Assembly (NCBI GenBank): GCA_947470895.1
Contig: CANIVF010000002.1
Coordinates: forward strand, 1 to 64,000
Origin: Bacteroidota bacterium
Lineage (GTDB): Bacteria; Bacteroidota; Bacteroidia; Cytophagales; Cyclobacteriaceae
Direction of reading: 5' to 3'
DNA length: 64,000 nucleotides
Shown: positions 1 to 64,000 of the stretch, piece by piece
Numbering within the stretch: position 1 is the stretch's first letter
How the letters are laid out: every line of letters begins with the position of its first letter
Made by a program: the position numbers and the translations under genes
The notes under the pieces: model-generated
Database searches by the model: none
Seen by the model: only the letters and a program-made list of their open reading frames with translations
What the model was told of the DNA's origin: nothing

Positions 1-1
1 A

Positions 2-511
2 AACAACTCACTTATCAGAATGAGCGACTTCACGATAATTAAATCAAGTGCAGGCCCGCAGACACTCTCACCTTCAGGAAAGTTTTTGTTATCCAATGAC
101 AAAGTGTTGGAATGGAATGGAAGTTCTTTCATTGAAAAGGGATCTTTAGATGTCACCAACTTATATTATGGGATTTTCAAAGGAGATGAGAAACTTATTT
201 TGGTTTACATGAATAAAATCAAAGTAGTCGACATGAACACCATGATTGTAGAAAATGAAATTACGAAAGGTGATTTCTATAGCCAAACTGTTGTTTATGA
301 TCCTATCTCTGACCTTATCGGAAGATTTGAGCCAATAGGGTACGGAGACACGGGCATATATTTTTTATATGCTTTAAACTCACCCACTCCTATTAAAACG
401 TTTGAAATTGGCTATACTGAAATTAGTCGGAGTGTTTATGACATTATTTTAAACAATAACTTATTATGCTCAAACGGTTATCTTGTTCCGCTCTCCTTTT
501 TCTATCCTTAA
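2..511 (+). CDS. Hypothetical protein, C-terminal part (beta-propeller/WD40-like character); probably truncated by the window edge
   Basis: ORF 20..511; the frame is open upstream to the window edge. Repeated strand-like segments (LSPSGKFLLSNDKVLEWNG). Confidence 0.45.
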   Translation, partial: NNSLIRMSDFTIIKSSAGPQTLSPSGKFLLSNDKVLEWNGSSFIEKGSLDVTNLYYGIFKGDEKLILVYMNKIKVVDMNTMIVENEITKGDFYSQTVVYDPISDLIGRFEPIGYGDTGIYFLYALNSPTPIKTFEIGYTEISRSVYDIILNNNLLCSNGYLVPLSFFYP

Positions 512-1185
512 CGGGACTTTCCTTTATATCCACTGCGCAGGAAATAGCGGCCGGGTTTAACCTTGGATATGCTACGTTTAATATGGAAGAATTAAAAGTC
601 ATTCAACGCGAACTAAGTGGGCAATATCCATTTGATGCAAAGGTGGTAGAGTCATTTCCAGGATATTTAAATTTTTCGGCAAGCGTACTGTTCATGAAAC
701 CCACCTACTATTACGGAGTGAGCATCGGACATACCTCTACCGCAGGAAGATTAAGCTATAGTGATTATTCAGGCTCATTTACCTCCGACCAAATTGTTGG
801 AATCAATTAAATAGGCACTTCATTTGCGCTAAACCTTACAAAAAAAACGAAAACAAATATTTTCCTAGGTGGGGAAACTTCCTTCAATTTTAATAGTCTT
901 GTGTTTAAAGAGACAATAGTAATAGGAGATACTAGGGACACAAACACTGAGAGTTTCCGATCCGTAAATTTTGCATTAACTCCGTTTATCGAGATTCAGC
1001 AAAGAGTCAATAATTTAGTGTTGCGATTCAATTTGGGCGGAGAAATACAAGTGCCTACAGAGCTTACAAGCCAGGAGAATAATGAAGTTTATCTTGTAAA
1101 CTCATCAAACGAAAAAGTAAAGCTTAATGCTTCTGGCTTACGAATGAATATCGGTATCGCCTATTCCTTTCAAAAAACTGACTGA
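466..1185 (+). pseudogene. Outer-membrane beta-barrel-like protein interrupted by one in-frame TAA (808-810)
   Basis: ORFs 466..810 and 901..1185 are in the same frame. The 90 nt between them are open and encode IGTSFALNLTKKTKTNIFLGGETSFNFNSL. N-terminus is a signal peptide (MLKRLSCSALLFLSLTGLSFISTAQ). Confidence 0.65.
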
Positions 1186-1375
1186 TTTATTCCATCTTGA
1201 AGTAAAGTACTGAGTCTATTTGTCAACCTACAAACCTCAAATGAAGTAATATATTCGTGATCTTGTACAATGAACCCCAGAAAAAAGCGTTTTGAAGAAA
1301 CGGAAACAATAATGATTACTCTATGGTTACCTTTGTCAACAATATTAACATACAGAACGACTTAATCCTTTCTTT

Positions 1376-2170
1376 ATGAAAAAAATTCAATTTGCTGCAC
1401 TATTTATTTTATCAGGGGTGTTGTTCACACGCTGTACAAATAACGCAGATCCGTCTGCCACCAGCACAGTCTCTTTGAAAATGTCAGCTGCTACCACCAA
1501 CGGCAAAACTTCCTTTAGCGGTCGCACCCAAGCTGCTATTGCATTGACTGATGTAAAAGTGAATGTTCGTGAAATTGAATTTGAGTTTGAGTTTGATCAT
1601 GACGATGATCGCTTTAAAAAAGACTCATGCTTTAATCAAAACAGCGACCTCAGCCGTATGGGCATGAGTGCTCACAAAGCAGGCAATGATGACCATGAGG
1701 CAAAACTGAAAGGTCCCTTTATCGTAGATCTGTTGGATGCCGGAGCTTTTGTAGATCAGGTGATTACATCCGTTGAAGTGCCAAATGCAGAATACGAGAA
1801 AATTAAATTCAAATTATCACCATCTTCCGAAGCCGGAGATATGAAAGGCAAATCTGTTTTGATTAAAGGAACCATAGGAAGCACACCTTTTACTTTCTGG
1901 CACGATGCACGAGCTCGTTTTGGAGTAAAATTTTCTGACAGCACTTCGTTGGCTACCAACGGACCTGCCGTTACTCTGGCCATTCAATTAGAGTTAGATA
2001 AAGTGATGAGTACCGTTAATGGTGGCGTTGATCTCTCCAAAGCGAAGGATGGAAATAGCGATGGAACCATTACGATTGACCCCGACAACACAGACGGAAA
2101 TGAAAAACTGGCCGATGATATCATGAAATTGTTAACACGCCATGCGCGTTGTGAGAAGAAAAGAGACTAA
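1376..2170 (+). CDS. Putative lipoprotein, DUF4382-like
   Basis: Lipoprotein signal (LFTRCTNN) and Ig-like/DUF4382-style N-terminal text (VSLKMSAA...ALTDVKVNVREIEFEFE). Confidence 0.5.
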   Translation: MKKIQFAALFILSGVLFTRCTNNADPSATSTVSLKMSAATTNGKTSFSGRTQAAIALTDVKVNVREIEFEFEFDHDDDRFKKDSCFNQNSDLSRMGMSAHKAGNDDHEAKLKGPFIVDLLDAGAFVDQVITSVEVPNAEYEKIKFKLSPSSEAGDMKGKSVLIKGTIGSTPFTFWHDARARFGVKFSDSTSLATNGPAVTLAIQLELDKVMSTVNGGVDLSKAKDGNSDGTITIDPDNTDGNEKLADDIMKLLTRHARCEKKRD

Positions 2171-2193
2171 ATAAAGAAAAGAATAGATTAAAA

Positions 2194-2231
2194 GAGGCTG
2201 TCTTAACCATTGAGACAGCCTCTTTATTTTT
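2194..2231 (+). terminator. Rho-independent terminator
   Basis: GAGGCTGTCT...AGACAGCCTC 10-bp perfect stem followed by TTTATTTTTT. Confidence 0.85.
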
Positions 2232-2268
2232 TGCTGATTTCTGAATCTCCGACAGACTCTACAAAGAT

Positions 2269-3714
2269 TTACTTCACAGTAGAAACCGTAACGGTTTTAC
2301 CTTTCTTCATGTCCACCATGCAATAAGAATATAGTCTTCCATGGTCATCACCCTGTGCACTCTTGAATTTCGCACCATTGATAAACAGGAACTCGTGATT
2401 ACCCGGAATGCGAACGCACCAGGTCACAGATGATCCGGCCTGATTGGTCAATATCGTTTTAGTATTGCCAATATGTTTAACCAATATCTTATTTGAAAGT
2501 ACAGGTATATCATTCATCTCAGCCCAATCAGTCTCTGCTTCCAGTCTTGATATCGTATAAACAGTATTTTTAGAAGCATCAACCTCCACGCCCATCAATC
2601 CGCGGGTAATATGTTCGATGATTGTAAAGGAATTCTCCGGATAGTCGCGTCTTTTATTTTCTGCACTGCAAAGATCAACGATCATCTGTGAAGCCAGGTT
2701 GGTATAACCGTTCTCATAAAAGATGATGGGCAGGTACGATTTCAATTCAACAATCAGTTTCTGAAAGTTTGAGCGATATTCCTCAGTCAGTTTTTTGATT
2801 TTGGTCTGGTCATCAATGGCGTTATAGTATAACAGGTAATGCAGATAGGCCTGATTATCTTCGACCATAAAATAATCGAAGGTATGATCAGCATACTGAA
2901 TGGAGCGGTATTGCTGCTTTTCATTATCCCACCAGAATTGATCGAGGAATTGCTGTTCTTTTTTTGCTTTCTGTAAATACTTATTCGCTTCCGCGGATTG
3001 ACCGGCTTGCCTCAATATCTCTGAATAAGCTGTATACGCAGCAACAATGGAAGCAGACATATCGATACCCAGAATTGTTTCACCTCTGCCTCCTTCGTTG
3101 TAAGTAGGAATACCTCGGTTACTACCAAACCGTGTTGCAGCGCCATTATGCATAGCGCGGCTTCGTTTGGTGATCTGATCATAGCCGAGATCCCAATGAT
3201 CAACATATTCGTTCATATTTAAGGTATAAAAATTTTTGAAGGCAGGATGTACGAGATAGGTTCTATCGCCAGTCCAATTGTATAAACGATGGGCGTTATA
3301 GATCACATCAAAATTGGCAGGCAAGTTATACCAGAAGTCTTTATCATTTTGATAATCAACAGGTGCTGGTTTGTTATAGCGGTTGATCTCCCAATACGAA
3401 CAATAATCTTTTTCCTCGCTGATGTTCTCAGCAAACTTTTGAAACATATTGAGGTTGTGCTTTCCCAGCCCCAAAATCTGTGCACCAATAGCCTGATGCG
3501 AAACATCGCGCATACAAAATGCTTCCCGATTTGGAAGTGCTGCTTCGTACCAATATCCTACAGGATCTGAACCATTGTGAGCAAACGATAGTGCTTTGTT
3601 TTTAGCCCAGCCAAAAGCTTGAGTTAACTCAGTGTTGTTGCTTTTGAAGGTTACTTGAGCTTGCGTGAACGTTGTGAAAGACAGGGTAATTAATAATAGT
3701 GGAAGTTTAAACAT
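2269..3714 (-). CDS. Secreted six-hairpin glycosidase-like protein
   Basis: 481 aa with signal peptide; (alpha/alpha)6 glycosidase-like text (REAFCMRDVSHQAIGAQILGL, YNEGGRGETILGIDMSASIVAAY). Confidence 0.55.
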   Translation of the reverse strand: MFKLPLLLITLSFTTFTQAQVTFKSNNTELTQAFGWAKNKALSFAHNGSDPVGYWYEAALPNREAFCMRDVSHQAIGAQILGLGKHNLNMFQKFAENISEEKDYCSYWEINRYNKPAPVDYQNDKDFWYNLPANFDVIYNAHRLYNWTGDRTYLVHPAFKNFYTLNMNEYVDHWDLGYDQITKRSRAMHNGAATRFGSNRGIPTYNEGGRGETILGIDMSASIVAAYTAYSEILRQAGQSAEANKYLQKAKKEQQFLDQFWWDNEKQQYRSIQYADHTFDYFMVEDNQAYLHYLLYYNAIDDQTKIKKLTEEYRSNFQKLIVELKSYLPIIFYENGYTNLASQMIVDLCSAENKRRDYPENSFTIIEHITRGLMGVEVDASKNTVYTISRLEAETDWAEMNDIPVLSNKILVKHIGNTKTILTNQAGSSVTWCVRIPGNHEFLFINGAKFKSAQGDDHGRLYSYCMVDMKKGKTVTVSTVK

Positions 3715-3807
3715 GCATCAATAATTTAGCAAAGTGACGAACAAGGGCAAAAAAAGCGCTATTACCACCGAAGAAGCAATAGCTCTTTGATGTCAGAATT
3801 TCAAAGT

Positions 3808-6723
3808 TTACAAATCAAACTCAATCGAATCACCCGAAGTAAATGTTTTCTTCTCCGGCTTATCTTCCTCTGTCTCCTCAGCTTCTTTCTTCTTACTCTT
3901 TACTTCTTCTTCTTTGCTTTCCCCGAAGAGGCTTGCTTGTTCAGCTTCTTTTTGCTTTGGGCCTTTGGCTTTGGGCGGCTGACCGTTGACGAGCGGACCT
4001 TGGTCTTTTTGCTTTGGCTCACCGAAGAGGGCGGCTTGACCGTCATCTTCGATGATGATTTCGGGCTCGCTTTCGTCTGAAGTTTTTTCGTCAGCAAAGT
4101 CTTCTTCGTTGCTATATTTTTTTTTTGGCGACTCAGCACCCTTTCCGGTTCCGGTCGCCTTTGAAGTTGCCTCTTCATCGCCATCATCTCCATCCTCGGG
4201 GCCGCCATCTTCTGGTTCTTCCAATGGCTTCACTTTCGTGACTTTGAATTGAGACAGTCGGTTGCCCATCGCCTTCCAGCCCTTTACATCAATGATCTCA
4301 TCCAGGTTGATGACTTCGGTTTCTTTGTCCTTGCCTTTTACTTTCACCATCTCCACTTCCACTTCTGGTGTGTCGGCTGTGGTGGCAAACTCCAGGCGTG
4401 ATCCGATGCCCTCTGATATAAACAAAAATTCTTTATCCAGCGTATTCGTCTCAATCAAGAAACGCTTTACGATATATTGTTTGCTTTCACCATCTACGTA
4501 AATGGCAGAGATGGCTTTCTTAGGATTAAACTTCTCCACCAGAATTGTCTTCTCTGGTTCGTATCGGTTGGTGAGTTCGTAGTTGGTGATTTTGTACGTC
4601 CCACTTTTCGTGATTGCCAAAATCTGTTCATCACCATCAAACTTACCAACATATCGGCCACGCTTATCTTTATTCAATCTGCCGGAGGCTTCATCAAACC
4701 ACAAATCCAATCCGCTTAGTGTAGAACCTTTTGCTTCTTTGAAATCCACTTTGCGCACTGGGTATTTGGTGATCGTGTTTCCTTTAGCTCCACGACCTTT
4801 GATTTCCAGTTCCGAGAAATCGAAATCGAAAATCTTTTTACGGGCCGTGCTGGCCTGGCTCAACTTTACTTCCACGATCTCGGCTTCACCGTTTGGATTA
4901 GCACTTAGATAATGAACTTTGCTATTCGGGTTGCCCTGATCAAGATTATATTCTTTATCGCGAATGATAGCCGGCATGGCAAAGCGCTTGGCAAACGTAG
5001 TTCCGGTTTTACCATCGCTGTATATTAGATTGTACACCATGCGCTCATCACCTTTCTTCCAAACACTGATATGCAGAATATCTTTACCCATGAACTTTCT
5101 CTCACCGATGCGGCTAACAAGTGCTTTACCATCTTTGCGGATCACAATGATGTCATCGAGCTCAGAACATTCGCAGAGGTACTCATCCTTGCGCATGCCA
5201 TAACCCACAAAACCATCTTCCCGATTCACATACAATTTCTGGTTGTTGGCGATCACTTCGGTAGCCATCACAGACTGGAAGCTCTTGATCTCCGTCTTGC
5301 GCTCACGACCTTTGCCATACTTGTCCAGTAAGTTCTGGTAGTAGGCAATCGAATATTCTATCAGGTGCTTGAGATGGTGAAGTGTTTGCTTCAATTCATT
5401 CTCCAGATCTTTCAATAAATCGTTGGCCTTGAACGTATCGTATTTAGAGATACGCTTGATTCGGATTTCCAGCAAACGAAGAATGTCATCGCGGGTGATC
5501 TCGCGATAGAATTGCTTTTTATAAGGCTTTAATCCTTTGTCGGTTGTGATGATGACATCTTCAAAGGTTTCGCAATTTTCAATGTCGCGGTAAATTCTGT
5601 TTTCAATGAAAATCTTTTCGAGCGAAGAAAAAAGGATTTTTTCCATCAACTCTCCTTTCCTGATCTCCAACTCCTGCTTCAACAGTTTTACTGTTTGCTC
5701 GGTATTGTATCGCAGAATGTCATTTACCTTCATGAACTGAGGCTTGTCCTCCACAATCACACAGGCATTTGGCGAAATGGAAACTTCACAATCCGTGAAG
5801 GCATATAACGCATCAATAGCAATCTCGGGAGAAAGACCAGCTTGTAAATGAATCTGGATCTCCACATCCTTAGCCGTGTTATCGACTACCTGCTTTACTT
5901 TGATCTTACCCTTCTCACTTGCCTTCACAATCGAATCCATCAACGAGCTCGTTGTTGTTCCAAATGGAATTTCATGAATAGCTAATGTCTTCTTATCTAC
6001 GACATCAATCTTGGCGCGTACTTTAATCTTTCCTCCACGGATACCCTGGTCATATTCCGTGAAGTCGGCAATACCTCCGGTGAGGAAGTCAGGATAAATT
6101 TTTGGATTCTTTCCCTTCAGTATATCAATAGATGCTTTAATCAACTCGCAGAAGTTGTGTGGAAGAATCTTAGTTGATAAACCTACGGCAATACCCTCCA
6201 CACCTTGCGCGAGCAACAATGGAAATTTTACCGGCAAGGTGATCGGTTCTTTCTTACGCCCGTCATACGAAAGTTGCCAATCGGTAGTCTGTGCATTGTA
6301 GGCTACATCGAGCGCAAACTTTGATAAGCGTGCTTCAATATAACGTGGGGCTGCTGAACTATCTCCGGTGCGCACATCACCCCAGTTACCTTGTGTGTCG
6401 AGCAATAAATCTTTCTGACCAATATTCACAATGGCCTCACCAATGGCTGCATCACCATGTGGGTGATATTGCATGGTGTTGCCAATCACGTTCGCCACTT
6501 TATTGAAGCGACCATCATCCATCTCTTTTAATGAATGCATGATTCTTCGCTGCACGGGTTTCAATCCGTCTTCGATGCGAGGCACGGCACGCTCCAGAAT
6601 TACATACGAGGCGTACTCCAAAAACCAGTTTTCGTAGAGACCATCCAACGACACTAAGCCATGAACAATATCTCCGTTTTCATTTCTAACTGATTTATCT
6701 GTAATCGCTTTCTTCTTACTCAT
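3808..6723 (-). CDS. parC: DNA topoisomerase IV subunit A with long charged low-complexity C-terminal tail
   Basis: GyrA/ParC catalytic region (RAVPRIEDGLKPVQRRIMHSL, GNTMQYHPHGDAAIGEAIV, SSAAPRYIEARLS); adjacent to parE. Confidence 0.93.
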   Translation of the reverse strand: MSKKKAITDKSVRNENGDIVHGLVSLDGLYENWFLEYASYVILERAVPRIEDGLKPVQRRIMHSLKEMDDGRFNKVANVIGNTMQYHPHGDAAIGEAIVNIGQKDLLLDTQGNWGDVRTGDSSAAPRYIEARLSKFALDVAYNAQTTDWQLSYDGRKKEPITLPVKFPLLLAQGVEGIAVGLSTKILPHNFCELIKASIDILKGKNPKIYPDFLTGGIADFTEYDQGIRGGKIKVRAKIDVVDKKTLAIHEIPFGTTTSSLMDSIVKASEKGKIKVKQVVDNTAKDVEIQIHLQAGLSPEIAIDALYAFTDCEVSISPNACVIVEDKPQFMKVNDILRYNTEQTVKLLKQELEIRKGELMEKILFSSLEKIFIENRIYRDIENCETFEDVIITTDKGLKPYKKQFYREITRDDILRLLEIRIKRISKYDTFKANDLLKDLENELKQTLHHLKHLIEYSIAYYQNLLDKYGKGRERKTEIKSFQSVMATEVIANNQKLYVNREDGFVGYGMRKDEYLCECSELDDIIVIRKDGKALVSRIGERKFMGKDILHISVWKKGDERMVYNLIYSDGKTGTTFAKRFAMPAIIRDKEYNLDQGNPNSKVHYLSANPNGEAEIVEVKLSQASTARKKIFDFDFSELEIKGRGAKGNTITKYPVRKVDFKEAKGSTLSGLDLWFDEASGRLNKDKRGRYVGKFDGDEQILAITKSGTYKITNYELTNRYEPEKTILVEKFNPKKAISAIYVDGESKQYIVKRFLIETNTLDKEFLFISEGIGSRLEFATTADTPEVEVEMVKVKGKDKETEVINLDEIIDVKGWKAMGNRLSQFKVTKVKPLEEPEDGGPEDGDDGDEEATSKATGTGKGAESPKKKYSNEEDFADEKTSDESEPEIIIEDDGQAALFGEPKQKDQGPLVNGQPPKAKGPKQKEAEQASLFGESKEEEVKSKKKEAEETEEDKPEKKTFTSGDSIEFDL

Positions 6724-6777
6724 TCTACCTGTTGTTTGTTGTTGGTTGATCGTTGCTTGTAATCAATGAACAATAAC

Positions 6778-8652
6778 TTATGATTCTATTTCTTCCTTTT
6801 CTGCTTCTTCAATCACATCTAATTCGAAGCGAAGGTTTTCAATGATAAACTCCTGGCGATCGGGTGTATTTTTACCCATGTAGAACTCCAGAATTTTTTG
6901 CAAATGTCTCTCCGCATCAATGCGGACTGGTTGCAATCGAATTTCATCGCCAATAAAGTTTCCAAACTCTTCGGGTGAGATTTCTCCCAATCCTTTGAAA
7001 CGTGTGATCTCAGGTTTGCTTCCCAACTTAGCTACCGCTGCCTGCTTTTCTTCTTCGCTATAGCAGTAATGTGTTTCCTTTTTATTGCGAACGCGAAATA
7101 ATGGTGTCTCCAAAATATACACATGCCCTGCCTTTACTAAATCAGGAAAGAACTGCAGAAAGAATGTCATCAACAACAAACGGATGTGCATACCATCCAC
7201 ATCAGCATCAGTTGCTACTATCACTTTGTTGTAACGAAGTCCTTCAAGACCATCTTCAATATTCAATGCATGCTGAAGCAAGTTGAACTCTTCATTTTCA
7301 TACACCACTTTTTTGGTGAGACCAAAACAGTTGAGTGGTTTACCACGCAAACTAAATACGGCTTGTCTTTCTACATCGCGTGATTTTGTGATCGATCCGC
7401 TGGCCGAGTCACCCTCCGTAATAAAGATCATGGACTCGGCACCCTTCTCTCCTTTTTCATCATCAAAATGAAAACGGCAATCGCGAAGCTTCTTATTATG
7501 GAGGTTTGCCTTCTTGGCTCTTTCGTTCGCAAGCTTTTTAATACCCGCAATTTCCTTACGCTCTCGCTCCGATTGCAAAATGCGTTTGAGCATAGCATCA
7601 GCCACGATGGGATTTTTGTGTAGATAGATTTCTAACTCCTTAGACACGAAATCACCCACAAAGTTTTTAACTGTAGCCCCATCGGGTGCCATGTTCATCG
7701 AACCGAGTTTTGTCTTGGTCTGCGATTCGAACACGGGCTCTTGCACACGTATTGCAACCGCAGCCACTATGCTTGCGCGAATGTCTGCTGCATCAAAATC
7801 TTTCTTATAAAAATCACGTACACCACGAACAACACCTTCGCGGAAAGCTGCTAGGTGCGTTCCTCCTTGTGTGGTATTCTGTCCGTTGACGAATGAATAA
7901 TATTCTTCCCCATACTGACTGCCATGCGTAAGCGCTACTTCAATATCATCACCTTTAACGTGAATGATCGGGTAGCGAATATCTTCGGCATCGGATTTCT
8001 GTTTCAATAGATCGAGTAATCCGTCCTTGGAATAAAATTTACGACCGTTGTAGTTGATGGTAAGACCAGCATTCAGGAATGCGTAGTTCCACATCAAATC
8101 ATCCAGGTATTCTGGAATGAAATGATAATGTTTGAACATCGTGTTGTCGGGTTCGAACTCTACCAGTGTTCCGTTCCTCTCATCTGTTTTTGTTTCCTTG
8201 GCATCTACTGTTAAAACTCCTTTCTTAAATTCAGCAAGTTTTGTTTTGCCTTCACGGAAAGCCTGCACTTTGAAATAGTTAGAGAGTGCGTTTACTGCTT
8301 TAGTACCCACGCCATTCAATCCCACTGATTTTTGAAACGCGCCAGAATCGTACTTGGCACCAGTGTTTATTTTAGAAACAACATCCACCACTTTACCCAA
8401 CGGAATGCCCCGACCATAGTCGCGCACCATCACATGCTGATCAGTGATTTTCACATCAATGGTTTTGCCATAACCCATCATGTGTTCATCAATGCAGTTA
8501 TCGATCACCTCCTTCACCAACACATAAATACCATCATCTTTGGCCGAGCCATCGCCAAGCTTACCAATGTACATTCCCGGACGCAACCGGATGTGTTCAC
8601 GCCAATCGAGTGATCGGATACTCGCTTCGTTGTATTCTATCTCCTTCGCCAT
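6778..8652 (-). CDS. parE: DNA topoisomerase IV subunit B (start re-assigned to internal [14 protein letters not shown])
   Basis: GHKL ATPase and TOPRIM motifs ([43 protein letters not shown]). Confidence 0.93.
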
Positions 8653-8908
8653 GTTATTAATCCCTTTTTTAAATCGCGCAAAGTTTAAAAAAATCAACCT
8701 GAACTTCCATTGAAAAATTTCAATTGACGGTTGTTAAACACTGATTTGAAGTGATTCGAAAAATATCTCAGATTCAAATCACATCTAAGAAAGCAATTTT
8801 TACGCTGACTACAAGCATGAAAATCAGCTGCAGCCTGCAAAAAATCAATAGGTGAATTGCAATAAGTGGTTGATCTTCAGAAACCAAAACGCACGCACAG
8901 CAATCAAA

Positions 8909-9340
8909 TTATCTTGAAATAATTTTTCTATACAAAAGAAAAACCGGCCAGCTCATCATCCATAAAAAAAGTAAAATCAAACTACCGTAAATGGCCGGCC
9001 CCATGTTGCTGAAATCATATCGATCGCCCCCATTGAAAATATGAATGAAGCCCAATGATGTGAGGAAGAAAAAATTAAAAGTAGCAACCAGGCCATAAAA
9101 CCAGGAACTAAAACCCTGATCTCCATTGCTTAACAGCTTATTGACCACAAACACCAACACGTTGATCACCGCAAAAAGAAGGATGGTAGCATAAAAGAAA
9201 CCATTAAGGGATATGGACAGGTTACTCGTTGATTCTGAGAACGCTACCTCCGCAGGGAGGCCAGCATACACATAGAAAAACACCACGAGCAATGTTAATA
9301 AGGAAAAGAACCAAACTCCTTTGAATATCTTTAAAATCAT
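8909..9340 (-). CDS. Hypothetical membrane protein (4 TM)
   Basis: ORF 8909..9439; the internal Met MILKIFKGVWFF is the likelier start. Hydrophobic segments. Confidence 0.55.
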   Translation of the reverse strand: MILKIFKGVWFFSLLTLLVVFFYVYAGLPAEVAFSESTSNLSISLNGFFYATILLFAVINVLVFVVNKLLSNGDQGFSSWFYGLVATFNFFFLTSLGFIHIFNGGDRYDFSNMGPAIYGSLILLFLWMMSWPVFLLYRKIISR

Positions 9341-9449
9341 GTGGTTAAATTTGATGGCAAAACTAACTGATATTTTAGATTTGATTCTGCCTGATTTAAG
9401 GCCTGTTCTAAAATTTTGAGGTAGACCGCTGATAAACATAAACTAAAAC

Positions 9450-9818
9450 ATGAAAAATCTAGTCTGGATTGGCCTTTCTGTATTGATGATTACCTGCGGA
9501 AAACCTCTGCCGGATCTTGCACCGATGGATCTTGCTCTATGGAAAAATGACAAAGGAGGCTGTAAACAACAGAGGATCAATCTGATCGAAGAATTGAAAA
9601 ATCAAAAAGATGAACTCAAGGGGCTTTCAGAAAAGGATATCATTGCATTACTAGGCCGGCCTGATCATAATGAACTCTACAAGCGCAATCAAAAATTCTA
9701 TTACTATGACATCGAGCCTGGTAAAAGTTGTAATAATGAGGTAGCTGGTCAGCAGTTGGTTATACGTTTTACTGCAATGGGTTATGCAAAAGAAGTATCA
9801 ATAGAAATGATTGAGTGA
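9450..9818 (+). CDS. Hypothetical small lipoprotein
   Basis: Signal/lipobox-like MKNLVWIGLSVLMITCGKPLP; SmpA/BamE-like phrase LSEKDIIALLGRPDHNELYKRNQKFYYYDIEPG. Confidence 0.55.
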   Translation: MKNLVWIGLSVLMITCGKPLPDLAPMDLALWKNDKGGCKQQRINLIEELKNQKDELKGLSEKDIIALLGRPDHNELYKRNQKFYYYDIEPGKSCNNEVAGQQLVIRFTAMGYAKEVSIEMIE

Positions 9819-9870
9819 AGATCAGCTGTGTAAAGCATTGGTCTGAAACTACTGCTTTTTGGCCTTTGCC

Positions 9871-10319
9871 TTAATTGATGTTTTTTCTCAGCACATTCAC
9901 GGGCGAATCTTTCTTTTTGTAGTTAAAGGGATAAAGTAGCGAGGGCTTGAAATAAAATTTATCACCGAGTTGCTCTGTGTCTAAAGTTCCACCTCGTACA
10001 CACCTCCTAAACTTTTTATATCAATCTCTTTGATATTCTCCAAAGGTATCACGATGTATTGTCCGCGGAGGATCACTTAGAGATAGTCTTCATCAAACTC
10101 TACACGGTGAACGTTTCTGTTTAATCGTATCCAGCCATATGTTAGAAATCCAAAATAAACAGTAGTAGTTACAGGGCTTACGTAGAGCTTGTCTCCACGT
10201 ATAGCCTGTATCGCTACGAAGACAAAAAAAAGCATTTCCTAGACTAGCACTACCAACACATTACTCTTATAAAACCCCAGGTAACGGGTGGATAAACTCT
10301 TAATTCGTTGACTTTTCAT
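9871..10319 (-). pseudogene. Decayed membrane/PH-like domain protein gene
   Basis: Minus strand reads MKSQRIKSLSTRYLGFYKSNVLVVLV*EMLFFVFVAIQAIRGDKLYVSPVTTTVYFGFLTYGWIRLNRNVHRVEFDEDYL*VILRGQYIVIPLENIKEIDIKSLGGVYEVEL, then shifts frame to EQLGDKFYFKPSLLYPFNYKKKDSPVNVLRKNIN*. In-frame stops at 10239-10241 and 10077-10079, frameshift near 9983. Confidence 0.8.
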
Positions 10320-10360
10320 TTCTGCGATTATCTTTACAATAAGTTAAAATACGAACATGT

Positions 10361-11251
10361 ATGAAAAACATAGCTGTCATTGGTTCTGGCACGATGGGAA
10401 ATGGAATTGCCCATATTTTTGCCCAGCACGGATTTTCTGTTACCCTTATTGATATCTCAGAAGATGCCCTTAAAAAGGCAGAGGCCACCATTGAAAAAAA
10501 TCTTGGCCGACAGGTTGAAAAAGGATTGATTAAAGAAGAGAACAAGAAGAACGCTTTGGCCAATCTTTCTACGACCACCTTTATGAAAGAAGGGGTGCGC
10601 GATGCCGAACTGGTTATTGAGGCCGCCACCGAAAATATTGATTTGAAACTGAAGATATTCAAAGAACTTGACGAAAGCACGAAGCCCAATACCATTCTTG
10701 CCAGCAACACATCATCTATTTCCATCACTAAAATTGCCTCAATAACGAAGAGCCCTGACTTGGTGATTGGTATGCATTTTATGAACCCAGTGCCCGTGAT
10801 GAAACTGGTAGAAGTGATTCGGGGATACCGAACGAGCGATGCAGCGACTGCTCAAATTATGGAACTTTCCAAAAAACTGGATAAGATCCCTGTTGAAGTA
10901 AATGACTATCCGGGCTTTATAGCCAACCGACTTTTAATGCCCATGATCAATGAGGCCATCTGTGCATTATATGAGGGTGTTGCCGGTGTAGAAGAAATTG
11001 ATACGGTGATGAAATTGGGAATGGCGCATCCGATGGGTCCGTTGCAGCTAGCTGATTTTATCGGCCTAGATGTCTGCTTATCTATACTTCATGTTCTCTA
11101 TGATGGATTTGGAAATCCAAAATATGCACCATGCCCAATATTGGTAAACATGGTGCAAGCCGGCCACCGTGGTGTAAAAACCGGAAGTGGTTTTTATCAA
11201 TACAAAGCGGCTAGCAAAGAATTAGTGGTCGCTGAACGATTTAGAAAATGA
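10361..11251 (+). CDS. hbd: 3-hydroxybutyryl-CoA dehydrogenase (3-hydroxyacyl-CoA dehydrogenase family)
   Basis: Rossmann GSGTMGNGIAHIFAQHGF; NDYPGFIANRLLMPMINEA; HPMGPLQLADFIGLD. Confidence 0.92.
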   Translation: MKNIAVIGSGTMGNGIAHIFAQHGFSVTLIDISEDALKKAEATIEKNLGRQVEKGLIKEENKKNALANLSTTTFMKEGVRDAELVIEAATENIDLKLKIFKELDESTKPNTILASNTSSISITKIASITKSPDLVIGMHFMNPVPVMKLVEVIRGYRTSDAATAQIMELSKKLDKIPVEVNDYPGFIANRLLMPMINEAICALYEGVAGVEEIDTVMKLGMAHPMGPLQLADFIGLDVCLSILHVLYDGFGNPKYAPCPILVNMVQAGHRGVKTGSGFYQYKAASKELVVAERFRK

Positions 11252-11544
11252 GTGAGGAAAAAGACAAAAGGTTTATTTCGTATTGGAACGAAGAACGTAA
11301 GAAAAACCGCTGGCTGTTTGCTTTTCAACAAGGAGTACTCCGGTTTGTCTGGCCAGTTTATTTTGGCTCCGAATTGTTCAAATATTTTATTCGGAGGGGA
11401 GAGCCTAACTACGTGTTTTCACCGGAGCTATTCGTATCAGGATTTGTGATCTGGACTGGTCTAGCCTTACTGGCTTACCAGTTTTTTATGTGGCCTACGT
11501 ATGAAAAACGTTATAAACGTTTAACAAAAAAAGAGAGCGATTAG
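11248..11544 (+). CDS. Hypothetical membrane protein
   Basis: 98 aa with two hydrophobic segments; overlaps the upstream stop by 4 nt. Confidence 0.55.
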   Translation: MSEEKDKRFISYWNEERKKNRWLFAFQQGVLRFVWPVYFGSELFKYFIRRGEPNYVFSPELFVSGFVIWTGLALLAYQFFMWPTYEKRYKRLTKKESD

Positions 11545-11559
11545 AGCTCTCCTTTTTTT
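11526..11559. terminator. Bidirectional terminator between convergent genes
   Basis: AAAAAAA-GAGAGC...GCTCTC-C-TTTTTTT between 11544(+) and 11577(-). Confidence 0.65.
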
Positions 11560-11576
11560 ATTGATCAACTTTACAA

Positions 11577-11951
11577 TTACTTCTTCAACAAGTCTCTGAT
11601 TTCGGTTAACAACTGAATGTCCGCAGGTGGTGCAGCCGGATCGGCAGGAGCAGCTTCCTCTTTCTTTTTCACGGAGTTAATTCCTTTTACAATCAAGAAA
11701 AGAACCAAAGCAATAATAACGAAGTTGATTAAGGCAGATAGAAACATACCATATTTGACAGCTCCAAAAACGGTTAAATCTTCGAGCCGCGTAAGATTAG
11801 CAGCTTCTAAAGCTGGCTTCAAAAGCAACGGAGTGATTACATCATTGATGAATGAACTTACAATAGCACCGAAGGCCCCGCCAATAATGACACCGACCGC
11901 TAGGTCAATTACGTTGCCACGCATGGCAAAAGCTTTAAATTCTTTTAGCAT
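11577..11951 (-). CDS. mscL: Large-conductance mechanosensitive channel MscL
   Basis: MLKEFKAFAMRGNVIDLAVGVIIGGAFGAIVSSFINDVITPL is the canonical MscL N-terminus. Confidence 0.95.
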   Translation of the reverse strand: MLKEFKAFAMRGNVIDLAVGVIIGGAFGAIVSSFINDVITPLLLKPALEAANLTRLEDLTVFGAVKYGMFLSALINFVIIALVLFLIVKGINSVKKKEEAAPADPAAPPADIQLLTEIRDLLKK

Positions 11952-12037
11952 AAATTATATTAGGTTAAGGTTGTTGATCCGAAATTAAGAAAAGAAAATG
12001 AATTTAGTTTTCCTTCAGGTTGTCTATGTCTTAGCCC

Positions 12038-12814
12038 CTACTTTAGAATCTGACCCTCTTCCAATAAAATAGCATATTTATACCCGGATCCAAAATCTTT
12101 GTTGAGCACGACTTTGCCAACCATAGTAACGGTATGCCCTTCGGGAATTAATACACTGCTGGTGATAACCAAATCATAATCGTCTTTGCTTCCGTCTTTA
12201 AGATGCATCCAATTACGACCCATGATGTTGGGATTGACCTTCGTGCACTGACCACTAATCTGAATCGTTTTTCCAGAATACTTTTGTGGGTTGGCTACAA
12301 GATCAGCAATTTTAACTGAGCCTTTCACAGCTAGGTTTCCAGCACTTTTAATGGTGACTGTCTTTGTTTCAACCTGTGAATTTTGTGAAGCATGATCGGC
12401 CTCTACGACAGAGGATACCAAATACATCTTTTCAAATACACGATTGTGCTCCTTGCTTTCAAAGTTTGTTTTCAGCAGGCCATCGCGGTAAAAATAGGTT
12501 CCACCAATAGTTACTTCCATTTTCGATGTAGCAATCCAGAATTCTTCCTGTCCCTCCTTCACCCGAAGATAAACATACCGTGTAGTAGGCAATGATTCCA
12601 GAATAGTAACGGTGTGTACATCTTCTACATTGACATTAGCCAGTTTGGGCAAATCGGTGAGTACTGGAAAAGGATTTTCTTGTGAAAGAATGCCGGTGCC
12701 CTCTGTGGCATTCTCAGAATTTGCAGTAATGACTTTGGGGTCTTTACTACAACTCATCACTATGATAGCAATACAGCTTAGTTGGATCAATCGTATGAGA
12801 TAATTTGTTTTCAT
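12038..12814 (-). CDS. Lipoprotein with OB-fold-like C-terminal domain, last gene of cytochrome cluster
   Basis: Lipobox (IVMSCSKD); OB-fold-like YSGKTIQISGQCTKVNPNIMGRNWMHLKDGSKDDYDLVIT...GHTVTMVGKVVLNKDFG. Confidence 0.6.
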   Translation of the reverse strand: MKTNYLIRLIQLSCIAIIVMSCSKDPKVITANSENATEGTGILSQENPFPVLTDLPKLANVNVEDVHTVTILESLPTTRYVYLRVKEGQEEFWIATSKMEVTIGGTYFYRDGLLKTNFESKEHNRVFEKMYLVSSVVEADHASQNSQVETKTVTIKSAGNLAVKGSVKIADLVANPQKYSGKTIQISGQCTKVNPNIMGRNWMHLKDGSKDDYDLVITSSVLIPEGHTVTMVGKVVLNKDFGSGYKYAILLEEGQILK

Positions 12815-12828
12815 TGACTTATTGTTTG

Positions 12829-14406
12829 TTAAAAGTTTTTACTAATCCTTGCGTTTACTCGATAGTTGTCCTCTTCAGATGACATGGTTGACAATTCACC
12901 TAAAACACTCAGGTTCATTTTTTTTGCTAACCGATAATTAAGGCTTGCACCATAGTACTGCTGACTATTCTTCATTTCGCGACTTGAATACGTGTAGTTC
13001 GCCATTCGATAATAAATATCCGCATCGAGTTTTTCTTTAATCAAAGATCTTGAATGCCTGAACGAGAAAATCTTACTTTCGAGATAAGATGATTTATTTT
13101 CATTGTAGTTGATAAACAACATTCCTCCCAGCCCGGGCACTTTTGACCAGTTGAAATAAGCATTCAGGTTGTCCGACACATTGAGGTTATTGCTTTGAAA
13201 TCGTCTGCTATAATTTGCTCCGATGTTGATAAACTTTATCGGCCGAAGGTTCAATCGGTACCTGATTCCCTGCCTGGCTTCATCATTATCCAGGATACGC
13301 TCTATTTCAGTTTTCAGAGTTTCGTAGTAAATAATCTGCTTGCGCGAATCATACGAAACATTAATGTCAATCCATTTCGCGAGTTGATATCCCATCGAAA
13401 CGTATAGATTGGTAAGCCTGATATCGCCCATCGAATCGGAATTCACCTTATTGTAAAGATCAAGCTCAAAGGATGAAAATAGAGTGAGCTTTTGGCCTAT
13501 GGTACTTGAGTGCTGAAAGTATCCATATCGTCTGTCTACGTTACCATTATTATCCTGTTCCATCACCCCAAGCGTGGTTTGCGAGTAGAGTGATTTGTTT
13601 TCTCCTTTCAAACCAATATAACCACCATATTGAGATAAATCGCGATTAAAAGTATAATCCACAATATCTGGCCTGTAGCCAACCAACATACCCATATAGA
13701 AATTCCCAAAATGCTTTTCGGCTTGTAGTCCGTCAATCGCCCCGAGGGATGATGCTTTAGGATTTATTTTTCTTCCTACCGAGATCGACATGGTGGGGCT
13801 TACATCAATTCGGATGGCCAGATTATAAATATTTAATACATCTTTATCCTTGATGTACGTACTATCCTTAATTCTAAATGTTTGTCTGTAATTAATATAC
13901 GTTTCCAGCGAAAATTTAGAATTATCAATATGGTTTGCATCCATAGAAAAACGATACATGGTTCTATGTATATCTCCCTGAATTGCTGAAAAACTACTAT
14001 AACTCGCTGCTGAAATTACTCCTCTTAAGGATTTGTTATTCCTTAACGGCAGCTTAGAAGTTATAGTGATTGTTGTGGTTTTCTTGACTTGTTCCTGAAC
14101 CACTTGTTTTTCGACCCGGGTTGTTTTATGAACGATATCGTCTCCTACTTTTACTTCACATCCTTTGATGAGTGATGCCACGCACGACATGGATGACTTG
14201 TTCTTTACAATCAAACAAGGGCTCTGGATTTTATTACGACTAACCATAAGGGTATCTCCGATCTCAACATTTTGCGTTGTTTCAAACTTGACATACGCAT
14301 TCGTGGAAGTAACAAAAGTCACTTTCCCTTGCAAAGGTGGTCTTTGACCAAAGCAGGTGCTTAACCTTAGATGCAAGATGAATAGTATGAGCAAGGTCCT
14401 TATCAT
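12829..14406 (-). CDS. Outer-membrane beta-barrel protein (candidate porin partner of the multiheme cytochromes)
   Basis: Signal peptide, many alternating amphipathic strands, C-terminal Phe (NARISKNF); start overlaps the upstream cytochrome stop (TAATG). Confidence 0.65.
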   Translation of the reverse strand: MIRTLLILFILHLRLSTCFGQRPPLQGKVTFVTSTNAYVKFETTQNVEIGDTLMVSRNKIQSPCLIVKNKSSMSCVASLIKGCEVKVGDDIVHKTTRVEKQVVQEQVKKTTTITITSKLPLRNNKSLRGVISAASYSSFSAIQGDIHRTMYRFSMDANHIDNSKFSLETYINYRQTFRIKDSTYIKDKDVLNIYNLAIRIDVSPTMSISVGRKINPKASSLGAIDGLQAEKHFGNFYMGMLVGYRPDIVDYTFNRDLSQYGGYIGLKGENKSLYSQTTLGVMEQDNNGNVDRRYGYFQHSSTIGQKLTLFSSFELDLYNKVNSDSMGDIRLTNLYVSMGYQLAKWIDINVSYDSRKQIIYYETLKTEIERILDNDEARQGIRYRLNLRPIKFINIGANYSRRFQSNNLNVSDNLNAYFNWSKVPGLGGMLFINYNENKSSYLESKIFSFRHSRSLIKEKLDADIYYRMANYTYSSREMKNSQQYYGASLNYRLAKKMNLSVLGELSTMSSEEDNYRVNARISKNF

Positions 14407-16742
14407 TATCTACTACCTCGTGGATGACAATTCAGGCACGCGTTGCTTGCATAGACATAACCATTCTCACCTTGGTGATCGCTATCAACCTTGGTCTTAT
14501 TATTATGTTGGTGGCAATCAATACAACTAAATACAGCATAGTTGCTGCTATTCGTATGACATTCTGTGCAAGACGTCCAGGCATCTTTGTGTCTTCCACT
14601 ATATATCGGAAAGTACATTCCATCATGATCGAAAGTTGCCGGAGTCCATGCCGTTTGGGTATGGCACTGCTTGCAATCATTAGGGAAATGTGCTGCCGTA
14701 TGATTCGGATTTGTAGTTGTATTGTAATCCGTTTGGTGACAACCCACGCATGTATTAGGTGTATTCACATACCCGGCAGCATGACACTGTACACAGTTGC
14801 TGGCAATCGTCTTATGCGCTTCCACCAATGGATAGATCGTGTTATGATCAAAATTAGAAGGGATCCATGCCGACTCGGTGTGACACTGTTTACAATCTGT
14901 AGGAAATAGTGCCGCTTTGTGATTAGGATTTGCAGTGGCGTTATAATCCGTCAAGTGACATCCCACGCAAGTGTTTGGTGTATTCACATAACCAGCAGCA
15001 TGACATTGCACACAATTTTTGGAAATAGATTGATGAGCTCCCCCTAAAGGATAGATGGTGTTATGATCAAAATTAGAAGGGATCCATGCTGACTCGGTAT
15101 GACATTGTTTACAGTCGGTAGGAAACTGAGCTGTCTTATGATTTGGATTTGCTGTGGTATTGTAATCCGTTAAGTGACATCCCACACACGTGTTGGGTGT
15201 ATTCAAATAACCAGCGGCATGGCATTGCACACAATTACTGGCAATGGGTTTATGAGCGCCTAGTAATGGATAGATCGTATTATGATCAAAACTTGATGGA
15301 GTCCATGCTGACTCGCTATGACATTGTTTACAATCAGTAGGAAACTGAGCTGTCTTATGATTCGGATTTGCTGTGGCATTGTAATCCGTTAAGTGACATC
15401 CCACGCAAGTATTGGGTGTATTCAGATAGCCAGCCGCATGGCATTCAACACAGTTATTCGCAATTGATTTATGTACACCTAATAAAGGGTAGACTGTGTT
15501 ATGATCAAAACTTGATGGCGTCCATGCCGACTCGGTATGGCATTGTTTACAATCATTCGAAAACTGAGCCGCTTTATGATTCGGATTTACTGTGGTATTG
15601 TAATCCGTTAAGTGACATCCCACACACGTGTTGGGTGTATTGACATAGCCAGCAGCATGACATTGAATGCATTCATTGGCAATTGATTTATGAGCACCCT
15701 GCAATGGATAAACCGTATTGTGGTCGAAATTTGATGGTGACCACGCAGACTCAGAATGACATTGTATACAGTCGGTATTGATTTGGGCTGTCTTGTGATT
15801 CGGTTTTACTGTAGTATTATAGTCCGTTAAATGACATCCTACGCATGTATTTGGTGTATTCACATAACCAGCAGCGTGACATTCAACACAGTTGTTAGCA
15901 ATTGATTTGTGAGCACCTTGCAAGGGGTAGATTTTGTTGTGATCAAAATTGGAAGGCGTCCATGCTTCGATGCTGTGACATTCTGTACAGGTTTTGGGAA
16001 AATTATTAATAGTATGATTAGGTTCTTTGGTAGCAGAATAGTCCATCAAATGGCAACTGGCACATTCTGGTGAAGCATCCGAATATTTACCAGTGACATG
16101 GCATTGTTTACAATCCTGTATGGCGTGGCCTAAGGTGAGCGGAAAAAAGTCATGATTGACGAGTTCTGAATTCCACCCATCCGAAGAAAAGGGATCATGA
16201 CATTCAGCACAATTAGTTGAATAACTTGCTTTTTGATGATCCGGTGTTTTTGTGTTTAAATAATCATCCCGATGACAATTAACACAATCATTTCCGATGC
16301 GATCAAACCTTAAGTTAGTCTCTGATACATGGCAATCCACACAACTCGGAGCAGTATGCGAACCCGCCAGCGGAAATCCATTGGCCTCGTGCAGTTCAGG
16401 AATGTTATCAACGATCCAGCTTTTGGGTGTATGGCATCGTGCACAATCATTTCCCACCGACATGCTATGAACATCGGTATGGCAATTAACACATTCTGCT
16501 GGCGCATTTGAAAAAACTAAGGAAGTATGACAAGCCTTACAATCGGTTTGCGAATGGTTTCCTACTAATGGAAAGGTGGTTGCATCATGATTGAAGTTCA
16601 GTTTTTTCCGAATGGGCAACCAGCCTGAAGAATAATGGCAACCAGCACAATCGATTTTGAGCGACTCGCCATGTGGCGATTGTGCGTAGGTCTGAATGAT
16701 AAAACCAAATAGAACAAGGATTATTGATGACAGTCTATACAT
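14406..16742 (-). CDS. Multiheme cytochrome c, 31 CxxCH motifs, with tandem triheme repeats
   Basis: 31 CxxCH motifs counted by hand in 778 aa; Sec signal peptide (MYRLSSIILVLFGFIIQTYAQ). Confidence 0.93.
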   Translation of the reverse strand: MYRLSSIILVLFGFIIQTYAQSPHGESLKIDCAGCHYSSGWLPIRKKLNFNHDATTFPLVGNHSQTDCKACHTSLVFSNAPAECVNCHTDVHSMSVGNDCARCHTPKSWIVDNIPELHEANGFPLAGSHTAPSCVDCHVSETNLRFDRIGNDCVNCHRDDYLNTKTPDHQKASYSTNCAECHDPFSSDGWNSELVNHDFFPLTLGHAIQDCKQCHVTGKYSDASPECASCHLMDYSATKEPNHTINNFPKTCTECHSIEAWTPSNFDHNKIYPLQGAHKSIANNCVECHAAGYVNTPNTCVGCHLTDYNTTVKPNHKTAQINTDCIQCHSESAWSPSNFDHNTVYPLQGAHKSIANECIQCHAAGYVNTPNTCVGCHLTDYNTTVNPNHKAAQFSNDCKQCHTESAWTPSSFDHNTVYPLLGVHKSIANNCVECHAAGYLNTPNTCVGCHLTDYNATANPNHKTAQFPTDCKQCHSESAWTPSSFDHNTIYPLLGAHKPIASNCVQCHAAGYLNTPNTCVGCHLTDYNTTANPNHKTAQFPTDCKQCHTESAWIPSNFDHNTIYPLGGAHQSISKNCVQCHAAGYVNTPNTCVGCHLTDYNATANPNHKAALFPTDCKQCHTESAWIPSNFDHNTIYPLVEAHKTIASNCVQCHAAGYVNTPNTCVGCHQTDYNTTTNPNHTAAHFPNDCKQCHTQTAWTPATFDHDGMYFPIYSGRHKDAWTSCTECHTNSSNYAVFSCIDCHQHNNKTKVDSDHQGENGYVYASNACLNCHPRGSR
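14661..15989 (-). repeat. Tandem repeat, 6 units of 219 bp (73 aa), inside the 31-heme cytochrome gene
   Basis: CVGCH codons at 14736, 14955, 15174, 15393, 15612 and 15831, i.e. exact 219-nt spacing; units read CVGCHxTDYNxTxxPNHKxAxFPTDCKQCHxESAWxPSxFDHNTxYPLxGAHxxIxxNCVxCHAAGYxNTPNT. Confidence 0.95.
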
Positions 16743-18310
16743 TGGAATTTGGTTATTTTATATTCTACTAAAATTTTTCCATCCTTCTCATACGGTTTAT
16801 GGCACTGGCGGCATTCTACCTTGGCATGCTTACCATCCAAAGGAAATTTTGTTTGGTTGTGATCAAACTTACTGGGGAACCAGGTTTCAGAATCATGGCA
16901 TCGAGTGCAATCCGTAGCGCCCTTCACCTCAAAACGATTACCGTGAATATTCTTGTGGCATTCAGTGCACGTTGAACTATTTTTTCTGAATGACCATCGA
17001 TCTTCACTTACATGACATGAAAAACACGGTGTAGCAGCATGAGCTCCCTGCAAAGGAAATTTTGTTTTCTGATGTTGATCGGCAGAATATGAGGTATGCT
17101 TAAAATCTTCAGCCAGGGAGTGACATTCGATACAATCAGGAGAAATTCCGTTCTTCAAAAATTCACCTTTGTGATAATCCTTATGACAGTTTTTGCATGC
17201 TGAGAAATTAATCGCTTCCGTATATTTTCCCTTATGACAAAGTTTACAATCCACGCCTACATGCTTTCCCACGAGAGGATAATCAGTTGCACTATGATTG
17301 AATGTATATAGTGATTTAATAGATTTGAAATCCGTTTCCACATGGCACTTTGCACACGTGTTACCCATCTTTCCTGTATGGATATCTTTATGGCATGCTA
17401 TACATTGAGTTTCTTCTACATTTGGCCAATAAGCAAAAGCCGTTGCAGCAGTGCTGGTGTTTTTATGACAACTGAAACAATGCACCGTTTTGTGCTTTCC
17501 CATCAAAGCAAAATCGGTAGTTGTGTGATCGAATCGATTCTTACCAATAAATTCCTTAAATGAATTTTCTGTATGACACTGTGTGCATTTGCCCTCGATG
17601 CGGCTCTTGTGTGGATCGGTGTGACAAGCCACACAATCGTTATGAGGAATATTGGTAAACTCTTGAAATTGCTTTCCGTTTCTTGTGATTGTCTTATGAC
17701 ATTCCTTGCAATCCACTTCAACATGTTTACCGCCAAGTTTAAACTTGGTCAGATTATGATCAAACTTTGAAGCCGGTTTAAAGGCTTTCATATCATGACA
17801 TTTAACACAATCATTGGATAACGTTTTTTGATGATAATCTTCATGGCAAGTGAGACACTCCTGTTTCAAACCCAGAAAAGTTTCCTTTTTCTTTTTAATC
17901 TCCTGGCTTTGAATATTGCCACTCTTATGGCATTCCCTGCACTCTACCGTGGCATGTGCACCTTCGAGTTTATATTGGGTGAGGGCATGGTTGAATTTCC
18001 TTTCATCAAATCGCACCATGTCAAATTTTATTCCATGATGCTCGCTGTGGCACGCAAAGCAATCTTTACCCTTTACGTCCACACTAACATGGTACCCCTT
18101 ATTGAGTTTGACCAGCGACTGAAGGTCTTTATGACAATCCAGGCATTTATTATTGTTTACCTTCTTTCCCAGGTCATGGCATAAGGTACACTTACTCATA
18201 CCTTCCAAATCGCTATGGGCCTGAGAGAGATCTCCAGGTGATAATTGTCCATAACTAATTGAATTTGCTAGTACCATTATACTTAATATAAATACCCACC
18301 TGAGTCTCAC
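16721..18310 (-). CDS. Multiheme cytochrome c, 20 CxxCH motifs
   Basis: 20 CxxCH motifs counted by hand in 529 aa; Sec signal peptide; 22-bp overlap with downstream cytochrome gene. Confidence 0.93.
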   Translation of the reverse strand: MRLRWVFILSIMVLANSISYGQLSPGDLSQAHSDLEGMSKCTLCHDLGKKVNNNKCLDCHKDLQSLVKLNKGYHVSVDVKGKDCFACHSEHHGIKFDMVRFDERKFNHALTQYKLEGAHATVECRECHKSGNIQSQEIKKKKETFLGLKQECLTCHEDYHQKTLSNDCVKCHDMKAFKPASKFDHNLTKFKLGGKHVEVDCKECHKTITRNGKQFQEFTNIPHNDCVACHTDPHKSRIEGKCTQCHTENSFKEFIGKNRFDHTTTDFALMGKHKTVHCFSCHKNTSTAATAFAYWPNVEETQCIACHKDIHTGKMGNTCAKCHVETDFKSIKSLYTFNHSATDYPLVGKHVGVDCKLCHKGKYTEAINFSACKNCHKDYHKGEFLKNGISPDCIECHSLAEDFKHTSYSADQHQKTKFPLQGAHAATPCFSCHVSEDRWSFRKNSSTCTECHKNIHGNRFEVKGATDCTRCHDSETWFPSKFDHNQTKFPLDGKHAKVECRQCHKPYEKDGKILVEYKITKFQCIDCHQ

Positions 18311-18316
18311 GGTCTG

Positions 18317-19660
18317 TTAATTATGCTTCTTCATAACGTGACCAAACCTTTTAGTAATTTCCACTCCAGCATTTTTAAGAAATTGCGTAGGCAATTCTCC
18401 TCCCGCAAAAATGTAAACCAGGTCATTTTCGAATTCCCTGATATCTTCATCAGCCTTTATTAAAATTGTTTTTTCACTAATAGAAACTAAATCTGAGTTA
18501 AACATCACCTGAAGTGATTTACTGGCGATAGCCTGCTCCACGTTCGCTTTGTTTTTAGGCTTTAGTCTTGAAAATTTATCACTTCGGTAAGATAGGATAA
18601 CGCTATTTTTATCATTCAAAAGCAAAGCCGATTCAATGGCTGAATCACCACCACCAACTACAACAACTTTTTTATTGGAGATTCTCTCTGGCTCCAGCAG
18701 TCGGTAAGCCACTTTTTGAAGATCTTCTCCTACAACATTTAACTTTCTAGGGCTTCCTCTCCGCCCGATTGCCAGAAGAACATTATTGGTTATGTATTCA
18801 TCACCAGTATTGGTTACAAGTTTAAAGGTTCCGTTGAGCAGCGGTTTAATGTCGTTTACCTTAGTGTGCTCTTTGATCTTAAGATCGTTTTCCGAAGTTA
18901 CCTTAGTCCACAAGCTGAGCAATTCGTCTTTTGTTGTATCGGTCAGTTTTATCTTGCCAAATAGTGGTAAATCCATAGGGGAAGTCATAACCACTTTAGT
19001 TCTTGGAAAAGTGTAGACTGTGCCACCGAGCGAATTTTGCTCTATCGTGATGCTTTTTAAACCATGTTTTTTTGCAGCCAGTGAGGCAGAGATTCCCGCT
19101 GGGCCAGCTCCGACAATAACCACATCAAGCACATTTTCTATATTTCGCTTTTTGCGCTTTATAATATTCTCTATGGCTTGCTGACCTTGCTCAACGCTGT
19201 TCTTAATCAATCCCATTCCACCTAATTCTCCTGCGATATAGATGCCTTGTATATTGGTTTCAAAATTCTTATTTACATGAGGCAAGTCAACACCCCTCGA
19301 TTCTGTTCCAATACGCAATGAAATAGCCTCCACAGGACAGGCGTGAAAACAAGCACCGTGACCAACACAATTTGAAGCATTGATTACTGTTACCTTGCCT
19401 TCGTTCAATCCTAAAATATCCTTTTCAGGGCAGGCCGTTATGCAGGCCGCACTTCCTATACAGGTGTTGAGATCAATATAGGGATGAAGCGAAACTGGTT
19501 CGAATAATCCTTCTGCTTTAGCAACAGAAACTTTTTGTCTTGTCTTCGCTGTCTTCGCCTTATCGTTCCTTAAATAGAAGTATACCACTACCGCGCACAG
19601 TAGAGCCAGAGTTCCGTAAATTAATATTTGCTCTATCAGTACTTCCATCAGAATATCCAT
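18317..19660 (-). CDS. Membrane-anchored NAD(P)/FAD-dependent oxidoreductase with ferredoxin-type 4Fe-4S domain
   Basis: N-terminal TM helix; CIGSAACITACP and CVGHGACFHACP; two Rossmann motifs (VVIVGAGPAGISASLAAKKHG, VVVVGGGDSAIESALLL). Confidence 0.85.
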   Translation of the reverse strand: MDILMEVLIEQILIYGTLALLCAVVVYFYLRNDKAKTAKTRQKVSVAKAEGLFEPVSLHPYIDLNTCIGSAACITACPEKDILGLNEGKVTVINASNCVGHGACFHACPVEAISLRIGTESRGVDLPHVNKNFETNIQGIYIAGELGGMGLIKNSVEQGQQAIENIIKRKKRNIENVLDVVIVGAGPAGISASLAAKKHGLKSITIEQNSLGGTVYTFPRTKVVMTSPMDLPLFGKIKLTDTTKDELLSLWTKVTSENDLKIKEHTKVNDIKPLLNGTFKLVTNTGDEYITNNVLLAIGRRGSPRKLNVVGEDLQKVAYRLLEPERISNKKVVVVGGGDSAIESALLLNDKNSVILSYRSDKFSRLKPKNKANVEQAIASKSLQVMFNSDLVSISEKTILIKADEDIREFENDLVYIFAGGELPTQFLKNAGVEITKRFGHVMKKHN

Positions 19661-20502
19661 TTATATCCAAATGACAACGTGACCACCACGTGTACGATCA
19701 GAACTATTGCCATAATCAATGCAAAAGGTAAATGAGCAACATGCCAATACCTGAAAAGCTTCTGCATCGTCTGTAATCGTCTTATCTTATAAGCAAGTGA
19801 AATCTCTTCCTTAAGCAATTTCATAATGGACAACCTCTGCTTCTTTTCAACCTTCCGTTTCGATAACTCTTTGCTTATTGTTCTTATTGTTCTCTTGTTT
19901 TCAAAATATTGAGAAAAGAATGAAGTCTTTTCGGAGGAATCATGAACAGAAGTAAAAGAGAGAATCAGACCTCTGAGATGTTCATCGATAACGCTATTTT
20001 TTAAAGTAGCTGATAACCCTGCCTTCATACCCTTTACTTCATTGAGTGTAAGTTCCCTTCCCTCGATGGTGCGTGGTATTTGTATATACACAAATCTTCC
20101 AATGACACCACTCAACACAACAGCCACCATACTCCAGAATGAAATCGAAACTATTCCTCCAAACTTAAACGCAGTGTGAAAAAGAACCAAAACAGGACCG
20201 AGCGTACAGAGGAAAATATGAAATTCCAGGAGGTATTTTAATCGTATTCCTTTTAGCAACAAATTGTATCGCTTTCTGGCGATATAAATAAAGACGCCAA
20301 TCAATATCAAAATTGTACCTGCAATACCAAGGCCGTGACCAAACACACCGCTTGGTCTAAACCAGTTGTGCTGAGGGTGATAAAATCTTTCCTCTATTGA
20401 AATAGTATAATAAGAATATCCTGTATATGCCAGGTAGGCTGTTACCGCCAATACGATGAGCACCATGGTAGCTATATAAAGGGTATGAACCGTTTTATTC
20501 AT
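19648..20502 (-). CDS. Membrane protein, candidate diheme cytochrome b
   Basis: Multi-TM; two histidine pairs 14 residues apart: FHIFLCTLGPVLVLFH and AHLPFALIMAIVLIVH. Start overlaps oxidoreductase ORF by 13 bp. Confidence 0.6.
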   Translation of the reverse strand: MNKTVHTLYIATMVLIVLAVTAYLAYTGYSYYTISIEERFYHPQHNWFRPSGVFGHGLGIAGTILILIGVFIYIARKRYNLLLKGIRLKYLLEFHIFLCTLGPVLVLFHTAFKFGGIVSISFWSMVAVVLSGVIGRFVYIQIPRTIEGRELTLNEVKGMKAGLSATLKNSVIDEHLRGLILSFTSVHDSSEKTSFFSQYFENKRTIRTISKELSKRKVEKKQRLSIMKLLKEEISLAYKIRRLQTMQKLFRYWHVAHLPFALIMAIVLIVHVVVTLSFGYKWIF

Positions 20503-20518
20503 TGCGAGATGCCGAGGT

Positions 20519-23500
20519 TTAGTTGAATATGTTAAACTTTCGTTTCTTTATAAATGCCAGCACACTAATAATCAAAAGTGCTGTGATAACTATATAGATC
20601 CATTGCGGTATAGGCACCGGATCGCCAGCAGCATAGGAGTGCAATCCAGACAAGTAATAGTTGACTCCATAGTACGTCATGATGACCGATGCTAGTCCAA
20701 AAATTGTTGCAAAATTATAGGAGAAAAGGCCTTGCATTTTGGGTATGATCCGCATATGAAGGATAAATGCATAAACGAGTATAGTTACCAGTGCCCATGT
20801 TTCTTTGGCATCCCATCCCCAATACCTTCCCCACGATTCATTAGCCCAAACCCCACCCAGATAAGTTCCAATACTAATCATGAACAGACCACCAATCAAG
20901 GTCATTTCACTGAGGTACGACATCTCCCTGATCTGATTATGTATTCTCTCTTTATTCTTTTCGTTGATAAATATCATGAGTATTAGATTGATCAGCCCTA
21001 TAATGGCTCCCAACATCAGAAAACCATAACTACCAGCTTCCAACGATACGTGAATGGTTAACCAATACGATTTAAGTACAGGTACAAGAGGAGTAATTTC
21101 CGGATCCATGTAACTTAAGATCGCAACGAGTAACACGGTGGCCGACAAAATCATGGTAGCGGCCAATCCTCCAAAAGATTTTCTGGCAAATATTACTCCC
21201 GCCATAACCGTTGTCCATGCAATATAGATCATCGATTCATACCCGTTGCTCCAGGGTGCTCGTTCAGACACATACCATCGCAAGCCAAGACCGATCGTGT
21301 GCAATACAAAGGCAATCAGTACCAGACCAAACAATATTATATTCGTCCTAGCTAACTTAAACTCCGGCCTAAACACGGAGAAAAAGAGAAAGAACACCAG
21401 AGCCACTCCTAACAGGGTATACAGCACTGCCAGCCGATTGAAAAGATTGATCCTATTGAGTAAAATTTCTGCGCTGATCCTCGAAGAAGAAGGTATAACC
21501 TCTGCACCCGTTGACTTTTGATACGCTGCCAATTCGGTAACCATTGTTGAAGGCCGTGTGTAGTTTTTGGTAACGGTAGCCTCATTAAGTGCAGATCTGT
21601 ATGATTCAAAAAACTTTGTTGCCAAAGAAGGTTCGGTGTTTTCTTCCTGGTCATGATTATGGTCTGAAGGATGAATGGCCGTCCAGGTATTATTGGGATC
21701 ACCTGCAACAGGAACCATTTTGAACAAAGTGCCTGCAAATACCATATTCGCGATGTTCACCCTTTCGTCAATTTTCATCAGCTCCTTTTCATAAACACCC
21801 CGATCGATCGGCTGTAGACTGTATGCCCGCCTTACTTCATCCTGCAAAAGATACTCTCCGCTTTCTGAAAAAAAATCTTTGTACGCAGCCGTCTCTTGTG
21901 AAACTCCCATTAGTTTATGAATCGCTTCATGCTTACCTATGCTGATCAGATTCACTCCAATCCATTCTTGCGTATTGGAAAACATTCCTAACAACACCTG
22001 ATCAGCGTTCAGGCCATTCAGGTTTTCCTTGCGGGACAGTTTTCTCATTACTTCTCTGGATAACGTGTGAACTGGTTTCATTCGCCCGTTAAGATCCTGA
22101 ACGATGAGCTTACTGAAAGCTTCAGCATGTTCCTTATCAACCGTATTTTGAAAATTACTCTCCCCGATTGTTTTTTGTGCTGAAGTTAATGTTGGTGCAC
22201 TAAGAAGAAGTCCCACTACGATGATGGATAAACTACCCTTTGCCCTTAATTTCTTAATACTTTGAGAAATCTGATAAAATCTACTTTTTTTACTTAAGAG
22301 TGACATAACCATTCCAATAGTCAGGAGTGCATAGCCTAAGTAAGAAATCCATGAACCCCAAAAATCATGATTCACGCTGAGGTAAGTTCCCAACTCATCA
22401 TTGTCAAATGACGATTGAAAAAACCGATATCCATCATGAGTCAATATATGATTCATATAAATGCGATGATTCTCGGTAAGATTTTCCCGATTGTCTATCA
22501 ATTGTACTTCGCTGGCGTAAGAGGCCGCACTGTTGGTTCCCGGGTACCGCTCCATGATGAAATCATACAGCTTGACAGAGAAAGGCAGCGTCATATGTTT
22601 TGCACCATAAGAAATTGCCAATTCCAAAGCATCATGCGTTAGCACTACAGGTTGGCCGTGCAGTCCTTTTGCTCCGTAGATATAGATCATATCTGATTTT
22701 CCATTGATGGAGACCGTGGCTTTAAGAGCTGTCATACTTTCGCTCTTGACTTTTGCACTCTCTGATTTGATACTCACACTGCCTTGCTTGGTAAAATCGC
22801 CAAATACGAAACTGGTAATACCATCGGTATATAATGATCGTAACTTCAATTCATGATACGCATTGGCAGGCAGAGTTTCTCTTGTTTGGGTAGCCATAAC
22901 CGTTTGGGTCAGCTCACGAGAGGACTTTATGAGCAGAGAATCATTTTTGTAAGCAATCGTTACAGCATCCGGGACTTGGTCATCACTGAAATTAAAAATT
23001 ACATCACGGATTTCACGGGTTTCACCCTGACGTACAAAGTATTCCTCTCTTCCTCCATCACCTCCAAATACCACTTTAATGGTTGCCTGACCGCCTGTGC
23101 CTGCATCTAAAACCTGTATGGGGTTTGGAATAAACTCAACGATTTGGACATTAATCAAATCATTTCCGATCAAATAGGATTCGTTCCACTGATTATTTCC
23201 CAGTGACGCAAAAAGTACAGGCTCGTCAAACTCATAGATTTGACCACCTTTATAAACCTTAAATTGCAAGTAGGTATCAGACGATAAAAAACTATTGGAA
23301 ACATCGTTCTCCCTGATGTGCATGATGCCCTCAAAGCCAAAATAACGAGTAACACCTGCACCAATAAGGATGCCAATCATGGCAGCATGGAACGTCAGCA
23401 ATGCCCATTTTTTATGCTCTATCATTCTGAATTTGAATAAATTAACAATGACGGTACCACTGAATAGTGCGAGTAACGTAGTAAACCACCATGTTTTATA

Positions 23501-23653
23501 AATGATTTTCTGTGCGGAACTTGTACCAAAATCATTTTCTATAAATGTGCCTACCGCAATGGCAATCGCAAAAGAAAGGATATAAAAGCCGGCAGCACGT
23601 GTATTAAAAAGTTTGCTTAGCCATTTTTTCGAGAAGTCAAAAAGCTGCGTCAT
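20519..23653 (-). CDS. ccsBA: Cytochrome c synthase, ResB/CcsB-CcsA fusion (system II)
   Basis: 1044 aa; ResB-like N-terminus; CcsA-type WGRYWGWDAKETWALVTILVYAFILHMR WWD-like motif. Confidence 0.88.
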   Translation of the reverse strand: MTQLFDFSKKWLSKLFNTRAAGFYILSFAIAIAVGTFIENDFGTSSAQKIIYKTWWFTTLLALFSGTVIVNLFKFRMIEHKKWALLTFHAAMIGILIGAGVTRYFGFEGIMHIRENDVSNSFLSSDTYLQFKVYKGGQIYEFDEPVLFASLGNNQWNESYLIGNDLINVQIVEFIPNPIQVLDAGTGGQATIKVVFGGDGGREEYFVRQGETREIRDVIFNFSDDQVPDAVTIAYKNDSLLIKSSRELTQTVMATQTRETLPANAYHELKLRSLYTDGITSFVFGDFTKQGSVSIKSESAKVKSESMTALKATVSINGKSDMIYIYGAKGLHGQPVVLTHDALELAISYGAKHMTLPFSVKLYDFIMERYPGTNSAASYASEVQLIDNRENLTENHRIYMNHILTHDGYRFFQSSFDNDELGTYLSVNHDFWGSWISYLGYALLTIGMVMSLLSKKSRFYQISQSIKKLRAKGSLSIIVVGLLLSAPTLTSAQKTIGESNFQNTVDKEHAEAFSKLIVQDLNGRMKPVHTLSREVMRKLSRKENLNGLNADQVLLGMFSNTQEWIGVNLISIGKHEAIHKLMGVSQETAAYKDFFSESGEYLLQDEVRRAYSLQPIDRGVYEKELMKIDERVNIANMVFAGTLFKMVPVAGDPNNTWTAIHPSDHNHDQEENTEPSLATKFFESYRSALNEATVTKNYTRPSTMVTELAAYQKSTGAEVIPSSSRISAEILLNRINLFNRLAVLYTLLGVALVFFLFFSVFRPEFKLARTNIILFGLVLIAFVLHTIGLGLRWYVSERAPWSNGYESMIYIAWTTVMAGVIFARKSFGGLAATMILSATVLLVAILSYMDPEITPLVPVLKSYWLTIHVSLEAGSYGFLMLGAIIGLINLILMIFINEKNKERIHNQIREMSYLSEMTLIGGLFMISIGTYLGGVWANESWGRYWGWDAKETWALVTILVYAFILHMRIIPKMQGLFSYNFATIFGLASVIMTYYGVNYYLSGLHSYAAGDPVPIPQWIYIVITALLIISVLAFIKKRKFNIFN

Positions 23654-24071
23654 TACTGGGGTTCAGAATAATATTTGGAAAGAACGTGTAAAAAAAGCTT
23701 TTAAAGGCCTTTTTTTCTTTAGGTCACACTATTTGGCGTTCAAATTCATTCTTCTTACGTCAAATGAAAAGATCTAATGCAGGTGTAAGATTCAAGTAAA
23801 ATTATTCGCGCTTCACCTTAGTTTGATTGTGAGCTTGGCAAGCCACATAATCACATAAAATGTTCTTGGCCTATAGGGTTTGTCAATATGTTTGGCGGAG
23901 TTAATCGTGCCTGAAAAATTTTGTCATTTCCCCGAAAAGTTGTCGAATAAAATCGAGATGATTTATGATAAAAGTCAGTTGGGCCAAAATCCTTTATCAT
24001 TGAGGATATTTTAGTTGCTTTAAATCATCGGAGGATAATTAGAGAAGAAAATAGCGAACATTAAACCTATG

Positions 24072-24890
24072 CTACTTCATCACTACCTTTAATTGATTTC
24101 TCAGGCCGCTAAAACTGATCAACTCAACACCCGTGCTACCGATAAACATTTTGGCCTGTATCCTTACCGGTATCTTATTTTTATCATCCGAAAGCCAGCA
24201 TGTAATCGAATTTTCACCATCAAAAATTTTATTGTCTGGCATAATCGGCACCAATTTAAAGCATGGTATAATTCCGATACTGGTTTCTACTTTCTCTTTG
24301 CCTGAATAGATGATCTTCAAGTTATAGGGAGTATCTTCAAAAAAACCAGAAATGGATAGTGTGTCACCTTTCTTATATTTTGCAAAGTCAATAACACGTA
24401 AGTAAAGAAATCCTGCCACCATATCACGCACGTTAGGCGGAGTAGGATAAAATTTAGGTTCTCCATACAAACCTGTCTCTTTATTCATGACTTTAACTTC
24501 TGCTTCAAGTTTGTCGTGGTCATAATAGATGATTTCGTCTTTTCTGTAATTACCCTCCCTGATCTTTCTGTAGGATACATGGGTAACCAAAGCAGCCGTA
24601 TCGATATAGGCTCCCCAGGTATCATTTACTTTTGTTATCCAGGAAACAAACCCCAGCGTTTCGCCATGGGCATCGACCTTATAGGATGGCCGTGAGTTTA
24701 TATTGTAGATTTTTTGATCAACTACGGTTGATGCTTTGCCTACGGTGAAGAATCCAAAGTTAACTCGATAGTTAAGCACCTCCCCGATTCCAAAATTAGT
24801 GTTCTTGATCGGAATGAATTCTTTCTTTTTCTCACCTGAAAAAGAAGCGAGAAACAACAGCATCAGGAATGCTTTAAACAGAAGTTTCAT
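24072..24890 (-). CDS. DUF3108 domain-containing protein
   Basis: FGIGEVLNYRVNFGFFTVGKASTVVD...GLKFY/PTPPNVRDMVAGFLYLR pattern typical of DUF3108. Confidence 0.75.
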   Translation of the reverse strand: MKLLFKAFLMLLFLASFSGEKKKEFIPIKNTNFGIGEVLNYRVNFGFFTVGKASTVVDQKIYNINSRPSYKVDAHGETLGFVSWITKVNDTWGAYIDTAALVTHVSYRKIREGNYRKDEIIYYDHDKLEAEVKVMNKETGLYGEPKFYPTPPNVRDMVAGFLYLRVIDFAKYKKGDTLSISGFFEDTPYNLKIIYSGKEKVETSIGIIPCFKLVPIMPDNKIFDGENSITCWLSDDKNKIPVRIQAKMFIGSTGVELISFSGLRNQLKVVMK

Positions 24891-24938
24891 AATTAAAAAT
24901 AGTCTTTGAATGGTAGAATGTCAAAGCACATGCCAATC

Positions 24939-25751
24939 CTATACCGACACATTGTTTTCACGTAATGCATCGTTCAATGAGGTCTTTTTATCGGTGCTCT
25001 CTTTTCGGGTGCCAATAATTAAAGCGCAAGGAACCTGGTATACACCAGCAGCAAATTTCTTAGGTATAGTACCCGGAATTACCACAGAACGATGGGGAAC
25101 ATAGCCTTTGTATTCGATCGGCTCAGGATTAGTTACATCAATAATTTTTGAACTGGCTGTGAGCACTACATTGGCTCCTAATACAGCCTCCTTACCTACC
25201 CTTACACCTTCCACGACAATGCAGCGCGACCCCACAAAAACATTGTCCTCAATGATCACGGGCGCTGCCTGCACCGGTTCTAAAACACCACCTAAACCAA
25301 CGCCTCCACTGAGGTGCACATTCTTACCAACCTGAGCGCAGCTTCCAACCGTAGCCCACGTGTCGACCATGGTTCCCTCATCAACATAAGCTCCAAGATT
25401 TACATACGAAGGCATTAAAATCACACCTTTATTTACAAACGATCCATGCCGGGCGATGGCATGTGGAACAACTCTTACGCCCAAATTCCTGTAATCTTTT
25501 TTTAAGGCAATTTTATCATGAAACTCGAACGGCCCCACTTCAATAACTTCCATTTGCTGGATCGGAAAATACATGATCACGGCTTTCTTAATCCACTCGT
25601 TTACCTTCCAGTTTTCACCATCGGGTTCGGCCACACGAAGTCTTCCTTTATCCAGCAATTCTACCACCTCGCGCACCGCGCTTTGTATTTCTGCCGACTT
25701 AAGCAACTCGCGATCAGCCCAGGCTTTTTCAATTAGTTCTTTCAGTTCCAT
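24939..25751 (-). CDS. dapD: 2,3,4,5-tetrahydropyridine-2,6-dicarboxylate N-succinyltransferase
   Basis: Left-handed beta-helix hexapeptides; MPSYVNLGAYVDEGTMVDTWATVGSCAQVGKNVHLSGGVGLGGVLEP. Confidence 0.95.
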   Translation of the reverse strand: MELKELIEKAWADRELLKSAEIQSAVREVVELLDKGRLRVAEPDGENWKVNEWIKKAVIMYFPIQQMEVIEVGPFEFHDKIALKKDYRNLGVRVVPHAIARHGSFVNKGVILMPSYVNLGAYVDEGTMVDTWATVGSCAQVGKNVHLSGGVGLGGVLEPVQAAPVIIEDNVFVGSRCIVVEGVRVGKEAVLGANVVLTASSKIIDVTNPEPIEYKGYVPHRSVVIPGTIPKKFAAGVYQVPCALIIGTRKESTDKKTSLNDALRENNVSV

Positions 25752-25783
25752 TTATTTCCTATTTTTAAACCGGCTTGCAATAA

Positions 25784-26893
25784 ATGAAAAAACAAAGAAT
25801 AGTCCTCGCTTCAGTACTCAAACCGGTAAATGATACACGCATGTTTGAGAAGATTGGCAAGTCGCTTTCCAACAACCCTGACTACGAAATTTTTATCCTC
25901 GGGTATCCTTCAAAGCATCCACCCAATGAACCAAGAATAACCTTCATTCCGCACCCCAATTTTGTTCGGTTGAGTTTAGAAAGGGTTCTGACGCCCCTTC
26001 GTATACTTAAAAAAATACATCAAGTAAAACCTGAAGCATTGGTAGTTAATAGCCATGAATTACTGATAGTTGCTGTACTATACAGAATATTCTTTGGCGC
26101 CCGGATAATCTATGATGTACAAGAAAATTACTGGCGGAATATTCTTTGGACAAACGCATTTACTCCCGTTTTAAAACACCTCGTGGCAGTCTGGGTAAGG
26201 GGTAAAGAAATCGTTCTATCAAGGTTCTTTCACCTCTTCATTTTGGCCGAAAAGGGGTTCGAAAAAGAAATGAATTTCTTTAGAAATAAATCCATCGTTC
26301 TGGAAAACAAGAGTATCCTTCCAAAAGGATTTATGAAAAGAAAATCGATTGGTGGCATCAAATTACTTTTTAGCGGAACCATCAGCGAAAGTACCGGTGT
26401 GTTTGAAGCCATCAAACTGGCCAATGCGCTGCACAAACATGACCAGACTGTAATCCTTCATATCATCGGTTATTGCTCACTTTCATCTACCCTGGAATTC
26501 GTCAAAAAAGCCATCGCAGATAAACCTTTTATCTCATTAACCGGAGGAGATAAGTTGGTGCCTCATAACGAAATTCTCGAACAGATTTCCAACTCCGACT
26601 TCGGCATTATTTATTACCCTTCATCCCCTCACACCGAAAATAAAATACCGACTAAGTTATATGAATATTTGTCGGCTCAACTGCCCATCCTCATTCAAAA
26701 CTATACACCCTGGGTGGCACTTTGTCAGCCATATTCTGCCGCAATTCCCATCGACTTCACATCTCCTCTTCAAGTAAGCACACTATTGCAGGAAATGAAA
26801 CAGACCCATTTCTACATGGCAGTCCCTACGGATGTTCTCTGGTCTTCCGAAGAAGAAAAACTGCACCAGGCGATGGAAAATGTTTTGACCTAA
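25784..26893 (+). CDS. Glycosyltransferase (GT-B-like)
   Basis: VLASVLKPVNDTRMFEKIGKSL...; C-terminal NSDFGIIYYPSSPHTENKIPTKLYEYLSAQLPIL. Confidence 0.75.
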   Translation: MKKQRIVLASVLKPVNDTRMFEKIGKSLSNNPDYEIFILGYPSKHPPNEPRITFIPHPNFVRLSLERVLTPLRILKKIHQVKPEALVVNSHELLIVAVLYRIFFGARIIYDVQENYWRNILWTNAFTPVLKHLVAVWVRGKEIVLSRFFHLFILAEKGFEKEMNFFRNKSIVLENKSILPKGFMKRKSIGGIKLLFSGTISESTGVFEAIKLANALHKHDQTVILHIIGYCSLSSTLEFVKKAIADKPFISLTGGDKLVPHNEILEQISNSDFGIIYYPSSPHTENKIPTKLYEYLSAQLPILIQNYTPWVALCQPYSAAIPIDFTSPLQVSTLLQEMKQTHFYMAVPTDVLWSSEEEKLHQAMENVLT

Positions 26894-26900
26894 AATATTT

Positions 26901-26916
26901 TTTAGGCTAATCTAAA
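26901..26916. promoter_or_regulatory. Candidate MntR/DtxR-family operator upstream of mntR
   Basis: Near-palindrome TTTAGGCTAATCTAAA, DtxR-box-like, just upstream of a Bacteroidota -7-like TATATTTG (26921-26928). Confidence 0.6.
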
Positions 26917-26943
26917 TTTTTATATTTGTGCATTGATTAAATC

Positions 26944-27597
26944 ATGCTAAGTCTTACTGAAGAAAACTACCTCAAGGCCATCTACCATCTTTCGGATGGT
27001 GGTTCAAAAGCTGTGCTCACTAACGAACTGGCAGAAGCCATGAACACCAAGGCTGCCTCTGCCACCGATATGATTAAAAAATTGTCGGCCAAGGAATTTA
27101 TCAGTTATGAAAAATACTATGGCGTCAATGTTACCCACAAAGGAAAAGTAGAAGCCCTGATGGTGATTCGCAAGCATCGACTTTGGGAAACCTTTCTGGT
27201 GGATAAGCTTGGCTTCAACTGGGACGAAGTGCATGAAGTAGCTGAGCAACTGGAACACATCAACTCATCGCGACTGATTGAAAAGCTGGATGAGTTCCTT
27301 GGGTACCCCAAAGTTGATCCACACGGAGATCCCATCCCCGACAACAAAGGAAAAATCAAGGCGCAACCACAGTTACCATTAGATCAATTAAAGAAAGGAT
27401 ACCTGGGAAAGATTGCAGCTGTTAAAGATTCTGATTCGAATCTCTTAAAATACCTCGACAAGATTGGAGCGAAACCTGGAACAAAAATCAAGATTCTTGG
27501 CAAAGAAGATTATGATGATTCGATGGAGGTTCTAATCGATGATCACCGCGTTTTCATCTCAAAAGAAGTGTCACAAAATATTTTAGTCTCCGAATAA
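26944..27597 (+). CDS. mntR: DtxR/MntR-family metal-dependent transcriptional regulator
   Basis: MLSLTEENYLKAIYHLSDGG...; HRLWETFLVDKLGFNWDEVHEVAEQLEHI metal-binding/dimerization region. Confidence 0.9.
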   Translation: MLSLTEENYLKAIYHLSDGGSKAVLTNELAEAMNTKAASATDMIKKLSAKEFISYEKYYGVNVTHKGKVEALMVIRKHRLWETFLVDKLGFNWDEVHEVAEQLEHINSSRLIEKLDEFLGYPKVDPHGDPIPDNKGKIKAQPQLPLDQLKKGYLGKIAAVKDSDSNLLKYLDKIGAKPGTKIKILGKEDYDDSMEVLIDDHRVFISKEVSQNILVSE

Positions 27598-27598
27598 T

Positions 27599-29497
27599 AT
27601 GAGGAAACATGATGTTTCAAGAAAATCATTAAGCGAAGTACATGCTTCAGTGGATGCCACCAATCGCAAAGGCTGGCGAAAATTGTTTGCTTTTTTAGGA
27701 CCTGCCTACCTGATCAGCGTAGGTTATATGGACCCTGGCAATTGGGCAACCGATATCGCAGGAGGAAGTCAGTTTGGTTATTCCCTCATTTGGGTGCTGC
27801 TAATGTCAAACCTCATGGCTTTGGTTTTACAAAGTCTTAGTGCACGGCTAGGATTAGTGCGTCAGTTAGATCTGGCACAAGCATCAAGAACTTCTTATCA
27901 TCCCGTTGTCAATTTTTGTTTATGGATACTCGCTGAAATCGCGATTGCAGCAACTGACCTGGCTGAAGTATTAGGAATGGCCATCGGCTTACAGCTACTA
28001 TTTGGTCTTCCATTGATTTGGGGAGTTTCATTAACAGTACTAGACACCTTACTGCTGCTGGTGCTTCAAAGCTATGGCATGCGAAAAATTGAAGCCTTTA
28101 TCGTAGCCTTGGTTTCCATCATCGGAATATCGTTTTTGATGGAAATGTTTTGGGCCAAACCCGATATGGGTGAGTTAGTAAAAGGATTTATTCCCTCACT
28201 GCCCAACGATACCGCACTCTATATTGCTATTGGTATCATTGGCGCTACCGTAATGCCACACAACCTCTACCTGCATTCATCGTTAGTTCAAACCCGCAGA
28301 ATTGACTCCAGCGAAAAAGGAGTATGGAGTGCTATCAAGTATAACCTGATCGATTCTACTATTGCACTCAACGCAGCCTTCTTTGTAAACTCGGCCATAC
28401 TTGTGCTGGCAGCATCCACGTTTTTCAGGGTCGGCATGTACGAGGTTTCTGATATTCAGGATGCGTATAAATTCCTATCTCCCATATTAGGTAATGAGTG
28501 GGGCTCTATCATGTTTGGCGTTGCTTTAATTGCAGCAGGACAAAGTTCTACCATAACCGGAACACTCGCAGGGCAAATCGTTATGGAAGGATATCTCAAT
28601 CTTCGTATTGCTCCCTGGCTACGCAGACTTATCACCCGTCTCATTGCCATCATTCCCGCTTATATCGTCATCCTCATGTATGGAGAGGGAAAAACCGGTG
28701 AACTGTTAGTGCTTAGTCAAGTGGTGCTTAGTCTCCAACTAGGTTTTGCGATCATTCCATTGATTCATTTCACTAGCGACAAAGAAAAGATGGGAGTATT
28801 TGTGATCAGGCCCTGGATGAAAATCGCAGCCTGGACCATCGCCATTATTATCGTTTCACTCAATGCAAAATTGGTCATGAATGAGATTTCAGGTTGGCTC
28901 GTGGTGGCCGGAGATCGCGCCTGGATAGTTTGGCTCACAGTCATTCCGGTTTGCCTCGGTGCTGGTATATTGTTGTTATACATCTCTTTCAAGCCATGGT
29001 TGGATAGAAGAAGAAACGAAAAAACAGCGCGTGCTCCACACGGATCGGCTGCAGAACTGATCAGCTTAACTAAAACAACGTACCATCAAATTGCCGTCAC
29101 TATTGATTTTAGTTCCATCGATTCACTAGCCATTCGCAGTGCTGTATCACAGGGAGGCAAGAGTGCCCACTATTTGTTGGTGCATATTGTGGAAACTGCC
29201 GGAGCTATGTGGTATGGAAGTGAAATAGCCGACCACGAGTCAGACGCAGATGCAAGCGCTCTTTCAAGCTATAGAACACAATTGAGAGAACAAGGGTATG
29301 ATGCTGAAATAAAAATTGGGTTTGGAAATCCCAAGCAAGTAATCCCGGAAATCGTGAACGAATTTGATGCCAATCTGCTCGTGATGGGTGCACATGGCCA
29401 CAAGTGGATGAAAGATCTTGTGTTCGGAACAACGGTGGACACCGTTCGTCACCGGGTGAAAATACCAGTGCTCATCGTACGAGATGCCGCGGAATGA
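27599..29497 (+). CDS. mntH: Nramp-family divalent metal transporter fused to C-terminal UspA-like domain
   Basis: Nramp motif GYMDPGNWATDIAGG and VMPHNLYLHSSLVQTR; C-terminal LLVMGAHGHKWMKDLVFGTTVDTVRHRVKIPVLIV is Usp-like. Confidence 0.92.
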   Translation: MRKHDVSRKSLSEVHASVDATNRKGWRKLFAFLGPAYLISVGYMDPGNWATDIAGGSQFGYSLIWVLLMSNLMALVLQSLSARLGLVRQLDLAQASRTSYHPVVNFCLWILAEIAIAATDLAEVLGMAIGLQLLFGLPLIWGVSLTVLDTLLLLVLQSYGMRKIEAFIVALVSIIGISFLMEMFWAKPDMGELVKGFIPSLPNDTALYIAIGIIGATVMPHNLYLHSSLVQTRRIDSSEKGVWSAIKYNLIDSTIALNAAFFVNSAILVLAASTFFRVGMYEVSDIQDAYKFLSPILGNEWGSIMFGVALIAAGQSSTITGTLAGQIVMEGYLNLRIAPWLRRLITRLIAIIPAYIVILMYGEGKTGELLVLSQVVLSLQLGFAIIPLIHFTSDKEKMGVFVIRPWMKIAAWTIAIIIVSLNAKLVMNEISGWLVVAGDRAWIVWLTVIPVCLGAGILLLYISFKPWLDRRRNEKTARAPHGSAAELISLTKTTYHQIAVTIDFSSIDSLAIRSAVSQGGKSAHYLLVHIVETAGAMWYGSEIADHESDADASALSSYRTQLREQGYDAEIKIGFGNPKQVIPEIVNEFDANLLVMGAHGHKWMKDLVFGTTVDTVRHRVKIPVLIVRDAAE

Positions 29498-29549
29498 ATC
29501 TAAAACGATAACAAATCATAGTTGTCAATTTACTCCTTAACTTGCCGTC

Positions 29550-30923
29550 ATGTCTTCTATCTCCCCCATTGATGATACCATCATTGCCTCGGCCTCTGCC
29601 CAGGGAATAAGTGCCATTGCCGTAATACGATTGTCCGGAAAAGATTCCATTCGTATCACTCAACAATTGTTTAAGGGCAAAAATTTGGAGAAGCAACCAT
29701 CCCACACGGTGCATCTTGGCACCATTGAAGAGGAAGGGAAAGCAATAGACGAAGTTTTGGTTACCCTTTTCAAAGAGCCCAACTCATTTACCCGAGAGAA
29801 CTCCGTAGAGATAGCCTGCCATGGTTCTCCGTTCATTGTTAAACAAATTATAAAAGCTTTTCTAAAAATCGGTGTACGATTGGCGGGACCTGGCGAATTC
29901 ACAAAGAGGGCATTCTTGTATGGTCGTTTTGACTTAGCCCAAGCAGAAGCTGTAGCTGATCTCATCAATGCTGAAACCGACAATGCGCGGCAGGCAGCCA
30001 TCAACCAGATGCGCGGTGGATTCTCAAAAGAAATCAAAAACTTGCGTGATGAGTTAATCCAATTTGCTTCACTCATCGAATTGGAGCTAGACTTTGGAGA
30101 AGAAGATGTAGAGTTTGCCGGCCGCAAAGATCTTTCGGATCTGGTAGATCGAATCATCAGTTATCTCCGCATTCTTATTCAATCTTTTGATGAAGGAAAC
30201 GTGATCAAAAATGGTATACCAACCGTAATTGCCGGAAAACCCAACGCAGGAAAATCAACATTACTTAATGCGTTGCTGAATGAAGAAAAAGCAATTGTCT
30301 CCGACATACCAGGCACCACCCGCGATGTGATTGAAGATGAAATTACACTCGGAGGAGTCAGCTTTCGATTTATGGATACGGCAGGTCTTAGAGAAACTAC
30401 CGATGTCATTGAGTCGTTAGGCATATCGCGTACACGTGAAACGATGAAGAAGGCCTCATTAATTTTATACTTGTTCGATCTATCGAATACCAACCTAAAA
30501 GAGTTGGAAGCAGAAGAGGATGAACTTAAAAGTTTGTGTATCCCCTATCTGAAAATTGGTAATAAAGTGGATCGTGCCCAACCCGATATTTTAAAAGCTA
30601 TAGAAAATCAGAATTTCATATTGATATCGGCAGGATCAAAAACCAATCTTCCTGCTTTGAAAGAAAGCATCCTTTCCAAGTTTCACATTCACGAAGTGCG
30701 ACAGGGAGATGTGCTGGTCACCAATCTTCGTCACTATCAAAAACTAGTGGAGACCAATCAATCCCTTCACCGTGTTGCCACAGGCCTGGCATCGGGAGTG
30801 ACCGGAGATTTTCTGGCTATGGACATCCGGCAATCCTTACATCACCTTGGCGAAATTACTGGTGAGATCACGACAGATGATTTACTTGACAATATTTTTT
30901 CAAAGTTTTGTATCGGAAAGTAA
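29550..30923 (+). CDS. mnmE: tRNA modification GTPase MnmE
   Basis: GKPNAGKSTLLNALLNEEKAIVSDIPGTTRDVIEDE; C-terminal FCIGK. Confidence 0.96.
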   Translation: MSSISPIDDTIIASASAQGISAIAVIRLSGKDSIRITQQLFKGKNLEKQPSHTVHLGTIEEEGKAIDEVLVTLFKEPNSFTRENSVEIACHGSPFIVKQIIKAFLKIGVRLAGPGEFTKRAFLYGRFDLAQAEAVADLINAETDNARQAAINQMRGGFSKEIKNLRDELIQFASLIELELDFGEEDVEFAGRKDLSDLVDRIISYLRILIQSFDEGNVIKNGIPTVIAGKPNAGKSTLLNALLNEEKAIVSDIPGTTRDVIEDEITLGGVSFRFMDTAGLRETTDVIESLGISRTRETMKKASLILYLFDLSNTNLKELEAEEDELKSLCIPYLKIGNKVDRAQPDILKAIENQNFILISAGSKTNLPALKESILSKFHIHEVRQGDVLVTNLRHYQKLVETNQSLHRVATGLASGVTGDFLAMDIRQSLHHLGEITGEITTDDLLDNIFSKFCIGK

Positions 30924-30939
30924 TCTTCGAAAAACAGCC

Positions 30940-31740
30940 CTATTGGGTTGTCTCCAATGCGCTATGAATATTTTTATAGGGGACAGCAATTGAATTAAAC
31001 CCAAACGATTTGTAGTACTCCAGGTTTTCTGCAACTTCGCCACCAATCACATATTCAATATCGTTCGTTTGATACTTTTTTAAGTGATTAAATAGATAGG
31101 ACATAGCTGGATGTTGATAATTAATATAATCCTTCACTGAGCTGTCTCTGCGTGATATTCCGTGAGTGAAAGAAGTTAAATCATTAATTCCAATCATAAA
31201 ATAGCTTACACCAAGGTCAATGAATTCATTTACAGTGAGCACAGCAGAAGGAATTTCCAGCATGACGCCTAGCTGACCTTTATAATTATAATCCTTTAAA
31301 ATCTCCTTAGCTTTTATGACCTGAGATTTATCATGAACAACGGGCAACAACAGACCCAGATTCGAATTTCTTGAATAAACCTCAAGAAACATTTCTAACT
31401 CTTTTCTAAAAGTATCGATAAAGTATAATGACCTCCGCATTCCACGTAAACCCATTAATGGATTTTCTTCTTCAATCACTTGCTCTGTTCCAATCAACTT
31501 ATTGGCCCGGTAGGTTGGCGTGTCGTCTGTTCTATACCACACAGGCTTACCTTTAAACAATTCACAAATTGTTGAAAGATACTCCCGGTTTTCTTCCATC
31601 CTTTTGGGTATAGTAATGTATTCAGGGTTATTGGTCTTTTCACTTTTAACCATGCCAACTCCACCTATTCTGTTAATTACAAAATCCTCCGGTATTTCCC
31701 TATCCAATGCAAGCCTGATCTGAGTATTCATATTTTTCAT
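30940..31740 (-). CDS. Stand-alone PEP-utilizing-enzyme (PtsI/PpsA-type) TIM-barrel protein
   Basis: MGLRGMRRSL, LGVMLEIPSAVL, YFMIGINDLTSFTHGISRRDS resemble the EI C-terminal domain; no swivelling His domain in the ORF. Confidence 0.75.
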   Translation of the reverse strand: MKNMNTQIRLALDREIPEDFVINRIGGVGMVKSEKTNNPEYITIPKRMEENREYLSTICELFKGKPVWYRTDDTPTYRANKLIGTEQVIEEENPLMGLRGMRRSLYFIDTFRKELEMFLEVYSRNSNLGLLLPVVHDKSQVIKAKEILKDYNYKGQLGVMLEIPSAVLTVNEFIDLGVSYFMIGINDLTSFTHGISRRDSSVKDYINYQHPAMSYLFNHLKKYQTNDIEYVIGGEVAENLEYYKSFGFNSIAVPYKNIHSALETTQ

Positions 31741-32395
31741 TAAAACTCTGATTTAACTTTCTAAGCCCATTGTTAAAAAACTATTTTCTGTGCCAAGACG
31801 AGACCTACAGAAAAAATTAAGTCATTTTTCATTTAAGTAGTCCTTTTAATTAAACAACTAGGCAATGATATAGCATTTAGTTTAAACCTATTAACACTAA
31901 TATAAAAATATTCCATTTCTAATGTATATCTAACATTTTCACCTACCGATCTGATGATATTCTTAAACGATTTATCCTTCAAAAATACACTTATTTGGAT
32001 TCAATATAGATTGAGGAATCCATTAAAAAGATGTGTTGGCTCATACCTTTTCCAATGGTAAAATTAAACTCACTAATCCAGGATAAACAGGGTCAAAATC
32101 ATCTGAGAGCTTTAACTCATACCAGGTTCACCATACGAGGAATAATAACTATGACATATGTTCCCGGCTTTAGCTACCATTATTTAACAATGGATAAACT
32201 CGATTTGGTTTTTACTGATCACTAACCGGCCAGCAGTACAATCAGGTGAAAGATACCCCATGCTTACCAACTAGGAATAAAAAAAAGTTGTCACTTTTTG
32301 CATAGGTGAGTAAATCTGTTTCTACATTTACTAGAGAAGTGAGAAGAAAACTCTGACTTTATCCAAACAACCAAAAAAATAAACACTGATTGACT

Positions 32396-32737
32396 ATGGC
32401 AAAAAAAGCAAAAAAGGCTGCCAAAAAAGGGAAAGCAAAACCCAAGAAGGCAGCAAAGAAGGCGGCTAAAAAATCAGCTAAAAAAGCTGTGAAGAAAGTA
32501 ACTAAAAAAGCAGCTAAAAAAGTTGTGAAGAAGGCTACCAAAAAAGCAGCTAAGAAAGCTGTGAAGAAGGTAGCAACACCGGCAAAGAAAGCTGTAAAGA
32601 AAAAAGTTGTAAAGAAATCAGCACCAGCGAAGGTTGTTGCTCCGATTGTTGCCTTAGCAACAGTTCCTGTTGTTGCACCGGCTTCTGAACCTACTCCTAC
32701 CGAAAACACAGGCGAAGGGTCAGGTGCTGCCAATTAA
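32396..32737 (+). CDS. Lysine/alanine-rich histone H1/Hc2-like protein
   Basis: MAKKAKKAAKKGKAKPKKAAKKAAKKSAKKAVKKVTKKAAKK...; repetitive KKAAKK; start set to the third Met of ORF 32390. Confidence 0.75.
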   Translation: MAKKAKKAAKKGKAKPKKAAKKAAKKSAKKAVKKVTKKAAKKVVKKATKKAAKKAVKKVATPAKKAVKKKVVKKSAPAKVVAPIVALATVPVVAPASEPTPTENTGEGSGAAN

Positions 32738-32756
32738 ACATTAGATTTTATCCGAT

Positions 32757-32795
32757 GAAAAAGCGATTTCCGAAAGGGTATCGCTTTTTCATTTT
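32757..32795 (+). terminator. Rho-independent terminator
   Basis: GAAAAAGCGAT...ATCGCTTTTTC hairpin with flanking T-rich tract. Confidence 0.75.
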
Positions 32796-32863
32796 ATACC
32801 ATTGATCATTATTCGATTTTATTGAAATCTAATCCTTAGCTTGGCGATGCATCTGATAAACCT

Positions 32864-33616
32864 ATGTTTCAAATCTCCCTGAAAGGTTTTTTAAATAAAC
32901 TTGATCTTCAAAAAGAGAAAGCAAAAGACTATCGCAATGTAGTGCTAACCCAAATCGTAATTATTGTGCTGGGGCTCCTCCTTTACGAGCCTCTTTTGGA
33001 GGATTCAAAATCTGATATCTCAAAACTAATCATCACCATACTCTCATCCTCTGGAGCTATTTATGCCTTTTTGCTCTGGGATCTCCTGCGCAACTTTACC
33101 AGCAACAAGGTTCTTATCATGGTCATACTGATCGTTCTTTCAATCATTGTGATTGCTGGCGTTTTGGCTGAATTTCCATACTATCAAATTATTCAGGTTT
33201 CCGACCGGCAAACCTACTTGCTCATTCTTCATGGATTTCTTTTCCCCATCGAAATAACCGTTATTGGTTTCGCCATACGCGATATGTTTTCAGCAGGATC
33301 TATCACATCCGATAAACTTTGGGGCGCGGCCTGTGTTTTTCTTATGGTGGGTATCTCGTTCGGCAGTCTTTATGATTTAATCTGCATTGCCCGGCCTGGC
33401 AGTTTAGGTATCGCCATTGAGTTGGGCCTACCCAACTATTCAGAATGTGTTACCTACAGTTTTAGCGTATTGGGAGGAGTTGATTCGGATCTTAAACCCA
33501 CTAAGTTCATTAAAAGCATCAGTATCATTGAATCCATTTGGGGAGTTCTTTATGCGATGCTCATCATTGGTAAATTACTTGGATTACCCCGTCTTGAAAA
33601 TGAAAACAAAAATTAA
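32864..33616 (+). CDS. Hypothetical multi-pass membrane protein
   Basis: 250 aa with about 7 hydrophobic segments. Confidence 0.6.
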   Translation: MFQISLKGFLNKLDLQKEKAKDYRNVVLTQIVIIVLGLLLYEPLLEDSKSDISKLIITILSSSGAIYAFLLWDLLRNFTSNKVLIMVILIVLSIIVIAGVLAEFPYYQIIQVSDRQTYLLILHGFLFPIEITVIGFAIRDMFSAGSITSDKLWGAACVFLMVGISFGSLYDLICIARPGSLGIAIELGLPNYSECVTYSFSVLGGVDSDLKPTKFIKSISIIESIWGVLYAMLIIGKLLGLPRLENENKN

Positions 33617-33621
33617 TTAAT

Positions 33622-34437
33622 ATGAATAATCGAAAATTACCCATTATCATTCTAGGCATCATTGCGTTCATCGTAGTGATGGCATTATCTTCAAGTTTGT
33701 TCTACACCATTAGCGCCACCGAACGTGCCGTAGTGTTCTATCCGTTTGGAAAAGGCCTTGACAAAGACAACGTAGTAGGACCAGGCACACACATGAAAGC
33801 ACCCTGGAATGATGTTTACGTGTATAAGGTAAACGAAATGTCATCAGAAGAAAACATGGACATGCTCGATAAAAACGGTTTGTCTATTCACATCGATGTA
33901 ACGGTCCGATACTATCCTATCCCCGAAAGGATTGGATATATCCATGAACAGTTTACCACGGATTATGAAACCGTTTTGGTGATCCCGGAAGTAAGATCAA
34001 CTGTGCGCCAGGTAATGGGTCGATTCACCGCAGAAGAAATCTATTCGACCAAGCGGGCAGAAGTCGAGACCGCAATTAAAACTGAAACTGAAACAATCCT
34101 AAACAAAAACAATGTGCATGCAACGGCTGTGTTGATACGCTCCATCATGCTTCCTGAGCAAATTAAAGTAGCCATTGAAAGCAAACTGCAACAGGAACAA
34201 GAAGCGTTGGCATACCAGTTTCGTCTGGATAAAGAAAAAAGCGAAGCAGAACGCAAGCGCATTGCTGCGGAAGGTGAGTCACGCGCCAATAACATCATAA
34301 ACAATAGTTTAACAGACAAGCTATTGAAAATGAGAGGCATAGAGGCAACCCTGGAATTATCAAAATCTCCCAACAGCAAAATCATCGTGGTGGGATCGGG
34401 TAAAGACGGAATGCCTTTGATTTTAGGGAATAACTAA
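33622..34437 (+). CDS. Prohibitin/SPFH-domain membrane protein
   Basis: ATERAVVFYPFGKGLDKDNVVGPGTHMKAPW; coiled-coil EQEALAYQFRLDKEKSEAERKRIAAEGESRA. Confidence 0.88.
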   Translation: MNNRKLPIIILGIIAFIVVMALSSSLFYTISATERAVVFYPFGKGLDKDNVVGPGTHMKAPWNDVYVYKVNEMSSEENMDMLDKNGLSIHIDVTVRYYPIPERIGYIHEQFTTDYETVLVIPEVRSTVRQVMGRFTAEEIYSTKRAEVETAIKTETETILNKNNVHATAVLIRSIMLPEQIKVAIESKLQQEQEALAYQFRLDKEKSEAERKRIAAEGESRANNIINNSLTDKLLKMRGIEATLELSKSPNSKIIVVGSGKDGMPLILGNN

Positions 34438-34506
34438 TTTAGGCGGGAGATTTTTTTGTAAGCATTCTACCCTATATCTTTAAAACGAAAGTTAAATAGA
34501 TTCATC

Positions 34507-35793
34507 ATGGCAAAAACAGCAGAAATAATCATCGAAGGTAAATCATATACTTTTCCTATAGTTGAAGGAAGCGAAGGGGAAATGGGAATTGACATAGGCA
34601 ACTTATTGGAGCAAACCGGAGCAGTAACGCTTGATTTTGGCTACAAAAACACGGGGGCAACTACCAGCGCCATTACCTTTCTGGATGGGGATAAAGGTAT
34701 CCTTCGCTATCGCGGCTATTCGATCGAAGAACTGGCCGAGAAGTCAACATTTCTGGAAGTTGCCTACTTACTGATTTTTGGTGAGCTACCAACACCCGGT
34801 CAACTTAGTGGCTTTAGCGGAGACATAAAGAACCATACCATGGTTCACGAAGATATCAAGAAGATTTTGGACGGATTCCCTTCAAGCGCTCACCCGATGG
34901 GAGTTCTCTCTTCATTATTCTGTGCTCAAACTGCTTTCTATCCTGAGTCTTTGGATCCAAACAGATCTAAAGAAGGTGTTTATCTGAGTATCGTGCGCTC
35001 ACTGGCCAAGATGCCAACCTTTGCCGCCTGGGCTTACAAAAATGAAGTAGGGCATCCAGTGAACTATCCTGATAATTCATTGAATTATTGTTCGCGCTTC
35101 CTTAAAATGATGTTTGCGCTTCCGGCTGAACATTACGATGTAGATCCAGTAGTAGCCGCTGCACTCGACAAATTATTGATTTTGCATGCAGATCACGAAC
35201 AAAACTGTTCAACATCTACAGTTCGTATTGTGGGTTCATCAAAAGCAAGTATTTATTCGTCTATCTCTGCTGGTATTAACGCACTATGGGGACCATTACA
35301 TGGAGGCGCCAATCAGGAGGTAATCCTGATGCTGGAAGAAATCAAAAAAGATGGTGGCAACGTAGATAAATGGATTAACAAAGCGAAAGATAAAAATGAT
35401 CCTTTCCGACTGATGGGTTTTGGTCACCGTGTATATAAGAACTTCGATCCTCGCGCGAGAATAATCAAAAAAGCGGCCGATGATGTTCTCTCTAAATTAG
35501 GTGTAAATGATCCTACCCTGGAGATCGCCATGAAGTTGGAGGAAATCGCATTGAAAGATCCATATTTCATAGAACGCAAGTTGTATCCTAATGTAGACTT
35601 CTACTCAGGAATCATCTACAGAGCACTAGGTATACCAGTTGATATGTTTACCGTAATGTTTGCTATTGGTCGCCTTCCAGGCTGGATTGCCCAATGGAAA
35701 GAACTTCGTGAGAACAAAGAGCCTATTGGTCGTCCGCGCCAGATTTACACTGGTTCTAACCAAAGACCTTATGTCGGTCTTGATAAGAGGTAG
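34507..35793 (+). CDS. gltA: Citrate synthase
   Basis: LRYRGYSIEELAEKSTFLEVAYLLIFGELP; GPLHGGANQEV; MGFGHRVYKNFDPRA. Confidence 0.97.
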   Translation: MAKTAEIIIEGKSYTFPIVEGSEGEMGIDIGNLLEQTGAVTLDFGYKNTGATTSAITFLDGDKGILRYRGYSIEELAEKSTFLEVAYLLIFGELPTPGQLSGFSGDIKNHTMVHEDIKKILDGFPSSAHPMGVLSSLFCAQTAFYPESLDPNRSKEGVYLSIVRSLAKMPTFAAWAYKNEVGHPVNYPDNSLNYCSRFLKMMFALPAEHYDVDPVVAAALDKLLILHADHEQNCSTSTVRIVGSSKASIYSSISAGINALWGPLHGGANQEVILMLEEIKKDGGNVDKWINKAKDKNDPFRLMGFGHRVYKNFDPRARIIKKAADDVLSKLGVNDPTLEIAMKLEEIALKDPYFIERKLYPNVDFYSGIIYRALGIPVDMFTVMFAIGRLPGWIAQWKELRENKEPIGRPRQIYTGSNQRPYVGLDKR

Positions 35794-35815
35794 GAAATAA
35801 CTTTAAAGCATTATT

Positions 35816-35845
35816 AAAGCCGGGTTACTATCCGGCTTTTTTTTT
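35816..35845 (+). terminator. Rho-independent terminator of gltA
   Basis: AAGCCGG...CCGGCTT followed by T-tract. Confidence 0.85.
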
Positions 35846-35945
35846 CTCTAATCATCAGTCAAGTCATCCAAACCCGCTCAGAGAAATAATAAAGGATTTC
35901 ATATTAAGGCATCGTTTCATTATACTTACTTTTAAAACAACTACT

Positions 35946-36572
35946 ATGAAATCAACAAATAGGTTCTTAACAATCGGGATACTGTTTCTCCTGGTTATAT
36001 CCTCGGCAAGCATTGCTCAAAAAAAGAAAGAGAATGAATGGACAAAACTATTCGATGGCAAATCACTGGAGGGTTGGAAAGCCAGCGAAAACCCTTCAAC
36101 CTTTAGTATTCAAGACGGGATGATTGTTGTGTTTGGCGAGCGGGCCCACTTGTTTTACGCAGGGCCTTTCATGAATCATCAATTTAAAAATTTTGAATTC
36201 AAACTTCAGGTGATGACAACACCCGGCTCAAACTCTGGCCTATTTATTCATACCGCCTACCAGGAAACCGACTGGCCATCCAAAGGATATGAAATACAGG
36301 TAAACCAAACCCATACCGACTGGCGCAAGACGGGAAGTATTTATGCCGTGCAAGATGTGAAAGAAGTTTTTGTGAAAGATAATGAGTGGTACACTCAACA
36401 TATTATCGTTCAGGGCAAAAGAATTATTGTAAAAGTTAATGATAAAGTAATCAACGATTATACGGTAGGAGAAAACGGCAGGCTTTCTAGTGGCACCATT
36501 GCATTGCAAGGACATGACCCTAAAAGTAAAGTCTTTTATAAAGAGATTATGATGAAATTACTTCCTGATTAA
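35946..36572 (+). CDS. DUF1080 (3-keto-disaccharide hydrolase-like) secreted protein
   Basis: Signal peptide; WTKLFDGKSLEGWKASENPSTFSIQDGMIVV; NSGLFIHTAYQE; GYEIQVNQTH. Confidence 0.85.
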   Translation: MKSTNRFLTIGILFLLVISSASIAQKKKENEWTKLFDGKSLEGWKASENPSTFSIQDGMIVVFGERAHLFYAGPFMNHQFKNFEFKLQVMTTPGSNSGLFIHTAYQETDWPSKGYEIQVNQTHTDWRKTGSIYAVQDVKEVFVKDNEWYTQHIIVQGKRIIVKVNDKVINDYTVGENGRLSSGTIALQGHDPKSKVFYKEIMMKLLPD

Positions 36573-36714
36573 AATGCGCACCCAGTTGTTTTGACAAAGT
36601 TTTAAATCAAGAATCCTTAAAACATTATCTTTACGGTTGGATTAACTACCCAGCCTTTTTTATGTGGTCATCGTTATTTCAAGCAATGATTAATAAGTTT
36701 TTAAATTAATTACC

Positions 36715-36978
36715 ATGGCACTTTTAGATGATTTCAATTCCGCAGTAAGCAAGTCGAAAGATCTTACCAGGCGGCCGTCAAATGAAGAACTTCTAGACTT
36801 ATATGCACTTTTCAAACAAGCGACTGAAGGTGACGTTTCTGGTGACCGGCCAAGTGGTTTTGACTTCAAAGCCATTGCTAAGTTTGATGCCTGGGTATCC
36901 AAAAAAGGAATATCAAAAGATCAGGCTATGCAGGATTATGTAAACCTGGTTTCAAAACTTCAGCAATCTTATTCCTGA
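36715..36978 (+). CDS. Acyl-CoA-binding protein (ACBP family)
   Basis: RPSNEELLDLYALFKQATEGDVSGDRPSGFDFKAIAKFDAWVSKKGIS matches the ACBP core pattern. Confidence 0.88.
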   Translation: MALLDDFNSAVSKSKDLTRRPSNEELLDLYALFKQATEGDVSGDRPSGFDFKAIAKFDAWVSKKGISKDQAMQDYVNLVSKLQQSYS

Positions 36979-36982
36979 TTCA

Positions 36983-37678
36983 TTGAATCTATTTTATCAA
37001 CCTGATATCGGGCAAGGCATCTTGCATCTTGATCCAGACGAATCGCGTCATGCCGTAAAAGTATTGCGCATGCAAACGGGTGATACGATCGAACTCACCG
37101 ATGGGCACGGATTTTTATATCATGCATTAATCAGCAAAGCTGATCCAAAAAAATGTGAGTTTACTATAGCAGAAAAAAGAGAAATCCCATCGCGCGATTT
37201 TACCATTGCCATTGCCATTGCTCCTACCAAAAACATGGATAGAACAGAATGGTTTGTAGAGAAAGCTGTTGAAATTGGCATTGATAAAATTCACTTGCTC
37301 TTGTGTAAAAATTCCGAGCGTAAAAGTGTAAATCAGGAACGGCTTCATAAAATTGCTGTAAGTGCCATGAAGCAGTCCGGACAGGCACGACTGCCGCACA
37401 TTACGGAGATGATTCCATTTAAGGAAGTAATGTCGCATGAGGCTGCCCAAAAGTTCATCTGCTATGTCGATATAAACAACCCCGATCAGCTCAAGGCATT
37501 GGCAAAATCAAAACAAAGTTACCTCGTATTGATTGGGCCGGAAGGCGACTTTAATAAAGATGAAATACACATGGCCAACGAGCATGGGTTTAAAAAAGTA
37601 AGCTTAGGCCCCAATCGGCTACGCACAGAAACTGCTGCACTTACGGCTTGCCAGATTCTGAATTTCGTTAATTTGTAG
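36983..37678 (+). CDS. rsmE: 16S rRNA (uracil(1498)-N(3))-methyltransferase (TTG start)
   Basis: HAVKVLRMQTGDTIELTDG; LVLIGPEGDFNKDEI; SLGPNRLRTETAALTACQIL. Confidence 0.93.
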   Translation: MNLFYQPDIGQGILHLDPDESRHAVKVLRMQTGDTIELTDGHGFLYHALISKADPKKCEFTIAEKREIPSRDFTIAIAIAPTKNMDRTEWFVEKAVEIGIDKIHLLLCKNSERKSVNQERLHKIAVSAMKQSGQARLPHITEMIPFKEVMSHEAAQKFICYVDINNPDQLKALAKSKQSYLVLIGPEGDFNKDEIHMANEHGFKKVSLGPNRLRTETAALTACQILNFVNL

Positions 37679-37683
37679 GTTGA

Positions 37684-39708
<2,025 letters not shown>

Positions 39709-39749
39709 AACAGGCGTGAAGTGTAAGCATACTTTATTAGCTTTCGACC

Positions 39750-40259
39750 ATGTTTAAAATGACATTTTTGAATTTGCGGACAGAATCCGCTCTAAAAAAA
39801 AACAAGTCTGTTCGATCCAGCATCCCTTATAAGAAGGCTGTGAGTGTAGGAATCATTTTTACCGTAGAAGACAAACAAAAACACGAGGCTATAAAAGAAT
39901 TTATCAACCAATTGGAACGGGATGGAAAAAAAACTCAGGTGATCGAATTCCTTCCTGAAAAGAAAAGCAACCACGAGTTTAAGTTTGATTTTTTCACCAT
40001 CAAGGATATTTCATTCTGGGGAGATTTAAATGCAGCCAATGCATTAAAGTTTATCGACACACCATTTGATTATTTGTTTTGCATCGATACGGAATCAAAT
40101 CCGCTAATTTTACACGTGTTGGCCAGAAGCAAAGCTCATTGCCGAGTGGGTCGTTTTAATGATTTTGAAAATGAGTATTTTGAGTTTATGATCGAACAAA
40201 ATGGAACAACCGAGGGTCTGATTAAAGCTATGTATAACTATACCAGTCATTTGCGATAA
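39750..40259 (+). CDS. Hypothetical protein (DUF6913-like, conserved in Bacteroidota)
   Basis: 169 aa ORF between ligA and dapA, stop overlaps dapA start by 1 nt. Confidence 0.6.
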   Translation: MFKMTFLNLRTESALKKNKSVRSSIPYKKAVSVGIIFTVEDKQKHEAIKEFINQLERDGKKTQVIEFLPEKKSNHEFKFDFFTIKDISFWGDLNAANALKFIDTPFDYLFCIDTESNPLILHVLARSKAHCRVGRFNDFENEYFEFMIEQNGTTEGLIKAMYNYTSHLR

Positions 40260-41128
40260 TGAAAGAACTTTTCGGCACCGGAGTAGCGTTAATCACCCCC
40301 TTTGATGAGCATGGTGAAATTGATTTTAAGGCGCTCAAGCGATTATTAGTTCACACCGCTAAAAGTGTAGACTACTATGTGGTGATGGGTACCACCGGAG
40401 AGTCGACCACGCTCAGCAAAGAAGAAAAAAGGAGTGTGTTAAAATTCGTTTTGGAAAATAATCCAAAGAAACTTCCCATTGTGTATGGCATTGGTGGCAA
40501 CAATACCCAAAGCGTGTTGGATGAAATTAAATCTACTGATCTTACAGGGGTGACAGCACTTTTATCGGTGAGTCCTTACTATAACAAACCACCACAAGAA
40601 GGCATTTTTCAACACTTCAAAGCTCTGGCGAAAGCATCTCCACTTCCCGTAATTTTATATAATGTGCCTGGTAGAACAGGATCCAATATTTCTGCACAAA
40701 CTACGTTGCGTCTGGCTTCAATAAAAAACATCATCGGTATTAAAGAAGCTTCTGGAAATCTTGAGCAATGCATGAAAATCATAAAAGAAAAACCTAAAGA
40801 TTTCATGCTGATCTCAGGCGATGATATGCTTACCCTTTCTATCTATGCCATTGGAGGCGTTGGTGTGATTTCAGTTCTCGCCAATGCGCTGCCTCAGGTA
40901 TTCCGTAAGATTAAAGAGCATTTCCATGCAGGCAAATTGTCTCAGGCACAGACCGATCAATTCAGAATCATCGATATAAATGGTTCTATGTATGAAGAAG
41001 GAAATCCCGTTGGGGTTAAATATGTATTAAGCTTGATTGGTGTTTGTGGTTATCATGTACGATTGCCTTTAGTAGCACCGTCCCTGGGCCTACAAAATAG
41101 AATTGAAGAACTTTATAAAAAGATATAA
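40259..41128 (+). CDS. dapA: 4-hydroxy-tetrahydrodipicolinate synthase
   Basis: GTGVALITPF, VVMGTTGESTTLS, YNVPGRTGSN, IKEASGNLEQ, LISGDD. Confidence 0.96.
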   Translation: MKELFGTGVALITPFDEHGEIDFKALKRLLVHTAKSVDYYVVMGTTGESTTLSKEEKRSVLKFVLENNPKKLPIVYGIGGNNTQSVLDEIKSTDLTGVTALLSVSPYYNKPPQEGIFQHFKALAKASPLPVILYNVPGRTGSNISAQTTLRLASIKNIIGIKEASGNLEQCMKIIKEKPKDFMLISGDDMLTLSIYAIGGVGVISVLANALPQVFRKIKEHFHAGKLSQAQTDQFRIIDINGSMYEEGNPVGVKYVLSLIGVCGYHVRLPLVAPSLGLQNRIEELYKKI

Positions 41129-41130
41129 AC

Positions 41131-41166
41131 GAAAAAGGGCCGAATCAGTTGATTCTGCCCTCTTTG
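41131..41166. terminator. Terminator between convergent dapA and Hc1-like gene
   Basis: AGGGC-C-GAATCA...TGATTC-T-GCCCT hairpin with A/T flanks. Confidence 0.65.
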
Positions 41167-41187
41167 CTTAAGTTTATTAGCTCGTAA

Positions 41188-41370
41188 TTAATTACCAGTC
41201 TTATTTTTCAATTCCTGAACTTCTGCACGAATTTCCTGAGCTGCATTTTTTAAGTCTTGCATGCCCTTTCTAATGCGTGTTCCAGCCGCGCTATTTCCTT
41301 TGTTGTAGAACTTATCTGCATCGCCTTCAAGTGATGCAATCAGAGTCTTTAGTTCTTCAAATTTTTTCAT
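41188..41370 (-). CDS. Histone H1-like (Hc1-type) small protein
   Basis: 60 aa: MKKFEELKTLIASLEGDADKFYNKGNSAAGTRIRKGMQDLKNAAQEIRAEVQELKN resembles Bacteroidota Hc1-like proteins. Confidence 0.8.
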   Translation of the reverse strand: MKKFEELKTLIASLEGDADKFYNKGNSAAGTRIRKGMQDLKNAAQEIRAEVQELKNKTGN

Positions 41371-41456
41371 TTTTTATAAGATTTTAAGTTTTAAAAATTG
41401 ATTTCGTAATGCCAATTTAACTAAAAACCTTTAAAAAAAAGCCAAAAACCCATTTT

Positions 41457-42710
41457 TTAGATTTTGGTCACGTTTACAAGCTCTTCTTTTCTATAGAAAC
41501 CGCTGTCAAGCTTCGTTTTTAGCGCAGAAAAGGCATTTAGTGTTTCTTCTACATCCGACAGGGTATGAGCTGCTGTAGGAATGATTCTGAACATAATCAC
41601 GTCTTTCGGAACTACCGGGTAAATGACCACCGAACAGAAAATGCCGCTATTCTCCCTTAAATCCATGGACATGTTGGCCGCTTCGCCTACACCACCTTTA
41701 AATAGAACTGGGGTTGGAGGTGTCTGAGTTGGATTGATGTTAAAACCACGATCCTTCAAGCCACTCTTAATCGCAGCCATTACTTTTTTCAGATCCGACC
41801 TTAATTCAGGATGCTTCTTTACTAATTCAAGGCGCTTTAGGTTTCCTATTACAAATGGCATTGGCAGCGACTTCGCATAAATTTGTGAACGAACCGTGTA
41901 ACGCAGGTATTTCAAAATTTTCTTATCGCCAGCCACAAATGCTCCAATGCTAGCCATGGATTTGGCGAAAGTAGAAAAATAAAGATCGATCTGGTCTTGC
42001 ACACCTTGCTCCTCACCTACTCCAGCTCCTGTTGTGCCCATGGTACCAAACCCGTGTGCGTCATCCACCAGCAAGCGGAAATTATATTTCTTCTTAAGTT
42101 CAACTATTCCTTTCAGATCACCCATGTTACCCGACATACCAAACACGCCTTCCGTAATCACCAAAATACCACCACCGGTTTCGTTGGCTAATTTAGTGGC
42201 ACGCTGAAGTTGTTTCTCAAGGTTCTCCATGTTGTTGTGTGGATATACAAAGCGCTTGCCCATGTGCAGGCGCACGCCATCGATAATACACGCATGCGAT
42301 TCCGAATCATAAACAATCACATCTTTACGATCAACCAATGCATCGATAATTGATAAAACACCCTGATAGCCATAGTTAAGCAAAAAGGCATCTTCTTTCA
42401 TCACGAAGGCTGCCAGTTGCTTTTCTAATTCAATATGATGAACTGAGTTTCCAGACATCATTCGAGCCCCCATGGGCGATGCTAATCCATATTCAGCAGC
42501 GGCATCGGCATCAGCCTTTCTCACCTCCGGGTGATTAGCTAATCCCAGATAATTATTCAAGCTCCAGTTTAAAACTTCCTTTCCATTGAATTTCATCCTC
42601 GGGCCAATTTCTCCTTCCAACTTCGGAAAGAAAAAATAATCATCGGGTAGATGTGAATACTTGGCCAGTGGGCCGGCCTCCATTTTTAACTTTTCAAATA
42701 AGTCTACCAT
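41457..42710 (-). CDS. spt: PLP-dependent alpha-oxoamine synthase family; probable serine palmitoyltransferase
   Basis: NYLGLANHPEVRKAD, PMGARMMSGNSVHHIELE, VDDAHGFGTMGTTGAGV, STFAKSMASIGAFVAG. Confidence 0.8.
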   Translation of the reverse strand: MVDLFEKLKMEAGPLAKYSHLPDDYFFFPKLEGEIGPRMKFNGKEVLNWSLNNYLGLANHPEVRKADADAAAEYGLASPMGARMMSGNSVHHIELEKQLAAFVMKEDAFLLNYGYQGVLSIIDALVDRKDVIVYDSESHACIIDGVRLHMGKRFVYPHNNMENLEKQLQRATKLANETGGGILVITEGVFGMSGNMGDLKGIVELKKKYNFRLLVDDAHGFGTMGTTGAGVGEEQGVQDQIDLYFSTFAKSMASIGAFVAGDKKILKYLRYTVRSQIYAKSLPMPFVIGNLKRLELVKKHPELRSDLKKVMAAIKSGLKDRGFNINPTQTPPTPVLFKGGVGEAANMSMDLRENSGIFCSVVIYPVVPKDVIMFRIIPTAAHTLSDVEETLNAFSALKTKLDSGFYRKEELVNVTKI

Positions 42711-42885
42711 TGTTAGGTTGTTTTCGGTGAAGATACCTGATAGCTGAATCAATTTGAATATCAAGCTGAAAATCCGCTAAATTTTCGGCAAAAATAAAAA
42801 AATAAACTTACAGTAAATAACAACTTTAAAAAAGCTCGCTTTTAAGCTTAGCTTATAATCGTTAGCATTGTATAGCGAAATCTTA

Positions 42886-44382
42886 ATGAAAAGAATCAAA
42901 AAATTACTGGTTGCCAACCGCGGTGAAATCGCTCTGCGAATCATGCGAAGTGCCCGTGAAATGGGAATTCAAACCGTAGCGGTTTTCAGCCAAGCGGATC
43001 GAAATGCACTACATGTGAGATTTGCGGATGAAGCCATCTGCATAGGCCCACCAGCCTCATCTCAATCTTATCTGGTGATGAATAAAATCATCGAGGCAGC
43101 GCTAGAAGCAAATGCCGATGCTATTCATCCGGGTTATGGATTTCTATCTGAAAATGAAAATTTCGCTGCTGAGGTAAAGAAGGCTGGCTTGATTTTTATC
43201 GGACCATCTGCTGAATCCATTGAATTGATGGGAAGCAAGCTTGCCGCAAAAACGGCAGCAGCCAAGTTTAATGTTCCACTCGTGCCCGGAACAGCCGAAC
43301 CTATTTCAGATATTCCTCAAGCCAAGAAAATTGCCAGTGAAATTGGGTATCCGATCCTGATCAAAGCCAGTGCCGGTGGTGGTGGCAAAGGAATGCGCGT
43401 TGTAAACCACGAAGCTGAATTTGAAGAACAAATGGAACGCGCCACCAGCGAAGCCATGTCAGCGTTTGGCGATGGCGCTGTATTTATCGAAAAATATGTA
43501 ACACAACCTCGACATATTGAATTTCAGATTTTTGGAGATCAGCATGGCAATGTGGTGCATCTGTTTGAACGTGAGTGTTCAATTCAACGCAGGCATCAAA
43601 AGGTAATTGAAGAAGCTCCATCTTCTATTTTAACACCCGAGCTCAGGGCAAAAATGGGTAAAGCTGCAGTAGATGTTGCCAAATCTGCCAACTATTATAA
43701 TGCCGGCACTGTTGAGTTTATCGTAGATGAGAATAAGAATTTCTATTTTCTTGAGATGAACACGCGCTTGCAGGTTGAACACCCTGTAACCGAACAAATC
43801 ACAGGATTTGATCTCGTAAAGCTTCAGATCAAAATAGCTGAAGGTGAAAAACTACCTTTTCAACAGGAAGATCTTTCCATCCATGGTCACGCCATTGAAG
43901 TTAGAGTGTATGCTGAAGATCCCAACAATAATTTCTTACCCGACATTGGAACATTGAAAACGTATAGACGTCCGCAAGGTCATGGCATACGAGTCGATGA
44001 TGGTTTTGAACAAGGCATGGCCATTCCATTTTACTACGATCCCATGATTGCCAAAATGATTTGTCATGACGAAACCCGAGAGCGTGCCATCGAGAAAACT
44101 ATTCGGGCCATTGATGAATATGAAATTACCGGATTAGAAACCACCCTTGGCTTTTGCAAGTTTGTGATGAAGCATGAAGCATTTCGTTCAGGAGACTTTG
44201 ATACCAAATTTGTAGAGAAATACTTCAAGCCTGAATTTTTGGAAGAAAAATCAGTTGAGGACGAGGAGATCATCGCATCAATCCTTGCAACACAAGTAGT
44301 AAACGAAAGTAAAACTGCACCATTAAAAACGCAGCATAATATTACGACTTCAAGTAACTGGAAGAAAAACCGCAATAACTAA
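42886..44382 (+). CDS. accC: Acetyl/acyl-CoA carboxylase biotin carboxylase subunit
   Basis: LVANRGEIALRIMRSAREMGI; KASAGGGGKGMR; FLEMNTRLQVEHPVTE. Confidence 0.92.
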   Translation: MKRIKKLLVANRGEIALRIMRSAREMGIQTVAVFSQADRNALHVRFADEAICIGPPASSQSYLVMNKIIEAALEANADAIHPGYGFLSENENFAAEVKKAGLIFIGPSAESIELMGSKLAAKTAAAKFNVPLVPGTAEPISDIPQAKKIASEIGYPILIKASAGGGGKGMRVVNHEAEFEEQMERATSEAMSAFGDGAVFIEKYVTQPRHIEFQIFGDQHGNVVHLFERECSIQRRHQKVIEEAPSSILTPELRAKMGKAAVDVAKSANYYNAGTVEFIVDENKNFYFLEMNTRLQVEHPVTEQITGFDLVKLQIKIAEGEKLPFQQEDLSIHGHAIEVRVYAEDPNNNFLPDIGTLKTYRRPQGHGIRVDDGFEQGMAIPFYYDPMIAKMICHDETRERAIEKTIRAIDEYEITGLETTLGFCKFVMKHEAFRSGDFDTKFVEKYFKPEFLEEKSVEDEEIIASILATQVVNESKTAPLKTQHNITTSSNWKKNRNN

Positions 44383-45683
44383 TGGCTGAAATAAAACCGA
44401 TAAGAGCCTGGCGATATAAAGACTCGTTGGCAAAAAATATAGATGACCTTACATCTCCGCTGTTCGATGTTGTTTCTGAGAAACAACTCAAGGCACTTTA
44501 TCAAAATCCATTAAACTCAATTCACCTTTCTGTACCCGATGGCCCTGATGCCGCCTCAAATGCTTCATTGCTTTTGCATCAATGGAAAAAAGAAGGTGTG
44601 ATTGAGCAAGACAAACTACCGGCCATTTATGTTTACTTTCAGTATTTCAAAGTGGCAGGATCCACCAAAGAATATTGCCGCAAGGGATTCATCTGTCATA
44701 TCCGAACATACGATTGGAACGAGAATGTTATTCTCCGTCATGAAAATACAATCCCTAAATCTGTAAATGATCGTATTGAATTATTAGAGAAAACTGAATT
44801 GCATGTAAGTCCAACACATGGGCTTTATACGGATGATTCCTTCACCTTAGAAAAATACCTGGATGAAGCCATCACCGATCCGGTTTATGAGCATGAAGAT
44901 TATCAAGGAGTACGCGATGTATTGGGAGTGATCCATGACGCTTTTGTCATTCAGAAATTTATAGATTTCATTAAAGAGAAATCAATTATCTTAGCGGACG
45001 GTCATCACCGCTATGAAGGATCGCTTTACTACAAAAAAAGGAAGGAAGAACAGTATCCCGATCACACCGGAAATGAAGGGTACAATTTTCATTTAATGTA
45101 CCTCACCAATACCGAAGCCGATGATTTAAAAATTTTGCCTACCCACCGATTAATTAAAGGTATTCAGAATTTCGATCAGGATTCTATTATCGAAAAATTA
45201 CACGAAGATTTTATTGTGAAGGAAATAGAAGATGCTGCTACCGTTAATGAAATTATTGTAGGAAAAAGGTGGGCGTTCGGAATTTTATTGAAAGACAGAA
45301 CCATTAAAGTACGATTAAAACCCGAGGCTCTTTCTAAAATGAAATGGCAGTTTCCTGATGAAATAAAGGCATTGGATCTAACTGTACTACATTATTTTCT
45401 CATTGAAAAAATTCTTGGCATCCCTGGCTCAGATCAACGTAAATCTGAAAACATCTCCTTCGACAGAAGCTTTTCGGAATGCCTCTCCAAAGTGATTAAA
45501 GGCGAAGCACAAATGGCCATTATCACGCAAGATATTTCGATCGAAGAAGTGAAGCAGGTTTGTCATAGTGGTTATACCATGCCGCAAAAGTCCACTTACT
45601 TTTATCCTAAAGTAATCTGTGGCTATCTATTTAGTTCAATAAAAGAAAATGAATTTCAATCGCCCCCTTATTCTCGCTTCTAG
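44382..45683 (+). CDS. DUF1015 domain-containing protein
   Basis: IKPIRAWRYKDSLAKNIDDLTSPLFDVVSEKQ; LADGHHRYEGSLYYKK. Confidence 0.88.
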   Translation: MAEIKPIRAWRYKDSLAKNIDDLTSPLFDVVSEKQLKALYQNPLNSIHLSVPDGPDAASNASLLLHQWKKEGVIEQDKLPAIYVYFQYFKVAGSTKEYCRKGFICHIRTYDWNENVILRHENTIPKSVNDRIELLEKTELHVSPTHGLYTDDSFTLEKYLDEAITDPVYEHEDYQGVRDVLGVIHDAFVIQKFIDFIKEKSIILADGHHRYEGSLYYKKRKEEQYPDHTGNEGYNFHLMYLTNTEADDLKILPTHRLIKGIQNFDQDSIIEKLHEDFIVKEIEDAATVNEIIVGKRWAFGILLKDRTIKVRLKPEALSKMKWQFPDEIKALDLTVLHYFLIEKILGIPGSDQRKSENISFDRSFSECLSKVIKGEAQMAIITQDISIEEVKQVCHSGYTMPQKSTYFYPKVICGYLFSSIKENEFQSPPYSRF

Positions 45684-46215
45684 TTCTCCGCGCAGACAGT
45701 ACCTGATGAAAGAAGCCGGGTTTAACTTTGTGCCTCAGACTCCGGATATTGATGAATCATTCCCTGCGGATTTAGATATCACCGAAGTACCAAAATACCT
45801 TGCCCGAAAAAAAGCCGAAGTCTTCCTTAAAAATATTACCAATGAAATCGTAATCTCTTCAGATACGGTAGTGATCGTAAAAAATGAAATTCTAAACAAA
45901 CCTCTTAATCGAAAAGAAGCGTTGGAAATGTTGAGCAAATTGAGTGGACAAACTCACACTGTAATTACTGCGGTATGCTTATTAGGTAAAGAAAAAATCG
46001 ATTGCTTCGATGATCACACCGAAGTAACCTTCACTGTCTTAACACAAGATGAAATGGAGTTTTACGTAGATACTTATAAGCCTTACGACAAGGCCGGTGC
46101 CTACGGTGCCCAGGATTGGATTGGACTTGTTGCTATCGAAAAAATCAATGGCTCCTATTTCACGGTGATGGGGATGCCCATGCACCTGGTTTACAAACAC
46201 CTTAGAGATTTTTGA
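45649..46215 (+). CDS. maf: Maf-family nucleotide pyrophosphatase
   Basis: LILASSSPRRQYLMKEAGF; SSDTVVIVKNEILNKP; YDKAGAYGAQDW. Confidence 0.95.
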   Translation: MNFNRPLILASSSPRRQYLMKEAGFNFVPQTPDIDESFPADLDITEVPKYLARKKAEVFLKNITNEIVISSDTVVIVKNEILNKPLNRKEALEMLSKLSGQTHTVITAVCLLGKEKIDCFDDHTEVTFTVLTQDEMEFYVDTYKPYDKAGAYGAQDWIGLVAIEKINGSYFTVMGMPMHLVYKHLRDF

Positions 46216-46218
46216 TAC

Positions 46219-47151
46219 TTGAAAAAAATCCTGTCATTAATCAAAACCCATATACGGGAGGATTTTAAGGTTAACTACTATTTTACAATCGCCCTTTTCT
46301 TAGCAATATCTGTAGTGCTCAATTATGCCATTGATCTGGAAAACTCATGGATTGATAAACAAGATAAAAATTTCACGAGGGTAATTTCTTATTTCTTTTT
46401 ATATGGATTTGGCTATTACGTTTCCTGTTTGATCGTATCCTGTTTTAACAGCACAAAAGAATTTTGGGGATCAACTAAATTCTTTATCTACTCTTTTTTC
46501 GGAATAATTGTACTTTGCATTGATAAGAGTTTTGTGTTATCATCTACTCTTTTGAACCTGCCGGATCAAACTTATGAAGTGTACCTCTGGCTATTTAAGG
46601 TCGTAACAAACGGAACTTCATTTATATTAGTTCTTTTGCCACTGACCGTATTCTACAAAACAATCGATAAAGAAAAATCTGAATTTTATGGATTAACTGC
46701 ATACAGTAACATTAAGCCATATCTATATCTTTTGATTTTCCTCGCCCCCTTCATCATTTTTGCAGGGTTACAAACAAGCTTTACTAATTATTATCCTATC
46801 TATAAAAACAACTCAGTTCATGAATTATGGGGCTGGCCAAAGTACTTACCCATGATGATATTTGAATTTATCTATGGAGCTGATTTCTTCAATGTCGAAC
46901 TACTTTTTAGAGGTTTTTTTGTCGTTGGCATCGCCCAGGTTTTAGGAAAGCATGCCATTATGCCGACGGTGGTGATCTACTGCTATCTTCATTTTGGCAA
47001 ACCTGTCGGTGAAGCAATCAGTTCAATCCTCGGTGGATATATCCTCGGTATTATTGCATTTTATACCCGATCGCTGCTGGGTGGTGTAACTATCCATATA
47101 GGCATTGCCTGGCTAATGGAAGCTGTCGCTTACTTTGTCAAACAATTTTGA
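46219..47151 (+). CDS. CPBP-family intramembrane protease-like protein (TTG start)
   Basis: Multi-TM; VELLFRGFFVVG, YCYLHFGKPVGEAISSILGGYILGI, IHIGIAWLME. Confidence 0.75.
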   Translation: MKKILSLIKTHIREDFKVNYYFTIALFLAISVVLNYAIDLENSWIDKQDKNFTRVISYFFLYGFGYYVSCLIVSCFNSTKEFWGSTKFFIYSFFGIIVLCIDKSFVLSSTLLNLPDQTYEVYLWLFKVVTNGTSFILVLLPLTVFYKTIDKEKSEFYGLTAYSNIKPYLYLLIFLAPFIIFAGLQTSFTNYYPIYKNNSVHELWGWPKYLPMMIFEFIYGADFFNVELLFRGFFVVGIAQVLGKHAIMPTVVIYCYLHFGKPVGEAISSILGGYILGIIAFYTRSLLGGVTIHIGIAWLMEAVAYFVKQF

Positions 47152-48134
47152 AGTGATTCCACTGAAATTGTTGTGGCGCATTTAAAATGACCTTGAGGGC
47201 ATTTCTTGTAACCATGTAATCCACAAGGCCGACATTCTAATTTTTCAGTCGTTTCAATAATGTTAGAATACTCAGATAATGGTCCAAACCCAAGGGATGG
47301 AACCGTAGAACAAAAAACTGCCGTGACGGGTGCGTTCATCGCGGATGCCAAATGCATGGGTGCAGAGTCATTGACAAAGTTCATCCACGCACCTTTCATA
47401 AGAGCCGCAGATTCCAAAAAGCTTAGCTGGCCAGATAGATTAGCAACTTTATAATGATTGGAATTCGTTCTGATGTCTTCACAAACAGCACGATCACCAG
47501 GCCCCCCCAGCAGATAAATGAAATCAACCTCATCGTTGATTGAATACAAGAAATCGATCCACTGGCTTACCGGAAATTGTTTGGTAAACCACACCGAAGT
47601 TGGTGCTACACAGATATAACGACTCGTTTGAAACTCGCTCATCTTTTCAAAATCCATTGGAGAAGGGTACAATTTGGGAAGTGCCCGATCGCTATCGGTT
47701 ATAAATTCAATTAACTTTTGATTGCGATCTGTTTCATGAAGGTTTAATTTCAGATCATGCTTGATTCGATGTGTGAAAAGAAAAGACCATGGGTTTTTGT
47801 CAAATCCAGTTTGGATCTTTGATCTGGAGAATACGGTAATCAAGCCCGAACTGGCAAACCGATGTGCATTAACAACGCAATCATATTTCTTACTTCGCAC
47901 ATAGGCGGTGAGCTTAAATAGGTTTTTGATTTTTCCCTTCTTCTTATCCCAAATAATCACTTTACGAATGTTCGGATTTCCTTCAAGCAATGTTTCATTT
48001 CCCTTGCGGAGTAAAAAGTCAATAGAAGCATGTGGATAGAATTTTCGAAGCTTCTCAATTAATGCTGTGGCCAGAATAACATCACCAATGAAAGCTGTTT
48101 GAATAATTAAGAATGATTGAAAGGTAGTAGCCAC
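47130..48134 (-). CDS. Glycosyltransferase family 9 (heptosyltransferase-like)
   Basis: LIIQTAFIGDVILATALIEKLRKFYPHASIDFLLR; FVNDSAPMHLASAMNAPVTAVF. Confidence 0.9.
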   Translation of the reverse strand: MATTFQSFLIIQTAFIGDVILATALIEKLRKFYPHASIDFLLRKGNETLLEGNPNIRKVIIWDKKKGKIKNLFKLTAYVRSKKYDCVVNAHRFASSGLITVFSRSKIQTGFDKNPWSFLFTHRIKHDLKLNLHETDRNQKLIEFITDSDRALPKLYPSPMDFEKMSEFQTSRYICVAPTSVWFTKQFPVSQWIDFLYSINDEVDFIYLLGGPGDRAVCEDIRTNSNHYKVANLSGQLSFLESAALMKGAWMNFVNDSAPMHLASAMNAPVTAVFCSTVPSLGFGPLSEYSNIIETTEKLECRPCGLHGYKKCPQGHFKCATTISVESLQNCLTK

Positions 48135-48143
48135 AATCGCTCA

Positions 48144-48674
48144 CTAATACTTGGTTTTATAAAAATTCAATGCTGTTTTAACAATTTCCAAGGCTACTTT
48201 CTTTCCAAGAAAATCGGGCACAGTTACGGTCTTCTGTTCTAACTTTTTATAGCTTTCAAAAAACTCCTTTAGCTCTAATTTAAAATGACTTGCCAATTCG
48301 CTGATATCATTAAGATGCATAGTGTTAGCATCATTCTCAGCCACGGCTAAAATCTTATCGTCATCCAATCCCTGATCTATCATACGCATCACACCAATGA
48401 CACGGCATGGAACAAGACATAATGGTTGAATTGGCTCACGACATAAAATCATGATATCCAATGGATCAAGATCATCACCTAATGATTGAGGAATAAATCC
48501 ATAGTTAGCCGGATAAATCACAGAAGAGTAGAGAACTCTATCCAATTTAAGTAGTCCGGTTTCCTTATCCACTTCGTATTTCGTGCGCATGCCTGCGGAA
48601 ATCTCGATGATGCCATTAATAAACTCAGGAGGATTGATACCGGGTGATACTTCGTGCCAAGGATGTTTTATCAT
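48144..48674 (-). CDS. ppa: Inorganic pyrophosphatase
   Basis: [55 protein letters not shown]. Confidence 0.96.
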
Positions 48675-48689
48675 ACTCAAAGATAATAT

Positions 48690-48728
48690 AAAAAAGTAGC
48701 CCATCTTTTTTGGGTTGGGCTACTTTTC
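48690..48728 (-). terminator. Rho-independent terminator downstream of efflux adaptor gene
   Basis: AAAAGTAGCCCA...TGGGCTACTTTT perfect 12-bp stem. Confidence 0.8.
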
Positions 48729-48749
48729 TCAGATACCGGTTTGGTTTAT

Positions 48750-50144
48750 TTAATCTTTCTTCTCAACATCATCATCTTTCTTCTTTTCTTCCTTCTTCAT
48801 GCTAATCTTGTCGCCATCCTTCAGGCGCTTTGACACCACCAGGAATGGGCCGGTGATAACTTCCAGGCTATCCGACAATCCTGAAGTAATTTCAATGTTG
48901 TCATAGTCGCTGATTCCTGTTTTTACTTCCTTCATTTTTGCTACTCCATTTTCATTTACAAAAACAACAACTTTGTCTTCCTTCTTTTCCGTTTTTGGCT
49001 TACTGGAATCCGTCACGGTCCTTTCTTGATCGTCATCATTCTTCTCTTCGGATTCTGCTTTCTTGTCATCATCAGCGCTTCGTGTAGTTACAGCCGCCAA
49101 GGGTACAGAAAGAACATTTTCCTTGCGGGTAGTTATGATGTCCACACTCGCGGTCATGCCAGGACGAAATGGATAACGATTTCCCTGTTTTATTAGATCC
49201 CCATAAGATGATTGCAGAATTAAAATACGCACCTCAAATTCAGTAATCGCATCTGTCGATTGCTTATCGCGGGCCGTGTTGGCAATGTTGGTAACGATAC
49301 CTTTAAACTGCTTGCCTGTATTTCCATAGGCATCAACATCAATGATCACTGAGTCATTGTAGTGAACGCGCACGATATCGTTCTCATTCACATTCACACG
49401 AACTTCCATTTTGTTAAGATCCGCAATACGCAACATTTCAGTTCCTGCCATTTGAGCTGTACCCACTACGCGTTCGCCTTTTTTAACATTTAACTTTGAT
49501 ACCACTCCCTTCATTGGAGCATTTACGGTAGTCTTTCTGACATTTTCACGCGACTCCCTTACGCTGGCCTCTGTACTACTCACCACAAACTTAGAAGCTT
49601 CAAGCGCTTGCTGTGCAGATTTTAAATCATTGGCCGCAATTTTAAAATTCTGTTGAGCCAATTGCCAATCGGATTCAGAAATTACTTTTTCATTCCATAA
49701 TTTTTCCTGGCGTTTATAGTCTTGCTCAGCACGCATATACGTAGCCTCGGCACGGGATAAATTTGCTCTTGTTGATTCTACATTAGCAAGTTGTTGATTC
49801 AAGCCTGCCTCCGATCTCTCCAATTGACTTCTCCAAACATCCGGTCTGATTTTCACCAGCACGTCACCTAACCGAACAGAATCTCCATCTTCCACATTAA
49901 GCTCAATAATTTCCCCTGATACTTCGGGCGCTAACTTCACTTCAATCACAGGCTGAACGGTGCCTGAAGCACTCACCTTTTCTGTGATCGATGTCTTCTT
50001 GGCCTTAGCCAATTCTACTTCAATCGTTTTTGCTTTACCTATCCATCCTTGCGTCCTTCCGACAACAAGTAATAGAATTAAAAAGGCCACTGCACCAATA
50101 ATGATATACAGTAATTTGTTTGATTTTTTCTTCTGCTTAGCCAT
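48750..50144 (-). CDS. HlyD/MacA-type periplasmic adaptor subunit
   Basis: TM anchor, SASGTVQPVIEVKLAPEVSGEIIELNVEDGDSVRLGDVLVKI; coiled-coil hairpin; APMKGVVSKLNVKKGERV. Confidence 0.9.
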   Translation of the reverse strand: MAKQKKKSNKLLYIIIGAVAFLILLLVVGRTQGWIGKAKTIEVELAKAKKTSITEKVSASGTVQPVIEVKLAPEVSGEIIELNVEDGDSVRLGDVLVKIRPDVWRSQLERSEAGLNQQLANVESTRANLSRAEATYMRAEQDYKRQEKLWNEKVISESDWQLAQQNFKIAANDLKSAQQALEASKFVVSSTEASVRESRENVRKTTVNAPMKGVVSKLNVKKGERVVGTAQMAGTEMLRIADLNKMEVRVNVNENDIVRVHYNDSVIIDVDAYGNTGKQFKGIVTNIANTARDKQSTDAITEFEVRILILQSSYGDLIKQGNRYPFRPGMTASVDIITTRKENVLSVPLAAVTTRSADDDKKAESEEKNDDDQERTVTDSSKPKTEKKEDKVVVFVNENGVAKMKEVKTGISDYDNIEITSGLSDSLEVITGPFLVVSKRLKDGDKISMKKEEKKKDDDVEKKD

Positions 50145-50155
50145 TAGGTTAGATA

Positions 50156-51604
50156 TTAAAATTCAATTGGTTTACCCTGATAAAAATCCAGTACTTTTTT
50201 CTTAAAAATGAAATCATATTTAGCACGCACTAAATCAGACTTTGCCTGAAATAATGCATTCTCTGAAACCTGATAATCAACAAAGTTAACGGCACCATTA
50301 TCGAACCGCTGCTTTGACATGCGGAAAGCTTCATCCCGAGCCGATACTTGTTTAGTTGCTGACTGGTATGTTTTCGATGCTGCTAAAGCATCGTTATAGG
50401 CAGTTTCTACTAGCCTGCGTAAGGTATTCTCAGTGTCTTTCAAGTTGATTTCAGCTTGCTGATTGTTGACCATAGACCGTTGCACAGTTGACCTGGTTTG
50501 GTATCCATTGAAAATCGGTATTTGCAGACTTAAAGAAAGCGCCCGAGATATGTTGTCCTTGATCTGATCCTGCAACACATAACCTTCTACGAGTTGACCG
50601 GATGGAACCTGCACATCGGTAAGCACCGGAGTGTTTGCGCCTTGTAGGTAACCAATTTGTTGAGCCACGGTTGTCGGTGTTCCTCCATCCCGAATAAAAC
50701 GATCGCGGTCAGCAGCACTTGAATAGTTACTAAATAAGTTACCATTCAAACTCAGTCGAGGATACAATGAACCGCGTGAAGCTTTCAATGCCAATACAGA
50801 ACTCTGAAGTTTCAATTGAGCACTTTTCACTTCGGGTAACGTCTGGCGAGCAGCTTCATATATCTGTTCTGAGGTCTCTGTCAAAAGTAATTCTGTTCCG
50901 ATATCTATCTGAGGCACCTCAATTTCCATAGGCGTTGAAGCAGAAAACTGTAACGCTTGTTTCAATTGTAAAAGAGAAAGGTTCAATGCATTTTCTCGAT
51001 TGATCAGGTTCAATTCGTTGGTGGCTTGTTGTGCTTCCAGATCCAGAACATTACCTCTTGGCACCGATCCTGCCTCGGCCAATCTACGCGTACGTTCTAA
51101 TTGCTGAGTGGTGGTTGCTAACTGCGATTCCGCATTAGAAAATAATTCCTTGTTAAAGATGACGTTCGTATAAAAAGTGATTACACTTAAAATCACATCA
51201 TTTTTAGATTTCGCAAAATCTTCTTTTGATGCTGCATTATCCAAATCGCTTTGACGATAGGTATTCATTAATCGGAATCCGTTAAATAAAATCACCGAAC
51301 TGCTCGCATTTAAATTGAATGAATTAATTCTTTGCGTACTGAATAAGTTGGTGGTAGGGTCAATGCTACGGCCCCAGTTATATCCAAATGTGCTTCCTCC
51401 GTTTAATGAGGGTAGCATTTGTAGCTTTGACTGCGTTAAGCCTATTTGGGTATTCTCCACGGACAAGAGGCTTCTCTTTACATTCAGGTTGTTCTGCAAC
51501 GCATAATCAATACATTCTCTCAAAGTCCAGATTTTTTTATCCTGCGAGATGCCTGCATGCGTACTGATCAGGCAAATGATCATTAAAATTATTTTTTTCA
51601 TCAT
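50156..51604 (-). CDS. TolC-family outer-membrane efflux protein
   Basis: WTLRECIDYALQNNLNVKRS; FDNGAVNFVDYQVSENALFQAKSDLVRAKYDF. Confidence 0.92.
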   Translation of the reverse strand: MMKKIILMIICLISTHAGISQDKKIWTLRECIDYALQNNLNVKRSLLSVENTQIGLTQSKLQMLPSLNGGSTFGYNWGRSIDPTTNLFSTQRINSFNLNASSSVILFNGFRLMNTYRQSDLDNAASKEDFAKSKNDVILSVITFYTNVIFNKELFSNAESQLATTTQQLERTRRLAEAGSVPRGNVLDLEAQQATNELNLINRENALNLSLLQLKQALQFSASTPMEIEVPQIDIGTELLLTETSEQIYEAARQTLPEVKSAQLKLQSSVLALKASRGSLYPRLSLNGNLFSNYSSAADRDRFIRDGGTPTTVAQQIGYLQGANTPVLTDVQVPSGQLVEGYVLQDQIKDNISRALSLSLQIPIFNGYQTRSTVQRSMVNNQQAEINLKDTENTLRRLVETAYNDALAASKTYQSATKQVSARDEAFRMSKQRFDNGAVNFVDYQVSENALFQAKSDLVRAKYDFIFKKKVLDFYQGKPIEF

Positions 51605-51607
51605 AGG

Positions 51608-52285
51608 TTATAATACAATGGCCGGTATGTTAATTACTTCTTTTATCCAACTTAGACTCTTCAAATACTCAAATGTTACAGGCTTAATCGATGAATCCAT
51701 TTCGATCACCTGGCACGCCAAATCATTTTTTCCCTTGCGGGAAACAGACATGGTGGCGATGTTGCAATCATCGTGAGCAAGAACATTGGCGATAAATGCA
51801 ATGCTACCCTTTATATCATCCGCAAAAAAGATTAACGTGCGCAGGCTTGCTGAAAAGTCAGCTTTAAATCCATTCACTTCTGCGATATTAATTACACCTC
51901 CACCTTTACTCTCTCCAAGAACTTCAATCGTTCTATCTCCTTTACCGATCAATAAGCGAATAGAGTTGGGATGAAGCGTGGATGCATTGCCGACAGACTT
52001 GAAATGATAGTTTAATCCTGATTGACTAGCTATTTCGATGGATTCGCGTATTCGCTTGTCATCGGTATCAAAATCCATTAGTCCAGCCAGAATAGCACGA
52101 TCACTTCCGTGGCCCTCATACGTTCTGGCAAAGGAATTATAGAAAATGATTTCTGCAGAATCGGGAACATCTCCCAAAATTTTGACAGCAACCTTTGCAA
52201 TTCGTACTACTCCTGCCGTGTGGGAACTGGACGGACCGATCATTATCGGGCCAATCATATCAAAAATGCTACTCTTTTCGGGCAT
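51608..52285 (-). CDS. sdaAB: L-serine dehydratase beta subunit
   Basis: IFDMIGPIMIGPSSSHTAGVVRIAKVA; C-terminal ACT-like domain. Confidence 0.92.
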   Translation of the reverse strand: MPEKSSIFDMIGPIMIGPSSSHTAGVVRIAKVAVKILGDVPDSAEIIFYNSFARTYEGHGSDRAILAGLMDFDTDDKRIRESIEIASQSGLNYHFKSVGNASTLHPNSIRLLIGKGDRTIEVLGESKGGGVINIAEVNGFKADFSASLRTLIFFADDIKGSIAFIANVLAHDDCNIATMSVSRKGKNDLACQVIEMDSSIKPVTFEYLKSLSWIKEVINIPAIVL

Positions 52286-52441
52286 ACGCGATTAGATAAC
52301 GGAATATTCTGCAAAAGGATTTCGTTTATGGGTATTTAATATGCCTAATTGGGTATTTATTAATGAGCGGCAAAATTAGAGGTTCTTACGTTAATCCTTC
52401 GATACGGATTCGTTGTTGATTACCATTTGATTGTGAGTTGG

Positions 52442-52735
52442 TTACTGTTCAAAACCTGGTACAAGAATCATTTTGGTGTGAGCGGTTCGTTGTCGCAAAG
52501 CCTTGGCGGGTGCATATTCTTCAGAACTCCACCAAGCTTGGGCATTATCTGCGTCAGGGAATTCCAAAACAACAATTCGTTCAGGCTTCCAATCTCCTTC
52601 AAGGGATCCAACCTTGCCACCCCGAACGATAAATTTTCCATCAAAAGGTTTTAAGGATTGGGGAGTCAACTTTTTGTAATCCTCATATTCAGCAGGATTA
52701 TGGATAGTAACTTCTACAATGACATATGCTGGCAT
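52442..52735 (-). CDS. DUF1330 domain-containing protein
   Basis: PAYVIVEVTIHNPAEYEDYKKLTPQSLKPFDGKFIVRGGKVGSLEGDWKPERIVVLEFPDADNAQAWWSSEEY. Confidence 0.92.
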   Translation of the reverse strand: MPAYVIVEVTIHNPAEYEDYKKLTPQSLKPFDGKFIVRGGKVGSLEGDWKPERIVVLEFPDADNAQAWWSSEEYAPAKALRQRTAHTKMILVPGFEQ

Positions 52736-52744
52736 AAAAAATAA

Positions 52745-53734
52745 TTAATCATTCTTGGCTTTGCCGTATGCTTCAATAATATCCCTAACCAAACGGTGCC
52801 TTACTACGTCCTTTTCATTCAGCTCAATAAATCCAATGGAATTTATCCCATTTAAAATTCTTACTGCTTCTTTTAATCCTGACCGTTGACTAGCAGGCAA
52901 ATCGATTTGAGTTGTATCTCCGGTAACAATCATTTTAGAATCCGGGCCCATCCGCGTCAGAAACATCTTCATCTGCATCGGTGTGGTATTTTGAGCCTCA
53001 TCAAGAAGAATGAAAGCGTTATTAAGCGTGCGGCCTCGCATATAAGCAAGGGGAGCAATTTCTATAATTTCGCGCTCCATGTAATACTTGAGTTTTTCAA
53101 ACGCAACCATGTCATTAAGAGCGTCATAAATAGGCCTCAGATAAGGATCAATTTTTTCTTTTAAATCCCCTGGCAAAAAACCAAGATTCTCCCCTGCCTC
53201 CACGGCAGGCCGGGTGATGATGATCTTCTTTACCTGTTTATTCTTCAATGCTTTTACGGCCATGGCAACAGAAACATACGTCTTTCCTGTTCCGGCTGGT
53301 CCGAGGACAAAGACGAGGTCATAATCATGCACTGCCTTTACTAACCGTTGCTGATTTACCGTTTTTGCTTTTATGGGTGAGCCTTTGGTGCCAAATAGAA
53401 TGATTCCATCTGGTGAATTTTCTGGCACAAATTCCTGTCTTTCCTGCGAGATATAGCCCCGCACAGTTTCCTCGGTAATTTTTCCAAACTGATGAAAATG
53501 AGCCATCAGGGAATCCAGTATTTCAGTGATCTGAACAATATCCGGAGCCTCTCCCTTTACTAAGATTTCATTACCTCTGGAAATAATCCTGGTCTTTGGA
53601 AATGCCTCCGCAAGCTCGGTGATGTTCTTGTTTTCAACTCCCAAAAAATCGGTGAGGGGAATATTTTCTAATGTGATGGTTTTCTCGATCAATGAAGTAA
53701 AATGAATTTTAAATAACTTAATTTTGAACGACAA
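52745..53734 (-). CDS. phoH: PhoH-family ATPase
   Basis: VFVLGPAGTGKTYVSVAMAV; ITRPAVEAGENLGFLPGDLKEKIDPYLRPIYDAL; ILLDEAQNTTPMQMKMFLTRMG. Confidence 0.95.
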   Translation of the reverse strand: MSFKIKLFKIHFTSLIEKTITLENIPLTDFLGVENKNITELAEAFPKTRIISRGNEILVKGEAPDIVQITEILDSLMAHFHQFGKITEETVRGYISQERQEFVPENSPDGIILFGTKGSPIKAKTVNQQRLVKAVHDYDLVFVLGPAGTGKTYVSVAMAVKALKNKQVKKIIITRPAVEAGENLGFLPGDLKEKIDPYLRPIYDALNDMVAFEKLKYYMEREIIEIAPLAYMRGRTLNNAFILLDEAQNTTPMQMKMFLTRMGPDSKMIVTGDTTQIDLPASQRSGLKEAVRILNGINSIGFIELNEKDVVRHRLVRDIIEAYGKAKND

Positions 53735-53785
53735 AAGTAAAACAAATCCCGGGTTCGCATAAATAAAACCGGGTACACTGCTCAG

Positions 53786-54559
53786 ATGGCCATCGTTACA
53801 TTACTGACGGATAGCGGGGAAATCGACCACTATGTGGCAGCCATTAAAGCCAAAATCCTTGGAGTCAATCCAGGCCTCAATATCATTGACATCAGCCATA
53901 AAATTATGCCCTGTGATATTGCGCATGGTGCATTCGTGTTGAAATCTGTATTCCGCGATTTCCCAAAGGGCACCGTTCATTTGGTTGGAGTTGATGCAAC
54001 CGGAGGGCGTGGTGAGCAGCCGATAGCCATTCAATTAGAAGATCACTTCTTTGTTGGCACCGATAATGGATTACTCGGACTGATCAGCGACAAAAGTCAC
54101 CAACTGGGTGTATCCTTAAATTCTATCATTCCGGTTCAGACTACGTTTCCAGAAAAAGATATTCTTGCTCCAGCTGCTGCGCGAATTGCCAGTGGTGTGG
54201 CCATTACCACATTAGGAAAACCGTTGACAGTGTTCAAGAGGATGCTTAACCGGCAGGTAAAAGCCACAAGACGCATTATAGCAGGCCATGTGATGAAGGT
54301 GGATAATTATGGGAACCTGATCACCAACATCGGCAAACAGGATTTTGATATTTTAAGTAAGGATAAGAATTTCAGCATTCAATTTGGTGGCGAAAAGTCC
54401 AGAAGAATTCATACCGAATATCATCAAGTTGAGCAAGGAGAATGCTTTGTACTATTTAATAGTCTTGGCCTTTTAGAAATCGGCATCAACAAAGGAAACG
54501 GTAGTGAGTTACTAGGATTGCAATACGACAGTCCGGTGAATATTACTTTTGAGAATTGA
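53786..54559 (+). CDS. SAM hydroxide adenosyltransferase (SAM chlorinase/fluorinase superfamily)
   Basis: IVTLLTDSGEIDHYVAAIKAKILGVNPGLNIIDISHKIMPCDI; VDNYGNLITNI. Confidence 0.9.
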   Translation: MAIVTLLTDSGEIDHYVAAIKAKILGVNPGLNIIDISHKIMPCDIAHGAFVLKSVFRDFPKGTVHLVGVDATGGRGEQPIAIQLEDHFFVGTDNGLLGLISDKSHQLGVSLNSIIPVQTTFPEKDILAPAAARIASGVAITTLGKPLTVFKRMLNRQVKATRRIIAGHVMKVDNYGNLITNIGKQDFDILSKDKNFSIQFGGEKSRRIHTEYHQVEQGECFVLFNSLGLLEIGINKGNGSELLGLQYDSPVNITFEN

Positions 54560-54625
54560 ACCTGATACCAGTTCCGGGTCTCGGCAGAGATTATAATACA
54601 GTTTGTTATCTCACACTAAATCTTT

Positions 54626-54919
54626 ATGATTATTCGAATTGTGCACATGCATTTTACTGAAGCCGGAGTAAACGAGTTTCTCGAAATCTTTAATCGCAAT
54701 AAGGAAGCCATTCGCATTTTTCCCGGATGCTCTCATTTAAAGCTCTTAAAAGACTTTAACGATCCTGCTTGCTTTACTACACTTAGCCATTGGGATGATG
54801 CCGCTTGTCTGGATAATTATCGGAAGTCAGAACTTTTTGGCGGTGTGTGGAGCCAGGTGAAAACACTCTTTTCAGAAAAAAGCCAGGCCTTTTCGCTCCA
54901 GAAATTTATCGAGCTATAA
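54626..54919 (+). CDS. Antibiotic-biosynthesis-monooxygenase-like (ABM/quinol monooxygenase) protein
   Basis: 97 aa; FLEIFNRNKEAIRIFPGCSHLKLLKDFNDPACFTTLSHWDDAACLDNYRKSELF. Confidence 0.8.
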   Translation: MIIRIVHMHFTEAGVNEFLEIFNRNKEAIRIFPGCSHLKLLKDFNDPACFTTLSHWDDAACLDNYRKSELFGGVWSQVKTLFSEKSQAFSLQKFIEL

Positions 54920-54985
54920 TAATTGTATAGGATTTAAAGATTACACATATTTGCATCCCGTTTGTAATACGGATCAGGTAAACGA

Positions 54986-55067
54986 GCCTGAGTGGCGGAA
55001 TTGGTAGACGCGCACGACTCAAAATCGTGTGCCTTAGGGCGTGCCGGTTCGATTCCGGCCTTAGGTA
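54986..55067 (+). tRNA. tRNA-Leu (anticodon CAA)
   Basis: GCCTGAG...TTAGGT acceptor pairing, class II variable arm, anticodon loop CTCAAAA, T-arm GGTTCGATTCC. CCA not encoded. Confidence 0.95.
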
Positions 55068-55087
55068 CAAGTATTCTATTTATCACA

Positions 55088-55122
55088 TGAAGTGTCAATA
55101 TTGATTTTTGACACTTCATTTT
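55088..55122 (+). terminator. Terminator hairpin after tRNA-Leu
   Basis: TGAAGTGTCAA...TTGACACTTCA perfect 11-bp stem followed by TTTT. Confidence 0.75.
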
Positions 55123-55134
55123 AAAAATCTCACC

Positions 55135-55605
55135 ATGCAAATCACAAAACACTCGGTAGCCGCCATTCATTATACACTTACGGATAATAATGGAAATGTC
55201 TTAGACTCCAGCACAGGTCGCGATCCCCTTCATTACATCCACGGCATTGGTAACCTTATTCCAGGCATGGAAGATGGCCTTGAAGGAAGAACAAAGGGAG
55301 ATAAATTCAATATCAAGGTGAGCCCTGAAAAGGGGTATGGTGTAAAAAGTGATGATCTGCTCCAGCAGGTGCCACGCTTGGCCTTTGGTGATCAAAAAAT
55401 TGAACTGGGAATGCAATTTCAAACTAACCAAGGCTCTGTAGTCACGGTAACTAAGGTTGGTTTGGATTCTATCACGGTAGATGCTAATCACCCACTTGCT
55501 GGTGTTGAATTAAATTTTGATGTTGAGGTGCTGGAAATTCGTATTGCAACAGAAGAAGAGCTTACACACGGTCACGTTCACGGTCCGGGTGGTCATCACC
55601 ACTAA
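55135..55605 (+). CDS. slyD: FKBP-type peptidyl-prolyl isomerase, SlyD-like
   Basis: YTLTDNNGNVLDSSTGRDPLHYIHGIGNLIPGMEDGLEGRTKGDKFNIKVSPEKGYG; His-rich C-terminus. Confidence 0.94.
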   Translation: MQITKHSVAAIHYTLTDNNGNVLDSSTGRDPLHYIHGIGNLIPGMEDGLEGRTKGDKFNIKVSPEKGYGVKSDDLLQQVPRLAFGDQKIELGMQFQTNQGSVVTVTKVGLDSITVDANHPLAGVELNFDVEVLEIRIATEEELTHGHVHGPGGHHH

Positions 55606-55609
55606 GGCA

Positions 55610-58600
55610 TCAGCGAAACCAAATCAGTTTTCCAGTACTGATCGAATCTATTTCTCCGCTCTTTATGTGAAGACGGTAGATATAAACTCCATTATTCAGA
55701 GTTTTGCCTGAAGCGTCTGTACCATTCCAGATGATTTCATTGGTGCCAATGTAAAACCTCTGAACATTCTCTATATCAAATCTGGACACCAATTGACCAG
55801 TAGAAGAAAATACCTCCAGTAAAAATTCATCTGGCAACGTGTTTCCCGAAAGTTTAAAGTTGAAAAAAAATCCAACCGATGATGGATTGGGATACACTCC
55901 ATTGAAATTTAGTGTCGTCTCTGATTTTACATGAAATGAAATTTCGTAAGGATCTATCCCACTCAAATTTCCGCTGGCGTCTTTTGCCTCAACAGAAAGA
56001 ACATATTCGCCATCAATCAAATCGGTGGGACTAAAATCAACCCGAAAATCATAAGTGAGCATTGCTGGAGACCAACTTATCGAGCTATTGCTAAAATAGA
56101 TTGGCTTAAACGGGCAGTCATTTGCATTACAGGGATAACTCAGAAATATTTTCATACCAAGTGTATCCGTTTTCAGCAGGAATCTATTCTCATCTTTTAA
56201 AGTCATCTGAATGGACGTAGTAGAAGAAACAAAATCTCCATTTCGGATTTCGCGTCCATCAAAAGTGACTTCCAGGATTGGGTTAGTTTTGTCCGGTTTC
56301 ACAATCAAGTAATCAGGTAGATTGGCAAAATTATTATCGTAGTATAGCTCAGGTACTTCTTTCCTGTTTACATAAACATTGACATCATTAATGCCGGCCT
56401 TTCCCACAGTATTAGAGTGAACATTAAAGAATGTTGTTTGCCCTGGCAAGGGAGCTGTAATTAAAGAGTCCTTCTGTAGACGTTGTTGGGTTTCCTGTGT
56501 AACTACTTCTAGTTCTACCTTTAACGGAATAGTAAAATCCTTGGCCGACACATTGGTAAAACCAAATTGGATGCTCCAGGATTGACCTTCCTGCACACTT
56601 TTAGTTTGATATAGGCCATCATAAAAAAGAACACCTTCTGGTACAGGTTCATACAATACAATCCAATTTTTCCAATCGGCCGGAGTAAGATTGATTTCAT
56701 CTTTTGCATCATACACCAGTCGCAGATAAGGAACTTGCGAGGTAGATAAGTTGGATAAATCAAAGCCACTTGTTGCGTTATCGGAAATCAATGTTTCTTC
56801 GCCTTTACTATCCACTCCATAAATAAAAAAAACAGCTTGATCCGATGATTCCAATGTCGGAGTCAATGAATAGAATGCATCCCATCTTTTGGCGGGACCA
56901 ATCAACTCTGATTTCATGATGCCCTCTGCCCTTCTTCCCGTTAGTTCTTTGGCTACAAAAAGTAATTGTTCGTTTGCAGGAGATAGAGACGATCGGAAAA
57001 CTTTTGCTGAACCGGGTGAAGCACCTTTTTTTCCGAAGATGATAACAGGCTCACCTGCCTCTAACGAGTTCAACTCAGTCAAACCTATTCCGAGTTCGCT
57101 AAGTTTTGCTTTTACAGAGGAAGACCAACCGAAATAGTCCGGGTCACCAATGGAAAATAGTACTATTGAATCGCTTGTTCCAACGGCATTCACCCATGCA
57201 GATAAATCATCATCCAAACCCGTTTCCAATTCTGATGCTGTAAAGCTATTGATTATTTGAGGCTCGCGACCACAGGTGCGTGGATCTTGAAAATTGAAAG
57301 GTAATCCGGCATAAGGTACTACTGTTACCTTGTTGAAGGCAATAAAATTTAGTGTGTTGTTGCGACAGGGTTGGTTTTGTGTGCCCAGATTATATTCTGA
57401 CCCATTAATCTTGACTGAGACATCGGTATCCGGAAGAGGGTTGTTTATTCCAAACGTTGCAATCTCTAATGAAGTCTTCGTCTCTTCAAATCGAAAAGGT
57501 TTACCTTCTCCATCACTGACTAATCCGCTGAAGAAATTCTCGGTTGTCTGGTCCTTTCTCAACTGTGCCCAACCTTCATCACCATTTTTAATGTAAGAGA
57601 ATGAGGATACACTCCAATCCGTACTCTCACCAGAAATTGGTTGATCAAATTGAGTGCGCCAATAATATACGGTGGAGTCTTGCTTCAATAACTCAATAGT
57701 GGTTTTAGCAAGAACTTTTCCAGAGACAAGCTTTTCCTTTTTAAAGGGACTGGTAAATGATAATGTGGTATCGATTTCAAGTTTAAAGTCTCGGGTAACA
57801 GATAGCGGATCGCTGGACTGCCAAATGAAATTCACCGATGTTTTACTTTCAATCCCAAAAGCGGCAGGGAAAAGATTTAATGTGGCGCTGGAAGAGAATG
57901 ATTGCGAAAGAATCGCCTGATTATTCTCTTCATTTCTTTCTTTGATTTTATAATCCGGGTCAATCTTAACCAGGAATGTGTTATCACCAGAGCCATCTTC
58001 TATACCACGATAAATTTTAAAAAGCAGTGTATCTTCATGAAGCAAAGGTAAATACGTTGAGTCGTAGGTAGCTGTTGATCCATCTTTGAATGTGCGATTT
58101 ACGCTTACTTTAACTGATGAATTTTTTACCAATCCGATATTGCGAATTCCAATTTGTATAGCAAATGAATTGGTAAGGGCGGTTATCGGCTTGCCATCGA
58201 GTGGAATTAAGCGAAGTGACGAATTGGTGATTTCATAATCGGGATCATTACTTTGAAATAACCTAACGGCCGGATCTCCGAGCAATACCATTTGCTGCAC
58301 TTGAGTAATATTCGAAATACTGGCTGAGGCCCCCTGCATATATTGTCGTGCTACTTCCTTTTGCAAATCACCCACACCCTTTTTTACGAATACTGAATCA
58401 GCAAAACCAATTCGATAAAAGTAATCGGAATAACTGCGCAACGTAGAAACAAAACCAAAGGAACTGTGCGCAATGAAATTTCTTGCACCACGATTGGACA
58501 CTGCAATCCAATCTTCGCCAAAGTTGACTTCATTATTGAAAAAATTGCCGGCATTGCATCCATTTATTAACATGACCGGATATTTGCCTGAATTATTGTA

Positions 58601-60562
58601 ACCCATTACCGGATCACTGGCAAAACCAATATCAATATCAATCGTGCTCGGTGAAGAGTGACCAAAAAAAGTGACCAGATTTACTCCTGCATTTATTTCA
58701 TCCGATACGTTAATTAACTCAACGGTGGACGGATCGCGCTTGGCAATCGTGTTGATAGATCCACCCCAATAAATTCCTTCACCCGTAGCCTTGAAACCAT
58801 CCATGTATCCACGAAATAGAGGCAACTCAAAAGGTTGAATACCGCCACTAAGATGAAGTCCTCTCTTTTGCCAATCCTGAATTACATTCGGGTTTTCAGT
58901 TTCCTTTATCTTGTTTAAATAACTGGCCACCTCCGCTGGTGTGGTAACAGAAAGCCGGCCTGTAGGCACTGCTGGTTCATAGGTGGTTCCTGATAGCCCT
59001 GAAGTAAAGTTCATATCCGAACCGGGAAGACCTGCAGAGGGAACCAAATCTTTTAATACTTGAGGCCCCGGATTAACTAATCTATGAAACCCTGCATTTA
59101 CATCTCTGCCTTTGCCAATCAGAAACAAATACTTTGGCTGACCTTTGTCCACCATAAATCGCATAAACTCATAGATGGCTTTAGGCGATGTTTCACCATA
59201 ATTGAATTGATTATACAATTGATCCATGGTTACAACGAGTGTGTCATACGAACCACCCTGGGCTGAAGCCCTGTAGGCTGCATATGCCTTTACAGGATCA
59301 TTGTAAGACGAAGCCGGTTTCATCAACACCGGGTGTGATATAACAATGTAATCCGATTGCGCGGGATCAATTAATCTGAAGTTAACTTTCCTTAACACGG
59401 GGGTTTGTGTTGATGTAAAGGCATAAAGCCTTCGTTGTGTTTCGGTTGATCCAACCACGGCTGTTAATGAAGTTCCAGATACGCGGGTGCCTATTGAAAT
59501 TATGGACATTGGATCGGTAACATCCCATATACGCATAGCTGATGGTGCACGATCCCATTCTACATAGGTTTTGCCTGTCGGCTTAGCCTCCAGATAAAAG
59601 ACTTTTTCACTCAAACCAAGAGCAGTAAAATTCTGAGGAAAAGTCAATCGTAAATAAGAAACGCTGAACTGCGGACGATTGGTTGTTGCCGAAGTTGCTG
59701 AAAACCGAATAATCAGTTTTCCATCGGAACCAATATCACTAGTAGTTAAGGGTAATGTTAACGTTGTCGTTGCAAAGCCGTTGAAAGAAGTTGTGCTGAT
59801 GGATCGCAAAGAACCAATGTTGGGGCCAACAAAAATTTGTGCCGTATGCGAAATCTGATCTCTGCCAACCAGTAAAATTTCTAATTGAGGATTTTCTGAA
59901 CCCGATTCTATGCTGTTGATGAGATCAATAGAATAATCGATCGACTCCCCTTGACTGATTGCATTGCCCGTCCATCCTTCTCCGATATCAAAATGGGTGT
60001 ATTGAATGACATCGTTAAGAGTCACTCCTCCTGAATATTGAGTTTTATTGATGATGAGTCGCTCCTCGTTATGATATTTCTCTTTAGCGATGTTGGTTAC
60101 ATTCACTTCATCAAACGCGGCAACACGCTTTCCTGCTATAGGCCCGGTGCTCCACGTAAAAAAATAGGCTGTTGTATCGCTGAATAAATTGTAGTAGTGG
60201 TGAGGCTGAGTGCTGCTTGGCTTGTATAACGATTTATCTAATGTTCCATCATTGGCCTCGCCATAAAACTCAATGTAGTCATCGGTGTTCAGTACGGCAT
60301 CGGATTGCCCCTTCACTAAAATAGCTTGTTCCTTTCCGCGATGAAACAGTTGAATCAACCGGGGATCAATTGCCGCTACTGGCACACCTGCATTTTGTAA
60401 ATCCGAATAGGTAAGCTTAAAAACTCCTTTCCTCACAATCGGTATTCTATAGTATTCCTGTCCTGGACGGAGCCAGTCATTGGAATACTGAGAGAATGCC
60501 TGCCAGGGTATTATGAAAAGAAAGCAAAAAAGTTGAAGTCCTGACCGCACAGTTTTTGTCAA
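55610..60562 (-). CDS. C25 (gingipain-like) cysteine peptidase, type IX secretion sortase PorU2-like
   Basis: 1650 aa; NLVTFFGHSSPSTIDID (His) and YPVMLINGCNAGNFFN (Cys) catalytic regions; C-terminal sorting/FlgD-like domain. Confidence 0.85.
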   Translation of the reverse strand: MTKTVRSGLQLFCFLFIIPWQAFSQYSNDWLRPGQEYYRIPIVRKGVFKLTYSDLQNAGVPVAAIDPRLIQLFHRGKEQAILVKGQSDAVLNTDDYIEFYGEANDGTLDKSLYKPSSTQPHHYYNLFSDTTAYFFTWSTGPIAGKRVAAFDEVNVTNIAKEKYHNEERLIINKTQYSGGVTLNDVIQYTHFDIGEGWTGNAISQGESIDYSIDLINSIESGSENPQLEILLVGRDQISHTAQIFVGPNIGSLRSISTTSFNGFATTTLTLPLTTSDIGSDGKLIIRFSATSATTNRPQFSVSYLRLTFPQNFTALGLSEKVFYLEAKPTGKTYVEWDRAPSAMRIWDVTDPMSIISIGTRVSGTSLTAVVGSTETQRRLYAFTSTQTPVLRKVNFRLIDPAQSDYIVISHPVLMKPASSYNDPVKAYAAYRASAQGGSYDTLVVTMDQLYNQFNYGETSPKAIYEFMRFMVDKGQPKYLFLIGKGRDVNAGFHRLVNPGPQVLKDLVPSAGLPGSDMNFTSGLSGTTYEPAVPTGRLSVTTPAEVASYLNKIKETENPNVIQDWQKRGLHLSGGIQPFELPLFRGYMDGFKATGEGIYWGGSINTIAKRDPSTVELINVSDEINAGVNLVTFFGHSSPSTIDIDIGFASDPVMGYNNSGKYPVMLINGCNAGNFFNNEVNFGEDWIAVSNRGARNFIAHSSFGFVSTLRSYSDYFYRIGFADSVFVKKGVGDLQKEVARQYMQGASASISNITQVQQMVLLGDPAVRLFQSNDPDYEITNSSLRLIPLDGKPITALTNSFAIQIGIRNIGLVKNSSVKVSVNRTFKDGSTATYDSTYLPLLHEDTLLFKIYRGIEDGSGDNTFLVKIDPDYKIKERNEENNQAILSQSFSSSATLNLFPAAFGIESKTSVNFIWQSSDPLSVTRDFKLEIDTTLSFTSPFKKEKLVSGKVLAKTTIELLKQDSTVYYWRTQFDQPISGESTDWSVSSFSYIKNGDEGWAQLRKDQTTENFFSGLVSDGEGKPFRFEETKTSLEIATFGINNPLPDTDVSVKINGSEYNLGTQNQPCRNNTLNFIAFNKVTVVPYAGLPFNFQDPRTCGREPQIINSFTASELETGLDDDLSAWVNAVGTSDSIVLFSIGDPDYFGWSSSVKAKLSELGIGLTELNSLEAGEPVIIFGKKGASPGSAKVFRSSLSPANEQLLFVAKELTGRRAEGIMKSELIGPAKRWDAFYSLTPTLESSDQAVFFIYGVDSKGEETLISDNATSGFDLSNLSTSQVPYLRLVYDAKDEINLTPADWKNWIVLYEPVPEGVLFYDGLYQTKSVQEGQSWSIQFGFTNVSAKDFTIPLKVELEVVTQETQQRLQKDSLITAPLPGQTTFFNVHSNTVGKAGINDVNVYVNRKEVPELYYDNNFANLPDYLIVKPDKTNPILEVTFDGREIRNGDFVSSTTSIQMTLKDENRFLLKTDTLGMKIFLSYPCNANDCPFKPIYFSNSSISWSPAMLTYDFRVDFSPTDLIDGEYVLSVEAKDASGNLSGIDPYEISFHVKSETTLNFNGVYPNPSSVGFFFNFKLSGNTLPDEFLLEVFSSTGQLVSRFDIENVQRFYIGTNEIIWNGTDASGKTLNNGVYIYRLHIKSGEIDSISTGKLIWFR

Positions 60563-60739
60563 TATGATGCCGGAATGAATACCAAAATCAAAAATACAGG
60601 TAACTATCCGCTTTCACCCCTCGAAATCATTAAAATAAAGGCCTTTTTAAAAAAAGTTAAAAAATTTTCATCCAGTACTTGGCCATACATAGTACTTTCA
60701 CGTATAACATCACAAGATCAGATCTTAACAAATGGATGT

Positions 60740-61075
60740 ATGAACCTTGAAAACACACTAGTACAGATGAGAAAAGGCATATTGGAGTATTGCATCCTGC
60801 ATATTATTTCACGCGGTGAAGTGTATGCATCAGACATGCTGGATGAACTGACGGCCGCCAAGATGATAGTCGTGGAGGGCACGTTGTATCCACTCCTCAC
60901 CCGCCTCAAAAACGCGGGACTATTAGAATACAAATGGGTGGAATCGAAGTCGGGACCACCGCGAAAGTATTATAAATTAACTGAAGAAGGTGATACATTT
61001 CTGAAAGGGTTAAGCGATACCTGGGAAGATCTTGTACGCTCTACCCAAATGATCAAAACCAAATCTAATAGCTAA
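60740..61075 (+). CDS. PadR-family transcriptional regulator (start re-assigned to MNLENTLVQ)
   Basis: MRKGILEYCILHIISRGEVYASDMLDELTAAKMIVVEGTLYPLLTRLKNAGLLEYKWVESKSGPPRKYYKLTEEG. Confidence 0.92.
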   Translation: MNLENTLVQMRKGILEYCILHIISRGEVYASDMLDELTAAKMIVVEGTLYPLLTRLKNAGLLEYKWVESKSGPPRKYYKLTEEGDTFLKGLSDTWEDLVRSTQMIKTKSNS

Positions 61076-61110
61076 CTTTCAATAACCCTGCTCATAACGA
61101 TCGTTCGAAT

Positions 61111-63513
61111 ATGAAAAAGAATATCAGTATCAACATCAGCGGCATTATCTTCCACATTGAAGAGGACGGGTACGAAACCCTTCGTAAATACCTGGATTCG
61201 ATCAAGCGCTACTTTGCTTCATTTGAAGACAGCAGCGAGATTCTCATCGATATAGAAAGCCGCATTGCCGAAATATTTTTAGCCAAACTGAATGAAGGTA
61301 AACAAGTGATCACGTCAGAAGATGTGAATAGCCTGATTGCCACCATGGGTAGCGTAAGCGACTTTAAGGCAGCCGAAGAACAAGAATTGGGTGCCGAAGA
61401 ATTTGCTTCTCAGGAAAACAACAATAAAAATCAGTCTTCCTCTACGGGCGCAGCCCGTGAAGCTTCTAAAAAACTATACCGCGACCAAAAACGAAAAATA
61501 GCTGGTGGTATTTGCGCTGGATTAGGTCATTACTTCAACACCGATCCGGTGTGGCCACGATTACTCTTTGCATTATTAGTATTAGGTAGCTACGGAAGCT
61601 TACTGATTGTGTACATCATTCTGTGGATTGTGTTGCCGGCTTCTGAAGAGCTGGAAGAAGAGCCATCTGTAAAGAAAATGTATCGCGATAGTGAGAAGAA
61701 AGTAATTAGCGGTGTAGCAAGTGGTGTGGCTGCTTTTTTTGGAGTTGACATTGCCGTGATCCGCGTGCTGTTTGTACTGTTCGCCTTCTTTGGTGGATTA
61801 GGACTTCTGACGTACATCATATTATGGATCGCGTTACCGGAAGCAAAAACCATTACCGAAAAAATGCAAATGCAAGGCGAAGCATTTACCCTATCGAACA
61901 TTGAGACCACCGTAAAGAAAAATCTGAACGAAAAGGACGATCAGGAAGAAAGTGTGTTAACCAAAATTGTGTTATTCCCTTTCCGATTAATCGCCATGAT
62001 CATTGAAGGAATATCAAAAGTGCTTGGCCCGGTTTTTAAAGTAGCGGTCGATGTAATGCGCACCTTGATCGGTCTTTTTATCAGCCTTACTGGTCTTAGC
62101 ATGTTTATCGCCATATTGGTTGCTGCTGGTCTTGTGTTGGGATTCATCTCCATCTCGGCACTACCAACGTGGTGGGATATTCCGGTAAGTGAATTTGGTT
62201 TTCCGATGGAAGCGTTTAGAAACTCCTTCCCAACCTGGACCATGGTATTTGCCTTTATTGCAGCCTTGATACCAACCATGTTTATCATTCTGATTGGCAA
62301 TTCCATCATCGCGAAGAAAATAGTATTTAATGCGCTGGTAGGGTGGTCCATGTTTGTACTTTTCTTCATTAGCGTTGGTGTCATAAGTTTCACCATCCCA
62401 CAGATTATATACTCATTCAAAGAAGAAGGTGAATACAGGGTGGAAAAAAGATTTACCATCAATGGAAAAACACCAGTATTAAAAGTAAATGAAGTTGGCC
62501 TGGACGATTATGATGTAACTTCGATTACGATAAAAGGATATGAAGGCAATGATATCAAATTAGTGCAACGTTTTGAATCACAGGGAAACACGCGCAAGGC
62601 CGCAGGTGAAAATGCTCAAATGATTGACTACTCCGTAACGCAGAGCGATAGCATCATCACGTTTGATTCTAATATCAGCTTCAGGAAGGACGCTAAATTC
62701 AGAGCACAACGATTGGACATGGATCTCTTTATACCGTATAACACTCTTTTTGTGGTTGAAGAAGGCATCTGGAGATTAATTGACAATAACTTCCGTGAGT
62801 ATGATGGATATAGAGACTCCAATTTCAACAAGACCTGGAAAATGACCAAGGATGGATTTGAATGTGTGAATTGTGCTGAGCCATCTGAAAGAAAAATTGC
62901 TGAGTTAAATGATCAGTATGGATTGAAAGATTTTAAGTCGGTAGATCTATCAGGCTTATTTGATGTGCGCATTGAACAGGGTGATGTATTTGCTGTGCAA
63001 ATGACTGGCTCGGAAACCGAAAAGAAACGGTATGAAGTATATAGCGATCAGGAAACCTTAGTGATTGAGTATAAGAACAAAGACAAATTCTTCTGGAAGA
63101 AGGATTTGTTTGATGATGATAAAGTGAAGATAACCATCACCATGCCCGAGTTGAAAGAGCTTAGCGTGCAAGGTGCCGGCAAACTTAGATTTGATGGCTT
63201 CCATTCTCAAGACATCGAAGTAAAATTAACAGGAGCGGTAAATGGTGATGGCGATATCTATGCTGAAAACCTTACCATTGAATTAACGGGGGCCTCTACG
63301 CTGGACCTAAAAGGTGAAGGTCAGTTTATGGAAGCCAACCTGACTGGCGCTTGCGGTTTACGCGCATACAATTATCAAGTCAATCATGCCATTGTAGAAG
63401 CGCAAGGAGCTTCATCAGCTAAAGTATTTGTTACCAATAAACTGGAAATCGATAAAGGAGTAGCCAGTTCTGTTTCACATCGTGGTGATGCAGAAGTGAT
63501 TACAAGAAATTAA
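61111..63513 (+). CDS. PspC-domain membrane protein (two PspC repeats) with C-terminal DUF2807-like adhesin domain
   Basis: KKLYRDQKRKIAGGICAGLGHYFNTDPVWPRLLFAL and KKMYRDSEKKVISGVASGVAAFFGVDIAVIRVLFVL; LSVQGAGKLRFDGF...LTGASTLDLKGEG. Confidence 0.9.
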   Translation: MKKNISINISGIIFHIEEDGYETLRKYLDSIKRYFASFEDSSEILIDIESRIAEIFLAKLNEGKQVITSEDVNSLIATMGSVSDFKAAEEQELGAEEFASQENNNKNQSSSTGAAREASKKLYRDQKRKIAGGICAGLGHYFNTDPVWPRLLFALLVLGSYGSLLIVYIILWIVLPASEELEEEPSVKKMYRDSEKKVISGVASGVAAFFGVDIAVIRVLFVLFAFFGGLGLLTYIILWIALPEAKTITEKMQMQGEAFTLSNIETTVKKNLNEKDDQEESVLTKIVLFPFRLIAMIIEGISKVLGPVFKVAVDVMRTLIGLFISLTGLSMFIAILVAAGLVLGFISISALPTWWDIPVSEFGFPMEAFRNSFPTWTMVFAFIAALIPTMFIILIGNSIIAKKIVFNALVGWSMFVLFFISVGVISFTIPQIIYSFKEEGEYRVEKRFTINGKTPVLKVNEVGLDDYDVTSITIKGYEGNDIKLVQRFESQGNTRKAAGENAQMIDYSVTQSDSIITFDSNISFRKDAKFRAQRLDMDLFIPYNTLFVVEEGIWRLIDNNFREYDGYRDSNFNKTWKMTKDGFECVNCAEPSERKIAELNDQYGLKDFKSVDLSGLFDVRIEQGDVFAVQMTGSETEKKRYEVYSDQETLVIEYKNKDKFFWKKDLFDDDKVKITITMPELKELSVQGAGKLRFDGFHSQDIEVKLTGAVNGDGDIYAENLTIELTGASTLDLKGEGQFMEANLTGACGLRAYNYQVNHAIVEAQGASSAKVFVTNKLEIDKGVASSVSHRGDAEVITRN

Positions 63514-63623
63514 GGTTTCTCCCTTCATGGTGATTGCCCGATCAACGAAAGTTCATGGGCAATCATCGTTGAAGAGCTACCCTTTTTGGTATCTTTCTGA
63601 ATAGAAAAATATCAGATTTTATA

Positions 63624-64000
63624 ATGAACGTACGCCTAAAATTTCTGGGTGCTGCTCGCAGTGTAACAGGCTCAAAATATTTACTTGAAATTGACAACAA
63701 AAAAGTATTGATCGATTGCGGTCTCTTTCAAGGGCGAAAGGAATTACGACTTCGCAACTGGGACAGTCTACCAATAGATCCAAAAACGATCGACCTAGTT
63801 GTGATTACACATTCACACATCGATCACATCGGATATTTGCCGCGCCTGGTGAAAGATGGTTTTCATGGTCGCATCGTGTGTACGCATGCTAGTGAAGACC
63901 TGATGCGGATCATGCTTAAAGATGCTGCCAAACTTCAGGAAGAAGAAGCGTTATTTGCATTCAAGAAAGGATATTCCAAACACGATAAGCCCGAACCATT
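63624..64000 (+). CDS. MBL-fold metallohydrolase (beta-CASP/YSH1-like), truncated by window end
   Basis: Not in the supplied ORF track. Reads MNVRLKFLGAARSVTGSKYLLEIDNKKVLIDCGLFQGRKELRLRNW...LVVITHSHIDHIGYLPRLVKDGFHGRI, open to the window edge. Confidence 0.9.
   Translation, partial: MNVRLKFLGAARSVTGSKYLLEIDNKKVLIDCGLFQGRKELRLRNWDSLPIDPKTIDLVVITHSHIDHIGYLPRLVKDGFHGRIVCTHASEDLMRIMLKDAAKLQEEEALFAFKKGYSKHDKPEP

Follow-up and report, generated by a model that had tools for sequence, protein, structure and literature searches.

Among the systems described for carrying electrons across the bacterial envelope, the closest to the locus considered here is PCC3, a porin-cytochrome conduit predicted in Sideroxydans, Leptothrix, and other Proteobacteria (He et al., 2017, PMC5566968; Gallionellaceae pangenome, PMC10734462). 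First described in Fe(II) oxidizers, PCC3 includes a periplasmic multiheme cytochrome with a median of 21 hemes and a long multiheme cytochrome with a median of 34 (PMC5566968). The function of PCC3 has been described as untested (PMC12442390); a capacitor role has been proposed (PMC10734462), and Sideroxydans ES-1 lowers expression of both its PCC3 clusters on Fe(II) (PMC8788666). Unclassified porin-cytochrome clusters have also been noticed in Bacteroidota, namely the anode-enriched Bacteroidetes_1 (PMC8258643) and clusters in Bacteroidetes MAGs (PMC6344600). The seven-gene Bacteroidetes_1 cluster is described as six multihemes and one barrel, with FAD enzyme and CcsBA undescribed, and is set apart from the present module by that description (PMC8258643). 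Within the literature searched, no PCC3 paper joined Bacteroidota and extracellular electron transfer.

The window, a 64,000-nucleotide stretch from a member of the Cyclobacteriaceae, carries seven consecutive minus-strand open reading frames between positions 12038 and 23653, none with an internal stop. When recomputed, the junctions from the lipoprotein to the CcsBA side measure 14, -1, -22, 6, -13, and 16 bp, reproducing the genes, strand, and spacings of the original prediction. The block lies between two further minus-strand genes that are outside the module, mscL on the left (11577..11951) and a gene encoding a DUF3108-like protein on the right (24072..24890). The module is patchy within the genus, and in seven congeners mscL directly adjoins the DUF3108 gene. 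The boundaries of the cluster are real because the segment missing from these congeners is exactly the seven-gene block; the empty site therefore indicates that approximately 12 kb arrived or disappeared as a unit, and the block is probably horizontally mobile in one piece. A Bacteroidetes-type promoter (TTG-N17-23-TANNTTTG) was sought upstream of ccsBA, and none was found.

In gene content, homology, and motifs, all read directly from sequence, the module resembles a Bacteroidota version of PCC3, a likeness drawn via homologous loci of Gallionella and Methylotenera standing in for Slit_0867-0870 and Slit_1446-1449. The PCC3 inner-membrane protein (~300 aa, two HX13H motifs, SGXXG) is matched by a 284-aa di-heme cytochrome b-like protein (19648..20502), in which the motifs appear as H95/H109, H257/H271, and S131-G132-x2-G135. 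These motifs are invariant across phyla, in Bacteroidota and proteobacterial members alike, while the Trp preceding the first HX13H motif is Leu in the window's protein. Neither Pfam nor the PDB yielded a match, and it is the conserved bis-His motifs that uphold the earlier suggestion of a possible diheme cytochrome b. The PCC3 periplasmic multiheme is matched by a 529-aa cytochrome with a signal peptide and 20 hemes (16721..18310), and the long, repeat-bearing PCC3 multiheme by a 778-aa, 31-heme wire cytochrome (14406..16742), likewise with a signal peptide. The PCC3-type cytochrome b, multihemes, and barrel of the Gallionella, Methylotenera, and Thiodiazotropha loci are homologous to those of the window.

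Differences from PCC3 are also apparent. In the Bacteroidota group, homologs of the periplasmic cytochrome contain 20 or 23 hemes, in contrast to mostly 21 or 24 elsewhere; the wire heme count follows a 3n+1 rule; CcsBA and a lipoprotein lie in the operon; and a flavoenzyme is linked to it, of which the main text of He et al. (2017; PMC5566968) makes no mention. The barrel (525 aa, ~22 strands) is smaller than most PCC3 porins, which have up to 42 predicted strands, and because this large-porin trait, which is descriptive rather than defining, is absent, the module is labeled PCC3-like. The original prediction had suggested that the module may be undescribed and had claimed no homology to known conduits, a view that falls, as PCC3 is both described and homologous. 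It had also named a match to an already characterized respiratory complex as grounds for refutation; the match to PCC3 goes halfway toward this, PCC3 being a described prediction without biochemical characterization (PMC5566968).

Comparison with other conduits reveals a more distant relationship. MtrCAB, MtoAB, and PioAB share the working plan of a periplasmic multiheme, a barrel, and an outer multiheme, but employ decaheme proteins and an MtrB-family porin, whereas the cytochromes here carry 20 and 31 hemes. The two multihemes score 19.9 and 40.4 bits against the MtrA/DmsE family (TIGR03508; cut-off 192.2) and the barrel has no MtrB match in Pfam; with scores so far under the cut-offs, membership in the MtrCAB type is rejected. 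The Geobacter triheme c7 nanowire cytochromes (TIGR04257) likewise consist of a chain of triheme c7-type units, but the units here sit in a porin-cytochrome operon and end in a single-heme cap; the 20-heme protein scores 33.2 bits against that model, under the cut-off of 40, and no match is listed for the wire. No model of OmbB, from the Geobacter OmbB-OmaB-OmcB conduit, matched the barrel in Pfam or NCBIfam.

The predicted counts of 31 and 20 CXXCH motifs were reproduced (shuffled sequences reached at most 3 and 2, respectively), and a domain search found cytochrome c7/c3 repeats in both proteins. The core of the wire has a period of 73 aa, or 219 bp in the DNA, where a tandem array of six copies with no strand assigned spans 14645..15965, the triheme units of the array being 71-90% identical in protein; in the protein as a whole, ten triheme units are followed by a single terminal heme. 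As a consequence of this architecture the heme number takes the form 3n+1, as it does by CXXCH alone in 49 of 54 wires ranging from 10 to 70 hemes, with approximately 25 aa per heme, as expected of wires. The five exceptions trace to CX3-4CH motifs or interrupted reading frames: on recounting they become 22, 31, 34, and 31 (the last from two halves of a single broken frame) or are a broken frame. Chance is ruled out by the 49 of 54 and the explained exceptions; the binomial p of ~2e-18 is indicative, because the 54 sequences are related to one another and a few of them are duplicates, with an unrelated multiheme pair also among them. Outside the Bacteroidota group, in other phyla, the residues of heme number are spread evenly (6/6/6).

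The gene following the wire encodes a protein with a signal peptide (12829..14406), for which AlphaFold2 predicts a beta-barrel with confidence (mean pLDDT 83.9). We count 22 long strands in the model, preceded by a small N-terminal beta domain at about residues 25-93, in agreement with the barrel originally predicted. It belongs to no Pfam family, and Foldseek returned ushers and porins at TM ≤0.55 and no informative relative. Against the porins of homologous proteobacterial clusters, hhalign gave 96.2% (E 2.6e-9, 384 columns), and on this profile comparison the barrel is a remote homolog of proteobacterial PCC3-like porins. The last gene (12038..12814) encodes a 258-aa lipoprotein with an invariant lipobox Cys22 and a GW/SH3-like match in its N-terminal part; it had been predicted to be an OB-fold lipoprotein, and while the lipobox bears out the second half of that description, the OB-fold is weakly hinted at in the C-terminal domain, at E 0.03-0.04 in single members. 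A structural search gave no PDB match, and the lipoprotein accompanies the module only in Bacteroidia lineages.

The putative NAD(P)H flavoenzyme (18317..19660; 447 aa) combines 4Fe-4S and Pyr_redox domains (Pfam) with an N-terminal TM helix, the predicted inner-membrane anchor, preceding the ferredoxin domain. One FeS motif, C67-x2-S-x2-C73-x3-C77, lacks a Cys in the window's lineage, and the other, C98-x2-H101-x2-C104-x3-C108, contains an invariant His. The FAD/NAD(P) domain is most similar to YpdA, a bacillithiol disulfide reductase, and then to TrxR-like ferredoxin-NADP reductases (FNR), the best Foldseek matches. Relative to both, the enzyme adds the TM helix and ferredoxin domain, and its FAD-binding C-terminal segment sits ahead of the Rossmann fold, a circular permutation; rotating the segment back raises the YpdA score and coverage. 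With 165 bits against TIGR04018 (cut-off 339.9) and a permuted order, the enzyme falls outside the YpdA family. Arg359 and Arg365, at the place of the NADPH-binding arginines of TrxR, are invariant. Because the FAD domain has no CXXC dithiol in 50 members, the enzyme is not a thiol reductase, and together with the permuted order this excludes thioredoxin or bacillithiol reductase activity. A cytochrome b and a large multiheme lie within ~10 kb in 57 of the 80 best FAD-enzyme loci, linkage that suggests coupling of the flavoenzyme to cytochrome b.

The first gene (20519..23653; 1044 aa) encodes the System II heme lyase/exporter CcsBA, as predicted: ResB and Cytochrom_C_asm both exceed their Pfam cut-offs in one fused protein, which scores 176 bits against TIGR03144, just under the cut-off of 187.6. 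It is the sole full-length CcsBA found in the genome, where System I genes ccmB, C, E, and F are also present on another contig, and in the Flavobacteriaceae carriers that were tested another CcsBA is encoded elsewhere in the genome; a mere housekeeping maturation system is, given these observations, unlikely. Not found in the published PCC3 descriptions examined were such a CcsBA gene in the operon alongside genomic Ccm genes, the 3n+1 rule with its 73-aa triheme repeat and terminal heme, and a linked, predicted NAD(P)H flavoenzyme that has a ferredoxin domain, an FeS motif in which one His is invariant, and a circularly permuted YpdA-like fold.

A lack of synteny in relatives would have refuted the original prediction, but the genes are syntenic across Bacteroidota, Ignavibacteriota, and Rhodothermota. 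In many lineages they are arranged as cytb-(TPR)-FAD-20heme-wire-barrel or as cytb-20heme-wire-barrel-FAD, and all seven genes are present in Emticicia (in the order seen here), Arenibacter, Yeosuana, Saprospiraceae, and Flavobacteriales. Synteny and block boundaries thus uphold the view of a single module that places redox parts in the inner membrane, periplasm, and outer membrane and brings its own protein for heme attachment. Its supposed restriction to Bacteroidota is not supported: the FAD enzyme, cytochrome b, and multihemes also occur in Pseudomonadota, Myxococcota, Nitrospirota, Acidobacteriota, and others, and the Gallionella, Methylotenera, and Thiodiazotropha homologs adjoin 21/24-heme, long-heme, and porin genes.

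Taken together, the seven genes probably constitute a self-contained, mobile conduit of the PCC3 kind, leading from NAD(P)H through cytochrome b, multihemes, and barrel to an extracellular acceptor. We infer membrane sidedness, cofactors, which multiheme lies outside, and the electron path as follows. CcsBA would attach hemes to the two apo-multihemes. At the cytoplasmic face the FAD/FeS enzyme, held by its one helix, would take hydride from NAD(P)H, and its ferredoxin-like domain would release the electrons one at a time to the di-heme cytochrome b. From there they would move to the 20-heme wire in the periplasm; the cytochrome b may trade electrons with menaquinone as well. A junction across the outer membrane would be held in the 22-strand barrel, beyond which the 31-heme protein, placed outside by analogy, would carry the wire on to Fe/Mn oxides, humics, or partner cells. 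Wire length would evolve by gain or loss of whole 73-aa triheme units with a one-heme cap. Outward direction is the weaker part of the proposal, and we favor it only somewhat; the genome has no RuBisCO large subunit and does have ACIII and cytochrome oxidase, which fits a heterotroph with surplus reductant.

That same ACIII and oxidase could instead serve a conduit run inward, in which a donor outside the cell (Fe(II), reduced humics, a partner, or a cathode) feeds the wire, cytochrome b, and then menaquinone and the oxidase while the FAD enzyme uses low-potential electrons to produce NADPH. The occurrence of the enzyme in Gallionella and Nitrospira loci and the discovery of PCC3 in Fe(II) oxidizers (PMC5566968) are consistent with this direction, but the down-regulation of PCC3 in ES-1 on Fe(II) (PMC8788666), the missing RuBisCO, and the uphill reduction of NADP+ from such donors render it unlikely. 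Many carriers, moreover, are Flavobacteriaceae and Saprospiraceae. Members of these families are generally heterotrophs.

Two genomes whose FAD enzymes are 98% identical carry wires of 31 and 43 hemes, and such wide variation among close relatives would suit multihemes that act as an electron store or sink, the capacitor proposed for PCC3 (PMC10734462), or in metal/ROS detoxification, the barrel then being used for export or as an anchor and not in respiration. The conserved linkage to cytochrome b and an NAD(P)H enzyme, however, implies sustained electron flow, and we regard such a role as improbable. Very improbable is a respiratory complex confined to the periplasm beside an unrelated porin: although neither a lipobox nor another known surface anchor was seen on the 31-heme protein, the barrel gene follows that of the wire in nearly all complete loci of the Bacteroidota group, and the barrel is homologous to proteobacterial PCC3-like porins.

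If the conduit reading is correct, predicted PCC3 conduits extend across Bacteroidota, Ignavibacteriota, and Rhodothermota, including the isolates Arenibacter, Yeosuana, Emticicia, and Thermobacterium, and PCC3 function therefore becomes testable outside fastidious iron oxidizers. The linked NAD(P)H flavoenzyme suggests a point of entry or exit for electrons at the cytosol. The 3n+1 rule offers a natural series of wire lengths, from 10 to 70 hemes with one 73-residue module added at each step, that would be of use in bioelectronics and in measuring how conduction depends on length, and the empty site indicates that a single 12-kb block can bring in or remove the entire capability. Tentatively, the module may be a mobile, complete extracellular electron transfer cassette that plugs into the NAD(P)H pool, and not only quinol, via an undescribed permuted ferredoxin-flavoenzyme with a His-ligated FeS cluster, its wire growing in three-heme quanta, and that would let ordinary aerobic Bacteroidota, including cultured marine Flavobacteriaceae, respire outside the cell.

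All seven minus-strand open reading frames of the module (window 12038-23653) were reproduced as originally predicted, as were the junctions separating them (14, -1, -22, 6, -13, and 16 bp in the order lipoprotein, barrel, wire, 20-heme cytochrome, FAD enzyme, cytochrome b, and CcsBA) and the counts of 31 CXXCH motifs in the wire and 20 in the 20-heme cytochrome; shuffled versions of these two multihemes contain at most 3 and 2 motifs, respectively. Pfam searches identified ResB and Cytochrom_C_asm in the 1044-aa CcsBA, Fer4 and Pyr_redox domains in the 447-aa FAD enzyme, and cytochrome c7/c3 repeats in both multihemes. The same searches returned no convincing match for the barrel, cytochrome b, or lipoprotein, the sole hints within the cytochrome b family being a tail match to DUF4405 and a Ferric_reduct match in a single homologue.

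The inner-membrane protein of PCC3, a conduit defined by a porin and two very heme-rich cytochromes (medians of 34 and 21 hemes), comprises ~300 aa, with WX3HX13H in its third and fifth helices and SGXXG in the fourth (He et al., 2017, PMC5566968). The window cytochrome b likewise displays HX13H twice and SGXXG in matching places; the second PCC3 tryptophan is retained (W253-x3-H257), while the first is leucine here and tryptophan in most relatives. Members of the same family occur in Gallionella, Methylotenera, Thiodiazotropha, and others beside genes for 21/24-heme and long-heme cytochromes and large porins, and profile comparison matches the Bacteroidota barrel to those porins (96.2%, E 2.6e-9, 384 columns). 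Because cytochrome b motifs, neighboring multiheme and porin genes, and barrel profile all match, the module is called PCC3-like, a sequence-based designation reached through homologous loci of the Gallionella, Methylotenera, and Thiodiazotropha type rather than through named Sideroxydans genes. Unclassified porin-cytochrome clusters were noted earlier in Bacteroidota (PMC6344600, PMC8258643), and thus extracellular electron transfer potential in this phylum is not new as such. The literature searched yielded no description of the PCC3 link, the flavoenzyme, CcsBA, or the heme rule detailed below, though prior publication is possible.

Matches to cytochrome b were found in 48 of 398 genomes of the phylum, and conserved-neighborhood analysis bore out the predicted unit, its order recurring among relatives as cytochrome b-(TPR protein)-FAD-20-heme-wire-barrel or cytochrome b-20-heme-wire-barrel-FAD. 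Carriers include Yeosuana marina, Arenibacter, Thermobacterium salinum, and Emticicia aquatica, as well as Saprospiraceae, Bacteroidales, Ignavibacteriales, and Rhodothermia. It is chiefly in Flavobacteriaceae, Saprospiraceae, and Emticicia that the lipoprotein and CcsBA accompany the module; Emticicia shares exactly the gene order of the window. In Ignavibacteria and Rhodothermia loci a membrane-anchored TPR protein replaces CcsBA, lying between cytochrome b and the next gene in loci L054, L055, L070, and L072; a CcmH/CycH TPR model weakly matches some of these proteins, and an apocytochrome chaperone is suggested. In loci L104, L105, L109, and L114, a second wire-type cytochrome (13 hemes at the low end, at least 50 at the high end) is encoded close to the barrel or beyond it. 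Compact two-gene modules (L086:8660-10137; L087:8202-9792; L114, downstream of the PCC3-like cluster) pair a short cytochrome b relative (186-199 aa) with a 10-12-heme cytochrome and no barrel, resembling the porin-less multiheme/inner-membrane protein pairs mentioned by He et al. (2017).

The window wire consists of ten triheme units plus one last heme (31 = 3x10+1), with a unit spacing of 73 aa in its core and, in the DNA, a 219-bp tandem array; six units are 71-90% identical in protein. Of the Bacteroidota-group cytochromes in second position, 54 are free of truncation by a contig end, and 49 of these contain 3n+1 CXXCH motifs (10, 13, 16 ... 64, 70). The set includes two records that are near-duplicates and a pair that is probably unrelated, but the result is the same regardless. 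Three exceptions are mended by CX3CH or CX4CH motifs at expected places (21 to 22, 30 to 31, 32 to 34); the others are a frame broken into halves (15+16=31) and a broken frame at a contig edge. Wire-position counts modulo 3 in other phyla are evenly spread (6/6/6). Two genomes whose FAD enzymes are 98% identical have wires of 31 and 43 hemes, indicating that wire length changes fast, but by whole units. The first-position protein has 20 or 23 hemes in the Bacteroidota group, apart from two lower values (one a broken frame); in other phyla its count is usually 21 or 24.

The C-terminal part of the flavoenzyme (window 18317-19660) groups with YpdA and TrxR-like ferredoxin-NADP reductases by both sequence and Foldseek. 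The AF2 model of the enzyme, predicted with confidence (mean pLDDT 90.5), shows a long helix at the N-terminus. In HMM alignments, the last FAD-binding segment of two solved YpdA sequences matches a stretch that precedes the Rossmann motif rather than following it. When residues 120-171 were relocated to the C-terminus, the YpdA score rose to 168.8 bits, compared with 155.3 for the core alone, and the match covered 310 instead of 265 of the 316 positions; the reversed segment gave no gain, and matches to TrxR, AhpF, glutathione reductase, and MerA models were likewise extended. These alignments support a circularly permuted FAD domain. Across 50 members from several phyla, C67, C73, C77, C98, H101, C104, and C108 are common to all, the second FeS motif being C-x2-H-x2-C-x3-C with an invariant histidine; the second position of the first motif (residue 70) is Ser, Cys, or Thr, and once Gly. 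All 50 lack CXXC in the FAD domain and share Arg359 and Arg365, which by our reading sit where TrxR binds NADPH phosphate. The words FAD and ferredoxin are absent from the main text of He et al. (2017).

In seven congeners (L191-L196, L198), mscL directly adjoins the DUF3108 gene (~60-100 bp gap), and parC, parE, HADH, dapD, and their neighbors are collinear with the window as far as the compared stretch extends; an eighth, L197, has ~1.7 kb of other sequence in the gap. The seven genes fill exactly this interval, and hence a single block of ~12 kb has been either acquired or lost. The only other carrier seen in the genus is genome G022 (FAD enzyme 74% identical), which in the FAD-enzyme tree nests with the window within Flavobacteriaceae sequences (SH-aLRT 95; tree support moderate). 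Close to those sequences is a further carrier, G192, which shares with the window organism only its class, not its order. Horizontal acquisition is the simplest reading.

The genome encodes ccmB, ccmC, ccmE, and ccmF on another contig, making CcsBA an additional maturation system; no second full-length CcsBA was found in this genome. Its only Cytochrome C7-type matches are the two module multihemes and one protein associated with alternative complex III (ACIII), an ACIII-like cluster being present with cytochrome oxidase genes; a RuBisCO large subunit was not found. Elsewhere in the window, a putative NRAMP-type (MntH-like) transporter with a C-terminal universal-stress-protein-like domain (27599-29497) adjoins a predicted DtxR/MntR-like regulator (26944-27597). 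A PorU-like large protein (55610-60562) makes a type IX secretion system probable in this organism; no C-terminal domain of that system is recognizable by eye on the wire.

Inward electron flow is a plausible but less likely alternative: Fe(II) oxidation is the role proposed for PCC3, but both PCC3 clusters of ES-1 are down-regulated on Fe(II) (PMC8788666), and PCC3 function has been stated to be untested (PMC12442390). The most likely route is from NAD(P)H to the outside, in which electrons would pass through FAD, FeS, and cytochrome b, possibly with menaquinone exchange, to the 20-heme cytochrome, the barrel junction, and the 31-heme wire, placed by analogy outside the cell.

Follow-up and report, generated by a model that had tools for sequence, protein, structure and literature searches.

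What kind of protein is a cytochrome that carries dozens of heme motifs, most of them in a tandem repeat, and is the number of its hemes a fixed property or an adjustable one? The question is raised by the window analysed here (the whole stretch of 64,000 nucleotides of contig CANIVF010000002.1, from a member of the Cyclobacteriaceae), in which a gene on the minus strand (14406..16742) encodes a protein of 778 aa with 31 CxxCH motifs and a probable N-terminal signal peptide. Heme numbers are given throughout as CxxCH counts from sequence, each motif being presumed to bind one heme covalently; neither CxxxCH nor CxxxxCH occurs in this protein. The Pfam families Cytochrome_C7, Cytochrom_c3_2 and MtrC-MtrF II/IV all match it above their cut-offs, and the Cytochrome_C7 / c3-like superfamily (PF14522, PF14537) reaches 101.1 bits against a gathering cut-off of 24.8 and 76.5 bits against one of 25. 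When solved structures were searched with a profile of the cytochrome, also as a check for kinship with the polymeric OmcS/OmcE/OmcZ filaments, the sixteen-heme 1z1n, MtrF (3pmq) and, weakly, 3ov0 were found; the same search with the single sequence gave no match. The AlphaFold2 model of the 31-heme protein was poor (pLDDT 49, pTM 0.23) and gave no usable heme geometry or spacing.

The first-pass annotation had read the segment 14661-15989 as an array of six in-register 219-bp units, marked by CVGCH codons at exactly 219-nt intervals. Indeed, the six CVGCH copies lie at plus-strand positions 14736, 14955, 15174, 15393, 15612 and 15831, and the repeat is real: shifted by 219 nt, the segment matches itself with an identity of 0.80 (0.79 at 438 nt, 0.77 at 657 nt and 0.75 at 876 nt), whereas in 200 codon shuffles no lag between 50 and 899 gave more than 0.35. 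The 219-bp array was also recovered by Tandem Repeats Finder and by a repeat finder. The 219-bp units thus stand, but six of them as the entire array were rejected. With the unit defined by the spacing CxxCH-20-CxxCH-28-CxxCH-10, the array is longer and comprises eight consecutive units (residues 153-739), which measure 73 aa in six cases, 74 aa in the first and 75 aa in the last, and whose heme gaps are 20, 28-30 and 10-11. From the N- to the C-terminus, all on the minus strand, the protein consists of an N-terminal end piece (16287..16742) with the signal peptide and hemes 1-5, strongly conserved in alignments across species; unit 1 (16065..16286, 74 aa), position-fixed across species; unit 2 (15846..16064, 73 aa), which falls near the second units of relatives in a tree of units; units 3-7 (14751..15845), five inner triheme units of 73 aa (219 bp) each; unit 8 (14526..14750, 75 aa), which groups with the last units of relatives; and a C-terminal end piece (14406..14525) with hemes 30 and 31 and then the stop. 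Five hemes in the N-terminal piece, 24 in the eight units and two in the C-terminal piece make up the 31. Judging from heme spacing and the unit tree, units 1, 2 and 8 are to be counted with the end pieces and units 3-7 form the expanded middle.

Besides those of the motifs, the 31-CxxCH protein holds 33 other histidines. Exactly three spare histidines had been claimed for each of the six CVGCH units, and this holds for five of them (FDH, GAH or GVH, PNH), while the sixth has four (FDH, EAH, PNH and AAH). The underlying proposal of one spare histidine per heme extends well beyond this gene. Across 65 proteins, all 517 units contain at least three spare histidines (exactly three in 472), with at least one in the first gap and at least two in the second, without exception; at the level of whole proteins, spare histidines equal or outnumber hemes in 65 of 65, the excess being 0 to 8 even at 88 hemes. 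This comparison argues for, rather than proves, bis-His ligation of every heme. Around the three hemes the ligands are ordered 2 His, 0, 1, with gaps of 28, 10 and 20, whereas in the c7 cytochrome PpcA the order is 2 His, 1, 0 and the gaps are 19 and 9; the unit therefore differs from a c7 domain, even a circularly permuted one, in both ligand order and heme gaps, and that assignment was rejected. The profile TIGR04257 (c7-type triheme nanowire domain) did not list the variable gene at E 0.01, and its score for the partner cytochrome encoded next to it was 33.2 bits against a cut-off of 40. Among the monomeric 'nanowire' cytochromes of Geobacter, represented in the available part of PMC10138318 by GSU1996 (12 hemes) and GSU2210 (27 hemes), GSU1996 is likewise a single chain of repeated triheme domains; according to the same partial text it has one His-Met heme per domain, whereas a spare histidine is present here for each heme.

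The genes from 23653 down to 12038 are all on the minus strand. In this order, they encode a ResB-CcsA fusion assigned by profiles to cytochrome c maturation (system II; 20519..23653); a histidine-containing membrane protein of 284 aa, probably a b-type cytochrome (19648..20502, with a weak DUF4405 match below cut-off); a protein of 447 aa (18317..19660) with a hydrophobic N-terminus and the profile of a 4Fe-4S and pyridine-nucleotide flavoprotein, YpdA/ferredoxin-NADP reductase-like; the partner cytochrome, 529 aa with 20 CxxCH (16721..18310); the variable cytochrome; an outer-membrane beta-barrel of 525 aa (12829..14406) composed of a signal peptide, a small N-terminal beta domain and 22 predicted strands; and a probable lipoprotein of 258 aa (12038..12814), without CxxCH and conserved beside the barrel. 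The first 22 nt of the variable gene lie within the partner gene, and the stop of the variable gene shares TAATG with the barrel start, which suggests one transcript for partner, variable cytochrome and barrel. Nearest to the flavoprotein are YpdA bacillithiol disulfide reductase and the ferredoxin-NADP reductases, a likeness that hints at NAD(P)H as the source of electrons.

For the barrel, AlphaFold2 run with 60 relatives gave a confident 22-strand model (mean pLDDT 87.5); the known structures that fit it best belong to outer-membrane barrels (such as ushers, OprD-type porins and TonB receptors, with Z up to 20). These neighbours of the predicted fold are generic and reveal the class of barrel, not its function; MtrB-type porins are unnamed among the fold matches listed, which excludes nothing. 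In 60 members, no Pfam family was found for the barrel beyond three single weak matches, and a comparison of its profile with solved structures brought up none of the conduit porins.

The barrel is rare in the genus of the window (2 of 62 genomes). An earlier scan of contigs with a single barrel sequence as query gave no match; scanned with the conserved N-terminal part of the cytochrome, the contig collection (genome_contigs) yielded 344 encoding stretches, from which 78 distinct loci were kept. By their labels they belong to the Cyclobacteriaceae, Flavobacteriaceae, Saprospiraceae, Chitinophagales and Prolixibacteraceae or their genera, some being labelled only 'Bacteroidetes' and one (L081) 'bacterium'. 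Duplicate contigs, recognised by string match, were dropped (L081, L089, L139, L148 and L153, equal to L034, L010, L047, L050 and L113, respectively), and L037 and the short pieces L117-L121 were left out of the heme-ladder counts. The barrel of Thermobacterium salinum (L063) is 97% identical to that of Luteirhabdus pelagi. The collections hold one genome per species, and all the variation reported here separates species or genera and derives in large part from short-read assemblies; tallies by class and order, for which the best three candidates per genome were scored, are consequently lower bounds.

The gene order is conserved in Bacteroidota: membrane protein, FeS/flavin protein, 20- or 23-heme cytochrome, variable cytochrome, barrel and lipoprotein. 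Upstream sequence of 5 kb or more is available at 57 loci, of which 54 contain the partner cytochrome gene, 55 that of the FeS/flavin protein and 54 that of the membrane protein; where 2 kb or more is available downstream (again 57 loci), 52 contain the lipoprotein gene. Directly upstream of 72 barrels lies a multiheme gene, complete in 67 cases and truncated by the contig end in 5. The partner is near constant, with 20 hemes in 16 and 23 hemes in 58 complete genes away from barrels. The maturation gene ccsBA was rejected as a fixed part of the cluster, since the automatic test found it near and on the same strand in only 17 of 52 testable loci; a copy is present at many well-covered loci when strand and distance are ignored.

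The number of hemes in the variable cytochrome follows a ladder. Among the 67 complete genes directly upstream of a barrel, 65 have a count of 1 mod 3, with 21 values from 10 to 88 (10, 13, 16, 19, 22, 25, 28, 31, 34, 40, 43, 46, 49, 55, 61, 67, 70, 73, 82, 85 and 88), and the two exceptions (L099 and L111) are 23-heme genes of the partner type. With n the number of units, hemes equal 3n + 7; the counts start at n = 1 (10 hemes), continue with n = 2 (13) and reach n = 27 (88). The 96 other complete multiheme ORFs, away from barrels, comprise 75 with a count of 2 mod 3 (74 with 20 or 23 hemes and one with 5), 18 with 1 mod 3 and 3 with 0 mod 3, the last found at L045 (12 hemes, partner-like) and L075 (39 and 18 hemes). 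At L075 (13659-17968) the 39- and 18-heme ORFs overlap and resemble one large variable-heme gene split by a frame error.

Steps on this ladder occur between close relatives. Heme number differs in 42 of 55 pairs whose barrels are at least 60% identical, always by multiples of three. Two congeners with 49 and 46 hemes and barrels 86% identical align end to end save for one clean 74-residue unit; the four complete genes in their genus, which is of the same order as the window, have 43, 46, 49 and 55 hemes; and G934, a genome in a single contig, has a gene for 22 hemes where a congener has one for 16. Among the nearest kin of the window gene (31 hemes), L038 has two copies with 28 and 19 hemes, L039 has 16, and the truncated L010 has 27, or 28 if the missing N-terminal heme is added. 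Modular growth by three hemes and a variable heme number, both anticipated by the first-pass annotation, are therefore seen among relatives, between species and in steps of three. Mapped onto a tree of 65 barrels, heme number undergoes 43 or more changes, barely fewer than the shuffled mean of 46.5 (lowest of 1000: 40), and unit steps amount to 189 against 275 shuffled, so that clades still differ in size class. Several clusters (L036 at 5631-8363, L038 at 5351-11458, L065, L066, L082, L093 and L105) contain two variable-heme genes of unlike size, often a 13- to 25-heme copy next to a larger one, and L050 (8947-13227) has two facing barrel genes, of which one is accompanied by a 34-heme cytochrome and the other by one of 10 hemes, the smallest in the set.

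A tree of 29 units, from five proteins in four genomes, locates the changes within the array. First units cluster together (100/99), as do last units (100/100), and inner units group by genome (99/95 for L038 and 90/82 for L010), those of the window being unresolved in this tree. The end units thus keep their position through descent, and the middle is remodelled within lineages. High DNA similarity between the units had suggested a recent or ongoing expansion of the window gene, which our estimates contradict. Its inner units 3-7 share 72-87% DNA identity, and of the 15 pairs among units 2-7, nine have a dS above 2 or saturated, three lie between 1 and 2, and three are below 1 (lowest 0.51), so the units are mostly old; at a dN/dS of 0.02-0.16 in the measurable pairs, they are also constrained. 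Recent copying is found in relatives, where stretches of 863 bp (Phaeodactylibacter xiamenensis, 82 hemes), 588, 394 and 239 bp recur exactly within the gene, and 13 of 108 genes contain exact internal repeats of at least 100 bp. In several long arrays (L052, L078, L093 and L105), the closest units are three to five apart, as if blocks had been copied. Similarly, in the 82-heme gene of P. xiamenensis (L070, 10001-16120) units 6-8 equal units 11-13, as if a five-unit block had been copied.

Considering the gene cluster, the ladder and the fixed ends together, we infer, with a probability of roughly 0.6, that the variable cytochrome is the part of adjustable length in an outer-membrane conduit for electrons, one of the porin-cytochrome type that is widespread in Bacteroidota. 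In such a conduit, a cytoplasmic donor, probably NAD(P)H, would give electrons to the FeS/flavin protein, from which they would pass to the membrane b-type cytochrome and on to the constant 20/23-heme cytochrome, which would deliver them to the variable cytochrome, held by or threaded into the 22-strand barrel; the flow may also run inward. Within the variable protein, the fixed ends would dock and the middle, a run of triheme units of 73 aa whose hemes would be bis-His ligated, would set the length, more units giving a longer wire. Recombination between units would add or remove whole units, so that heme number would move in steps of three without disturbing the reading frame, the ligand set or either docking end. 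A broader proposal, which we put forward tentatively and at somewhat less than even odds, is that Bacteroidota have a length-adjustable wire with fixed docking ends and a triheme array of variable number, in which recombination makes three-heme steps and by which lineages (perhaps strains or subpopulations) are tuned in reach or charge capacity.

Known porin-cytochrome conduits (MtrCAB and Geobacter pcc), as presented in the available part of PMC4245776, in the text of which the terms Bacteroidetes, Cytophaga and Flavobacteri are absent, similarly have an outer-membrane barrel gene beside that of a periplasmic-type multiheme cytochrome in one cluster. In contrast to these, the barrel described here is unrelated by sequence in the searches made, the cytochrome has 10 to 88 hemes in threes, and the cluster has its own FeS/flavin and membrane module. 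An outer-surface multiheme cytochrome (MtrC/OmcB type) was not found in the cluster, the gene after the barrel being without CxxCH. This absence, the missing sequence match of the barrel to solved conduit porins and its generic fold neighbours speak against the conduit reading.

At a span per heme of roughly 1 nm, a protein with 13 hemes could remain within the periplasm. Straight arrays of 82-88 hemes would exceed it, if that is where they lie, and the long forms would then have to bend, coil, protrude or store charge. Storage is central to the alternative that survives best, an electron capacitor whose hemes hold envelope charge, the number of units setting capacity and not reach, and the barrel serving only as anchor or for export. 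The range of unit numbers, too wide for one gap width, speaks in its favour, as does the storage proposed, in the available parts of the two sources, for the giant cytochromes of activated sludge, mostly from Bacteroidota (PMC11495043), and for the Geobacter nanowire cytochromes (PMC10138318). The fixed ends and the regular pairing with barrel and constant cytochrome nevertheless suit a connected conduit better; we regard the capacitor as possible but distinctly less probable, and note that the two functions are compatible, neither being exclusive.

Alternatively, the cluster could encode a cell-surface terminal reductase or detoxification system (for metal, selenite or similar), with unit number reflecting neutral drift of a repeat array. 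Such a role is hinted at by weak matches of the partner cytochrome to the selenite/tellurite-operon cytochromes ExtN/ExtO, far below cut-off, and drift by the exact heme number, which has almost no inertia on the barrel tree. Yet no catalytic domain was found in the cytochromes, no unit is short of a candidate sixth ligand, the unit steps on the same tree (189 against 275) imply that size is not free of history, and the low dN/dS values indicate units under constraint, all of which make this explanation unlikely.

Contig ends do cluster in the variable gene: at 76 loci, 23 of the 61 ends fall within it (112 kb) and 38 outside (1012 kb; p = 8e-9), a density of 0.205 against 0.038 per kb, fivefold higher than up- or downstream, and near-identical units defeat assembly in some genomes. 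That array length is an assembly artefact is nonetheless very improbable, given that the longest exact repeat within the window gene is 52 bp, which makes short-read collapse of its array unlikely, that the 20 genes listed as having exact repeats of at least 71 bp include neither the 49- nor the 46-heme congener, that the 22 hemes of G934 come from a single-contig genome, and that end units are kept by position, which is unexpected from assembly error. Two contigs (G938 contig 20 and G944 contig 186; L140 and L141) begin inside the variable-heme gene; one of them is 476 kb long, so unresolved arrays occur even in good assemblies.

Giant cytochromes have been reported before. As far as the available text of PMC11495043 goes, activated-sludge genomes encode undescribed Bacteroidota cytochromes with more than 100 motifs, Saprospiraceae dominate the 50 most site-rich proteins, and electron transfer or capacitor roles are speculated upon; the available part of a lake study (PMC6344600) describes putative porin-cytochrome genes in Bacteroidetes, as well as a cytochrome with 51 motifs encoded on an unbinned contig. 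These proteins share with ours the phylum, families (Saprospiraceae) and very many heme motifs, and the variable-cytochrome family is probably among these giants from activated sludge and humic lakes; in their accessible portions, however, both papers count motifs, and neither a triheme ladder nor fixed ends, a constant partner or a gene cluster is described. The cytochromes of ANME archaea, with up to 86 motifs, are also giants proposed as outer-layer conduits but have S-layer and other domains and no barrel, according to the part of PMC9012536 available. Multiheme cytochrome genes of Borgs likewise contain tandem repeats, described in the available part of PMC9879509 as Thr/Pro-rich, disorder-linked and outside existing domains, whereas here each repeat carries three hemes. 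In the literature searched, which was covered as partial texts and included few subscription papers, no description of the three-heme ladder, the fixed ends or the cluster of this family was found.

Known natural cytochromes differ in everything at once, which makes wire-length scaling and the choice between wire and capacitor hard to test. The loci compared here form a natural series in which heme number ranges from 10 to 88 while ends, partner and barrel stay the same, and in which two congeners are a single unit apart. If the variable cytochrome is indeed part of an electron conduit, they also suggest outer-membrane conduits in many Bacteroidota rarely deemed electroactive (Maribacter, Flagellimonas, Lutibacter, Phaeodactylibacter and Saprospiraceae).

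Three other features were noted elsewhere in the window. Positions 27599-29497 encode an Nramp transporter fused to a universal stress protein domain. At 32359-32733, a Lys/Ala-rich sequence with repeats of 12 and 36 bp has no Pfam match, and its product presumably resembles histone H1. Finally, 55610-60562 encodes a protein of 1650 aa with a peptidase C25 (gingipain-type) domain and an FlgD-like C-terminal part, which is possibly type IX secreted.
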